From the NCBI RefSeq assembly GCF_947179165.1, contig NC_077243.1, positions 35,042,001-35,106,000 on the forward strand: 64,000 nucleotides of DNA, given 5' to 3'. Positions 1-64,000 of this stretch are shown here, in pieces (position 1 is the stretch's first letter; each line of letters begins with the position of its first letter). Below the pieces are notes generated by a model, which was given only the letters and a program-made list of their open reading frames with translations, searched no databases and was not told where the DNA came from. The DNA is from Solanum dulcamara. Lineage: Eukaryota > Streptophyta > Magnoliopsida > Solanales > Solanaceae. The translations under genes and the position numbers were made by a program.

Positions 1-496
1 ATGGAATAACTATAAGACAAACTTAGTAAAATCTATATTTTCTAGAGGAAATCATTTTATTGTCTAAAGACTTGTATCTACATTTTATTAAATTTATTCC
101 TATACACATGAAATAAATTTAGTTACAATGTATATTTAGTTTGTACAATGATTGTTTATATGCGACATGACTTATATAAATTTATAATTCAATTATTTGT
201 GTTAATATTGTTATTAAGTGTTTCTATATTGTTATAGAATTTGTTCTTATTTAATCTTGAATTTATGTGATTTAAGATAAGTATTTCTTAGATAATGAAT
301 AATGTTAAATTTACAACATATTGGAATTCAGATGATGATTGGGAACTTAGTGAACCTTTCATTCTCAATATAATATGAAATAAATATTGACATAGTTAAT
401 TATTTTAAGAATTATTATGTATATGAATTTAGGCTACAATTATGTACATAGTTGTCTCGTGTAATTTTATACTTTGTTAAATTAGTGTGTCAACTA
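1..496. other. AT-rich sequence, no feature recognised
   Basis: This stretch is very AT-rich and has no long reading frame. It lies directly upstream of the gag-like frame of copia-1 and may hold its leader or a decayed 5' LTR. I compared it by eye with the candidate 3' LTR at 8003-8312 and saw no matching block, and I see no primer-binding site. I make no functional claim. Confidence 0.5.
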
Positions 497-1400
497 CTGC
501 AAAAAATATTATTGTCGAGCTTAACAAAGGTGATACGCTTAACATGATAATTATGATTTATGGAGCATGAAAATTCAATATATCCTGGAAGAGCAAGAGG
601 CTCTTGAAGCTCTTAATGTGTCTATGACACTTCCTAAAATTGGTGATACTCCACAACCTGAGAGAGATCTTGAGGCATATCGGGTTTGGAAAAAGAAGAA
701 TTATCTTACTCGCATAACGTTGCTGAGAAGCATGGATAATGATATTATGAGAGAATTCCGACAGTATGACGATCCTAAGGACATGTGGTCAACATTAAAA
801 GAAAATTTGTTCATACTTCAGTAGCCAAGTTAAGGATCCTTACTATTAAGTTTGATATTTATAAGAAGTGCCCTGATCATACTATGTGTGAGTATCTTCG
901 TCATATGTCAAATATGGTGAATGAACTAAAAGATACGAGTCATGTATTGACCAAAGAGCAACAAATCCAAGCTGTGATATGCTCCTTACCTCAAAGATGG
1001 GAAAATATGTGAATGCACTTGATCCATAATGTTAGCATTAAAATTATGGAAGATGCTTAGAGTCATATGGAAATCAAGGAAGAATTCCTCGGGGTTGACA
1101 ATATTGCCACAAATGCGTATATGGATAGTTCCGATTCAAAATATGGACATGGAAAGAAACACAAATATGGTAAATATTCTCAAAAGAAGGGGAAAAGAAA
1201 AGTCTTAAACAAGTCTAAGACTGATCAACAAGGAGAGAAATATTTTTGCTCCAAAGAAAAAGGAAAAGGTGAACATGGCTAAGCTTAAGTGCAACAATTG
1301 TGAGAACAAGGGACACTTTTCTCATGATTGTCCTGAGCCTAAAAAGGTATTTGACCTTATTAATGATTTACATAGTGATGCAAATATTTCTTGTTCTATT
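497..1400 (+). pseudogene. copia-1 gag remnant with CCHC zinc knuckle
   Basis: Gag forms the virus-like particle of the retrotransposon and packages its RNA. The frame opens with a copia-type gag N-terminus (NYDLWSMKIQ and a DPKDMWSTL block near 775-800). It shifts frame near 800 and again near 1010-1070. A nucleic-acid-binding knuckle CNNCENKGHFSHDC lies at about 1287-1330 and fits CX2CX4HX4C. A lysine-rich stretch precedes the knuckle, as is common in gag. The gene is broken into at least four frames. The integrase and RT that follow confirm its identity. Confidence 0.8.
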
Positions 1401-2994
1401 TTTTTAACTGAATCACTTCCTATATGGATTGTAGACTCAAGAGCCACCGAACATATAGCGATGAAAAGAGGTGTTTTCATAGGTTATCGACGAATTCCAT
1501 GAGAATCTAAATGAGTGTATGTAGGAAATAACTCCAAAGAGGAGGTTAAAGGGATTGGTACCTACAAACTTGAAATGTGAGACATGATGTACTATTTGCC
1601 CAGTCAATTCGCCGAAATCTAGTCTCCATCAGAATGTTGATTAAGTTAGGATTTGATTTTTTCTTTCATGAAATTGTATGGATATGTATTTAGCCAAGAC
1701 AAAATATGGCAATGGTTATTTTTATGATCAATTTTTTGTATTGGATGTTATACAGAGTTCCAATAATAATAATGTTAGTTTTACCTTATTTACGTCTTCT
1801 AATTATGAGAATGATGTCAATAGATGGCATGCTAGGAAAGAATGAATCTCTTAGCTAAAGAAGGTTTGCTTGGAAAAATAGATAAAGTAGAATTGTCTAC
1901 TTCTGAATCTTGCCTAGCTGGAAAAACTGCAAGAAAACCATTTAGGAAAGGCACAAGAGCTGATACTCTATTGTAATTAATTTATTTTGCCATTTGTGGT
2001 CCAATGAATGTAAGGGCAAGACATGGTGCTATTTACGTCATCAGTTTTATTGATGATTTTACTCGATTTAGTTATGTATATTTGATTTCTCACAAATCTA
2101 AAGCTTTAAGTTGTTTCATTAAGTTTTTATGAATTTAGTTGAGAATCAATTGAATAAAAAAATAAAATCTCTAAGTACCGATCGAGGAAGAGAATATTTA
2201 TTTGATGAGTTCAAATGATTTTTTGAAGAAAAGGGAATTTAAAGACAATTAACTATTACTTATACTCCACAACAAAATTGTGTTGCGAAACGATGAAATA
2301 GAACCTTGTTAGAAAGGGTTAGGTCGATGATGGCATAAGCGAAATAGTCAATCACTTATTGGGGTGATGCTTTGCTCACTGCTGCATTTGTACTTAATTG
2401 TGTTCCTTCAAAATCAGTTACGACTACTCCATATGAGTTATGGACTAAATGGAAGTCTAATTTGAGTATTTTGAAGCCTTAAGATTGTGCTGTTTTTTTT
2501 CATAATCCTTCTTTCCAATATGAAAAGGTAGGTCCAAGGGGAAGAAAATGTATCTTTATAAGATACTCTAAACAATCTAAGGGTTATGTGTTCATAGGTG
2601 AACAAAATAGTGGCACTGTAACTGAAGTTTAGTCACGTGATGTTACATTCATAGAGAATAATTTTCCTAAGCAGTGAGAGATAGGTCAAGACTTGTGTTT
2701 TTATGAAACTACAGACCAGACTGTTTCCTCTTCCCAAGTTCAAATGGATTTGAGTGAGAGTCACTTTAATGATAATGGATCAGTTCCAATTTCCATAGAT
2801 ACACTATCTGAATCAAATCCTTTTGACAATGTTGGTCCGAGTGGGAGTAACTTACCAATTGATAAATCAATTTATCAATCTCAACCTCGATGAACAAGTA
2901 ACCCACAAATTCCCCGTCGTCGATTTGAGATATAAGGAAAGAATTTATAGTTACTCCGGATGATGAAAATCCAAGAAATATAAATGAGGATATT
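1400..2994 (+). pseudogene. copia-1 protease and integrase remnant
   Basis: The retropepsin motif, normally D-S/T-G-A, reads DSRATEH near 1434-1455, so the active-site glycine is lost. The integrase core is recognisable at 2040-2340: FIDDFTRFSYVYLISHKSKA near 2040, STDRGREYLFDEF near 2175 and a broken NRTLLE block near 2300. A GCxAFxF-like stretch near 2490-2560 and an acidic, serine-rich linker (2693-2890) follow. There are many stops and frameshifts. The 3' end is cut at 2994 by the solo LTR. The protein would have processed the polyprotein and inserted cDNA into the genome; it is certainly inactive now. Confidence 0.8.
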
Positions 2995-4701
2995 TGTCAC
3001 GACCCAAGCCTAGGGCTTAGACGTGACACAACGAATGAGACACCCGGAGGTACCTCACCCAAGCCTCTTAGCATTTCATTTGTAATCATAAACAAATCAA
3101 GCAGAAAACAAAAGGGATGTAGGGACTAAGGGACTTCACATTTAATAAGAGTCAAAGACAACATAACATCTTTTTCTATGTCCAACCATACCTTCTACAT
3201 TAAAGACTTGGCGGGGGCTAAGACATGTCCCTAGCTCACCCTCAAAATAAGTGTCAAGAAATGCCTTAATAAAAGTCTTAATATTCTACATAACATAAGC
3301 TTAGGATAAAAAGGATGTTGTTCCCGAACCATGGGAATTCACCACAAGCAATCTTCAAACTAATTCGAGCTACCCATGTGGAGGAGGTCGAGTAGCGACA
3401 TCAGTTCCTACATGGTCATATCATGTAGGCAAAAGTATGCGTTAGTACTTTGAATGTACTAAGTATGTGATTATGCTATGAAATGAAGAACATAAGAGAG
3501 ACATGAGTAAGCAATATGCATAAGTGAATGCATGAATTAGACATCATCATATGAAACCCTAAAATATTCATTTTTTGAGAAAGTGACCATAGCTGACATT
3601 TAAGACCATGCGAGCTATTACATGGAATCCAACATAAGCTCCTACGTTGGCACGGGGAGACTACTTGCTAGGTAGAACTCTATTCAGGTTACATTTAATT
3701 TTTTAATATTTGGTGGCTACGAAGGCCTAGCCGACAAGGGCTCCTATGGTGGCACATAGTTAATGCAAAATGAGACTTTACTCAAGGACCTCTTAGGTAG
3801 AGTCCCCATATACATGCTACATTCGGTGCTAGGAAAAATCTCACGGAATAACGTTTGAACATCAATATAGCAACTTTAACATTTAAAATATCAATCGGTG
3901 AAATAGCTCATTAAAATCTTTGATTTATAATATCATCATGGCTGCCATGCCCTATTTACCGTTTTACTAATGAACCTTGATTTATAAGAAAATTAGATCT
4001 ACAATTAGTGATGGTATTCTGGATACCATGCTAATCAGACCTTCCTTTTTGGAAAAATATTCAAAAGCATTGACGGCCAATAAGGATGTCAAACATGTCA
4101 TATCATAACATTAAACATTTCATTTGATTCAATGTGACAATCGTCCTTTCACATTGAAACCTTACTTTGGCTAAGAAGCCCTTTCATCAATCAATTATTT
4201 CATAAAGACTCCCCTTCATAAGCATTTACTTCATAACATTCATTGGAGTCAAACTTCATTTCAACTTTACTTTATCATAGAAAACTAGGTGGGTTCAAAT
4301 CAATCAACTTTCAAATCATTTAAATCAAATCTAACATACATGAGAATGAAACAATTTATCATTGAAACATCTTAAAACAACCCATCAATATAATTCGAAA
4401 CTACTTTCAAGTCTTAATAGAAGGACCCTGATAAATCATCCATTTTATTTAAATAAAAATCATCATAAGTCAACATAGATAAATAAATTTCAAATATTCA
4501 AGAATTTATATATTTGAAATTGTAGTATGAAAATTCATAAAAACTCATCACTTGAAATTGAGAGTCAATATACTTTTATATCAATAGGAGTAAATAAACT
4601 TAAAATATACCATAATCTGTGCATTTAGAACCATCATGTAAAAACCCATATGATTTCATCATTTTGAATTGAAATGCAAAGTTGAGAAAATATTTGGACT
4701 C

Positions 4702-4721
4702 CATGGGTGGAAGAACCCATG
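4702..4721. repeat. Inverted repeat CATGGGT-n6-ACCCATG in the solo LTR
   Basis: This is a perfect 7 bp inverted repeat with a 6 bp loop. Its reverse complement occurs at 37956-37975 in the LTR of a different Tekay-like element. Both copies lie shortly downstream, in element orientation, of an AGGTATGT donor-like motif. A conserved LTR hairpin is an inference. Confidence 0.7.
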
Positions 4722-4964
4722 TATGAAAATCCACATACCTTAGATTGAAGCTTTTAAGAAAGTTTGATTCTTAGTCTTCTATGAGGAGCCTTGGATTCTT
4801 TGAGTTTGAGAGAAAAATTGGAGGGGATGATTTGAGAGAGAGGAGGATGAAGTTTAGGATTTTGGGGAGGTGAAAGACTGAAAAGAAATGACCCAAAAAA
4901 CATCCAAGTTCGTATATATAGATATTAGGTAATTTTTCCAAAATGTCCCTACAAAATCTGGAAA

Positions 4965-5100
4965 ACTGGACAAGTCCGCGATGGATCCGCGATGCGGATG
5001 TGTTGCACACCTTTCTAGTCGACAAAAAATGAAATCTGGAAAAATTGTCCAAGTTCGCTGCAGGTCTGCGATGCGGACTTGTTGCGGACATCTATGGTCA
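4965..5100. repeat. Imperfect direct repeat in the solo LTR (GC-richer block)
   Basis: Two diverged copies of about 75 bp share CTGGA..AA, GTCCGCGATG-like and GATGCGGA(C/T) stretches. This block is richer in CG than its surroundings. It occupies the same relative place as the CG-rich repeats of the element at 14986-24772. Confidence 0.55.
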
Positions 5101-5457
5101 ACCAAGCATAAATTTTGAATCCAAACTCGGAAAACTGAAATCTTAGTGGCGTTGGAAATAAGACTCAAAGAACTTTAATTTGATAGGTTATGGGTCACCC
5201 AATTCATTATATTCTAGGAGATATGATCATTTGAAGTTGACCCTTATACAGTCTCATACAAAAACTTAGTCGATAGAAATTCTTTGGGCTTGACATGATT
5301 TTAGAAATCCCTTATGACCCTAAACCACATCTAATACTCTTCAAATACTTAAGAATTGATTCTAACTCATATATATAATTAAAAGTCGATGAGTTTGACC
5401 CTATACGCCTAAAAAGAATGGTTCGAATCTTGGCATAGAATTTTTTGAGATGTTACA

Positions 5458-7024
5458 CTCTTACATGCCCCGCTAAATAAAAGTGGTTAAAACCAATGTA
5501 GGAGGATATGGACTTAATGAAATCTAACCAAGTATGGGAGTTGGTTGATCTATCTATAGGCCGAAAAGCCATTGGAAATAAATGTATTCTCAAAATTAAG
5601 CGTAAGGCAGATTGTAGCACCGAAAGATACAAATGTCACGTAGTAGCTAAGGGATACACACAACATGAAGGAATTGATTATGGAGAAACTTTTTCACCTG
5701 TTGTACACTTTACTTCAATAAGATTAATTTTGTCTATAGTGGCTAAGTAGACCTTGAATTGCATCAGATGGATGTGAAAACTGCATTTCTCAATGGAGAA
5801 ATAGAAGAAGAAATCTATATGAAACAACCCTATAGGGTTCGTGAAAAAAGGCAAAGAAAATAAAGTATGTTGACTTCAAAGGTCGATTTATGGCCTTAAA
5901 CAATCTTCTAGATAATGGAACTTATGTTTCCATAATGTGATCATATCCTATGGATTTGTTATGATTTAGAAGTCCATTGTGTGTACATCAAAATATTCAA
6001 AAATAAGTTTGTGATCTTATTATTGTTTGTAGATGACATACTAATAGTTGTAAGTGACATTGATTTTATAAAAGAAATAAAAGAGTGGTTATCATCTACT
6101 TTTGAGATAAAAGATATGGGTGAGGCAACATAAATTATTGGAGTTAAAATTTCAAGAGATCATTCAAAGAGATTGTTATCTCTTTCACAATAACCTTTCA
6201 TTAAGAAAGTTATTGAACTCTTTAATATGGAAGACTGCAAACCCATAAATACTCCAATTTCTAAAAGTGTAGATTTGAACCGAATGATGTGCCCTCAGAC
6301 TCTACATGAGAATGAACAAATGAGAAAAGTTCCTTTTACCAATGCAGTTGGAAGTCCTATATCAATCCTACCCAGGACCACAACATTGGAAAGCAGTTAA
6401 AAAGATATTGAGGTATCTCAAATGTACAGGTACAGTTGATTATTTCTTATGTTATCACGGAAATGATTTGCAACTCAAAGTCTATACTGATGCTGATTTG
6501 GGGGAGGGGGAGAATTAAATGACAGAAAATCCACCTTTGGATATGCATTCATACTTAATAATGGAGACATATCATGGAGTAGCAAGAAGCAGTCATGCAT
6601 AGCCTTGTCTACTATGAAAGATGAATTTGTAGAACTTTTATTTGCTGTGCAAGAAGCTTTTTGGATTAAGCATTTTCTGGTTCACTTGAGTGTGTATAAC
6701 AATGTTGTTGAGCCTATCATAATCAGTTATAATAATCAAGTTGAAATAGCCTACACAAAAGATCCAAAGTACCATTTAAAGATGAAACATATGAACACAA
6801 AATATAATTTTGTAAAAGACATGATAGTACAAAAAGAAGTGAACGTGAAATACATATCTATGCATCAAATGATAGCAGATCCCTTAACGAAACTCATAGT
6901 AAGTGATGCTTATGAGAGACTTGTGAAATCATTGGGTTTACTTAGGTGCTGGTGTATTTACATATTTCCCCATACATGTTCATGTAAATTCACATTATTG
7001 AAGTTAATGTTGATTTATGCCTAA
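5458..7024 (+). pseudogene. copia-1 reverse transcriptase and RNase H remnant
   Basis: This continues copia-1 pol after the solo LTR. Recognisable blocks are NQVWELVDL near 5526, AKGYTQHEGIDYGETFSPV at about 5647-5703, a degraded SIYGLKQSSR block near 5885 and the catalytic FVDD box at 6026-6037, which is intact. EIKDMGEA near 6108 and the RNase H blocks SKKQSCIALST and ADPLTKL (to about 6900) follow. Several stops and frameshifts separate these, for example just before 5755 and around 5830-6000. The enzyme would copy element RNA into DNA and remove the RNA strand. It is inactive because no frame spans it. Confidence 0.85.
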
Positions 7025-8002
7025 TTTCCATTCTTGTTGGTTCATATACATATATCATTTTATGTTGTGTACATGAATTTTTTGAGAATAAAAAGTATGT
7101 TGAATAGACAAAAAGATTGGCCTATTCACACAGGCAATCGCCTCTATTGTCTAAGTGACAAGTAGAGATGACACAATTATAAACTAATTATTGTTAGAAG
7201 TGATGATAAAAGAGAGCTGGAAGTTTATAATAAGGATGTCGTTTGTTAGTTTGTGTTTAATCAAATGTGATTAAAATGAGTTTGTTTGTTTCTAATGCTA
7301 GATGTGAGTTCTAAAGAATAAAATGATGAGTAGATTTGTGAACTCAAACTTAGACATGAGTTGTCTGAACTATCATCTGCACAATATTTGATTAATAAAA
7401 GACATACGCTCCATAGGAAAGGAGTTAGTACTGTGATACATGTTTCATACCATGTATGCATATAGTGACCAATAAAAGCGATACAAGTTTAGTCTCTACT
7501 TGCTAGCGTGTGAAGCCCTGAAAATTATAAGTAATTTTCACATTGTACCCTCATGACTTTAATCACTTTCTTGAGATTCAATTTGGTGTTTTCTATCTTA
7601 GTATGTTGCCAAGAAATCATGTTTGATTTGATCTGGCGGGACATTTCTAGAAAAGCATATCACGTTGAGATTAACAGATTCAGGTGATGAGGAGGATCAT
7701 TAAGTATTATCACATTACTCATGTTTATTGACTGGTTCTTTATGTTTGTCTATGAGACAAAAAAATAATGATGAACTCAAATTTAAGAAAAGAGATGATG
7801 AGAAATATAAATGTGATAAATGATCTATAGGGTACTGCATACTATAATCTACTCTAAGTTTCATTGATCAAGATGTTATATATTTCTAACAGATGTATAA
7901 CAACGAAGCTCTCAAAGTATGCATTGGTCACACGATCTAGTAGTCATGTATGAATGTTAAAGAATATGAATGAGAATTCACCCACTATGTGTGAGTGGGA
8001 GA
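7025..8002 (+). other. copia-1 3' untranslated region with polypurine-tract-like end
   Basis: There is no coding similarity here. The stretch ends in GTGAGTGGGAGA just before the candidate LTR start, which resembles the purine tract before many plant copia 3' LTRs. A frame of about 66 codons on the minus strand (7261-7461) looks like chance. Confidence 0.55.
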
Positions 8003-8312
8003 TGAAGGAATTAAATTTGGGGCACCTATGTAGGTCAATCCGAATACATTTAAATAAGGGAAGAGACATAACTATTCTGAATTTTTTTGAAAAGTGTATC
8101 CCTTTATAATAAAGAAAAGAGAAGAGACACAGCTATTCAGATTGTTTCTGAAAAGTTGTATCCCTTTACTTCTATAAAAGGGAAGTCTTAAGAAAAAAAG
8201 ACTGATACCTTAGATTCTTGTTTTCTTCCTTCTTCCTTCTCCAATTCCTAAAATTTCTATTAAAGATTCTTGTATAGACTTCTTCTCCAAAAAGAAAAAG
8301 ACTTCTATAACA
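8003..8312 (+). repeat. copia-1 candidate 3' LTR
   Basis: This 310 bp segment runs from TGAAGG to TATAACA after the purine tract. It holds a TATA-like TCTATAAAAGGG near 8172-8183. Two ~60 bp diverged direct repeats lie upstream of it (8060-8108 and 8115-8170; both carry GAGACA, CTATTC and TATCCCTTTA). A promoter with upstream tandem enhancer-like repeats is typical of LTR U3. No partner LTR was seen, so the boundaries rest on motifs only. Confidence 0.5.
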
Positions 8313-8427
8313 GGTATGTGATTATAGACTATAACTATTTTTGGTATAGTTCATGTTTCATAAACATGTGATTACACTGTTAAACTAGTGAAACAAATTC
8401 AATGATCCTACAAACTATGTGTTTGAG

Positions 8428-8927
<500 letters not shown>

Positions 8928-9077
8928 GTGACAAATCTTGCCCCTTTCTACTATTTTAGTATAACAATAAAAGAAGCAGATATATAGATCATGGCTTCAT
9001 ACATCTACCAATCTTTAATTGGTAATATATATATACTCCCTCTGTCTCAATTTGTACATTTACACCTTGTGGTGCAG

Positions 9078-9464
9078 GGGTATCCATCAACACTTTTGAC
9101 CTTGAGGACCAGTATCCACTAGTTTATGATGGAGACGTTCCAAATACTGAGGCGGGGTATAATGGATTTGAATTCAGGTATTAAATTGAAGCAGTATAAG
9201 TTTGAATATACTTCTTTAATTGTATAGAATATATAAAAACATTATACAAATGGAAGGTACTGTGAAGAAAATTCATTGGACAAAAGTAAGGTTAGAGGCA
9301 AAATTGTCTTCTATAATGGGACTTACAACGGAACAATTATTGCTGGAGCCATTGGAGCTATAATACAAGATGATTTCAAAGATGCTTCCTTTTCTTTCCC
9401 CTTATCCTTAACATACTTGAGCACAAATGATGTCAACAGAGTTTACAATAATCTATATAAAACA
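9078..9464 (+). pseudogene. Subtilase exons: linker and protease-associated (PA) region
   Basis: The exon at 9078-9177 follows a GGTGCAG acceptor and encodes GVSINTFDLEDQYPLVYDGD. A GT..AG intron (9178-9256) comes next. The exon from 9257 encodes RYCEENSLDKSKVRGKIVFY and an inserted PA-type segment down to NNLYKT. The frame is open, so this is the best preserved part. It is cut at 9464 by copia-2. The original sequence resumes at 14701, where CG|GTATAT looks like the natural 5' splice site. Confidence 0.85.
9460..9464. repeat. Left target-site duplication of copia-2 (AAACA)
   Basis: AAACA directly precedes the TGATGTAATG start of the 5' LTR. It is repeated at 14696-14700 directly after the CCAACA end of the 3' LTR. 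Five bases is the expected length for LTR retrotransposon integration. Confidence 0.8.
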
Positions 9465-10060
9465 TGATGTAATGTTTCTCCTACTTGACAAAATGCAAGC
9501 TGGCATTGTGGTCAAGTCAAAAGGATTGTATAACTTTTGACTATGGAAAGTCAAAAAAGGCGTGAAGGGAAGAGAAGACAATTTTGGATTTTTCATTTGA
9601 AAAATCAACAAAGTCAAAAAACGGCGTGAAAGGAAGAGAAGACAATTTTGATTTTTTATTTAAAAAATCAACGCTCACCTAACTCATTTCATTTGGCTAT
9701 AAATAAGCCATTCTCTCTTCAAATTTAATAGATCACAACACAACAACAAGAGTAAGTGAAGAATTATTCGCTTAGAGAGATCAAAAACGTTCTTCGATAA
9801 AAGAGAGTTATTTTGTATTTCTTTTAAGAGGTTATTATAAGAGTGGGTTAGTAATCAAAGAAGTTCTTTGATTAGAGTGAGTAGTTATGAGGATATCTTT
9901 GTTCGCTTACTATTTGTAATTGAAAGATTTTTTGGAGTTATTTTGTGGACGTAGTCCAAAGGTTTTGGATGAACCACAACCACATTAAATTTTTAGTATC
10001 TACTTTGCTCTATTAATTCCTCCTGATTTTTTTATTGCTTATTCTGCTGCTTGCCCAACA
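9465..10060 (+). repeat. copia-2 5' LTR
   Basis: This 596 bp LTR starts TGATGTAATG and ends GCCCAACA. A TATA box TATAAATAA lies at 9698-9706. A ~63 bp tandem duplication (9550-9612 and 9613-9675, each starting GTCAAAAAA and containing GAAGAGAAGACAATTTT) is absent from the 3' LTR and accounts for the length difference. The duplication lies just upstream of the TATA box. Confidence 0.88.
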
Positions 10061-10062
10061 AG

Positions 10063-10074
10063 TGGTATCAGAGC
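10063..10074 (+). other. copia-2 primer-binding site
   Basis: TGGTATCAGAGC, two bases after the 5' LTR, is the classic complement of the 3' end of plant initiator methionine tRNA. It primes minus-strand cDNA synthesis. Confidence 0.9.
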
Positions 10075-10087
10075 CTAGTTTAGGTTC

Positions 10088-11085
10088 ATGGCAATGGAGT
10101 TAAAGAAAAGCAAAATAATCAACCTAAACGGTATAAACTACCTTATTAGGAGAAGCAAGATGAAGGATCTTATCATGGTTACAAAGATGCACTTGTGATT
10201 GTTTTCTATTGTCAAACTAGAAGAGATGTCTGATGAAACATGGGAGTTTGAGCATGAAAACGTTTGTGGCTATATTCGACAATTTGTCGATGACAATATT
10301 TACAATCAAATTTGTACTAAAACGCATGCTAGAACTCTGTGGAACAAGTTGGAGAAGTTGTATGCCTCAAAGACCAGCAACAACAAACTATTTTATTTGA
10401 CCCAGATGATGGAAGTAAAATATCAAGAAAACACTTCTTTACCCGATCATCTAAACAATGTAGAAAGCATCGTGGATCAGTTGTCGATGATGGGCATAAA
10501 GTTTGATGATGTGATAATTGCTCTTATGGTTTTAGCTTTTTTATCAGTGTCATGGGAAAGAATTCTTCTGTGATTACAACTTCCTGACTCAAAAAAGATG
10601 CTACGAAAATAGCAAGAATTGGAAAAAGGCGCAGAGCCAAAGTAAGCAATTTCATAATATGTGTAATGTGCCAAATAAGCAACGCTGAAGGTGTCTTTGA
10701 AAAGTACTACACCAAATGGTGTTGTAAGCATGGAAGCTGTTAAGAGAAGTATATTAAATGAGGAGATGAGACGTAGATCTCAAGGTTCAACCTCTTCTTC
10801 ACAGTCAGAAGTTTCGATTACTAAAATGAAAGGGGAGAAGACAATTTAAGGGTTCAACCTCCAGAGACAGGAGTAGGGGGAAATCAAAAAAATATGCAAA
10901 CATCGAGTGCCATTATTGCTAGAAACAAAGGACACCTCAAGCGGTTTTGCCAAAAACTCAAGAATGGCTGGCAAAATAACAAAGACAAGAAGGGAGAGGT
11001 GAGCAGTGATGATGAACGAGAAAATCTTGTCGAAGATTTCAACATTAGCTGTGACAGTGAGATTGTTAGTCAATTAAACCAAGAG
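10088..11085 (+). pseudogene. copia-2 gag remnant (UBN2 type)
   Basis: The ATG at 10088 starts a frame with INLNGINYLIRR, the start typical of copia gag. It is stopped by TGA at about 10197, then stays open to 10573 with WNKLEKLY and LNNVESIVDQLSMMGIKFDD. A further stop region follows, then VVSMEAVKRSILNEEMRRRS. The zinc knuckle is split by a frameshift: CHYC in one frame near 10907, NKGHLKRFC in the next. It would have formed the particle and bound RNA. Confidence 0.85.
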
Positions 11086-12200
11086 ACAAGTTGGGTAATT
11101 GGTACCAATGAAACCATCCATGCCACGCCACGCCACGCCACACAAACAACTCTTCTCATCTTACATAAACGGAGACTATGGTGTTGTAAAGATGGGGAAT
11201 GGAAACTTGTTAAAAATTATTGGCAAAGGAGATATCTGTTTGAAAATGGAGAATGTCACAAAGATTTTTCTAAAAGATGTTAGGCACATCCCTGACATGC
11301 GCCTAAATTTAATCTCTAGGGTGCAAGCTGGATGAAGAAGGTTTCCAAAATAGTTTTGGAAATGGAAAACAGAAGCTCACCAAAGGCTCCCTTATCATTG
11401 CGAGAGGACACAAACTCTCAAGACTATATGTGATGCAAGAAAAGGTCCTCAATGTATCTATAAATGTGAAAAAAAATGAAAATACCAAATGGTTATGGCA
11501 TAAGAGACTTTGCCACGCTGGTGAAAAGGGGATGTATAAGTTGGTGAAAGATAAGGTTCTACCTGATTTAGATTAGGTACTCTTAAATAAATGCGAAGAT
11601 TATCTAGCTGGGAAACAAAACAAAGTTTCCTTTTATAGTTCTCCACCTGCCAAAGTTACTTGGTAGACAAAAATACTTTGTGACCTTCATCGATGACCAT
11701 TATAGGAAAACGTGGGATTATACCATTAAGTCCAAAGATCAAGTGTCAGAAATCTTCAAGCAATTTTATGCCTCAGTTGAGAGAGAATTTGGGAAGAAGA
11801 TCAAATGTATCCGCACAGACACTGGTGGAGAGTATACTGGACCATTTCATGCTTATTGCAAAAACCATGCCATTCGACATCAAAGGACGCCTCCAAAAAT
11901 GCCATAGTTGAATGGTTTGGCAGAGAGGATGAACCTAACTTTGATACAAAGAATAAGGGGTATACTCTTTTATTCAAAGTTGGATAAATCTTGTTGGGGT
12001 GAATCTTTACTTGCAACAGTATATGTGCTAAATCGCTCACCGTGTGTCCCTCTTCAGTATGAAGTTCTGGAGAAGGTTTGGTCAGGTAAGAATGTTTTTT
12101 ATAACCATTTGCAAGTATTTGGGTGCAAAGCTTTTGTTCATGTTCTGAAGAAGGAAAGGCAAAAGCTTGATGTTAAAGAAAGATAGAGAGTGCTTATTGG
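11086..12200 (+). pseudogene. copia-2 protease and integrase remnant
   Basis: The protease motif expected as WVxD(S/T)GA reads WVIGTNE near 11091, losing the catalytic Asp. The pre-integrase zinc motif has WHKRLCHAGEKGM near 11497, but its second cysteine pair reads CEDYLAG, so one Cys is lost. Core integrase residues remain visible: the FIDD Asp near 11686, the RTDTGGEY Asp near 11814 and the NGLAER Glu near 11911. A TAG stop in PKMP*LNG (about 11906), at a position where I expect CAG, separates the last two. The C-terminal ...VFGCKAFVHV block near 12115 ends before a stop at 12184. Confidence 0.85.
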
Positions 12201-12580
12201 CTATGGTCAAGATGAATTTGGCTATAGGTTCTATGATCCAGTACACAGCTGATTAGGAGTCGAGATGCTATATTTGTTGAACATTAAACCATCAATGATA
12301 TAAGAAAAGCAGATAAGGAAGTTCCTACTCCCTCAAATGATTCAACAAGCTTTAGGTTGAATTTTCCGATAGAATTACCAACTCAAGTTGAATATGAGGT
12401 TCATGATGACTATCTGCAATATGCAGATGATGTAGGTATTCCCCAGGAAAATGAATCTAAAGAAGAGGATGCGGATGGTGGTCATACATAGCCATCAACT
12501 CCTAGAGAGTCTCTAGTACTCTTAACAAGATCTAGTAGAAATGTGTAGCCTTCTACTAGATATCCAGCTGATCAATGGGT
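12200..12580 (+). pseudogene. copia-2 integrase C-terminal tail and acidic linker
   Basis: Translation in shifting frames gives a short GYGQDEFGYRFYDP-like block near 12198-12240, typical of the end of copia integrase. A poorly conserved acidic and serine-rich linker follows (ENESKEEDADGG near 12450), then LTRSSR near 12520, the usual lead-in to RT. Several stops are present. Confidence 0.65.
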
Positions 12581-13400
12581 TACACTAACTGACGGAGGAG
12601 AACCAGAAAGCTTTAATAAAGACATGGATGATGAAAACAAAGAAAAATAGATGGAAGACATGCAAGATGAAATGAAATCCTTGCATGAGAATAAAACGTT
12701 TGATCTCTTGAAGTTCCCTAAAGGCAAAAGAGCATTGAAGAATAAATGGGTGTTCAAAATCAAGCATGAAGAACACGGAGTCCATCAACGTTTTAAAGCA
12801 AGACTGGTCATCAAAGGTTTTAGTAAAAAGAAGGGCATCGACTTTGACGAGATATTTTCACCTATCGTGAAAATAACATCCATTAGTATTGTGCTAAGGC
12901 TAGAAGCAAGGCTCAACTTAGAGATTGAGTAGATGGATGTGAAGCCTGCCTTCTTACACGGAGATAGAACAACCAGGGGGTTTCAAAGTAAAGGAAAAAG
13001 AGGATTATGTCTGCAGAATGAAGAAAAGCTATTATGGCTTAAAACAGGCACCAAGACCATGGTATAAGAAGTTTGAATCTCTTATATGAGAGAAAGGCTT
13101 CAAGAAAACTACTGCAAATTGATGCTTGTTTATCAAGAAAATTCTCTGAATATGATTTTTTTATCCTTCTACTCTGTGTAAATGATATGTTGATCATTGG
13201 GAAAAATATTTCAAGAATCAACAGCCTTAAGGAGAAATTGAGTAAGTCTTTTCTTGTGAAAGACTTAGGATTAGCAAAGCAGATTCTTGGCATGAGAATT
13301 ACAAAAGATAGAGGCACCAATAAGTTATGGGTATCTCAAGAGAAGTATATTGAAAAAAATACTTCAGAGATTCAATATGGACAAGGATAAAGTGGTTAGT
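12581..13400 (+). pseudogene. copia-2 reverse transcriptase remnant with altered YVDD box
   Basis: Conserved RT blocks are EMKSLHENKTFDLL, KNKWVFKIK, KARLVIKGFSKKKGIDFDE and FSPIVK (12651-12870). An MDVKPAFLHGD block near 12933 and a broken GLKQAPR-like block near 13040 follow. The catalytic box expected as YVDDML reads CVNDML near 13175-13192, replacing one of the paired aspartates. KSFLVKDLGLAKQILGMRI (13240-13300) closes the domain. Frames shift near 12925 and 13060. Loss of the catalytic Asp means dead RT even without the frame breaks. Confidence 0.88.
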
Positions 13401-14145
13401 TATCCTCTTGCTAATCACTTTAGATTAAGTTCCAGTATGTGCCATTCTACTGTCAAGGAGAAGGAAGAAATGATTAGAATACCATATGCCTCAGCAGTTG
13501 GATGTTTGATGTATGTCATGGTATGTACACAACTAGATATTGCTCATTCGGTTGGAGTAGTGAGTCGTTTCCTTTCAAATCCTGGAAAGAAACATTGGAC
13601 AACTATCAAATGGATTCTCAGGTATCTTCGAGGTATATCCAAAATATGTTTATGTTTTGGAGAGGCAGAACCTATGTTAGTTGGATATAGAGATGTAGAT
13701 TTAGCTAGCGATGTTGACTCGAGGAAGTCTACATCGGGATACTTGATCACTTTTACATGGGGAGTTGTGTCATGGCAGTCAAGGTTGCAAAAATGCGTGG
13801 CACTTTCTACAATAGAGAAAGAATTTATTGCGGCAACAGAAGCATGCAACGGGTTGCTATGGATGAAGAAGTTCTTGAATGAAATTGGCTTCCAATAGGA
13901 AAAGTATGTGTTGTATTGTGACAGTCAAAGTGCAGTTCACCTTGGAAAGAATTCCTTCTTTGACTCGAGATCAAAACATATTAATGTCCACTATCACTGG
14001 ATTCGATATGTATTGGAGATGATGTACTTGAAGCTGGAGAAGATACATACCTTTGAGAATGGATTAGATATGCTGATAAATATTTTTATGAGGGAGAAGT
14101 TTGAAAACTGTCGACAAGCAGCAGGAATGACCGAGCTTTCATGTA
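13350..14145 (+). pseudogene. copia-2 RT C-terminus and RNase H remnant
   Basis: An open frame of 182 codons (13350-13898) holds YASAVGCLMYVMVCTQLDIA, the thumb-connection block. RNase H follows with GYRDVDLASDVDSRKSTSGY, SWQSRLQKCVALSTIEKEF and TEACNGLLWMKKFL. After a TAG at 13896-13898 the frame continues with YCDSQSAVHLGKNSFF and RSKHINVHYHWIR to about 14145. The expected YxDAD motif reads YRDVD. It would remove the RNA strand after reverse transcription. Confidence 0.85.
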
Positions 14146-14148
14146 GTC

Positions 14149-14161
14149 GAAAGGGGAAAAA
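14149..14161 (+). other. copia-2 polypurine tract
   Basis: The purine run GAAAGGGGAAAAA lies immediately before the 3' LTR. It is the expected primer for plus-strand synthesis. Confidence 0.8.
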
Positions 14162-14162
14162 T

Positions 14163-14695
14163 AGATGTAATGCTTCTCCTACATGACAAAATGCAACCTG
14201 GCATTATGGACAAGTCAAAAGGATTGTATAACTTTTGATTATGGAAAGTCAAAAATGGCGTGAAGGGAAGAGAAGACAACTTTGATTTTTCATTTGAAAA
14301 ATCAACGCTCACCTAACTCGTTTCATTTGGCTATAAATAAACCATTCTCTCTTAGTCTTTAATATATCATAATAGAATAACAAGAGTAAGTAAGCATTCT
14401 TCGCTTAGAGAGATTGAAGACGTTCTTCAATAAAAGAGAGTTATTTCGTATTTCTTATGAGAGGTTCTTAAAAGAGTGGGTTAGTAACCAAAGAAGTTCT
14501 TTGATTAGAATGAGTTATTGTGAGACTCTCTTTGTACGCCTACTATTTGTAATAGTGAAAGATTGTTCGGAGTTGATTTGTGGACGTAGCCCAAAAGTTT
14601 TAGGTGAACCACAACTACATTAAATTTCTAGTGTCTACTTTGCTCTATTTATTCCTCTAATTTTTTTATCGCTTATTCCGCTGCGTTCCCCAACA
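14163..14695 (+). repeat. copia-2 3' LTR
   Basis: This 533 bp LTR matches the 5' LTR from GATGTAATG through the TATA box (CTATAAATAA, 14331-14340) to CCAACA. It lacks the 63 bp duplication. The first base differs (A for T). The host repeat AAACA follows at 14696-14700. Confidence 0.87.
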
Positions 14696-14985
14696 AAACA
14701 CGGTATATATATATACACCTCTACTTTAAACAATAATATTCTAATTTCAATGGATGGTTATTCAAATAACAAAGGCCAAATATAAACTCTTCTAATTAAT
14801 TTCTTCAGTAAAAAAGTAGTGAAAAGGTATCAAAATCTTCCGCTTTTGTCGTTTCCTTTTAATCAAGAGGACCCAATGCAATTACAAGTGATATTCTAAA
14901 GGTAATTTAATTATCACGCTAATTTTTGCCCAAGACATAGTAATATTGTATGTTTTTCACTATTTAATTGCCAAGGTAAATTTTG
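14696..14985 (+). pseudogene. Subtilase fragment between copia-2 and the Tekay-like element: intron plus one exon
   Basis: After the AAACA repeat the sequence resumes with CGGTATAT, a probable splice donor, and an intron ending TTCTTCAG at 14808. The 93 bp exon 14809-14901 encodes, with one frame slip and a stop, SAFVVSF*SRGPN and AITSDILK, the conserved segment before the catalytic Ser. A GTAATT donor follows. The intron is cut at 14985 by the Tekay-like element, whose left target repeat TTTTG is 14981-14985. Confidence 0.85.
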
Positions 14986-17308
14986 TGTCACGCCCCGGGA
15001 GGGTACCCTAGACGTGACCGACACTCGAAAGCCATTACTGGCCTTCAAGAGAACCACCTGATTCAGTCACACTATTATTCAATCACATTCACTCAATGGA
15101 GGATTTAATCATAAACACACTATTCACATTATGGGGCCGAAGGCTAAACACTATCAGCTCAACAAAACAAGTATAATAAGACTCCTCAAAACAACAGTCC
15201 AACCTCCCCACACTTTAGTCTATGAAGCCTCTATCAAAGTCTAGGAGGTGCCAATGACAAGCCCATGGCTACCAACAATCAGAATAAAGGAAACAACACA
15301 AAACTATACAGGGATCTCAACATCCTCCGGAAACTAGGAGGACTCACCAAGTAGCTGGAAGTGTGAAGATCTTCAACGGTGCGCTGGGTGATGATCTCTG
15401 GTACCTGTCTCTGCATCATGAAACGATGCAGGCCAAATGGCGTCAGTACGTGGAATGTACGAGTATGTAAAATGGCCGAAAAAAACAACATCAGAAAAGG
15501 ATCAACCAACTCGAAAATCTCAACTCATAAATAAGTAACAACTCACTCAAGTGTCTTAAGTCTAACAAGAAATGGTTTAGTAGGGACCAAATCACATGCC
15601 ACTCAACTCAACTAACTCGGAGTACTATCAAGACCTAAATGAGAGTTTCTCTTATCTGACAACCATCACTTATGAGCCAGTGATAGTACAACAATCAGAC
15701 GTTGTTGTCACATCCATCCATACCTTTCCAGGTCATGAACGCCTCCCTAATCATGGATTCCATCAATTAGTCAAGTCCTACCATTTTAGGACAATAAAAT
15801 GGGAAACATGCGACTTTAACGGTTTGATCCCATGGAAAACATCCAACTTTAACGGTTTCATCCCTACTTACGTTGGCGGCGTAGTTTCTGGGTTCAAGTA
15901 TGGACTATACCCTCACCCACTTCGATGCTCGATACTCCTTCCATGACTCTATACTCATAAAACTCCCTCCAATCATCTCAAACAAGCCCTCACGGCTAGA
16001 TTCATTTAGGACTTTGCCAACTCCTCAACTCTATCCTCAATTCGACTCAATCGAGTTATAATGGCAAGTCTCATTTAGGACCTTGTCCACTCGTCAATTC
16101 TATCCTCCAATCAACTCAATTAAGACTAATTTAAATAAGCATTTACAACATCCCACAAACATAACAAACCAATCCTCTCCTCATTTATCACTTCCTTAGG
16201 ACTCGTCACAACTCTAAGGTTTTAAACCAACAATTCAAGAGGAATAAGACATTTAAGGAAATTGTCACAATCAACATAATCACATGGTTAAAGAAATCAA
16301 CAAAGCATATTAACAAACCATCTCCATCAATTCATGCTAACATGAAGGTTTAGAAATCCTTAGCTCAACAACTTCAACACAATAAGAATCAAATTAATAG
16401 TAGGCGAGACTCATTCAAACATAAACCATATCAACAAACTCAATTCTCATGGACTTCTAACTTCAAATAAGAGTAGGGCACATGGGTGGACTCAACTCAT
16501 GCTTTGAGTAGCCTTACATACCTTAGAATAGATTCTTGAAGAAACCTTGTTGTTGGGTCTTCAATGGAAACTTGGAGTCTTGAAGCTCTTGGAACAATTC
16601 CTTGTTGGAAATGGAGAAGAAGAAGAAGAAGAAGAAGAATAGAGAGAGATTTCTACGGCTTTTTAGAGAGAGAGAAAGGCTGAAAATGATCCAAAATGCC
16701 CAAGGCTTGATACATATATTATTTGGGATAATTCCCAAATTACCCTTTCTCGAAAATTCTGAAAAATAGGTTGAAAATGCTCCTAGCGCGATAGTGGCGC
16801 GTCGCGATAGATCGATTAGGCCTAAAACCTGCAAACCTGTTAGTGGCGCACCACGCCAAGAACCAAACTACTGAGGCATATTCTTGGCGCGATAGTGGCG
16901 CGTCGCGCCCTTACAGCGCCAAGGCCATATTTTCTGGGTTCTGGAAAATAGGCTTGAAAACCCTGCACACCTCGTAGTGGCGCGCCGCGCCAGGGACTAA
17001 ACTACTGAGGCATGTTCTTGGGGCGATAGGGGCACATCGCGCCACTGCGGTGCCAAGCCCAGATTTCTAGCAGTTGCAACCCAGGCCTAAAATTCCTATC
17101 GAGCTAGTTCGTCTTAGGATCGTAATATCTTTTGACTCCGAACTCCAAAAATTATTTTCTTGGCGGCGTTGGAAAGAAGACTCGAACACTCTTCAATTAC
17201 TCAGGGACTCATCTTAACTCAAGCATATACTTCACAATAAATGAGTTCACCCCTACACGTATACAAGAAGGGTCTGAATCTTAGGAAATTTTTTTGAGGG
17301 GTGTTACA
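14986..17308 (-). repeat. 3' LTR of the Tekay-like element (left copy)
   Basis: The left LTR is 2323 bp. Compared with the right LTR it lacks about 160 bp near 17195 (the block present at 24488-24645) and keeps about 25 bp near 15130 that the right copy lost. In a ~185-base stretch (15596-15780 against 22937-23120) I count about 16 differences, so LTR divergence there is roughly 8-9%. The minus-strand frame at 16523-16834 and the + frame at 15596-15946 are non-coding LTR sequence. Confidence 0.93.
16772..17060. repeat. CG-rich tandem repeat inside the Tekay-like LTR
   Basis: Two clear copies with a ~134 bp period, plus a partial third, share AGTGGCGCG, CGCGCC and AAACTACTGAGGCAT (the last at 16865 and 16999). 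This is a CpG cluster in AT-rich DNA. The equivalent block of the other LTR (24075-24355) has many of the same CG sites changed to TG or CA. Confidence 0.75.
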
Positions 17309-17420
17309 TTATCTCTCCATTGGGATCATTCATCCTCGAATGACGAGTAACCAAGAATGGACTTGGGGTACAAATCATAATTAGAATTCAGTCATTCAAC
17401 CAATCAAATTCTCAAACATA
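17309..17420 (-). other. Tekay-like element: polypurine tract and 3' untranslated segment
   Basis: On the minus strand, GGAGAGATAA directly precedes the TGTAACA start of the 3' LTR and serves as the plus-strand primer. No coding signal is visible between it and the chromodomain frame. Confidence 0.7.
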
Positions 17421-17834
17421 TTACCAATCAAACTCATAATGCACAGACAAATTCAAGTCAAGAAAATGGACATTACCTTCAACATTCTCGTCGGTAGGCA
17501 CAAATAGATGTGGATATTTAGATTTCATGTCTTCCTCCACTTCCCAGGTGGCTTCCTCAACAAATTTATTTCTCCACAGGACTTTAACTAAGGCGATCTC
17601 TTTGTTCTTCAATTTGCATATTTGGGGATCAAGAATTTAGACCGGGACCTCTTCATAGGATAAGTTATCCTTAACTCCAATACTATCAATGGGGACTACC
17701 AATGAGGGATCGCCTAAGCACTTCTTCAACATCGAAATGTGGAATACCGTATAAATAGAGGCTAGCTCTGAGGGTAACTCCAACTCATATGCAACACTCC
17801 CAATCTGCCTCGAAATCTTGTAAGGACCAATATA
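17421..17834 (-). pseudogene. Tekay-like integrase C-terminus and chromodomain
   Basis: Minus-strand translation gives a GPYKISRQIG-type integrase tail near 17815, then LSYEEVPV*ILD. The chromodomain core follows: ALVKVLWRNKFVEEATWEVE, then EEDMKSKYPHLF. Such chromodomains guide integration, often toward heterochromatin marks. The TAA in PV*IL sits where I expect CAA. Aromatic residues of the histone-binding cage are only partly present, as in many Tekay-type domains. Confidence 0.85.
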
Positions 17835-18860
17835 TCAAGGACTGAGCTTTCCCTTCCTTCCAAACCTCATGACGCCCTTCATGGGTGACACTTTCAAGTA
17901 TACCCAATCACCCACCTCAAACTCTAAGTCTCTCCTCCTTACATCGGTGTAAGATTTTTGTCGGCTTTGGGCTGTATTTAGCCTATCTTGAATAACTCTC
18001 ACCTTCTCCATGGCTTGATGAACAAAATCAGGTCCAATCAACTCAAGTTCACCAACTTCAAACCATCCAATTGGTGATCTACACCTCCTCCCATACAAAG
18101 CTTCATAAGGAGCCATTTGAATGCTTGTATGGTAGCTATTATTATATGCAAACTCTATAAGAGGTAAGTGATCATCCCAATTTCCTTTGAAGTCAAGCAC
18201 ATAAGCTCTCAACATATCTTCCAACGTCTTGATGGTGCGCTCCGCTTGGCCATCTGTCTGGGGATAAAAGGCCGTGCTAAGGTTCACCTTTGAACCCAGT
18301 CCCTTCTAAAAGGATTTCCAAAATTGGGAGGTGAATTGAGATCCTCTATCTGAAATGATAGACAAAGGAATCCCATTCAACCTGAAAATCTCCTGGATAT
18401 ATAACTTTGCATAGTCTTCTGCGGTGTCAGTAGTCTTAACCGCCAAGTAGTGAGTTGATTTCATCATTCTATCCAAAATTACCAAAATCGAATCATGTTG
18501 CTTTCGGGACTTCAGAAAACCTATAATAAAGTCCATGTTGATCATCTCCCACTTCCATTCCGGAATTTCTATGTTTTAAGCTAAACCACATGGCCTTTGA
18601 TGCTCAACTTTCACCTGTTGGCAATTCAGGCACTTGGAGACAAATTTCGCAATATCTCTCTTCATCCCACTCCACTAATAGACTTCCCTCAAGTTATAAT
18701 ACATCTTTGTAGAGCCCGGATGAATAGAGTATTTGGAACTATGCGCTTCGGCCATAATCCTCTCTCGAACATCATCGACATCAAGTACACACAATCTAGT
18801 TTGGTACCTTAACACACCATCTCCCCCTTTGGTAAAAACCATTACCTCTTATTTGTGAAC
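17835..18860 (-). pseudogene. Tekay-like integrase
   Basis: Integrase joins the cDNA to the target. The N-terminal zinc-binding HHCC region is recognisable near 18600-18760 (HSSKYSIHPGSTKMY and CLNCQQVK). The catalytic triad is visible: the Asp of ILVILDRMMKS, the Asp of ISDRGSQFTSQFW and the Glu of QTDGQAERTI. PYEALYGRRCRSPIGWFEVG confirms the gypsy family. Stops interrupt it at VY*WSGM (expected TGG), GLA*NIE (expected CAA), SF*KGLG (expected CAG) and SP*YIG (expected CGA). Between stops the frame is long and conserved, so the decay is moderate. Confidence 0.9.
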
Positions 18861-19766
18861 AACTCCCTTCATTTGGAGAAGGATGGGATCTTGGTCTTGT
18901 TTCTCCTTTACCTCTGCCACAAGTGAGGATGTAGACCCATCCTGAACAGTAACTCTACCTTCATTGTTCTCTTCAAGACGAACTCCCAATCGGGCTAATC
19001 TATGTACCTCCTTCGCTAATTCTCTCCTTCCCTCCTCCACATGGGTAATGCTACCCACAGACAACCTGCGAAGAGCATCAGCAACAATATTTGCTTTACC
19101 TGGGTTGTAGAGGATGCTCATATCATAGTCTTTGAGTAGTTCAAGCCACCTCCTTTGCCTCTGGTTGAGTGCCTTTCGGCTGAAGATGTATTATAAGCTC
19201 TTGTGATCGGTGAATACATCAACATGCACTCCATACAAGTAGTGGCGCCAAATTTTAAGGGAAAATACCATAGCTGCCAGTTCAAGGTCATGAGTTGGGT
19301 AATTACTCTCATGAACCTTAAGCTGTCTTGAAGTATAAGCTATCACCTTCCCCTTATGCATCATCACACAGCCCAAACCAACTCTAGATGCATCACAATA
19401 GATCACGAAACCTTCTGTTCCATCAAACAAGGTTAGAACAGAAGCAGTGGTTAGCTTGGCCTTCAATTTCTGGAAACTTTCCTCACAAGCATCGGACCAT
19501 TGAAACTTAGCCTTCTTTTGGGTCAGTTTGGTCAATGGTGATGATATGGATGAGAATCTCTCTACAAACCTTCGATAATAGCTAGCCAAACCCAAGAAGC
19601 TGTTTATCTCTAATGGGGATGTGGGTCTTGGCCAATTCTTCACAGCTTTAATCTTCTGAGCGTCAACCTGAATACCATCTCTAGATATAATGTGGCCTAG
19701 GAAGGCCACTGATGCAAGCCAAAATTCACATTTAGAGAACTTTGCATACAATACCTGGTCTCTCAT
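18861..19766 (-). pseudogene. Tekay-like RNase H and connection domain
   Basis: The minus-strand frame ending at 19191 contains [20 protein letters not shown] and [16 protein letters not shown]. RNase H follows with the catalytic-type [44 protein letters not shown] and FTDHKSL. A frame change near 19191 leads into the next segment, with NIVADALRR near 19090. A one-base frameshift near 19765 separates it from the RT frame. Confidence 0.9.
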
Positions 19767-20520
19767 TGTGAGATGACTCTAAGATGATGGGCGTGCTCCT
19801 CCTCATTTTTGGAGTAGACTAGAATATCATCTATGAATACAATCACGAACATATTAAGGTATGGTTTAAATACTCGGTTCATGAGATCCATAAAAGCTGT
19901 GGGGGCATTAGTCAACCCGAAGGACATCACCAAGAACTCAAAGTGGCCATAGTGGGTCCAAAAAGCTGTCTTTGGGATTTCGCACTCCCTCACCTTCAAC
20001 TGATGGTAGCCCGATCGTAGGTCTATCTTTGAGAAACAAGTGGCACCCTGAAGTTGATCAAATAAGTCGTCTATTCTGGGGAGAGGGTATTTGTTCTTTA
20101 TGGTGACCTTGTTCAGCTGTCTATAGTCAATACACATTCTAAGGGACCCATCTTTCTTTCACATAAATAGGACCGGAGCACCCCATGGTGAGACACTCGG
20201 CCTAATGAATCCCTTATCTAACAAGTCTTTCAACTGTTCTTTCAACTCTTTTAACTCAGCCGGAGCCATTCTATATGGAGGGATTGAGATAGGCTGGGTA
20301 TCAGGAAGGACATCAATCCCAAAGTCGATCTCCCTATCAGGAGGGACTCCAGGCAGATCTTCAAGAAAGACGCCAGTAAAGTCATTGACAATAAGAACCG
20401 ACTCAAGGGATGGAGACTCAATATTATCATCTTTTACTCGGACAAGGTGATAAATGCACCCTCTTGAGATTAGCTTCCTAGCCCTAAGGTAGAAAATAAA
20501 CTTAACATTAGGCACGACAG
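19763..20520 (-). pseudogene. Tekay-like reverse transcriptase with intact FIDD box
   Basis: The minus-strand frame gives [40 protein letters not shown], a stop, then [47 protein letters not shown] and the catalytic [10 protein letters not shown]. All core RT blocks are present. The frame is broken only by a TGA near 20158 and the frameshift near 19765. This is the best preserved pol segment in the window. Confidence 0.93.
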
Positions 20521-21039
20521 GACTCCCCTTCCACTCTATGAAAGCCTCATTCGAGAATTTGAACTTAACAATATGAGTCCTATAATCAATAGAAGCATAG
20601 CGACATAAAGCCAGTCCATGCCAAGTATCACATCAAAATCAACCATGTCCAACTCAACTAAGTCAGCCAAGGTGTCCCTGTGATGAATTGACATAGTGCA
20701 ATCTCTATAGACTCTCTCAGCTAAGACAAAATCACCGACATGAGTAGCAACATTGAAAGGCTCAAGGATACACTCAAGGATTTTATCAAACTTACTTGCC
20801 ATGTAAGGAGTCACAAAATATAGTGTGGCACCCGAATCCATCAAAACATAACAGTCAAGAGAAGAGACTAAAATCATACCCGTCATGGCATTTGGAGAGT
20901 TCTCTTGATCTTGGCAACTACTCATGGCATATAAACGGTTTGTACCTTCCCTCGTGCCTGAAGTAGTGCCCCTCTGATCACCCCTGGCCGGTGGTGCGGT
21001 GGTAGAATACTGGGCTCTATTTCCCCCTGTTGGACACAA
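20521..21039 (-). pseudogene. Tekay-like aspartic protease
   Basis: Minus-strand translation contains the retropepsin active site LMDSGATLYFVT and the later hydrophobic LGMDWLY. LDCYVLMD leads into the active site as usual in gypsy elements. A frameshift near 20600, directly after the GMDWLY block, displaces the linker to RT. The linker's [12 protein letters not shown] sequence is readable in the next frame. Confidence 0.88.
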
Positions 21040-22141
21040 CCTCTAAAAATGATCCATTTGGCCGCATTTATAACAACCAACCCTTCCCGGTCTGCACTCT
21101 CCCAAGTGGAGCTTACCACACTTGACGCATGGTGGCTTCCCCTACAAACCTTGACCCACTCTAGCTTGGGATTGAGAACCCTAGGGTCTGAAACTCTGGC
21201 GACTCTGCCCCTGCCGATCATACCTGTTCTCTGGCATAGGTGCACTGACGGTAGATGAGGCATAGTTTGAAGGACCTATTGCCATTGTTTTGCTTCTGTT
21301 CATTCTCCTGCCCAGCTGATCTTGCCCTCTTGCTCAGATGCTCCTCTCTGTCTTTTCTCTTCTCATCCTCCACCTGTTAAGCGTACACCATTAATCTTGA
21401 AATATCTATATCGGAGATTAATAATGCCGCTTTGCACTCCTTCTTCACATGTCTTTCCAAACCGGAGACAAACTTCCTCATCTTCGACCTCACATCTGGG
21501 ATCATCTCTGGAGCATACCTGGACAGTTGGATGAACTTCAGGCTGTACTCCTTAATAGTCACGCCTTCTTGTTTTAGATTTACAAACTCCTTTACTTTCG
21601 CTTCCCTCAATTCTGAAGGAAAGAAGTGGTCAAGAAAGGCTCCCTCAAATTCATCCCATATAGCAGGTTCAGCATCCTCACCTCTACCTTGTTCCCATTG
21701 GTTATACCAGATGTTTGCCACATCCTTGAGCTGATAAGACACCAACTCAACCTCCTCAATCTCTGTAGCATGCATAGATTTCAGAATTTTCCACATTTCA
21801 TCAATAAAATTTTGGGGATCTTCATCAACCTTAGAACCCGTGAATGTCGGTGGATTCATTCTCTGAAAGTCTCTAATTCTAGTGGCAACAAATGGCTCTT
21901 GGGAACTAGAGCTAATAGTTGGCGAACTCTGGTTACCGTTCCGGGCAGCCACTAATTGAGTGAGCATTGCAATTGCCCCTCAAAATTCTGCTTTCGAAGT
22001 TGGTACAGGTGGAGTAGTAGGCATTTGAGGTGCCTCTGCATACCTCGTCGGTCGGCCTCTAGCCCTCGATGGACGTACCTCTGACTGTGGCATCCCTACA
22101 TTATTAGCATTCCTCTGGCTAGCAGTACATTTAGGAGACAT
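21040..22141 (-). pseudogene. Tekay-like gag with CCHC knuckle
   Basis: The likely start is the ATG at 22141 (MSPKCTASQRN). The N-terminal arginine-rich region is stopped by TGA near 21980, where CGA is expected. The core follows with MNPPTFTGSKVDEDPQNFID, LVSYQLKDVANIWYNQW, FEGAFLDHFFPSELREAKV and YSLKFIQLSRYAPEM. A TAA at about 21377 (CAA expected) precedes a charged segment. The zinc knuckle, CYKCGQMDHF*RLC near 21060, has a TAG where CAG is expected. It would form the particle and bind RNA. Confidence 0.9.
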
Positions 22142-22341
22142 TATCTGTAACGTATAAACGCACAAATTAAAAAGGAGTTTTGTAGAGTTTAACTCTATCA
22201 CATGAATTCAAAGTATGAAAGAAGTGAAACAATTCTTAATGTCTTATAGCCTCCTGATTATAAGTGTGATGCACAACACACCCATAAGCAAGACTCTACT
22301 AGATACAGCTTCATAGACTCCCTAGGACTCTTGAACTCTGG

Positions 22342-22353
22342 GCTCTAATACCA
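22342..22353 (-). other. Primer-binding site of the Tekay-like element
   Basis: On the minus strand TGGTATTAGAGC follows the 5' LTR by four bases. It differs by one base (T for C) from the methionine initiator tRNA complement seen in copia-2. Confidence 0.85.
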
Positions 22354-22357
22354 TGTT

Positions 22358-24772
22358 TGTCACGCCCTGGGAGGGTACCCTAGTCATGACCGACACTCGA
22401 AAGCCATTTCTGGCCTTCAAGTGAACCACCTGATTCAGTCAAACTATCATTCAATAATATTCACTCAATGGAGGATTTAATCATAAAAACACTATCAGCT
22501 CAACAAAACAAGTATAATAAGACTCATCTAAAAAATAGTCCAACCTCCCCACACTCTAGTCTATGAAGCCTTTATCAAAGTCTAGGAGGTGCCAATGAAA
22601 AACCCATGGCTACTAACAATCAGAATAAAGGAACAAACACAAAACTATACAGGGAGCTCAACATCCTCTGAAAACTAGGAGGACTCACCAAGAAGCTGAA
22701 AGTGTGAAGATCTTCAACGGTGCACCGGTTGATGATCTATGGTACCTGTCTCTGCATCATGAAATGATGCAGGCCAAATGGCGTTAGTACGTGGAATATA
22801 CGAGTATGTAAAATGGCCAAATAAAACAACATCAGAAAAGGATCAACCAACTCAGAAATCTCAACTCATAAATAAGTAACAACTCACTCAAGTGTCCTAA
22901 GTCTAATAAGAAATGGTTTAGACAGGATCAAATCACATGCCACTCAATTCAACTGACTCGGAGTACTATCAATACCTAAATGGGAGTTTCTCTTATCCGA
23001 CAACCATCACTTATGAGCCAGTGATTGTACAACAATCAAACATTGTTACCACGTCCGTCCATACCTTCCCAGGGCATGAACGCCTCCCTAATCATGGATT
23101 CCATCGATTAGTCAAGTCCTATTATTTCAGGATAATAAAATGGAAAATATCCGACTTTAATCCCTACCTACGTTGGCGGCGTAGTTTCTGGGGTTCAAGT
23201 ATGGACTATACCCTCACCCACTTCGATGCTCGATACTCCTTCCATGACTCTATACTCATAAAACTCCCTCCAATCATCTCAAACAAGCCCTCACGACTAG
23301 ATTCATTTAGGACTTTGCCAACTCCTCAACTCTATCCTCAATTCAACTCAATCGAGTTATAATGGCAAGTCTCATTTAGGACCTTGTCCACTCGTCAATT
23401 CTATCCTCCAATCAACTCAATCAAGCCTAATTTAAATAAGCATTTACAATATCCCACAAACATAACAAACTAATCCTCTCTTCATTTATCACCTCCTTAG
23501 GACTCATCACAACTCTAAGGTTTTAAACCAACAATTCAAGAGGAATAAGACATTTAAGGAAATTGTAACAATCAACATAATCACATGGTTAAAGAAATCA
23601 ACAAAGCATATTAACAAACCATCTCCATCAACTCATGCTAACATGAAGGTTTAGAAATCCTTAGCTCAACAACTTCAACACAATAAGAATCAAATTAATA
23701 GTAGGCGAGACTCATTCAAACATAAACCATATCAATAAACTCAATTCTCATGGACTTCTAACATCAAATAAGAGTAGGTCACATGGGTGGACTCAACTCA
23801 TGCTTTGAGTAGCTTTACATACCTTAGAATAGATTCTTGAAGAAACCTTGTTGTTGGGTCTTCAATGGAAACTTGGAGTCTTGAAGCTCTTGGAATAATT
23901 CCTTGTTGGAAATGGAGAAGAAGAAGAAGAGAGAGAGATTTCTAGGGCTTTTTAGAGAGATAGAGAGGCTGAAAATGATCCAAAACGTCCAAGGCTTGAT
24001 ACATATATAATTTAGGACAATTCCCAAATTGCCCTTTCTCTAAAATTCTAAAAAATAGGCTGAAAACACTCCTGGCGTGATAGTGGCGCATCGCACCACG
24101 GCAGCGCCAGGACGATTAGGCCTAAAACCTGCACACCTGTTAGTGGCGAGCTGCGCCAAGGACTAAACTACTGAGGCATGTTCTTGGCACGATAGTGGTG
24201 CATCGCGCCCTTACAACGCCAAGGCCATATTTTCTGGGTTCTGGAAAAAGGCTTGAAAACCCTGCACATCTTGTTGTGGCGCACCGCTCCAGGGACCAAA
24301 CTACTGAGGCATATTCCTAGCGCGATAAGGGCACATCGCACCACTACGGCGCCAAGCCCAGATTTCCAGCAGTTGCAACCCAGGCCTAAAATTCCGGTCG
24401 AGCAAGTTCGTCTTAGGATCGTCATTTCTTTTGACTACGGACTCAAAAAATTACATTCTTGACGGCATTGTAAAGAAGACTCGATGACCTTTAATTTAAT
24501 AGGTGTGGGCCACCCAAATTGTCTTCTTTCAAAAGATAGGATCGTTAGAAGTCGAACCCTTATACGAACTCATCCTAAAACTTAGCTACGATGAATCTTT
24601 TGGACTTAGCTTGGTCCTAGGGGTCCTTTGTGACCCCACATCGCCTCCAACACTCTTTAATTACTCAGGGACTCATCTTAACTTAAGCATATACTTCACA
24701 ATAAATGAGTTTGACCCTACACGTATACAAGAAGTGTCTAAATCTTAGGGAATTTTTTTGAGGGGTGTTACA
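22358..24772 (-). repeat. 5' LTR of the Tekay-like element (right copy)
   Basis: The right LTR is 2415 bp with TGTCACGCC at its left edge and GGTGTTACA at its right edge. TTTTG follows at 24773-24777, matching 14981-14985. It carries the ~160 bp block missing from the left LTR. Its CG-rich repeat (24075-24355) is more decayed than in the left LTR. Confidence 0.93.
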
Positions 24773-25735
<963 letters not shown>

Positions 25736-25828
25736 TGTAGGCATTAAAATTTTATTGGATTTAAATCCATAAATTAAATTATACTATATTAAATTCAAGA
25801 AAAAATAATCCAAATGATGTGGCATGAA

Positions 25829-25857
25829 TTAGGGTTTATGGTAGAGTAGTCTACGAG
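25829..25857. promoter_or_regulatory. Inverted pair of telo-box-like motifs in the LTR
   Basis: TTAGGGTTT (about 25829-25837) and AAACCCTAA (about 25857-25865) form a perfect 9 bp inverted repeat around a 19 bp centre. AAACCCTA is the known plant telo-box element bound by Myb-type telomere-repeat proteins. It lies in the insert that also carries the protease fragment. A regulatory function here is only a suggestion. Coordinates are to within a few bases. Confidence 0.5.
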
Positions 25858-25870
25858 AAACCCTAACTGA

Positions 25871-25944
25871 CATAAAGTAAATAGGATCATGGTGGATGAT
25901 GGATCTGGGGTCAATATTCTCCCTATTTGCATTGTGAAGGAACA
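25871..25944 (+). other. Protease-gene fragment embedded in the Tat 5' LTR
   Basis: This ~74 bp piece translates, without a stop, to HKVNRIMVDDGSGVNILPIC followed by IVKE. That is the active-site region of the element's own aspartic protease. It matches 28660-28735 (+) and the inverted copy near 27945-28025. It is closest to the inverted copy (shared CATAAAGTAAAT and GTGAAGGAAC). The enclosing ~125 bp insert is absent from the LTR segments of the satellite units. Confidence 0.85.
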
Positions 25945-25952
25945 AAATGATA

Positions 25953-26250
25953 TGGAAATCCAAGTCAAATTAAATGAGCCACTAAAAGCACACCACGTGT
26001 CAAAGTTATGTGGCAATTCAAAATAAATTAAATGAGCCACTAAAATTACACCAAGTATCAAAGTTATATCGGAATCCAAGTCAAATTAAATGAGCCATTA
26101 GAATCATGCTATGTGCCAAAATTATATGACAATCCAAGTCAAATTAAATAAGCCACTAAAATCATGTCACGTGTTGAAGTTATGTAGTAATCTAAGTTAA
26201 ATTAAATGAGCCGGTAGAATAATGCCACGTGTATACGCGATATGTTCTGA
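25953..26250. repeat. 58 bp minisatellite in Tat LTR U3, five units
   Basis: Five diverged units repeat every 58 bp. The shared (T/A)AAATTAAATGAGCC-type core ends at 25980, 26038, 26096, 26154 and 26212. Units 1, 4 and 5 carry CACGTG, the G-box recognised by bHLH and bZIP factors. The array lies about 140 bp upstream of the TATA box, where LTR enhancers commonly sit. Confidence 0.85.
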
Positions 26251-26347
26251 CCAATTAAATTAAAGTAGTTGATCATTGAAATGATAATTGATACAACAGA
26301 AATAGAGGCTATCTTCACCAAAAGAATCTGATTGGTCAGTTCAAACT

Positions 26348-26394
26348 GACCAATCAAATCACACTAGAATACTATTCCCTACAACTATAAATAG
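26348..26394 (+). promoter_or_regulatory. Tat LTR core promoter (CCAAT and TATA)
   Basis: GACCAATCAAA near 26348 and CTATAAATAG at 26385-26394 are spaced about 35 bp apart. They lie in the middle of the LTR, as expected for a U3 promoter. Transcription would start roughly 30 bp downstream, near 26420. Confidence 0.65.
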
Positions 26395-26794
26395 AGGTCC
26401 TTATTATTCTCATAACAGGAGTTTTCAAGAACAAGAAGCAAGAAGAGAGCTCGTAGTTCAAAGGCCATAAATTCTCTACAAATCTACAAAGTCCAAGTAA
26501 TCAAATTCAAGTTCAAGTTTAAGATCAAGAACGAAGGCAAATATCAAAAAATTTGAGATCAAGTTTACTTGTTCATACTTATTATTCTTCATAACCATAC
26601 AAGTGTTCGTGATGAGTAATTCAAATCAAAATTTGAAGACGAAGATATTCCATATTATTTGAAGAATCAGAGGATTATCATAGAGATTGTAACACACACT
26701 ACATTTTGAAATCAAATATTACACTTTGTTACTCTAATTTTCTGGTGTTGATTATTTATTTATTTTGGCTCAAAAATTTGTTGTTTACAAATTA

Positions 26795-26812
26795 TGGCAC
26801 GCACAGTGGGAC
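26795..26812 (+). other. Tat element primer-binding-site-like motif
   Basis: TGGCACGCACAGTGGGACC lies five bases after the LTR end. It resembles the TGGCGCCC...GTGGGG-type primer sites of many plant gypsy elements. I do not assign the tRNA. Confidence 0.6.
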
Positions 26813-26865
26813 CATCTCTACCTCTCATCTGTTTACATCGATCATCCAACTTCAAGACTACTTAA

Positions 26866-27151
26866 ATGGCATCTAAGAAGTTTAACTCCAGGACTATTAT
26901 TGCTAAGGCTAATGATTCCAAGGTTTCCTCTAAGGTGGAGAACATACTGGATGCTACTATGGGAAGTTTGGGACCCATCACTAGGAATAGAGCAAACTTG
27001 CTAGGACAATAAGCACTTCTAGTGCCGTCCACATCAGTTTCTATTTTTGATCTTCCATCTTCAAAGGAGGAAAGATTCTCTTCGAATGAATTGGAAGAAG
27101 GAGAGAATATAGCTATTATTGTTGAAAAGACATTGGCTCGACCGAAAAATT
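26866..27151 (+). pseudogene. Tat gag N-terminal remnant
   Basis: The ATG at 26866 starts MASKKFNSRTIIAKANDSKV and continues through GSLGPITRNRANLL to a TAA at 27010-27012. Translation past the stop continues in the same frame (VPSTSVSIFDLPSSKEERFS ...) to about 27151. There it is cut by the inverted LTR fragment. The gag core and nucleocapsid region are not found between here and the protease, so most of gag is missing. Confidence 0.7.
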
Positions 27152-27412
27152 AGAGTAACAAACTGTAATATTTGATTTCAAAATATAGTATGTATTACAA
27201 TCTCTATGATAATCCTCTGATTCTTCAAATAATATGGAATATGTTGAACTTGAATTTGATTTAGAGCCAAGGAATTGAATAGATTGATCTTGAATCTTCA
27301 TCTTCAAATTTGAATTTGAATTACTCATCACGAATACTTGTATAGTTATGATGAATAATAATTATGAAAAAGTAACTTGATGTCAAACTTTTTGATATTT
27401 TCCTTCGTTCTT
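27152..27412 (-). repeat. Inverted fragment of the Tat LTR
   Basis: Reverse-complemented, this segment parallels 26521-26747 of the 5' LTR (CAAGATCAAGAACGAAGG, TCGTGATGAGTAATTCAAAT, GAATCAGAGGATTATCATAG, TTTGTTACTCTAATTTT), with moderate divergence. It is joined on its right to the inverted gag-protease copy at a short homology: CAAG.TCAAGA occurs at both source sites. It is joined on its left to gag. Confidence 0.85.
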
Positions 27413-28341
27413 GATCTTGTTTGTCTTTGGGACATAGTTAGAAATAGGAATCGCTCTCTTACTTAAAGATGCCATACTTGTCTTAGGTACTGTACTCATA
27501 TCTTAAAGCATTTTATTCTTTTCAATCATGACCCTCGCATTATAAGGTGCTACATCAACCTTTTTGTGATATTAACATTTTTGATTGGTATCACGTTTTC
27601 AACTTTGAATTCTTTTGAGACATGATTCTTTAAGTAGAATTTTGCATCAGCAAAGTGCACTTCTGTCTCAGTGAAAGGTTCATCATTAGTAACTATCTTC
27701 TTTTGAACCCCATCTTTAAATTATTTGAAACATTAATGGTAGGTGGACGATACCACTTTGTTCTCATGTATCCATGGCCTTCCTAACAAGATATTATATG
27801 AGGTCTTTTAGTCAATAAAACGCATCCATGCACTCGAACACATATCTCCCATCGTTATTTTAATTTGACAGTGTTAATGGCTCTCTTCCCCCTTGGTTAA
27901 ATCCCTGAATCATAAGACGACTTTCAGACAGTTCATTTATCGGGATTACGAGTTCCTTCACAATGAGAATAGGGAGAATATTGACCCTAGATCCATTATC
28001 TACCATGATTTTATTTACTTTATGTCCACACACAAAACCTACCATATATAAAGGACGATTATGCAATACTTCACCCAATAAAAGATCATCATTAGTGAAT
28101 GTAAACTTTGCATCACAAGTGTCCATATCTTCAGAGTGAGACTTGATAGGGCCTTCATATGATAGAAGTAATGATGGCGATGATTCTTCTCCAGTTGTCT
28201 CTTCTTTATCAATGTTACAACACGAGGCCTTGGTATCACAATGAGAAATCTTTTCATGGAACTAGCTTGGCAAGTCTTCCTCTAATGTCATCGAAGAACA
28301 TTACATTTGATAGTAATTCCCCAAAACTCTTGACTTCTTCA
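27413..28341 (-). pseudogene. Inverted copy of the Tat gag-protease region (left palindrome arm)
   Basis: The minus strand encodes FTNDDLLLGEVLHNRPLYMV, then a protease active-site region reading VDNGSRVNILPI where the right arm has DDGSGVNILPI. SESRLMIQGFNQGGREPL follows. It mirrors 28349-29277 about a centre near 28345. The two arms differ by scattered substitutions, so they are not a fresh duplication or were copied from two different elements. Confidence 0.85.
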
Positions 28342-28364
28342 ATGAATGTGAAGAAGTCAAGAGT
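28326..28364. repeat. Centre of the large palindrome (perfect 16 bp stem, 7 nt loop)
   Basis: ACTCTTGACTTCTTCA (28326-28341) pairs perfectly with TGAAGAAGTCAAGAGT (28349-28364) around ATGAATG. Homology continues outward, imperfectly, for about 0.93 kb on each side. Confidence 0.92.
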
Positions 28365-29350
28365 TGGGGGAATTACAATCAAAAGCAACATTCTTCGATG
28401 ACATTAGAGGAATTCTTGCCAAGCAGGCTCCATGAAAAGATTTCTCATTGTGACACCAAGGCCTCGTGTTGTAACATTGATAAAGAAGATACAATGGAAG
28501 AAGACTCATCGCCATCATTACTTCCATCACATGAAGGCCCTATCAAGTCTCACTCTAAAGAAGTGGACACTTGTGGTGCGAAGTTACATTCACTAATGAT
28601 GATCTTCTATTGGGTAAAGTATTGTATAATCATCCTTTATATATGGTAGGTTTTGTGCGTGGACATAAATTAAATAGGATGATTATGGATGATGGATCCG
28701 GGGTTAATATTCTCCCTATTCGCACTGTGAAAGAAATTAGAATCTCGATAAATGAACGGTCTGAAAGTCGTCTGATGATTCAGGGATTTAACTAAGGGAG
28801 GCAGAGAGCAATTGGCGCTGTAAAATTAAATATAATGATGGGAGATATATGTTCGAGTGTATGGATTTATGTTATTGACTCAAAGAACTCGTATAATATC
28901 TTGTTAGGAACGCCATGGATACATGAGAATAAAGTGGTACCGTCCACCTACCATCAATGTTTCAAATACTTTGAAGATGGGGTTCAAAAAAAGGTAGTTG
29001 CTAATGATGAACCTTTCACCGAGATAGAAGTGCATTTTGCTGATGCCAAATTCTACTTAAATAATCATGTCTCAGAAGAAGTCAAAGTTAGTAACGCGAT
29101 ACCAATCAGAAAAGAAGATATCACAAAAAAGTGGTTGTAGCACCTGATAACATGAGGATCGTGATTGAAAAGAATAAAGCCCTTTCATATATGAGTAAAG
29201 TACCTAAGATGAGTAAGGAATCTTCAAGTTAGAGAGCGATTCCTATTTCTCACTATGTCCCAAAGACAAACAAGGTCAAGATCCCACCCTCTGAGTTGCA
29301 GAGTAGCAAGTTGACATTTCCTTTCAAGTAAATCGATGCAATCAAATCAC
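28349..29350 (+). pseudogene. Tat protease region, forward copy (right palindrome arm)
   Basis: The forward reading gives FTNDDLLLGKVLYNHPLYMV, MDDGSGVNILPI (the Asp of the active site is kept), ESRLMIQGFN, a stop, then SYNILLGTPWIHENKVVPST and HQCFKYFEDGVQKKVV. This is the retropepsin-like domain and its following block, conserved in plant Tat and Athila-type elements. Stops lie near 28795 and 29140. The arm's mirror homology ends near 29277. Confidence 0.85.
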
Positions 29351-30290
29351 CTTCAAAAATGATAGAAGGATTTGTTAGACCATCAAATCATGATTTATAT
29401 GAATCACTTCCTAAAAAGCATACAAATGAGGGTTTTGACCCAAATGCATATAAGTTGTTGGTGAAAGTAGGGTACAATCCCAATGAAGCTTTTAAAGTAG
29501 GGAAGCTTCCAAATGAAGTTATTGAAAAGGCAAATCATGGCCTAAATCTAATTCAAAAGATGATGATAGAGAGAGGGTATGTTGTCAAGCAATCGCGTGA
29601 AGACTTGGGTTACAAACAACTGTTGCCAGTTTGAATCTCTATAAAAAGGATGAGAATCAACTATATTACCCCTATGGAAGAACCTGTGATGTTCAATAAG
29701 AAGCCTTCTGTGTTTGATTAACTTAGTGGCATGACTCATAATGTTTATGCATTTGATCGGCTTATCGAATCAACTCTAAAAAAATTCAGTGTTTGATCGG
29801 TTTGGACCAATGAAGAAGAAATACAAGCACAAAGGAAATTATAGAATAATGGAAGAATGGGTACATGCTCGAGAGCATAATTCATCTAAGAATTGCCCAG
29901 TTTGATTTCTTCTAGAATGAGGCAAGAAACAAAACTTGTAGTTTCATGTGGAGATATCTTGAGAGCAAGAACTCATACCATAGTTCACACTAGGGATCGA
30001 TATAAAGATAAAAAAGTGTGGGATCATCAAATCACATCACAATTTATGATAAGGAAAGTACTTCACTATATGCAAAAATTAAGGATGGGTTTGCTGATAT
30101 TCATGCATGCCATCACATATCTTTTAATGATGGTAATCCTTAAGAAGATGAGGATGCTGAAGATGCACCACCTGAACTCAAGAAAGGGGTAAAATATACT
30201 GTTGATATATTGAAGAAGTAAATCTTGGGTTGATGATGATATAAGACCTACATATGTAAGTGCTTCACTGGATGACGATGAAGAGAAGAA
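29351..30290 (+). pseudogene. Tat protease-to-RT linker
   Basis: The + frame 29359-29634 encodes MIEGFVRPSNHDLYESLPKK, GFDPNAYKLLVKVGYNPNE and RGYVVKQSREDLGYKQ. This matches the linker found before RT in Tat elements. Downstream to 30290 the frames are short; an acidic ENEDAEDAPPEL-like stretch is readable with frame slips near 30140-30180. Confidence 0.75.
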
Positions 30291-31150
30291 ATATATTGAG
30301 CTTATTATGGAATTTAGGGATGTATTTGCTTGGAGTTACAAAGAGATGCCAGGATTAGACCCTAAATTTGAAGTTCATCATCTTACTGTGAAACGAAGCA
30401 CTTGTCCTGTTAAACAAGCTCAACATCACTTTAGACCAAAACTGGTTCCTTTGATCGAAACTGATGTTAACAAGCTCATTGAAGCAGGTTTCATTCGTGA
30501 AGTCAAATATCCTACATGGATTTCAAGAATTGTACCTATAAGAAAGAAGAATGGCTAAATCTGAGTTTGTGTCTACTTTAGAGATCTTAATAATGCATGC
30601 CCTAAGGATGAATTTCCTCTTCCAATTCCTGAGCTTATGATTGATGCCACGACTAGATATAAGACAATGTCTTTTATTGATGGTTCATCTGGATATAATC
30701 AAATTCGCATGGCACCAAGAGATTAACAAATTACTCCATTTTGCGTTCCTAAAGGTATATATTGCTTCAAAGTAATGCCTTTTGGTTTAAAATATGCTGG
30801 GGCTACTTATCAACGAGCCATGCAGAATATTTTTGATGAAATACTTCATAAAAATGTTAAGTGATATATTTATGACTTAGTGGTGAAATCAAGGATGAGT
30901 GATGGCCAGTTGCAAAATTTGAGAATGTTGTTCAAATGACTTCGATGATACCAACTCAAAATGAACCCTTTAAAATGTGCCTTTGGAGTTACTTTGGGAA
31001 AGTTTCTAGGTTTTATTGTTCGACATCGAGGAATCAAAATTGACCAAGATAAGATAGATGCTATTTTGAAGATGCCTGAGCCAAAAAATATTCATGAGTT
31101 AAAAAGCTTACAGGGAAAATAAGCATACCTTAGGAGGTTTATCTCAAATT
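30291..31150 (+). pseudogene. Tat reverse transcriptase with altered catalytic box
   Basis: The frame reads FRDVFAWSYKEMPGLDPKFE, LIEAGFIREVKYPTWISRIV, a stop, FRDLNNACPKDEFPLP, FIDGSSGYNQIRMAP, FGLKYAGATYQRAM and MNPLKCAFGVTLGKFLGFIV. The catalytic motif expected as YVDDLVVKS reads YIYDLVVKS at 30865-30891, losing the first aspartate. A TGA precedes it. At least six in-frame stops interrupt the domain, so it is inactive. Confidence 0.9.
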
Positions 31151-32107
31151 TGGCTGGGAGATGTTAACCATTCAGTCGCCTTATGAAGAAAGATGTTCCT
31201 TTTGAATGGGACCAAGCTTGTACCAATGCTTTCGAGAACATAAAGTCTTATCTGATAAAGCCTCCAGTACTTGTATCTCCTATACCTGGAAAACCATTGA
31301 TTTTATACATTGTAGCACAAGAAAGGCTAGTAGGAGCACTTCTCGCACAAGAAAATCATGAAGGAAAATAAAATGCCCTGTATTACTCGAGTAAGATGAT
31401 GACACAAAATGAGATCAAGTATTAACCTATTGATAAGTTATGTCTAGCACTCGTATTCTTGATTCAGAAGATGAAGCATTTCTTCCAAGCTTATATTGGA
31501 CAACTTGTTTCTAAAGCGAATCCAATTCCGAATGATTGGGATTTATCTTATGAATTACCTGATGAAGATGCAATGCTAGTGGAAATTTAGCCACCTTGGA
31601 AGATATACTTTGATGGTGCTGCACATCGTGAAGGAGCCGGTGTTGGAGGTATTTATCACTTCCCATGGAGACGTTTTGTCGTACTCCTTCACTCTAACCC
31701 AACACTACTCCAATAATGCTGCTAAATATCAAGCACTCTTACTTGGGCTTGAAATGACTATTGATATGAAATAATTACAACTATAAGTTTTTGGGGATTC
31801 CAAGTTGGTGATCAATCAAGTCTTTGATAATTATGAAGTAAAGAATCCTGAGTTACACCCATACTGCAATTATGCTTAAAAGAGGATAGGATGGCTTGGA
31901 GAGGTGACTATTCAACATGTCCCTAGAAAGGAAAATAAAAAGGTTGATGTGTTGGAAGCTTTAGCTTCACCATTAGTATCGCCTGATGAAATGAAAGTTG
32001 TGATTTACCAAAGATGGATAACTCCGCCTCCAGATGAGCATGAAGAAGAATTTTATAAGTTACCGCCACCTCGGAGGCTGAAATTGAAGATTGGCAACAA
32101 CCAATAA
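31151..32107 (+). pseudogene. Tat dual RNase H (RNase H plus archaeal-type RNase H)
   Basis: The first domain reads FEWDQACTNAFENIKSYLIK, PPVLVSPIPGKPLILYIVAQ and LYYSSKMMTQNEIKY to about 31500. A second begins with PPWKIYFDGAAHREGAGVGG near 31590. It continues, after a frameshift near 31680, with FGDSKLVINQVFDNYEVKNP and VTIQHVPRKENKKVDVLEAL (to about 31965). The second FDGA...GDS domain is the archaeal-type RNase H that defines the Tat branch. Several stops are present. It would degrade RNA during cDNA synthesis. Confidence 0.88.
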
Positions 32108-33334
32108 TAGATAACTTGTGTTATGGACTATTTCGAGAAAATCTTCGAAGAAGGACAGAAATCCAATGACGAGCCCCTTATTTTCTTTATTATAATAATA
32201 TACTTCACAGGCGGTTGTTCAATGGAGTTCTCTTACAATTTTTGGGGGCAGATGAATCTACTCAAGCTATGCAAGATGAACATTCTGGAGTATGTAGATC
32301 GCATCAATCTAGCCAAAACTTCATTTTCACATAAAAAGGATGGGATATTACTGGCAAACCATGGTGAAAGATTGTCTAGATTACATCTGAAGACGTAAAT
32401 CTTTCCAATTCCATGCGAATTTTATATATCAACCCCATAAGTATTCCACCTAACTATTACCTCATGGACATTTGAATATTGGAGTTTGGATGTTGTTGGA
32501 AAATTGCCTAAGTCCTTTGGTGGACATTTGTATATCCTGGCTGCAACTGACTACTTTTCAAAATGGGAAGAAGATATTTCTCTTAGAGAAGTGAAGAAAG
32601 AGAATGTTGCTAACTTCATTCGAGTAAATATTATCTACCATTTTCGTATTTCTCGATACATATTGACAGTTAATGACAAGCCATTTGATAAAAAGTTAAT
32701 GACGAAGATATGTGATCTTTTTGTCTTCAAGCAACGCAATTCCTCTATGTATTATGCGACTGCTAATGGTATCGCTGAAGCATTTAACAAAACACTCTGC
32801 AACTTGTTGAAGAAGTTTGTTTCCAAGTCTAAGAGAGATTGGCATGAAAGAATGCAAGAGGCTCTTTGGGCATATAGGACAACGTATCGCACGCCAACAC
32901 AATCGACCGCCTATTCTCTTATTTATGGAGTTGAAGCAGTCTTTCCACTTGAGCGTTAAATCCCATCATTATGCCTTTCTATTCAAAAAGGACTCACTGA
33001 TAAAGAAAATGTTCAGTTATGCCTTGAAGAATGGAGGCTCTTGATGAAAAATGACTAGAGGCCCAACAAAGTTTGAAATGTTATCAAGCTCATCTAGCTC
33101 GATGTTTTAATTAGAAGGTTCATCTTAGATGCTTCCAAGTGGGTGATCAAGTTCTTGTTGTAAGAAGGCCCATTATTATTTCTCGTTAGTTTGGAAGCAA
33201 GTTCTCCGCTAAATGGGATGGACCATATGTGGTACAAGAAGTATATTCAAGTGGCGCTTACAAACTGGTTGATTTAGAAGGATTGCGCATTGGCCCCATT
33301 AATGGAAAATTCATAAAGAGATACTATCCTTGAA
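32108..33334 (+). pseudogene. Tat integrase
   Basis: Decayed N-terminal sequence leads to a long open segment, 32486-32959, with WSLDVVGKLPKSFGGHLYIL, AATDYFSKW (catalytic Asp present) and NGIAEAFNKTLCNLLKKF (catalytic Glu present). The second Asp region reads LTVNDKPFDKKL and is altered. WHERMQEALWAYRTTYRTPT and SLIYGVEAVFPLE confirm a gypsy integrase. The C-terminal domain is readable to 33334: FQVGDQVLVVRRPI, a stop, SAKWDGPYVVQEVYSSGAYK, RYYP, stop. The gene is inactive. Confidence 0.88.
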
Positions 33335-33743
33335 GAAAAGAAAAACACTCCTTAATGTACGAGCATAAATTACATGTTACTCCTGGCCCACAAGAGTATA
33401 AACTGTGCACGGAATCAAAAAAAAATAATGTTCGCTAGGTTGAAAATCTTGAAAGAGGCGGCCTAGGCAAAAGTTAGGACACAAAAAATAAAAGAAAATA
33501 AAAAAATCAATCTTTCAGAACTACATTATGACTTGATCCTCTTTACTGAGGTACGTAAGCACTCGAAATTACATTCTAAGTTCAGTCACATGAGTATCCA
33601 AAAAATACATAGTCTCACTTGACCCTCTTCGTCGAGGTCGGTGGTGCTTAGAGTTACATCCTAAGTTAAGTCTCATAAGTTCAAAAGAAATGGAACACGC
33701 TATTATTTGAGCATCACAATGTTGTTGTATATTTTCATATATA
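33335..33743. other. Post-integrase spacer of the Tat element
   Basis: The spacer is non-coding. It includes two diverged copies of a ~75 bp block: near 33530-33590 with TGATCCTCTTTACTGAGGTACG, and near 33614-33675 with TGACCCTCTTCGTCGAGGTCGG. Similar short repeats after integrase are common in Tat elements. Confidence 0.5.
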
Positions 33744-34221
33744 ACGTGTGAATTATAGAATAACAATGAAGACTGAATTTGAATTGACTTCAAAGAAATA
33801 TTCATACAAATATGTAAAGCTATTAGCTGTGATTATTATAAATGTTGTAGTTCTATGAATCTTCTTTTTGCCTTCTCTATGCTGAGATATGATTATTTTA
33901 ATAAGATCATGTGAATATGAATCTGTCAACTTTTCTACATGTGAAATTCATTTTTGAAGTTTTTTTAGAATGATCCTGAGGGACGTGTGAATTATAGAAT
34001 AACAATGAAGACTGAATTTGAATTGACTTCAAAGAAATATTCATACAAATATGTAAAGCTATTAGCTGTGATTATTATAAATGTTGTAGTTCTATGAATC
34101 TTCTTTTTGCCTTCTCTATGCTGAGATATGATTATTTTAATAAGATCATGTGAATATGAATCTGTCAACTTTTCTACATGTGAAATTCATTTTTGAAGTT
34201 TTTTTAGAATGATCCTGAGGG
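33744..34221. repeat. Tandem duplication, 2 x 239 bp, identical by eye
   Basis: Copy 1 is 33744-33982 and copy 2 is 33983-34221; both begin ACGTGTGAATTATAG and end CCTGAGGG. A line-by-line comparison found no difference, including a run of seven T. Two further bases (AC) continue the pattern. It lies between integrase and the 3' end of the antisense gene. Confidence 0.95.
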
Positions 34222-34550
34222 ACTTGAGCTATAAATTTTGGATATGTTTTAGATTAAGAAGTTTGTTTTTTGATAAATTAAGTCTCTCTTGGCTTTGGTT
34301 CTCTCATACAATGATATATCTCTCGTACTATCAAAACACACAATGTGATAAACAACTATGTTTAGGAGAAAGTCCAAGCTTAATGCGGTTATGTTAATGC
34401 ATCAATATGAGTAAATAACTTTTGAAGCTGAAACATAAAGGAAATACTTAAAGAAATGTGCAATATGATGCAATCAAAAGGATTTCTAAAAGAGTGACAA
34501 CTAATCAATCAGAAAGCTAAAAAATAAGAAAAACAATAGTTCATAATAAG
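34222..34550. other. AT-rich spacer, no feature recognised
   Basis: This is the interval between the tandem duplication and the stop of the antisense gene. A 62-codon + frame is present but shows no family signature. It probably contains the 3' UTR of the antisense gene. Confidence 0.45.
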
Positions 34551-35333
34551 CTAGTCTAAACATAGCTTATTATTAGCTAAGTCTTGAAGAGAAATCTCTA
34601 AAACTCTATTCTTCTCTTCCACATCATTCGAGGCATTCGCAGTAGTTAGAAAAATATCAGCACATTTGTTGTACTCTTGTTCAGCTGCTAAGACTTTAGA
34701 TTCGATATCTTCGACTTCTTTCTTGGCAGCATCTCAGAGGGCTTTTAACTCCTTCACCATTTTCCTCGCCTCCTTAAGGGATTGAAAGACATCAGAATTT
34801 TTTTTAAATTTCTCATTCTTTTCATTCAAGACAAGATCAAGGTGTTTCTTGGCATTTAGGTATGGCTCGAATTCTTTAATTTTCAAGGCTTTATCAGCAA
34901 GGGATGATTGTTCTTGGTCATAGGAGGTGACAAGTTCGAAGAGAGACTCCCATAAGTTCTTTGAAGGAGAAATATCCACCCCTATTTCATCTAAATCCTT
35001 AAGAATTTCTTGGACCTCATCCATAAGAGAAAAAACGCATTTTGTAGTGAGATTGGCAAGTTTAGAACGAATCTTATTTCAAGCTCCCTTGACAAAATTC
35101 ATTCGAAGTTCTGAGACGACTTGCTTTCCATCAAAAATGGACACAGACATTTTCGGGTTCTTAGAGGGAGGATATTCTATATTTGATGTAGTCTTTTCAT
35201 GTGGGATAAAAGTAGCCTCTCGTTCTTATTTGGGTGAAAATATTAATTTTCTTGAAGTCATCCCCTATACAGATTCATTACTATCTTGTGGCTTGCTTTG
35301 GTAAGAAGTCTCCAACATGCTAAAATCGTTAGC

Positions 35334-35378
35334 CTGCAAAAAAAAGAAGAATAAAATTGTTTATTTATTTATTATATA

Positions 35379-35414
<36 letters not shown>

Positions 35415-35503
35415 TGTATATATATATAAATAAATGAATAAAAGAAGAAATATCATAGTTAGTGAAATTATGTAGTATCATGGAATGAAAAAAAAATTAT
35501 TAC
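35334..35503 (-). other. Probable intron of the antisense gene, containing a microsatellite
   Basis: On the minus strand the donor is GAG|GTAATA (intron from 35503) and the acceptor TTTTTTTTGCAG ends at 35334. Reading is coherent on both sides (LTAIKE before, ANDFSMLETSYQ after). The interval has no coding signal. Introns in antisense orientation also mark this gene as separate from the element's own transcript. Confidence 0.7.
35359..35436. repeat. AT and TATG microsatellite
   Basis: A (TGTA)n run of about eight units (35387-35419) is flanked by (TA)n tracts and TTTATTTATT / AAATAAATGAATAA ends, making the whole block nearly palindromic. It lies inside the probable intron of the antisense gene. 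Confidence 0.9.
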
Positions 35504-37034
35504 CTCTTTAATAGCGGTCAAACTCCTTGAAGAACTAACATTGTTGTCGGAAATCTCTACCAGATGTGAACTAGCATTGTTTGGCATGTCAAAAGGTAAT
35601 TTCAATTACTTCCAACAACGATCACTATGGTTGCTACTACTTTCATCTTGAGATGGCTGCTTGTGAGAGGTCTGTTGAATTCGAGTTGAATACTTTTCTT
35701 TTTGAACTTTTTCAACGGAAGATCCCTTGATCTTGTCTGGAACAACAACTTTAGACTTTAAAATAGAAGGTTAACTCACAATTAAGACCTCCTCGTCTTT
35801 CTTTTGAAGAACTTTAGTATTCGGACCAATAACACTCACCAAGGACTGTATATAATTTTCAAGAAAATTTCCATGCACCTTTTCCCACCAAGACTTCTAA
35901 TTGAGCAAAAAGAATTTCTTCAAGTTGGACCCACTAGGATGAAATGTTGCTCTTCGTCCTAGATTTTGTCAGCACATAAATCCGTGCAAGCCTTAAACCC
36001 TCGGCTAATGAAGCTTCACGAAAATTTCAATCTAATCGATCAGGAACATCTTGAAAAAAGCCAAATTGACGACTAAATCTATGGGGACTATAAGGTTCCA
36101 CAATAAAGATATTTTCTACCTTTAAAGTGAGATAATTTGAGCAAAGTCTCATAAAGAAATTCGATTGAAATTCCTTTTCAGTGCCTTCATCGCAGTAGTG
36201 GTGAGAATTAGGCCTTTTGATCAAAGTTGCATCCTCGGTAATGGTTTCCCTCCATGTATACGCTTCCTTGCATCCTCTTTTTCAAATACCCAGCAATACC
36301 TTTGCTAGAAAAGAAAGTCATAAGAGGATCAACTGGTCCACCTGCTAATGGGTAGTGAGTCTTGAAGTAATAAGCCAACCAACCATACGCGTAATGAATT
36401 GGAAAATAAGTTTGGACGAGATCAAGTCGTTAGCATCTTGAAATTGTGTTTAGACCTTTGTAAATGCTGGATAAGACTGGAACTACAAGGCTAACTCTCC
36501 ATCCATATGCTAAATGATAGGCGATTCTGAAGACACCAAAACGAATAAAGTCATCCTCCTTTGTAGGAAGCACAAATACACACAACCAGGAAGATAAAAT
36601 GGCTACCAAGTATGTTTTATTTTTCTTGTGACTCTTAACTTCTAACTTGTGAAACAAAGCCTCTTCAGCAAGAGACCAATTACACCAATTGGGTTATGCG
36701 ATGATTTGAGATGGGAGGACTTCTTTTCTCTTCTTGGTAGGGGTTGTCCATATTTTGTATCTCTCTTACACCAAAACTCTACCCATATTTCCACAGAATC
36801 ATTTAGGTCATGATTATTCTCTACTCAGATTCGATGAAAGGCATCAAATAAATGCTCACAAGAGTGAGGGAGAAACCTTTTCCTTTATCAAATATGCCTA
36901 AAAGTTCTGCAACATTTGCCATGACATCCTCGTAAAGACTTCCTGTTATGGGTAGATCACTAATCACGTGTAAATTCCAAAATGATATAGATAGTTCTCC
37001 AACTGAGGTAAGTAGTGTATTTATAATAGGACAC

Positions 37035-39359
37035 TGTAACATCCCCTAAAAACGTTCTATACGATGTTTCAATTTTCGCCTAAACATGATACAGCCTCTG
37101 TATTTTGGGCATAACTTTTCATAGAAATATCCAAATAGAGTGATTAAAATTTCTGAGTAACCAAAGGATCATTACCTACAACCTTTATGAAGACCATATT
37201 TTAAGATTCGGAGTTTAAGTAGGTCAAATAAATTAATATTTGTAAGGTAGGATGCTATGACAGAAATGAGTGTTTATAGAAGAAAAATCATATCTCACTG
37301 TAGGTTTATCTAAATTGGTTGATTGCTGAACGATATAAAACTAGACTTCCATATGTACAATTCTTATGAAGACACCAAATCCTAATAAGGAATTTATCGT
37401 ATTCAAACGCAGCTTCCAAAAAGAGTATTATGTGAAAGATAACTCATTTCCGCTACCATAGAAAGATCTAGATACATTTGACATCACTCATGACATAAAT
37501 TGTCCTCCATTTAATATCATCCATGACATCAATATATTCCACTAAATTTTCAGATTTTTCTTTATAATTATTTTATTTATTGTTAGGTCCCTCTTTCCCA
37601 CCTATAAATATCCACCTTATTTCCTCATTTTATTCATCAAGCTTTCTCAAGTAAATCTTCTCTCTATACACTTCTTTACACATTCTCAAATATAGCTTTA
37701 GTTCTTAATAGTGAAGAAATACTATTCCGATGATTCATATACTCCGGGTAGTACACAAAACGTTCCGGCGAGGAGAGAAGCTAGGACTTAAGAGTGTTCA
37801 TTAAGTCTTTTGGTACCAACTAAAGCTTCGGTCTCCAGGTATGTAAGGCTTCAATGAGAGTATTCATTCCACTCTCATGTCTAAATTATTTTAATTATAT
37901 GATAAATTATATTTATTTTCTTTAAGTTTTACTCTAAGTTATGTGGGTGTTAATCCATGGGTTCTTCCACCCATGTAGTACAAAAATCTTTCAACTAAAT
38001 CTCTTGATTTCAAGTAATATTTTCTTATGTTAATTCTTATTTTTACTTAATAGTATGAATCATGGTTAAAGTAATGATTATTGGTCTATTTTGATGCAAC
38101 ATAATTTCATATGTATGAATTGATGGTTTGCAAGTAATTCCTCTATTTATCTATTTAAAGGTTCTTGAAATTCATGGTGGGTTATTTAAAGCATGATTTT
38201 TAATTAATGGATTTCAAAGTATTTATGTATATTTATTTACATATATATTTGCAAGTTGAAGTGATTTGAACCCACCTAGTTTTACTATGTTTTTAATAAA
38301 GTTTGACTTGAAAGTTTTGACTCCAAATGAATGTTTATGAAAGCAATATCTATGATCAAAAGGGAGTCTTATGAAATGAAAGAATGATGAAATAATATGA
38401 ATGATGGATTCTTTATGCAATAAGGACAATTCTTGCATATTTGAATTATCAAATGTTTTAATGAGCTATTCTACCGAATATGATGTTTGAATTCTCAAGT
38501 TATATGCTATGAATATTTTGAAGTATTAAACTATTCCATGGAATTGACTTAGCACCGAATGAGGCATGGAGGTGGGATTCGGTAAGGGAATCCTAGTAGC
38601 AACCCCTTGTCTCACTAACTATTTGCCAACATAGGAGCCTTTGTAGGCTTAGGCTAATGGATCCATAAATAGCCCTTAAAGTTAAAGTTAAAGAAATGAA
38701 TGAAGTTGACGGAGTTCTACCTGGCAAGTAGTCTTCCCGGCCAACGTAGGGGGTTATGTTGGATTCCATGTAATAGCTCACATGGTCTTAAATGTCGGTT
38801 ATGGTTAAATTCCCACAAAATGAATGTTTTAAAGGATATATATATGATTTATTATGCATACATTAAATTATGTTCCATATTACATAAATATTTTAATGTT
38901 TCCTCAATGTTCATGCATGCTTACATATGTAGTACATTCAAAGTACTAACGCATACTCTTTTGCCTACATGATATCACCATGTAGGGATCAGTGCTCCTC
39001 CTCTTTCTCCTCCACGTGGCTAGTTGATATTCCATTGAAGACTACTTTTGGTGAGTTCCCATGTTCTGGGAACAATACTCCTTTATCTTTCTAGCTTATG
39101 ATATGTTAAGATATTTTACTATGGCATTTCTTCTATTATGATTGAGGGTGAGCTAGGGACTTGTCTTAGCCCCGTTAAATCTAATAGTTTGAGGTATTGT
39201 TGGACATATGTAAGTTGAATATTTACTATTATGATTTCCATTTGTTTATTTATCATCATTACCTATGAAAGGCTAAAAGAATGCTAAGAGGCTTGATTGA
39301 GGTACTTTAGGGTTCCTCATTCGCCATGTCACGTCTAGGCCCTAGGCTTGGGTCATGAA
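37035..39359 (+). repeat. LTR of the truncated Tekay-like element
   Basis: It starts TGTAACATCCCC and ends near GGCTTGGGTCATGA, just before the primer site. Its second half resembles, in reverse, the solo LTR at 2995-5457 (shared TAGTACATTCAAAGTACTAA, GCCTACATGATAT and the hairpin at 37956-37975); the first part differs. It carries a splice-donor-like AGGTATGT at about 37848. A 90-codon + frame at 38700-38972 is not considered coding. Confidence 0.85.
37956..37975. repeat. Inverted repeat CATGGGT-n6-ACCCATG
   Basis: This is a perfect 7 bp inverted repeat, the reverse complement of the one at 4702-4721 in another LTR. Confidence 0.7.
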
Positions 39360-39364
39360 AAACT

Positions 39365-39376
39365 TGGTATCAGAGC
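39365..39376 (+). other. Primer-binding site of the truncated Tekay-like element
   Basis: TGGTATCAGAGC is an exact match to the initiator methionine tRNA complement also seen in copia-2. It lies about five bases past the LTR end. Confidence 0.9.
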
Positions 39377-39575
39377 TCGAGGTTTTGAATGATCCTTGGA
39401 GTCCAACATACCGCGTCAAATAGGGTCTTATTCATGGTTGTGAAGTGCGCCACAATTATGAATAGGAGACTATAAGGCGTTTAGGAAAAGTTTTCACTTC
39501 TTTCAAATTCATGTCGTGCCTTAGAGCATCCTAAGCTTTCCTTTAACTAACGGCCCATTTTGTTTGCTCTAGATA

Positions 39576-39956
39576 ATGACTCGTGGAAGACCACCTCGGA
39601 GAGAAAGGGTTGACGATGAGGACCAAACTCCTCCGGTTCCCAATGCCCAACATCATGAGGATGGGGTAACCCATGCTGATTTTCGTAGTGTTATTACTTT
39701 GTTAGCTCAAGTTGTAGCCAACCAAGGGAATCTAGGTGTTCCACTTTCCAAAATGCAAAATCCAGCCTCTAGGATTTGGGATTTCTAAAGGATGAATCTG
39801 CCCGAGTTCGATGATTCTAAACTAGATGAGGACCCTATGGAGTTCATTAATGAGGTGTACCGGATTGTGGCTATCATGGGTGTGCCACCAAATGAGAAGG
39901 ACGACCTAGTGGTCTATCAACTCAAAGGTGTGGCTCGAGTGTGGTACGAACAATGG
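39576..39956 (+). pseudogene. gag 5' part of the truncated Tekay-like element
   Basis: The ATG at 39576 begins MTRGRPPRRERVDDEDQTPP. After a TAA at 39786-39788 the same frame continues RMNLPEFDDSKLDEDPMEFI and LVVYQLKGVARVWYEQW, the plant gypsy gag core. Similarity ends at EQW. The next 26 bases are a near-perfect inverted copy of the leader at 39432-39457, marking a rearrangement junction. It would have formed the particle; about a third of gag remains. Confidence 0.85.
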
Positions 39957-40086
39957 ATTGTGGCGCGCTTCACAACCATGAAGTGTGAAAGTGTCATCCC
40001 AAAGAGTTTCTCGATTTATGATTCGTCTTTCCAAACATGGTAAAGAAGTTTCAATATTTTTGGTACAATGATTAGGAGTACAAAGT
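39957..40086. other. Junction filler at the truncated element's right end
   Basis: It starts with 26 bp (39957-39982) that match the leader at 39432-39457 in inverted orientation with one mismatch. About 100 bp that I could not assign follow. It is neither gag nor LTR. Confidence 0.6.
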
Positions 40087-40294
40087 AACACGCCTTGGGA
40101 GGACGGCTATTATATTCAAGAGTCCAATCATCTAAACCAGGAAGTTCCCCCAAATATGGCCAGTAAGTAGCATATTGGCCAGCTAATGGCGTAGTTACAA
40201 GCAATTTTGTCTCCACCTCACTATCCTTATGATCTGATATCACAAGGTATTTCAACTCTGAAGAAGAGGAAGTTAAATCTCTAAAGTAAACCAC

Positions 40295-40411
40295 AATTCA
40301 ATCTGCAATTTTTTTTATTAACTCTTAAATTAGTAATTCAATAATCATGGTCATGAATCTCAATATGAACGTTTATATTCTTTGAGCAATAACTATGCCT
40401 AATCTAGATGA
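40295..40411. other. Spacer upstream of the antisense gene start and before the minisatellite
   Basis: This AT-rich spacer would hold the promoter of the antisense gene if that gene was ever transcribed. I see no convincing TATA box. Confidence 0.4.
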
Positions 40412-41215
40412 TGGAAAGTCTTTACAAATAGTGTAAAGTCTTTACCTTGGATGGTATAAAGTCTTTGGGCTTGGACTATGGGATGCCTTTGACTCAGATG
40501 GTGTAAAGTCTTTGCCACAAATCATGTAAAGTCCTTGCCTTAGATGGCGTAAAGTCTTTGGCTTGGACTATAGAATGCCTTTGACTCAGACGGTGTAAAG
40601 TCTTCGACACAAATGATGTAAAGTCTTTGCCTTAGATGGTGTAAAGTCTTTGGCTCGGACGACATGATACCTTTAGTTCGAATCATGTAAAGTCTTTAAC
40701 TTGGACTATGAGATTCCTTTGACTTAGATGGTGTAAAGTATTTGCCAAAAATTATGAAAAGTCTTTGCCTTATATGGTATAAAGTCTCTGGCTTGGACTA
40801 TGTGATGCCTTTGACTCAGACGATGTAAAGTCTTTGCCATAAATCATATAAAGTCTTTGACTTAGATGGTGTAAAGTCTTTGGTTCAGATGATGTGATAC
40901 CTTCAATTCAAATAATGTAAAGTCTTTTCCTTAGATGGTATAAAGTATTCGGCTTGGACTATGTAATTTCGTTGACTCAAACGGTGTAAAGTTTTTGCGA
41001 CAAATCATGTAAAGTCTTTGCCTTAGACGGTATAAAGTCTTTGGCTTGGACTATGTGGTGTCTTTTAACTCAGACAGTGTAAAGTCTTTGCCATAAATTA
41101 TGTAAAATCTTTGTCTTAGATAGTGTAATGTCTTTGGCTCGAATGTCTTTGGCTCAAACAATGCGACACCTTCGAGTCAGATGGTGTAAAGTATTCGCAA
41201 AGGATGATGTAAAAT
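40412..41215. repeat. Founder minisatellite of the Tat 3' UTR (~22 bp units)
   Basis: Roughly 35 diverged units built on GTAAAGTCTTTG followed by CC or GC and TTAGATGGT or CACAAATCAT variants make up this ~800 bp block. Longer periodicity is visible from recurring CTTGGACTATG boxes. It is about twice as long as the same block in the satellite units (~430-460 bp), which correspond to its right part, from about 40757 on. Confidence 0.9.
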
Positions 41216-41265
41216 TATTGACTACATAAGATACAACTATTGCTTCTATTGATTAAGAAAACACA

Positions 41266-41306
41266 CAAAAGAACGAAAGAACGAAAGAACAAAAAAAAAG
41301 AAAAAT
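41266..41306. repeat. A/G-rich tract of the satellite unit (first copy)
   Basis: GAACGAAAGAACGAAAGAAC followed by an A-rich AAAAAGAAAAA run. This purine block recurs in every unit with variable length and explains most of the unit-length differences. It suggests replication slippage. Confidence 0.85.
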
Positions 41307-41406
41307 GTATCGCATATCTTGATTCTGCACGATGAACTCAAGAGTGTATGCAAAAAAGAGCATCAAAATTGCCAATGCCAATGATAAAAATAAATAAAAG
41401 GAGAGA

Positions 41407-41459
41407 GTCTATTTATAGACGGTGAGGGAGTTCTTCTCCCAAAGTAACTATAATTACTT
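41407..41459. repeat. Cluster of three small inverted repeats conserved in all units (first copy)
   Basis: GTCTATTTATAGAC (41407-41420), GGGAGTTCTTCTCCC (41426-41440) and AGTAACTATAATTACTT (41443-41459) follow each other within 53 bp. They recur in every unit with few changes. They could have been RNA structures of the element's 3' UTR. Confidence 0.7.
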
Positions 41460-41860
41460 TATGGGTTAGGACTCTAGTGGAATGGTACAAATTTATTTTC
41501 TCCAAATCCTAATTGGTTGTGGAATTGTGAAAATTTGGGCTATTTTTATTCTAAAAGGAGGTTGTCCTTTTTGAATTCATATTCGATGATTATTATTATT
41601 TTTTTTGGTTAGCAAATGTCTACCCTTTATTTTGTTGATCTCTATCCTATTCTAATTGTTCAAATCTAGTAAAAATTGCATTAGCCACCTGATCAAGTTT
41701 CAATTGGAGTCTCATTATTTACTCCAACTATGTCACTCTAATTGGAGGAACATACTAATTTAATATTTTCATGGTGCATATTAAATTGCACGACATACGA
41801 TTATCATTTAGTTAATACTTCAAGGCTAGACTTTGTATAAAATACTTCGACAAGACTTGA

Positions 41861-41873
41861 AGTAGGGGGCATT
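41861..41873 (+). other. Polypurine tract of the Tat element inside the satellite unit
   Basis: AGTAGGGGGCATT directly precedes the LTR-derived TGCAAGCATT. The G-run resembles a plus-strand primer and recurs at the same place in the units. Confidence 0.75.
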
Positions 41874-42000
41874 TGCAAGCATTAAAATTTTATTGGATTT
41901 AAATCCGTAAATTAAATTATAATATATTAAATTCAAGAAAATAATTCAAATAATGTGGCAATTCAGGTCAAATTAAATGAGCCATTAAAAGCACACCATG
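41874..42000 (+). repeat. LTR-derived end of the satellite unit (first copy)
   Basis: The 127 bp from TGCAAGCATT to CACACCATG match the start of the 5' LTR at 25736 (TTAAAATTTTATTGGATTTA, AAATTAAATTATACTATATT). They then match the first 58 bp minisatellite unit (AAATTAAATGAGCCACTAAA). The ~125 bp protease-bearing insert of the 5' LTR is absent here. The segment ends abruptly where the next unit's minisatellite begins. Confidence 0.92.
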
Positions 42001-45000
42001 TAAAGTCTTTGCCTTATATGGTATAACGTCTCTGGATTAGACTATGGGATGCCTTTGACTCAGACGGTGTAAAGTCTTTGCCACAAATCATATAAAGTCT
42101 TTGACTTAGATGGTGTAATGTCTTTGTCTTAGATGATATGATACCTTCAATTCAAATAATGTAAAGTCTTTTCCTTAGATGGTATAAAGTCTTCGTCTTG
42201 GACTATGTATTTTCGTTGACTCAAACGGGGTAAACTTTTTGCGACATATCATGTAAAGTCTTTGCCTTAGACGGTATAAAGTCTTTGGCTTGGACTATGT
42301 GGTGTCTTTTAACTCAGACAGTGTAAAGTCTTTGCCATAAATTATGTAAAATCTTTGTCTTAGATAGTGTAATGTCTTTGGCTCGAACAATGCGACACCT
42401 TCGAGTCAGATGGAATAAAGTATTCACAAAGGATGATGTAAAATTATTGACTCCATAAGATACAACTATTGCTTCTATTGATTAACAAAACACACAAAAG
42501 AACGAAAGAACGAAAGAACAAAAAAAAGAAAAAAGAAAAATGTATCTCATATCTTGATTCAGCACGATGAACTCAAGAGTGTATGCAAAAAAGAGCATCA
42601 AAATTGCCAACGCCAATGATAAAAATAAATAAAAGGAGAGAGTCTATTTATAGACGGCGAGGGAGTCCTTCTCCCAAAGTAACTATAATTACTTTTTAGG
42701 TTAGGACTCTAGTGGAATGGTACAAATTTATTTTCTCCAAATCCTAATTGGTTGTGGAATTGTGAAAATTTGGGCTATTTTTATTCTAAAAGGAGGTTGT
42801 CCTTTTTGAATTCATATTCGATGATTATTATTATTATTTTTGGTTAGCAAATGTCTACCCTTTATTTTGTTGATCTCTATCCTATTCTAATTGTTCAAAT
42901 CTAGTAAAAAATGCATTAGCCACATGATCAAGTTTCAATTGGAGTCTCATTATTTACTCCAACTATGTCACTCTAATTGGAGGAACATACTAATTTAATA
43001 TGTTCATGGTGCATATTAAATTGCACGACATACGATTATCGTTTAGTTAATACTTCAAGGATAGACTTTGTATAAAATACTTCGACAAGACTTGAAGTAG
43101 GGGGCATTTGTAAGCATTAAAATTTTATTGGATTTAAATCCATAAATTAAATTATACTATATTAAATTCAAGAAAATAATTTAAATAATGTGGCAATTCA
43201 GGTCAAATTAAATGAGTCACTAAAAGCACACCATGTAAAGTCTTTGCCTTATATGGTATAACGTCTCTGGATGGGACTATGGGATGCCTTTGAGTTAGAT
43301 GATGTAAAGTCTTTGCCACAAATCATATAAAGTCTTTGACTTAGATGGTGTAAAGTCTTTGGCTCAGATGATGTGATACCTTCAATTCAAATAATGTAAA
43401 GTCTTTTCCTTAGATGGTATAAAGTCTTTGTCTTGGACTATGTATTTTCGTTGACTCAAACGGTGTAAAGTTTTTGCGACAAATCATGTAAAGTCTTTGG
43501 CTTAGACGTTATAAAGTCTTTGGCTTGGATATGTGGTGTCTTTTAACTTAGACAGTGTAAAGTCTTTGCCATAAATTATGTAAAATCTTTGTCTTAGATA
43601 GTGTAATGTCTTTGGCTCGAACAATGCGACACCTTCGAGTCAGATGGTGTAAAGTATTCGCAAAGGATGATGTAAAATTATTGACTCCATAAGATACAAC
43701 TATTGCTTCTATTAATTAAGAAAACACACAAAAGAACGAAAGAACGAAAGAACAAAAAAAAGAAAAAAGAAAAGCATACCTCATATCTTGATTCTGCACG
43801 ATGAACTCAAGAGTGTATGCAAAAAAGAGCATCAAAATTGCCAATGCCAATGATAAAAATAAATAAAAGGAGAGAGTCTATTTATAGACGGTGAGGGAGT
43901 CCTTCTCCCAAAGTAACTATAATTACTTTATGGGTTGGGACTCTAGTGGAATGGTACAAATTTATTTTCTCCAAATCCTAATTGGTTGTGGAATTGTGAA
44001 AATTTGGGCTATTTTTATTCTAAAAGGAGGTTGTCCTTTTTGAATTCATATTCGATGATTATTATTATTATTGTTGGTTAGCAAAGGTCTACCCTTTATT
44101 TTGTTGATCTCTATCCTATTCTAATTGTTCAAATCTAATAAAAAATGCATTAGCCACCTGATCAAGTTTCAATTGGAGTCTCATTATTTACTCCAACTAT
44201 GTCACTCTAATTGGAGGAACATACTAATTTAATATATTCATGGTGCATATTAAATTGCATGACATACGATTATCGTTTAGTTAATACTTCAAGGCTAGAC
44301 TTTGTATAAAATACTTCAACAAGACTTGAAGTAGGGGGCATTTGCAAGCATTAAAATTTTATTGGATTTAAATCCATAAATTAAATTATAATATATTAAA
44401 TTCAAGAAAATAATTCAAATAATGTGGTAATTTAGGTCAAATTAAATGAGCCATTAAAAGCACACCATGTAAAGTCTTTGCCTTATATGGTATAACGTCT
44501 CTGGATTGGACTACGGGATGCCTTTGACTCAGACGGTGTAAAGTCTTTGCCACAAATCATATAAAGTCTTTGACTTAGATGGTGTAAAGTCTTTGTCTTA
44601 GATGATATGATACCTTCAATTCAAATAATGTAAAGTCTTTTCCTTAGATGGTATAAAGTCTTCGTCTTGGAGTATGTATTTTCGTTGACTCAAACGGGGT
44701 AAATATTTTGCGACAAATCATGTAAAGTCTTTGCATTAGACGGTATAATATCTTTGGCTTGGACTATCTGGTGTCTTTTAACTCAGACAGTGTAAAGTCT
44801 TTGCCATAAATTATGTAAAATCTTTGTCTTAGATAGTGTAATGTCTTTGGCTCGAACAATGCGACACCTTCGAGTCAGATGGTGTAAAGTATTCGCAAAG
44901 GATGATGTAAAATTATTGACTCCATAAGATACAACTATTGCTTCTATTGATTAAGAAAACACACAAAAGAACGAAAGAATGAAAGAACAAAAAAAAGAAA

Positions 45001-48000
45001 AAAGAAAAATGTATCTCATATCTTGATTCAGCACGATGAACTCAAGAGTGTATGCAAAAGAGAGCATCAAAATTGCCAATGTCAATGATAAAAATAAATA
45101 AATGGAGAGAGTCTATTTATAGACGGCGAGGGAGTCCTTCTCCCAAAGTAACTATAATTACTTTTTGGGTTAGGACTCTAGTGGAATGGTACAAATTTAT
45201 TTTCTCCAAATCCTAATTGGTTGTGGAATTGTGAAAATTTGGGCTATTTTTATTCTAAAAGGAGGTTGTCCTTTTTGAATTCATATTCGATGATTATTAT
45301 TATTATTTTTGGTTAGCAAATGTCTACCCTTTATTTTGTTGATCTCTATCCTATTCTAATTGTTCAAATCTAGTAAAAAATGCATTAGCCACATGATCAA
45401 GTTTCAATTGGAGTCTCATTATTTACTCCAACTATGTCACTCTAATTGGAGGAACATACTAATTTAATATGTTCATGGTGCATATTAAATTGCACGACAT
45501 ACGATTATCGTTTAGTTAATACTTCAAGGATAGACTTTGTATAAAATACTTCGACAAGACTTGAAGTAGCGGCATTTGCAAGCATTAAAATTTTATTGGA
45601 TTTAAATCCATAAATTAAATTATACTATATTAAATTCAAGAAAATAATTTAAATAATGTGGCAATTCAGGTCAAATTAAATGAGTCACTAAAAGCACACC
45701 ATGTAAAGTCTTTGCCTTATATGGTATAACGTCTCTGGATGGGACTATGGGTTGTCTTTGACTTAGATGATGTAAAGTCTTTGCCACAAATCATATAAAG
45801 TCTTTGACTTAGATGGTGTAAAGTCTTTGTCTCAGATGATGTGATACCTTCAATTCAAATAATGTAAAGTCTTTTCCTTAGATGGTATAAAGTCTTTGTC
45901 TCGGACTATGTATTTTCGTTGACTCAAACGGTGTAATGTTTTTGCGACAAATCATGTAAAGTCTTTGCCTTAGAAGGTATAAAGTCTTTGGCTTGGATAT
46001 GTGGTGTCTTTTAACTCAGACAGTGTAAAGTCTTTGCCATAAATTATGTAAAATCTTTGTCTTAGATAGTCTAATGTCTTTGGCTCGAACAATGCGACAC
46101 CTTCGAGTCAGATGGTGTAAAGTATTCGCAAAGGATGATGTAAAATTATTGACTCCATAAGATACAACTATTGCTTCTATTGATTAAGAAAACACACAAA
46201 AGAACGAAAGAACGAAAGAACAAAAAAAGAGAAAAAAGAAAAATGTATCTCATATCTTGATTCTGCACGATGAACTCAAGAGTGTATGCAAAAAAGAGCA
46301 TTAAAATTGTCAATGCCAATGATAAAAATAAATAAAAGGAGAGAGTCTATTTATAGACGGTGAGGGAGTCCTTCTCCCAAAGTAACTATAATTACTTTTT
46401 GGGTTAGGACTCTAGTGGAATGGTATAAATTTATTTTCTCCAAATCCTAATTGGTTGTGGAATTGTGAAAATTTGGGCTATTTTAATTCTAAAAGAAGGT
46501 TGTCCTTTTTGAATTCATATTCATGATTTTTATTATTATTTTTTGTTAGCAAATGTCTACCCTTTATTTTGTTGATCTCTATCCTATTCTAATTGTTCAA
46601 ATCTAGTAAAAAAATGCATTAGCCACATGATCAAGTTTCAATTGGAGTCTCATTATTTACTCCAACTATGTCACTCTAATTGGAGGAACATACTAATTTA
46701 ATATGTTCATGGTGCATATTAAATTGCACGACATACGATTATCATTTAGTTAATACTTCAAGGCTAGACTTTGTATAAAATACTTCGACAAGACTTGAAG
46801 TAGGGGGCATTTGCAAGCATTAAAATTTTATTGGATTTAAATCCGTAAATTAAATTATAATATATTAAATTCAAGAAAATAATTCAAATAATGTGGCAAT
46901 TCAGGTCAAATTAAATGAGCCATTAAAAGCACACCATGTAAAGTCTTTGCCTTATATGGTATAACGTCTCTGGATTAGACTATGGGATGCCTTTGAGTCT
47001 GACGGTGTAAAGTCTTTGCCACAAATCATATAAAGTCTTTGACTTAGATGGTGTAAAGTCTTTGGCTCAGATGAAGTGATACCTTCAATTCAAATAATGT
47101 AAAGTCTTTTCCTTAGATGGTCTAAACTATTTGGCTTGGACTATGTAATTTCGTTGACTCACACGGTGTAAACTTTTTGCGACATATCATGTAAAGTCTT
47201 TGCCTTAGACGGTATAAAGTCTTTGGCTTGGACTATGTGGTGTCTTTTAACTCAGACAGTGTAAAGTCTTTGCCATAAATTATGTAAAATTTTTGTCTTA
47301 GATAGTGTAATATCTTTGGCTCGAACAATGCGACACCTTTGAGTAAGATGGTGTAAAGTATTCGCAAAGGATGATGTAAAATTATTGACTCCATAAGATA
47401 CAACTATTGCTTCTATTGATTAAGAAAACACACAAAAGAACGAAAGAATGAAAGAACATAAAAAAAGAAAAAGAAAAAAAAAAGAAAAAAGAATAGCATA
47501 CCTCATATCTTGATTCTGCACGATGAACTCAAGAGTGTATGCAAAAAAGAGCATCAAAATTGCCAATGCCAATGATAAAAATAAATAAAAGGAGAGAGTC
47601 TATTTATAGACGGTGAGGGAGTCCTTCTCCCAAAATAACTATAATTAATTTTTGGGTTAGGACTCTAGTGGAATGGTACAAATTTATTTTCTCCAAATCC
47701 TAATTGGTTGTGGAATTGTGAAAAATTTAGGCTATTTTTATTCTAAAAGGAGGTTGTACTTTTTGAATTCATATTCGATGATTATTATTATTATTTTTGG
47801 TTAGCAAATGTCTACCATTTATTTTGTTGATCTCTATCCTATTCTAATTGTTCAAATCTAGTAAAAAAATGCATTAGACACATGATCAAGTTTCAATTGG
47901 AGTCTCATTATTTACTCCAACTATGTCACTCTAATTGGAGGAACATACTAATTTAATATGTTCATGGTGCATATTAAATTGCACGACATACGATTATCGT

Positions 48001-51000
48001 TTAGTTAATACTTCAAGGCTAGACTTTGTATAAAATACTTCGACAAGACTTGAAGTAGAGGGCATTTGCAAGCATTAAAATTTTATTGGATTTAAATCCG
48101 TAAATTAAATTATACTATATTAAATTCAAGAAAATATTTCAAATAATGTGGCAATCCAGGTAAAATTAAACGAGCCACTAAAAGCACACCATGTAAAGTC
48201 TTTGCCTTATATGGTATAAAGTCTCTGGCTTGGACTATGGGATGTCTTTGACTCAGACAGTGTAAAGTCTTTGCCACAAATCATTTAAAGTCTTTTACTT
48301 AGATGGTGTAAAGTCTTTGGCTCAGATGAAGTGATACCTTCAATTCAAATAATGAAATGTCTTTTCCTTAGATGGTATAAACTATTTGGCTTGGACTATA
48401 TAATTTCGTTGACTCAAACGGTGTAAAGTTTTTGCGACAAATCATGTAAAGTCCTTGCATTAGACGGTATAAAGTCTTTGGATTGGACTATGTGGTGTCT
48501 TTTAACTTAGACAGTGTAAATTTTTTGCCATAAATTATGTCAAATTTTTGTCTTAGATAGTGTAATATCTTTGGCTCGAACAATGCGACACCTTTGAGTC
48601 AGATGGTGTAAAGTATTCGCAAAGGATGATGTAAAATTATTGACTCCATAAGATACAACTATTGCTTCTATTGATTAAGAAAACATACAAAAGAACGAAA
48701 GAACGAAAGAACATAAAAAAAGAAAAAGAAAAAAAAAAGAAAAAAGAAAAGCATACCTCATATCTTGATTCTGCACGATGAACTCAAGAGTGTATGCAAA
48801 AAAAAGCATCAAAATTGCCAATGCCAATGATAAAAATAAATAAAAGGAGAGAGTCTATTTATAGACGGTGAGGGAGTCCTTCTCCCAAAGTAACTATAAT
48901 TACTTTTTGGATTAGGACTCTAGTGGAATGGTACAAATTTATTTTCTCCAAATCCTAATTGGTTGTGGAATTGTGAAAATTTAGGCTATTTTTATTCTAA
49001 AAGGAGGTTGTCCTTTTTGAATTCATATTCGATGATTATTATTATTATTTTTGGTTAGCAAATGTCTACCCTTTATTTTGTTGATCTCTATCCTATTCTA
49101 ATTGTTCAAATCTAGTAAAAAAATGCATTAGCCACATGATCAAGTTTCAATTGGAGTGTCATTATTTACTCCAACTATGTCACTCTAATTGGAGGAACAT
49201 ACTAATTTAATATGTTCATGGTGCATATTAAATTGCACGACATACGATTATCGTTTAGTTAATACTTCAAGGCTAGACTTTGTATAAAATACTTCGACAA
49301 GACTTGAAGTAGAGGGCATTTGCAAGCATTAAAATTTTATTGGATTTAAATCCGTAAATTAAATTATACTATATTAAATTCAAGAAAATATTTCAAATAA
49401 TGTGGCAATCCAGGTAAAATTAAACGAGCCACTAAAAGCACACCATGTAAAGTCTTTGCCTTATATGGTATAAAGTCTCTGGCTTGGACTATGGGATGCC
49501 TTTGACTCAGACAGTGTAAAGTCTTTGCCACAAATCATTTAAAGTCTTTTACTTAGATGGTGTAAAGTCTTTAGCTCAGATGAAGTGATACCTTCAATTC
49601 AAATAATGAAATGTCTTTTCTTTAGATGGTATAAACTATTTGGCTTGGACTATATAATTTCGTTGACTCAAACGGTGTAAAGTTTTTGTGACAAATCATG
49701 TAAAGTCTTTGCATTAGACGGTATAAAGTCTTTGGATTGGACTATGCGGTGTCTTTTAACTCAGACAGTGTAAAGTTTTTGCCATAAATTATGTCAAATT
49801 TTTGTCTTAGATAGTGTAATATCTTTGGCTCGAACAATGCGACACCTTTGAGTCAGATGGTGTAAAGTATTCGCAAAGGATGATGTAAAATTATTGACTC
49901 CATAAGATACAACTATTGCTTCTATTGATTAAGAAAACACACAAAAGAACGAAAGAACAAAAAAAAAGAAAAAAAAAAGAAAAAAGAAAAATGTACCTCA
50001 TATCTTGATTCTGCACGATGAACTCAAGAGTGTATGCAAAAAAGAGCATCAAAATTGCCAATGCCAATGATAAAAATAAATAAAAGGAGAGAGTCTATTT
50101 ATAGACGGTGAGGGAGTCCTTCTCCCAAAGTAACTATAATTACTTTTTGGGTTAGGACTCTAGTGGAATGGTACAAATTTATTTTCTCCAAATCCTAATT
50201 TGTTGTGGAATATTGAAAATTTGGGCTATTTTTATTCTAAAAGGAGGTTGTCCTTTTTGAATTCATATTCGATGATTATTATTATTATTTTTGGTTAGCA
50301 AATGTCTACCCTTTATTTTGTTGATCTCTATCCTATTCTAATTGTTCAAATCTAGTAAAAAAATGCATTAGCCACATAATCAAGTTTCAATTGGAGTCTC
50401 ATTATTTACTCCAACTATGTCACTCTAATTGGAGGAACATACTAATTTAATATGTTCATGGTGCATATTAAATTGCGAGACATAAGATTATCATTTAGTT
50501 AATACTTCAATGCTAGACTTTATATAAACTACTTCGACAAGACTTGAAGTAGGGGGCATTTGTAAGCATTAAAATTTTATTGGATTTAAATTCGTAAATT
50601 AAATTATACTATATTAAATTCAAGAAAATAATTCAAATAATGTGGCAATTCAGGTCAAATTAAATGAGCCACTAAAAGCACACCATGTAAAGTCTTTGCC
50701 TTATATGGTATAAAGTCTTTGGCTTGGACTATGGGATGCCTTTGACTCAGACGATGTAAAGTCTTTGCCACAAATCATATAAAGTCTTTGACATAGATGG
50801 TGTAAAGTCTTTGGCTCAGATGATGTGATACCTTCAATTCAAATAATGTAAAGTCTTTTCCTTAGATGGTATAAAGTATTTGGCTTGGATTATGTAATTT
50901 CGTTGACTCAAATGGTGTAAAGTTTTTGCGACCAATCATGTAAAGTCTTTGCCTTAGACGGTATAAAGTCTTTGGCTTGGACTATGTGGTGTCTTTTAAC

Positions 51001-54000
51001 TCAGACAGTGTAAAGTCTTTGCCATAAATTATGTAAAATCTTTGTCTTAGATAGTGTAATGTCTTTGGCTCGAACAATGCGACACCTTTGAGTAAGATGG
51101 TGTAAAGTATTCGCAAATGATGATGTAAAATTATTGACTCCATAAGATACAACTATTGCTTCTATTGATTAAGAAAACACACAAAAGAACGAAAGAAAAA
51201 AAAAAGAAAAAAAAAAAGAAAAAAGAAAAATGTACCTCATATCTTGATTCTGCACGATGAACTCAAGAGTGTATGCAAAAAAGAGCATCAAAATTGCCAA
51301 TGCCAATGATAAAAATAAATAAAAGGAGAGAGTCTATTTATAGACGGTGAGGGAGTCCTTCTCCCAAAGTAACTATAATTACTTTTTGGGTTAGGACTCT
51401 AGTGGAATGGTACAAATTTATTTTCTCCAAATCCTAATTTGTTGTGGAATATTGAAAATTTGGGCTATTTTTATTCTAAAAGGAGGTTGTCCTTTTTGAA
51501 TTCATATTCGATGATTATTATTATTATTTTTGATTAGCAAATGTCTACCCTTTATTTTGTTGATCTCTATCCTATTCTAATTGTTCAAATCTAGTAAAAA
51601 AATGCATTAGCCACATGATCAAGTTTCAATTGGAGTCTCATTATTTACTCCAACTATGTCACTCTAATTGGAGGAACATACTAATTTAATATGTTCATGG
51701 TGCATATTAAATTGCACGACATACGATTATCGTTTAGTTAATACTTCAAGGCTAGACTTTATATAAACTACTTCGACAAGACTTGAAGTAGGGGGCATTT
51801 GCAAGCATTAAAATTTTATTGGATTTAAATTCGTAAATTAAATTATACTATATTAAATTCAAGGAAATAATTCAAATAATGTGGCAATTCAGGTCAAATT
51901 AAATGAGCCACTAAAAGCACACCATGTAAAGTCTTTGCCTTATATGGTATAAAGTCTCTGGCTTGGACTATAGGATGCCTTTGACTCAGACGGTGTAAAG
52001 TCTTTGCCACAAATCAAGTAAAGTCTTTGACTTAGATGGTGCAAATTCTTTGGCTCGGATGATGTGATACCTTCAATTCAAATAATGTAAAGTCTTTTCC
52101 TTAGATGGTATAAAGTATTTGGCTTGGATTATGTAATTTCGTTGACTCAAATGGTGTAAAGTTTTTGCGACAAATCATGTAAAGTCTTTGCCTTAGACGG
52201 TATAAAGTCTTTGGCTTGGACTATGTGGTGTCTTTTAACTCAGACAGTGTAAAGTCTTTGCCATAAATTATGTAAAATCTTTGTCTTAGATAGTGTAATG
52301 TCTTTGGCTCGAACAATGCGACACCTTTGAGTCAGATGGTGTAAAGTATTCGCAAATGATGATGTAAAATTATTGAATCCATAAGATACAACTATTGCTT
52401 CTATTGATTAAGAAAACACACAAAAGAACGAAAGAACAAAAAAAAAGAAAAAAAAAGAAAAAAGAAAAATGTACCTCATATCTTGATTCTGCACGATGAA
52501 CTCAAGAGTGTATGCAAAAAAAAGCATCAAAATTGCCAATGCCAATGATAAAAATAAATAAAAGGAGAGAGTCTATTTATAGACGGTGAGGGAGTCCTTC
52601 TCCCAAAGTAACTATAATTACTTTTTGGGTTAGGACTCTAGTGGAATGGTACAAATTTATTTTCTCCAAATCCTAATTTGTTGTGGAATATTGAAAATTT
52701 GGGCTATTTTTATTCTAAAAGGAGGTTGTCCTTTTTGAATTCATATTCGATGATTATTATTATTATTTTTGATTAGCAAATGTCTACCCTTTATTTTGTT
52801 GATCTCTATCCTATTCTAATTGTTCAAATCTAGTAAAAAAATGCATTAGCCACATGATCAAGTTTCAATTGGAGTCTCATTATTTACTCCAACTATGTCA
52901 CTCTAATTGGAGGAACATACTAATTTAATATGTTCATGGTGCATATTAAATTGCACGACATACGATTATCGTTCAGTTAATACTTCAAGGCTAGACTTTA
53001 TATAAACTACTTCGACAAGACTTGAAGTAGGGGGCATTTGCAAGCATTAAAATTTTATTGGATTTAAATTCGTAAATTAAATTATACTATATTAAATTCA
53101 AGCAAATAATACAAATAATGTGGCAATTCAGGTCAAATTAAATGAGCCACTAAAAGCACACCATGTAAAGTCTTTGCCTTATATGGTATAAAGTCTCTGG
53201 CTTGGACTATGGGATGCCTTTGACTCAGACGGTGTAAAGTCTTTGCCACAAATCAAGTAAAGTCTTTGACTTAGATGGTGCAAATTCTTTGGCTCGGATG
53301 ATGTGATACATTCAATTCAAATAATGTAAAGTCTTTTCCTTAGATGGTATAAAGTATTTGGCTTGGATTATGTAATTTCGTTGACTCAAATGATGTAAAG
53401 TTTTTGCGACAAATCATGTAAAGTCTTTGCCTTAGACGGTATAAAGTCTTTGGCTTGGACTATGTGGTGTCTTTTAACTCAGACAGTGTAAAGTCTTTGT
53501 CATAAATTACGTAAAATCTTTGTCTTAGATAGTGTAATGTCTTTGGCTCGAACAATGCGACAACTTTGAGTCAGATGGTGTAAAGTATTCGCAAATGATG
53601 ATGTAAAATTATTGACTCCATAAGATACAACTATTGCTTCTATTGATTAAGAAAACACACAAAAGAACGAAAGAACAAAAAAAAAGAAAAAAAAAAGAAA
53701 AAAGAAAAATGTACCTCATATCTTGATTCTGCACGATGAACTCAAGAGTGTATGCAAAAAAGAGCATCAAAATTGCCAATGCCAATGATAAAAATAAATA
53801 AAAGGAGAGAGTCTATTTATAGACGGTGAGGGAGTCCTTCTCCCAAAGTAACTATAATTACTTTTTGGGTTAGGACTCTAGTGGAATGGTACAAATTTAT
53901 TTTCTCCAAATCCTAATTTGTTGTGGAATATTGAAAATTTGGGCTATTTTTATTCTAAAAGGAGGTTGTCCTTTTTGAATTCATATTCGATGATTATTAT

Positions 54001-57000
54001 TATTATTTTTGATTAGCAAATGTCTACCCTTTATTTTGTTGATCTCTATCCTATTCTAATTGTTCAAATCTAGTAAAAAAATGCATTAGCCACATGATCA
54101 AGTTTCAATTGGAGTCTCATTATTTACTCCAACTATGTCACTCTAATTGGAGGAACATACTAATTTAATATGTTCATGGTGCATATTAAATTGCGAGACA
54201 TACGATTATCATTTAGTTAATACTTCAAGCCTAGACTTTATATAAACTACTTCGACAAGACTTGAAGTAGGGGGCATTTGCAAGCATTAAAATTTTATTG
54301 GATTTAAATTCGTAAATTAAATTATACTATATTAAATTCAAGAAAATAATTCAAATAATGTGGCAATTCAGGTCAAATTAAATGAGCCACTAAAAGCACA
54401 CCATGTAAAGTCTTTGCCTTATATGGTATAAAGTCTCTGGCTTGGACTATGGGATGCCTTTGACTCAGACGGTGTAAAGTCTTTTCCACAAATCAAGTAA
54501 AGTCTTTGACTTAGATGGTGCAAATTCTTTGGCTCGGATGATGTGATACCTTCAATTCAAATAATGTAAAGTCTTTTCCTTAGATGGTATAAAGTATTTG
54601 GCTTGGATTATGTAATTTCGTTGACTCAAATGGTGTAAAGTTTTTGCGACAAATCATGTAAAGTCTTTGCCTTAGACGGTATAAAGTCTTTGGCTTGGAC
54701 TATGTGGTGTCTTTTAACTCAGACAGTGTAAAGTCTTTGCCATAAATTATGTAAAATCTTTGTCTTAGATAGTGTAATGTCTTTGGCTCGAACAATGCGA
54801 CACCTTTGAGTCAGATGGTGTAAAGTATTCGCAAATGATGATGTAAAATTATTGACTCCATAAGATACAACTATTGCTTCTATTGATTAAGAAAACACAC
54901 AAAAGAACGAAAGAACAAAAAAAAAGAAAAAAAAAAAAAAGAAAAATGTACCTCATATCTTGATTCTGCACGATGAACTCAAGAGTGTATGCAAAAAAGA
55001 GCATCAAAATTGCCAATGCCGATGATAAAAATAAATAAAAGGAGAGAGTCTATTTATAGACGGTGAGGGAGTCCTTCTCCCAAAGTAACTATAATTACTT
55101 TTTGGGTTAGGACTCTAGTGGAATGGTACAAATTTATTTTCTCCAAATCCTAATTTGTTGTGGAATATTGAAAATTTGGGCTATTTTTATTCTAAAAGGA
55201 GGTTGTCCTTTTTGAATTCATATTCGATGATTATTATTATTATTTTTGATTAGCAAATGTCTACCCTTTATTTTGTTGATCTCTATCCTATTCTAATTGT
55301 TCAAATCTAGTAAAAAAATGCATTAGCCACATGATCAAGTTTCAATTGGAGTCTCATTATTTACTCCAACTATGTCACTCTAATTGGAGGAACATACTAA
55401 TTTAATATGTTCATGGTGCATATTAAATTGCGAGACATACGATTATCATTTAGTTAATACTTCAAGCCTAGACTTTATATAAAATACTTCGACAAGACTT
55501 GAAGTAGGGGGCATTTGCAAGCATTAAAATTTTATTGGATTTAAATTCGTAAATTAAATTATACTATATTAAATTCAAGAAAATAATTCAAATAATGTGG
55601 CAATTCAGGTCAAATTAAATGAGCCACTAAAAGCACACCATGTAAAGTCTTTGCCTTATATGGTATAAAGTCTCTGGCTTGGACTATGGGATGCCTTTGA
55701 CTCAGACGATGTAAAGTCTTTGCCACAAATCAAGTAAAGTCTTTGACTTAGATGGTGCAAATTCTTTGGCTCGGATGATGTGATACCTTCAATTCAAATA
55801 ATGTAAAGTCTTTTCCTTAGATGGTATAAAGTATTTGGCTTGGATTATGTAATTTCGTTGACTCAAATGGTGTAAAGTTTTTGCGACAAATCATGTAAAG
55901 TCTTTGCCTTAGACGGTATAAAGTCTTTGGCTTGGACTATGTGGTGTCTTTTAACTCAGACAGTGTAAAGTCTTTGCCATAAATTATGTAAAATCTTTGT
56001 CTTAGATAGTGTAATGTCTTTGGCTCGAACAATGCGACACCTTTGAGTAAGATGGTGTAAAGTATTCGCAAATGATGATGTAAAATTATTGACTCCATAA
56101 GATACAACTATTGCTTCTATTGATTAAGAAAACACACAAAAGAACGAAAGAACAAAAAAAAAGAAAAAAAAAAAAGAAAAATGTACCTCATATCTTGATT
56201 CTGCACGATGAACTCAAGAGTGTATGCAAAAAAGAGCATCAAAATTGCCAATGCCAATGATAAAAATAAATAAAAGGAGAGAGTCTATTTATAGACGGTG
56301 AGGGAGTCCTTCTCCCAAAGTAACTATAATTACTTTTTGGGTTAGGACTCTAGTGGAATGGTACAAATTTATTTTCTCCAAATCCTAATTTGTTGTGGAA
56401 TATTGAAAATTTGGGCTATTTTTATTCTAAAAGGAGGTTGTCCTTTTTGAATTCATATTCGATGATTATTATTATTATTTTTGATTAGCAAATGTCTACC
56501 CTTTATTTTGTTGATCTCTATCCTATTCTAATTGTTCAAATCTAGTAAAAAAATGCATTAGCCACATGATCAAGTTTCAATTGGAGTCTCATTATTTACT
56601 CCAACTATGTCACTCTAATTGGAGGAACATACTAATTTAATATGTTCATGGTGCATATTAAATTGCGAGACATACGATTATCGTTTAGTTAATACTTCAA
56701 GCCTAGACTTTATATAAAATACTTCGACAAGACTTGAAGTAGGGGGCATTTGCAAGCATTAAAATTTTATTGGATTTAAATTCGTAAATTAAATTATACT
56801 ATATTAAATTCAAGAAAATAATTCAAATAATGTGGCAATTCAGGTCAAATTAAATGAGCCACTAAAAGCACACCATGTAAAGTCTTTGCCTTATATGGTA
56901 TAAAGTCTCTGGCTTGGACTATGGGATGCCTTTGACTCAGACGATGTAAAGTCTTTGCCACAAATCAAGTAAAGTCTTTGACTTAGATGGTGCAAATTCT

Positions 57001-60000
57001 TTGGCTCGGATGATGTGATACCTTCAATTCAAATAATGTAAAGTCTTTTCCTTAGATGGTATAAAGTATTTGGCTTGGATTATGTAATTTCGTTGACTCA
57101 AATGGTGTAAAGTTTTTGCGACAAATCATGTAAAGTCTTTGCCTTAGACGGTATAAAGTCTTTGGCTTGGACTATGTGGTGTCTTTTAACTCAGACAGTG
57201 TAAAGTCTTTGCCATAAATTATGTAAAATCTTTGTCTTAGATAGTGTAATGTCTTTGGCTCGAACAATGCGACACCTTTGAGTAAGATGGTGTAAAGTAT
57301 TCGCAAATGATGATGTAAAATTATTGACTCCATAAGATACAACTATTGCTTCTATTGATTAAGAAAACACACAAAAGAACGAAAGAACAAAAAAAAGAAA
57401 AAAAAAAGATAAAAGAAAAATGTACCTCATATCTTGATTCTGCACGATGAACTCAAGAGTGTATGCAAAAAAGAGCATCAAAATTGCCAATGCCAATGAT
57501 AAAAATAAATAAAAGGAGAGAGTCTATTTATAGACGGTGAGGGAGTCCTTCTCCCAAAGTAACTATAATTACTTTTTGGGTTAGGACTCTAGTGGAATGG
57601 TACAAATTTATTTTCTCCAAATCCTAATTTGTTGTGGAATATTGAAAATTTGGGCTATTTTTATTCTAAAAGGAGGTTGTCCTTTTTGAATTCATATTCG
57701 ATGATTATTATTATTATTTTTGATTAGCAAATGTCTACCCTTTATTTTGTTGATCTCTATCCTATTCTAATTGTTCAAATCTAGTAAAAAAATGCATTAG
57801 CCACATGATCAAGTTTCAATTGGAGTCTCATTATTTACTCCAACTATGTCACTCTAATTGGAGGAACATACTAATTTAATATGTTCATGGTGCATATTAA
57901 ATTGCGAGATATACGATTATCGTTTAGTTAATACTTCAAGCCTAGACTTTATATAAAATACTTCGACAAGACTTGAAGTAGGGGGCATTTGCAAGCATTA
58001 AAATTTTATTGGATTTAAATTCGTAAATTAAATTATACTATATTAAATTCAAGAAAATAATTCAAATAATGTGGCAATTCAGGTCAAATTAAATGAGCCA
58101 CTAAAAGCACACCATGTAAAGTCTTTGCCTTATATGGTATAAAGTCTCTGGCTTGGACTATGGGATGCCTTTGACTCAGACGGTGTAAAGTCTTTGCCAC
58201 AAATCAAGTAAAGTCTTTGACTTAGATGGTGCAAATTCTTTGGCTCGGATGATGTGATACCTTCAATTCAAATAATGTAAAGTCTTTTCCTTAGATGGTA
58301 TAAAGTATTTGGCTTGGATTATGTAATTTCGTTGACTCAAATGGTGTAAAGTTTTTGCGACAAATCATGTAAAGTCTTTGCCTTAGACGGTATAAAGTCT
58401 TTGGCTTGGACTATGTGGTGTCTTTTAACTCAGACAGTGTAAAGTCTTTGCCATAAATTATGTAAAATCTTTGTCTTAGATAGTGTAATGTCTTTGGCTC
58501 GAACAATGCGACACCTTTGAGTAAGATGGTGTAAAGTATTCGCAAATGATGATGTAAAATTATTGACTCCATAAGATACAACTATTGCTTCTATTGATTA
58601 AGAAAACACACAAAAGAACGAAAGAACAAAAAAAAGAAAAAAAAAAGAAAAAAGAAAAATGTACCTCATATCTTGATTCTGCACGATGAACTCAAGAGTG
58701 TATGCAAAAAAGAGCATCAAAATTGCCAATGCCAATGATAAAAATAAATAAAAGGAGAGAGTCTATTTATAGACGGTGAGGGAGTCCTTCTCCCAAAGTA
58801 ACTATAATTACTTTTTGGGTTAGGACTCTAGTGGAATGGTACAAATTTATTTTCTCCAAATCCTAATTTGTTGTGGAATATTGAAAATTTGGGCTATTTT
58901 TATTCTAAAAGGAGGTTGTCCTTTTTGAATTCATATTCGATGATTATTATTATTATTTTTGATTAGCAAATGTCTACCCTTTATTTTGTTGATCTCTATC
59001 CTATTCTAATTGTTCAAATCTAGTAAAAAAATGCATTAGCCACATGATCAAGTTTCAATTGGAGTCTCATTATTTACTCCAACTATGTCACTCTAATTGG
59101 AGGAACATACTAATTTAATATGTTCATGGTGCATATTAAATTGCGAGACATACGATTATCGTTTAGTTAATACTTCAAGCCTAGACTTTATATAAAATAC
59201 TTCGACAAGACTTGAAGTAGGGGGCATTTGCAAGCATTAAAATTTTATTGGATTTAAATTCGTAAATTAAATTATACTATATTAAATTCAAGGAAATAAT
59301 TCAAATAATGTGGCAATTCAGGTCAAATTAAATGAGCCACTAAAAGCACACCATGTAAAGTCTTTGCCTTATATGGTATAAAGTCTCTGGCTTGGACTAT
59401 GGGATGCCTTTGACTCAGACGGTGTAAAGTCTTTGCCACAAATCAAGTAAAGTCTTTGACTTAGATGGTGTAAAGTCTTTGGCTCAGATGAAGTGATACC
59501 TTCAATTCAAATAATGTAAAGTCTTTTCCTTAGATGGTATAAAGTATTTGGCTTGGATTATGTAATTTCGTTGACTCAAATGGTGTAAAGTTTTTGCGAC
59601 AAATCATGTAAAGTCTTTGCCTTAGACGGTATAAAGTCTTTGGCTTGGACTATGTGGTGTCTTTTAACTCAGACAGTGTAAAGTCTTTGCCATAAATTAT
59701 GTAAAATCTTTGTCTTAGATAGTGTAATGTCTTTGGCTCGAACAATGCGACACCTTTGAGTAAGATGGTGTAAAGTATTCGCAAATGATGATGTAAAATT
59801 ATTGACTCCATAAGATACAACTATTGCTTCTATTGATTAAGAAAACACACAAAAGAACGAAAGAACAAAAAAAAGAAAAAAAAAAGAAAAAAGAAAAATG
59901 TACCTCATATCTTGATTCTGCACGATGAACTCAAGAGTGTATGCAAAAAAGAGCATCAAAATTGCCAATGCCAATGATAAAAATAAATAAAAGGAGAGAG

Positions 60001-63000
60001 TCTATTTATAGACGGTGAGGGAGTCCTTCTCCCAAAGTAACTATAATTACTTTTTGGGTTAGGACTCTAGTGGAATGGTACAAATTTATTTTCTCCAAAT
60101 CCTAATTTGTTGTGGAATATTGAAAATTTGGGCTATTTTTATTCTAAAAGGAGGTTGTCCTTTTTGAATTCATATTCGATGATTATTATTATTATTTTTG
60201 ATTAGCAAATGTCTACCCTTTATTTTGTTGATCTCTATCCTATTCTAATTGTTCAAATCTAGTAAAAAAATGCATTAGCCACATGATCAAGTTTCAATTG
60301 GAGTCTCATTATTTACTCCAACTATGTCACTCTAATTGGAGGAACATACTAATTTAATATGTTCATGGTGCATATTAAATTGCACGACATACGATTATCG
60401 TTTAGTTAATACTTCAAGGCTAGACTTTATATAAACTACTTCGACAAGACTTGAAGTAGGGGGCATTTGCAAGCATTAAAATTTTATTGGATTTAAATTC
60501 GTAAATTAAATTATACTATATTAAATTCAAGGAAATAATTCAAATAATGTGGCAATTCAGGTCAAATTAAATGAGCCACTAAAAGCACACCATGTAAAGT
60601 CTTTGCCTTATATGGTATAAAGTCTCTGGCTTGGACTATGGGATGCCTTTGACTCAGACGGTGTAAAGTCTTTGCCACAAATCAAGTAAAGTCTTTGACT
60701 TAGATGGTGCAAATTCTTTGGCTCGGATGATGTGATACCTTCAATTCAAATAATGTAAAGTCTTTTCCTTAGATGGTATAAAGTATTTGGCTTGGATTAT
60801 GTAATTTCGTTGACTCAAATGGTGTAAAGTTTTTGCGACAAATCATGTAAAGTCTTTGCCTTAGACGGTATAAAGTCTTTGGCTTGGACTATGTGGTGTC
60901 TTTTAACTCAGACAGTGTAAAGTCTTTGCCATAAATTATGTAAAATCTTTGTCTTAGATAGTGTAATGTCTTTGGCTCGAACAATGCGACACCTTTGAGT
61001 AAGATGGTGTAAAGTATTCGCAAATGATGATGTAAAATTATTGACTCCATAAGATACAACTATTGCTTCTATTGATTAAGAAAACACACAAAAGAACGAA
61101 AGAACAAAAAAAAGAAAAAAAAAAAGAAAAAAGAAAAATGTACCTCATATCTTGATTCTGCACGATGAACTCAAGAGTGTATGCAAAAAAGAGCATCAAA
61201 ATTGCCAATGCCAATGATAAAAATAAATAAAAGGAGAGAGTCTATTTATAGACGGTGAGGGAGTCCTTCTCCCAAAGTAACTATAATTACTTTTTGGGTT
61301 AGGACTCTAGTGGAATGGTACAAATTTATTTTCTCCAAATCCTAATTTGTTGTGGAATATTGAAAATTTGGGCTATTTTTATTCTAAAAGGAGGTTGTCC
61401 TTTTTGAATTCATATTCGATGATTATTATTATTATTTTTGATTAGCAAATGTCTACCCTTTATTTTGTTGATCTCTATCCTATTCTAATTGTTCAAATCT
61501 AGTAAAAAAATGCATTAGCCACATGATCAAGTTTCAATTGGAGTCTCATTATTTACTCCAACTATGTCACTCTAATTGGAGGAACATACTAATTTAATAT
61601 GTTCATGGTGCATATTAAATTGCGAGACATACGATTATCGTTTAGTTAATACTTCAAGCCTAGACTTTATATAAAATACTTCGACAAGACTTGAAGTAGG
61701 GGGCATTTGCAAGCATTAAAATTTTATTGGATTTAAATTCGTAAATTAAATTATACTATATTAAATTCAAGGAAATAATTCAAATAATGTGGCAATTCAG
61801 GTCAAATTAAATGAGCCACTAAAAGCACACCATGTAAAGTCTTTGCCTTATATGGTATAAAGTCTCTGGCTTGGACTATGGGATGCCTTTGACTCAGACG
61901 GTGTAAAGTCTTTGCCACAAATCAAGTAAAGTCTTTGACTTAGATGGTGTAAAGTCTTTGGCTCAGATGAAGTGATACCTTCAATTCAAATAATGTAAAG
62001 TCTTTTCCTTAGATGGTATAAAGTATTTGGCTTGGATTATGTAATTTCGTTGACTCAAATGGTGTAAAGTTTTTGCGACAAATCATGTAAAGTCTTTGCC
62101 TTAGACGGTATAAAGTCTTTGGCTTGGACTATGTGGTGTCTTTTAACTCAGACAGTGTAAAGTCTTTGCCATAAATTATGTAAAATCTTTGTCTTAGATA
62201 GTGTAATGTCTTTGGCTCGAACAATGCGACACCTTTGAGTAAGATGGTGTAAAGTATTCGCAAATGATGATGTAAAATTATTGACTCCATAAGATACAAC
62301 TATTGCTTCTATTGATTAAGAAAACACACAAAAGAACGAAAGAACAAAAAAAAGAAAAAAAAAAGAAAAAAGAAAAATGTACCTCATATCTTGATTCTGC
62401 ACGATGAACTCAAGAGTGTATGCAAAAAAGAGCATCAAAATTGCCAATGCCAATGATAAAAATAAATAAAAGGAGAGAGTCTATTTATAGACGGTGAGGG
62501 AGTCCTTCTCCCAAAGTAACTATAATTACTTTTTGGGTTAGGACTCTAGTGGAATGGTACAAATTTATTTTCTCCAAATCCTAATTTGTTGTGGAATATT
62601 GAAAATTTGGGCTATTTTTATTCTAAAAGGAGGTTGTCCTTTTTGAATTCATATTCGATGATTATTATTATTATTTTTGATTAGCAAATGTCTACCCTTT
62701 ATTTTGTTGATCTCTATCCTATTCTAATTGTTCAAATCTAGTAAAAAAATGCATTAGCCACATGATCAAGTTTCAATTGGAGTCTCATTATTTACTCCAA
62801 CTATGTCACTCTAATTGGAGGAACATACTAATTTAATATGTTCATGGTGCATATTAAATTGCACGACATACGATTATCGTTTAGTTAATACTTCAAGGCT
62901 AGACTTTATATAAACTACTTCGACAAGACTTGAAGTAGGGGGCATTTGCAAGCATTAAAATTTTATTGGATTTAAATTCGTAAATTAAATTATACTATAT

Positions 63001-64000
63001 TAAATTCAAGGAAATAATTCAAATAATGTGGCAATTCAGGTCAAATTAAATGAGCCACTAAAAGCACACCATGTAAAGTCTTTGCCTTATATGGTATAAA
63101 GTCTCTGGCTTGGACTATGGGATGCCTTTGACTCAGACGGTGTAAAGTCTTTGCCACAAATCAAGTAAAGTCTTTGACTTAGATGGTGCAAATTCTTTGG
63201 CTCGGATGATGTGATACCTTCAATTCAAATAATGTAAAGTCTTTTCCTTAGATGGTATAAAGTATTTGGCTTGGATTATGTAATTTCGTTGACTCAAATG
63301 GTGTAAAGTTTTTGCGACAAATCATGTAAAGTCTTTGCCTTAGACGGTATAAAGTCTTTGGCTTGGACTATGTGGTGTCTTTTAACTCAGACAGTGTAAA
63401 GTCTTTGCCATAAATTATGTAAAATCTTTGTCTTAGATAGTGTAATGTCTTTGGCTCGAACAATGCGACACCTTTGAGTAAGATGGTGTAAAGTATTCGC
63501 AAATGATGATGTAAAATTATTGACTCCATAAGATACAACTATTGCTTCTATTGATTAAGAAAACACACAAAAGAACGAAAGAACAAAAAAAAGAAAAAAA
63601 AAAAGAAAAAAGAAAAATGTACCTCATATCTTGATTCTGCACGATGAACTCAAGAGTGTATGCAAAAAAGAGCATCAAAATTGCCAATGCCAATGATAAA
63701 AATAAATAAAAGGAGAGAGTCTATTTATAGACGGTGAGGGAGTCCTTCTCCCAAAGTAACTATAATTACTTTTTGGGTTAGGACTCTAGTGGAATGGTAC
63801 AAATTTATTTTCTCCAAATCCTAATTTGTTGTGGAATATTGAAAATTTGGGCTATTTTTATTCTAAAAGGAGGTTGTCCTTTTTGAATTCATATTCGATG
63901 ATTATTATTATTATTTTTGATTAGCAAATGTCTACCCTTTATTTTGTTGATCTCTATCCTATTCTAATTGTTCAAATCTAGTAAAAAAATGCATTAGCCA

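Follow-up and report, generated by a model that had tools for sequence, protein, structure and literature searches.

A satellite array that appears to have arisen in place from the 3' end of a Tat-type retrotransposon

Retrotransposon and antisense gene

The window (the whole 64,000-nucleotide stretch of Solanum dulcamara DNA that was analysed) contains an LTR, retrotransposon domain pieces, a split antisense gene and a tandem array. No tRNA gene was found by ARAGORN in the window, nor any known RNA family at the gathering score. The features left of the antisense gene were:

25736..26789, +: LTR akin to the LTR piece of the array, starting TGTAGGCATT and ending near TTTACA
25825..25957, +: 133-bp insert in this LTR, at the first 58-bp repeat (bounds alignment-dependent)
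25943-26232, +: 58-bp internal tandem repeats of this LTR
26385, +: forward TATA-like box in this LTR
27409..29281, no strand: 1.87-kb palindrome in the 5' half (arms about 936 bp, 87% identical), at the position expected of gag and protease
30565..30861, +: reverse transcriptase pieces in broken frames (PF00078, E 0.0089 and 1.6e-05)
31168..31368, +: RNase H piece (PF17919, E 1.3e-10)
31580..31771, +: second (archaeal-type) RNase H piece, aRH (PF13456, E 0.084, weak)
32441..32956, +: integrase core (PF00665, E 0.0014, under Pfam's cut-off)

The 3' end of the LTR was placed by eye from the sequence preceding TGGCACGCACAGTGGG; on its 5' side, the DNA directly before 25736 ends in ATCAC. Reverse transcriptase, RNase H, second RNase H and integrase follow one another in the order of angiosperm Tat elements, with the second RNase H, the hallmark of Tat elements, lying between RNase H and integrase. 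Within this second RNase H piece 26 of 38 residues are shared with the aRH part of P0076, which matches PF13456 at E 1.2e-05. Relatives of the integrase core were plant sequences, the best match being from Lycium barbarum (76%). Judged by its domains, the element is a decayed Tat-type Ty3/gypsy retrotransposon. No Pfam family for gag was found in the 22 open pieces scanned between 26866 and 33330, and a motif inside the palindrome that we take to be protease-like had no Pfam match. Weak matches of element pieces to unrelated Pfam families (E 0.02-0.1) were set aside.

The antisense gene and the fragment inserted in it were delimited as follows:

34600..37045, -: antisense gene, C-terminal part (outer limits approximate)
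36433-36693 and 36030-36281, -: colinear plant mobile domain pieces (PF10536)
37046..40010, +: truncated piece of a different LTR retrotransposon, with LTR-like sequence, splitting the antisense gene (rearranged at its right end)
40019..40297, -: ORF piece read as the antisense gene's N-terminal end (similarity to P0121)

The inserted fragment presumably includes a gag-like start; no Pfam family was found at 39789-40040. The N-terminal ORF piece, which had no Pfam match, showed 74% identity to P0121 (68 aa) over 73% of its length, the one match among five candidates, and the Met start of P0121 falls at the matching place in the piece. The two plant mobile domain pieces scored E 9.7e-08 and 5.6e-06 (32.0 and 26.2 bits, each alone under the cut-off of 34.9), and a homologue search with the piece at 36433-36693 returned no match. 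In the available portion of PMC6317226, a plant mobile domain in an extra ORF is given for 57% of Ogre elements, making it common but not defining alone. With two colinear PF10536 pieces in its antisense gene, the element is probably Ogre-like. The Tat element with an antisense gene that the preliminary description had proposed was thus recovered, both in its domain order and in its antisense plant-mobile-domain gene.

Structure of the tandem array

Positions 40755-64000 hold 18 complete units and one partial unit (929 bp) arranged head-to-tail, each complete unit being about 1239 bp long. From 40 kb to the window end, 1239 was the offset with the highest self-match count among those tried (100 to 3999), and a query with one unit returned 18 full-length matches (query included) and one 929-bp match. 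The array measures at least 23.2 kb and is still running at 64000, the window end; the locus therefore has the extended head-to-tail arrangement of near-identical units seen in satellite DNA. A tandem repeat of about 1.24 kb, at least 19 copies and a first unit at 40757-42000 had all been described beforehand, and all three held, the partial unit being the nineteenth copy and the first unit lying within a few bases of that placement. The parts of the array, and the minisatellite before it, were:

40405..40754, +: element-side ~23-bp minisatellite, outside the 1239-bp register (TRF and unit matching)
40755..41998, +: unit 1, complete, at the left end of the array
40755-41136, +: minisatellite of unit 1 (~23-bp repeats)
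to 41310, +: tail and A-rich stretch of unit 1, after the minisatellite
to about 41860, +: unique block of unit 1, between the A-rich stretch and the polypurine tract (PPT)
41861-41873, +: PPT of unit 1, directly 5' of the LTR start
41874-41998, +: LTR start of unit 1 (125 bp)
41999..50685, +: units 2-8, the diverged part (unit-to-unit comparison)
50686..64000, +: units 9-19, the homogenised part, extending past the window

The order within a complete unit was ~23-bp minisatellite (~382 bp), unique block, PPT and 125 bp of LTR start. This dissection supports the earlier reading of the unit as element 3' UTR (minisatellite plus unique block), PPT and LTR edge, and the 125 bp of unit 1 is near the roughly 127 bp of LTR start then given. 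The PPT-to-LTR-start junction was common to all 18 complete units, although the PPT itself varied slightly in units 4, 6 and 7, and each of the 18 ended in one and the same LTR-to-minisatellite junction. A pattern for the PPT-LTR junction had no match in virus and prokaryote contigs, which has no bearing on plants. A literature search combining PPT with satellite terms found no paper; we do not claim from this that such a unit is absent from print.

Recurrence of the LTR start at 25736, also described earlier, was borne out: it matched one unit over 84 bp at 91.7% (E 1.7e-28), far beyond chance. The 25736 LTR start differed from the unit LTR pieces at 9-12 of 130 aligned bases (6.9-9.2%), with 11 differences in unit 1, nine in units 2 and 8, and ten in five others. 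The 133-bp insert of this LTR, of which 74-75 bp match the palindrome arms at 88-91%, was absent from 18 of 18 complete units. Because the insert is missing from the units and the differences reach this level, the 25736 LTR may belong to another copy of the element family; it likely belongs to the same element as the array. The preliminary description had placed it upstream of gag and pol of that same element. Reverse transcriptase, RNase H and integrase pieces were found and gag was not; a single parent, though likely, is unproven, since the tie crosses the palindrome and the truncated foreign fragment and the LTR insert is missing from the units.

Left edge of the array

TRF reported a minisatellite of period 23 at 40405-41136, within a few bases of the start at 40412 noted before. 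Unit 1 shares the register of the other units from the very start: 19 of its first 20 bases, and all of the next 20, equal the majority of units 2-19. Compared without gaps, the 100 bp before unit 1 agreed with the unit's LTR end at just 32 of 100 positions. To the left of unit 1 the minisatellite instead continues without a break as far as the probable start of the antisense gene, in agreement with the earlier statement that unit 1 continues a longer minisatellite beside that gene. By arithmetic, a cut placed at random in the 1239-bp period would fall no more than 3 bp from the junction in about 7 of 1239 cases. On its left side the array thus starts at the duplication breakpoint, as expected of a satellite derived from an adjacent founder element.

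Since unit 1 is in register and is preceded by minisatellite and not by LTR, in-situ tandem duplication from the 3' end of one element fits the edge. An older satellite family captured by the element, or an array merely adjoining it, is very unlikely, as PPT and LTR start are ordered and oriented in the unit as they would be in an element, and the minisatellite is unbroken towards the antisense gene.

The same model would have the edge unit ancestral throughout, and unit 1 was not. Its LTR piece was that of unit 5 (0/125 differences) and its minisatellite was nearest to that of unit 9 (10/382 differences). The body of this unit combines array types as a mosaic; it is no pristine founder. Of the proposal that the founder is still attached, the left edge at the duplication breakpoint stands and the body of unit 1 does not.

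Divergence along the array

Pairwise differences were 1.9-5.3% among units 1-8 and 0-1.9% among units 9-19. Units 15, 17 and 19 (the 929-bp partial unit) were identical, as were units 16 and 18, and in the unit tree unit 2 paired with unit 4. Units further apart in the array were also more different in sequence (Mantel r 0.40, p 0.0003, 9,999 permutations). In units 1-8, C-to-T or G-to-A differences fell at 13 of 51 CG/CHG sites versus 40 of 338 CHH sites (one-sided Fisher p 0.011), while the corresponding counts in units 9-19 were 3/51 and 8/338. The substitutions of units 1-8 are suggestive of a methylation signature.

Exact two-unit block copies, as in units 15-19, are where assemblers can miscount; units 1-8 differ at many places, however, and the left edge is minisatellite-continuous, so that an assembly artefact, at the edge or among the near-identical units, has only a slight chance of being the explanation.

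Near-identical runs such as units 9-19 would also be expected if a one-unit extrachromosomal circle had been amplified by rolling circle and recombined into the 3' end of the element, and reintegration would leave the same left edge. We regard this route as improbable: the range from 5% to 0% and the two-unit identities fit long local turnover better than one burst.

Antisense TATA-like motif and minisatellite folding

A TATA-like box, GTCTATAAATAGAC, was found by motif search on the reverse strand (41407..41420 in unit 1). It occurred in 19 of 19 units versus none of 100 shuffles, the unit copies not being independent. The octamer TATAAATA occurred eight times outside the array over both strands (six and two), about 0.24 per unit length, and because of this frequency one per unit is unsurprising. 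The stretch 41395-41435 had three variable columns of 41, against 9/90 and 15/165 in its neighbours (11 unit types), and is hardly more conserved. Selfish satellite growth is the default reading of the array. It is doubtful, on this motif evidence, that the unit would double as promoter and leader for the element's antisense gene, with a complete antisense promoter in each copy and the array being self-transcribed. If it were so, the RNA of the array would cross successive minisatellites and could silence the locus as well as promote its instability.

Folding of the minisatellite was considered as a cause and rejected. In DNA form, the 382-bp minisatellite of one unit did not outdo shuffled sequences (z -0.04, 49 of 100 as good); in RNA form it was only weakly better (z -1.52, 6 of 100 as good).

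Proposed origin of the array

The array probably arose by in-place tandem duplication of the 3' end of the Tat element, followed by growth through unequal exchange. A Tat-type (probably Ogre-like) Ty3/gypsy element would have inserted at the locus. In an illegitimate event, DNA near position 125 of the 3' LTR would then have been joined back into the 3' UTR minisatellite, and this joining would have tandemly duplicated the segment minisatellite - unique block - PPT - LTR start. Short similarity is present at the junction (LTR CACACCACGTGTCAAAGTT, unit CACACCATGTAAAGTC, element minisatellite AAATTATGAAAAGTC), and we infer slippage or template switching during copying at a few similar bases. Unequal exchange among the ~1.24-kb copies, two-unit steps included, may subsequently have expanded and homogenised the array, which would leave diverged units beside the element and near-identical units away from it.

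The LTR-to-minisatellite junction sits between two internal tandem repeats with short similarity, which also suits a first duplication during reverse transcription, by template switch between the LTR start and the 3' UTR minisatellite. The element would then have inserted with at least two units, and later growth would have been chromosomal. That 3' UTR tandem repeats arise in element replication was hypothesised by Macas et al. (2009), as related in the accessible text of Vondrak et al. (PMC7004042). Under such an origin the oldest units should be as different as the two LTRs of the element. Units were at most 5.3% apart over their whole length, against 6.9-9.2% for the LTR at 25736 compared with the LTR pieces of the units, a comparison that is not decisive given 130 bases and homogenisation. 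We consider this origin possible, and lean towards duplication in place.

Comparison with known systems

The nearest likenesses are the Ogre-derived satellites FabTR-51, -52 and -54 to -60 of Lathyrus sativus. In the sections of PMC7004042 available, these arrays come from tandem repeats downstream of gag-pol in Tat-clade elements and, as here, the element can still adjoin the array; short FabTR-58 arrays interlaced with Ogre sequence at fixed intervals are listed as a further likeness. The nine FabTR satellites have monomers of 32-131 bp, whereas the present unit is 1.24 kb long and includes unique 3' UTR, PPT and LTR start.

CRM1TR and CRM4TR of maize likewise join an LTR part to a UTR part of one Ty3/gypsy element, and illegitimate recombination was proposed as the joining event (excerpts of PMC3648361, as for what follows). 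CRM4TR units hold a TATA box, downstream of which cDNAs begin. Their parent is a centromeric retrotransposon (CRM), unlike the present Tat-type element; their monomer runs from LTR to UTR (LTR-UTR~LTR model), whereas the present unit runs 3' UTR-PPT-LTR start; and those excerpts mention no parent element attached to an array. PisTR-A of pea, the Gmr9-associated minisatellite of soybean, and Sobo and St3/St18 of potato are alike by the listing of a review alone, which in its available part traces them to LTR retrotransposons, with the 3' UTR, the LTR or the border of the two as source (PMC9659126).

The precedent invoked in the preliminary description, that Tat/Ogre 3' UTR minisatellites and LTR pieces have been proposed to give rise to plant satellites, is matched by FabTR and by CRM1TR/CRM4TR. 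The route from element to satellite is already in print for other plants, and the present locus is a clean example of it. The beginnings of satellites can rarely be read, since turnover deprives arrays of their edges. In the present case, one stretch of DNA holds the edge register, the parent-side minisatellite and the gradient from diverged to near-identical units, making the model of in-place duplication testable, and the locus appears to show a mobile element becoming satellite DNA in place.

The tandem array

A head-to-tail array extended from 40755 to the window end with a period of 1239 bp (the best among offsets of 100–3999). Using a single unit as query, 18 complete copies, including the query itself, and a last copy of 929 bp clipped by the window edge were counted, in agreement with the at least 19 copies claimed in the preliminary description. 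Complete units were 1234–1255 bp long. On the plus strand each unit opened with a 382-bp minisatellite built from ~23-bp repeats, continued through a tail, an A-rich stretch and a unique block to a polypurine tract (PPT), and closed with 125 bp of a long terminal repeat (LTR) start beginning with TGYAAGCATTAAAATTTTATTGG. The PPT-to-LTR junction was seen in 18/18 complete units, confirming the proposed composition of 3' UTR minisatellite, unique block, PPT and LTR start; the exact GGGGGCA core occurred in 15 of the 18, with small variants in units 4, 6, and 7. The array is real and had been well described.

Left edge of the array

Unit 1 (40755–41998) was in register from its first base, with 19/20 and then 20/20 bases equal to the majority of the other units. 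The 100 bp before it, which are LTR in the other units, were minisatellite here and matched the LTR at only 32/100 places. By arithmetic, a random cut would land at an internal junction, with 3-bp tolerance, in ~7 of 1239 cases. Because an array randomly cut or pasted in would rarely begin at such a junction, the left edge is the best evidence for birth of the array in place. Tandem duplication of 40755–41998 would generate exactly this edge, and under that model the array should end on the right with the remainder of the LTR. The left edge would look no different had a circle recombined into the element. At the joint, a short CAYGT/ATG...AAAGT pattern was common to all three sequences, a similarity that fits presumed joining by slippage or template switching rather than homologous exchange over a long stretch.

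The retrotransposon upstream of the array

Features upstream of the array, in order
25736 to ~26789: LTR
Short stretch after the LTR, without a Pfam match
27409–29281: palindrome with 87% identical arms of ~936 bp, in the place expected for gag and protease
Then, in order: reverse transcriptase pieces, RNase H, second RNase H, integrase (Pfam and sequence comparison)
After the integrase, minus strand: antisense gene with plant mobile domain pieces
37046 to ~40010: foreign fragment, a truncated piece of another LTR retrotransposon
40019–40297, minus strand: antisense open piece (74% identity to a 68-aa protein across 73% of the length of the piece)

The reading frames of the element were broken at many places. 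Contrary to the gag claimed downstream of the 25736 LTR, no gag domain was found by Pfam in 22 open pieces of the element. The palindrome contains what we take to be a protease-like motif; Pfam gave no protease match there. Adjoining the palindrome, 27146–27418 was an inverted LTR piece 75% identical to 26521–26741. According to PMC6317226, an additional RNase H that follows the first and precedes integrase marks Ogre and Retand, the Tat subclades of angiosperms; the same source gives 57% as the share of Ogre elements with a plant mobile domain. Of 818 candidate proteins, 794 matched the integrase piece at E ≤ 1e-3; among the best 120 of these 794, Lycium barbarum led with 76% identity, and Sesamum, Solanum, Prunus, and Nicotiana were among the subsequent matches. 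These matches point to a probable host in the Solanaceae.

In this otherwise decayed element, a 239-bp stretch occurred twice side by side at 33744–34226 (99.6–100% identical), reflecting either very recent duplication or an error of assembly. Separately, another LTR retrotransposon occupied 14986–24496 on the minus strand, with LTR-like repeats at 14986–17198 and 22358–24496 (89% identical), gag (PF03732) at 21380–21979, and RNase H at 19194–19778.

The plant-mobile-domain part of the antisense gene stopped at ~37045, where the foreign fragment begins. Near the right end of this fragment, 39957–39982 (26 bp) was an inverted copy of 39431–39456 (96% identical), which suggests a foldback rearrangement. 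Inverted LTR-like stretches of a further retrotransposon, ~70–82% identical, lay at 37917–39362 inside the fragment and at 2993–4761. The 40019–40297 piece had no Pfam match; from its position and strand it was taken as the start of the same antisense gene, and the Met of the 68-aa protein fell at a place matching it. From this piece to unit 1 the DNA was unbroken, with ~110 bp followed by minisatellite from ~40405, as had been proposed. The array's direct tie is therefore to the antisense piece; its link to pol and to the 25736 LTR is less direct.

The LTR start of the units did recur at 25736, as claimed (84 bp, 91.7%, E 1.7e-28), with 9 to 12 differences per 130 aligned bases against the 18 complete units. 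The 25736 LTR was split by 133 bp (25825–25957, bounds depending on the alignment used), of which 74–75 bp were similar to the palindrome arms (88–91%). This insert was absent from 18/18 complete units: either the 25736 LTR acquired it once the element had inserted, or the array had another copy as its parent. That array and LTR belong to the same element, with a single parent, is likely, though short of proof, given the insert in the LTR and the palindrome and foreign fragment that lie in between.

Growth of the array

Pairwise differences were 1.9–5.3% among units 1–8 and 0–1.9% among units 9–19, and sequence distance rose with array distance (Mantel r 0.40, p 0.0003). The LTR divergence (6.9–9.2%) exceeds the largest unit divergence (5.3%). 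The first join could have been made during reverse transcription or on the chromosome; this difference leans weakly, given 130 bases and homogenisation, to a later, chromosomal join. Units 15, 17, and 19 were identical (over the 929 bp of unit 19), as were units 16 and 18, and units 2 and 4 grouped together in the tree (support 100/98); two-unit blocks thus appear to have been duplicated both early and late.

Unit 1 was placed with units 2–5 (97/95), near the midpoint. It was a mosaic: its LTR piece was that of unit 5 (0/125 differences), while its minisatellite was nearest to that of unit 9 (10/382). When the 25736 LTR served as outgroup, the units nearer to it than unit 1 (11 differences) were 2 and 8, with 9 each, and five others, with 10 each. 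Unit 1 has the founder's edge and an exchanged body. Of the idea that the founder, the element end that seeded the array, is still attached, the in-register left edge stands; an untouched founder unit does not. The preliminary interpretation is mostly right, but goes too far on the founder and on how intact the element is.

A possible antisense promoter

A TATA-like box on the antisense strand (41407–41420 in unit 1) was present in the unique block of 19/19 units, within a 14-bp near-palindrome and on the side from which transcription of the antisense gene would proceed. Each unit may therefore carry the promoter of that gene. However, comparable octamers are expected ~0.24 times per unit length in this DNA, and the box was hardly more conserved than its flanks.

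Comparison with known satellites

Vondrak et al. describe nine satellites of Lathyrus that grow out of tandem repeats located 3' of gag-pol in Ogre and are flanked by elements; one of them, FabTR-58, alternates with Ogre sequence at a fixed spacing (PMC7004042). In maize, Sharma et al. report satellites with a unit made of the LTR and UTR of one element and propose illegitimate recombination (PMC3648361). The review PMC9659126 gives other examples, among them the Gmr9 minisatellite of soybean, which lies between 3' UTR and LTR. As far as these accounts go, the S. dulcamara array appears to follow the same route, one already known from other plants. What it adds is the combination of minisatellite, unique block, PPT, and LTR start in each 1.24-kb unit, together with a readable edge.
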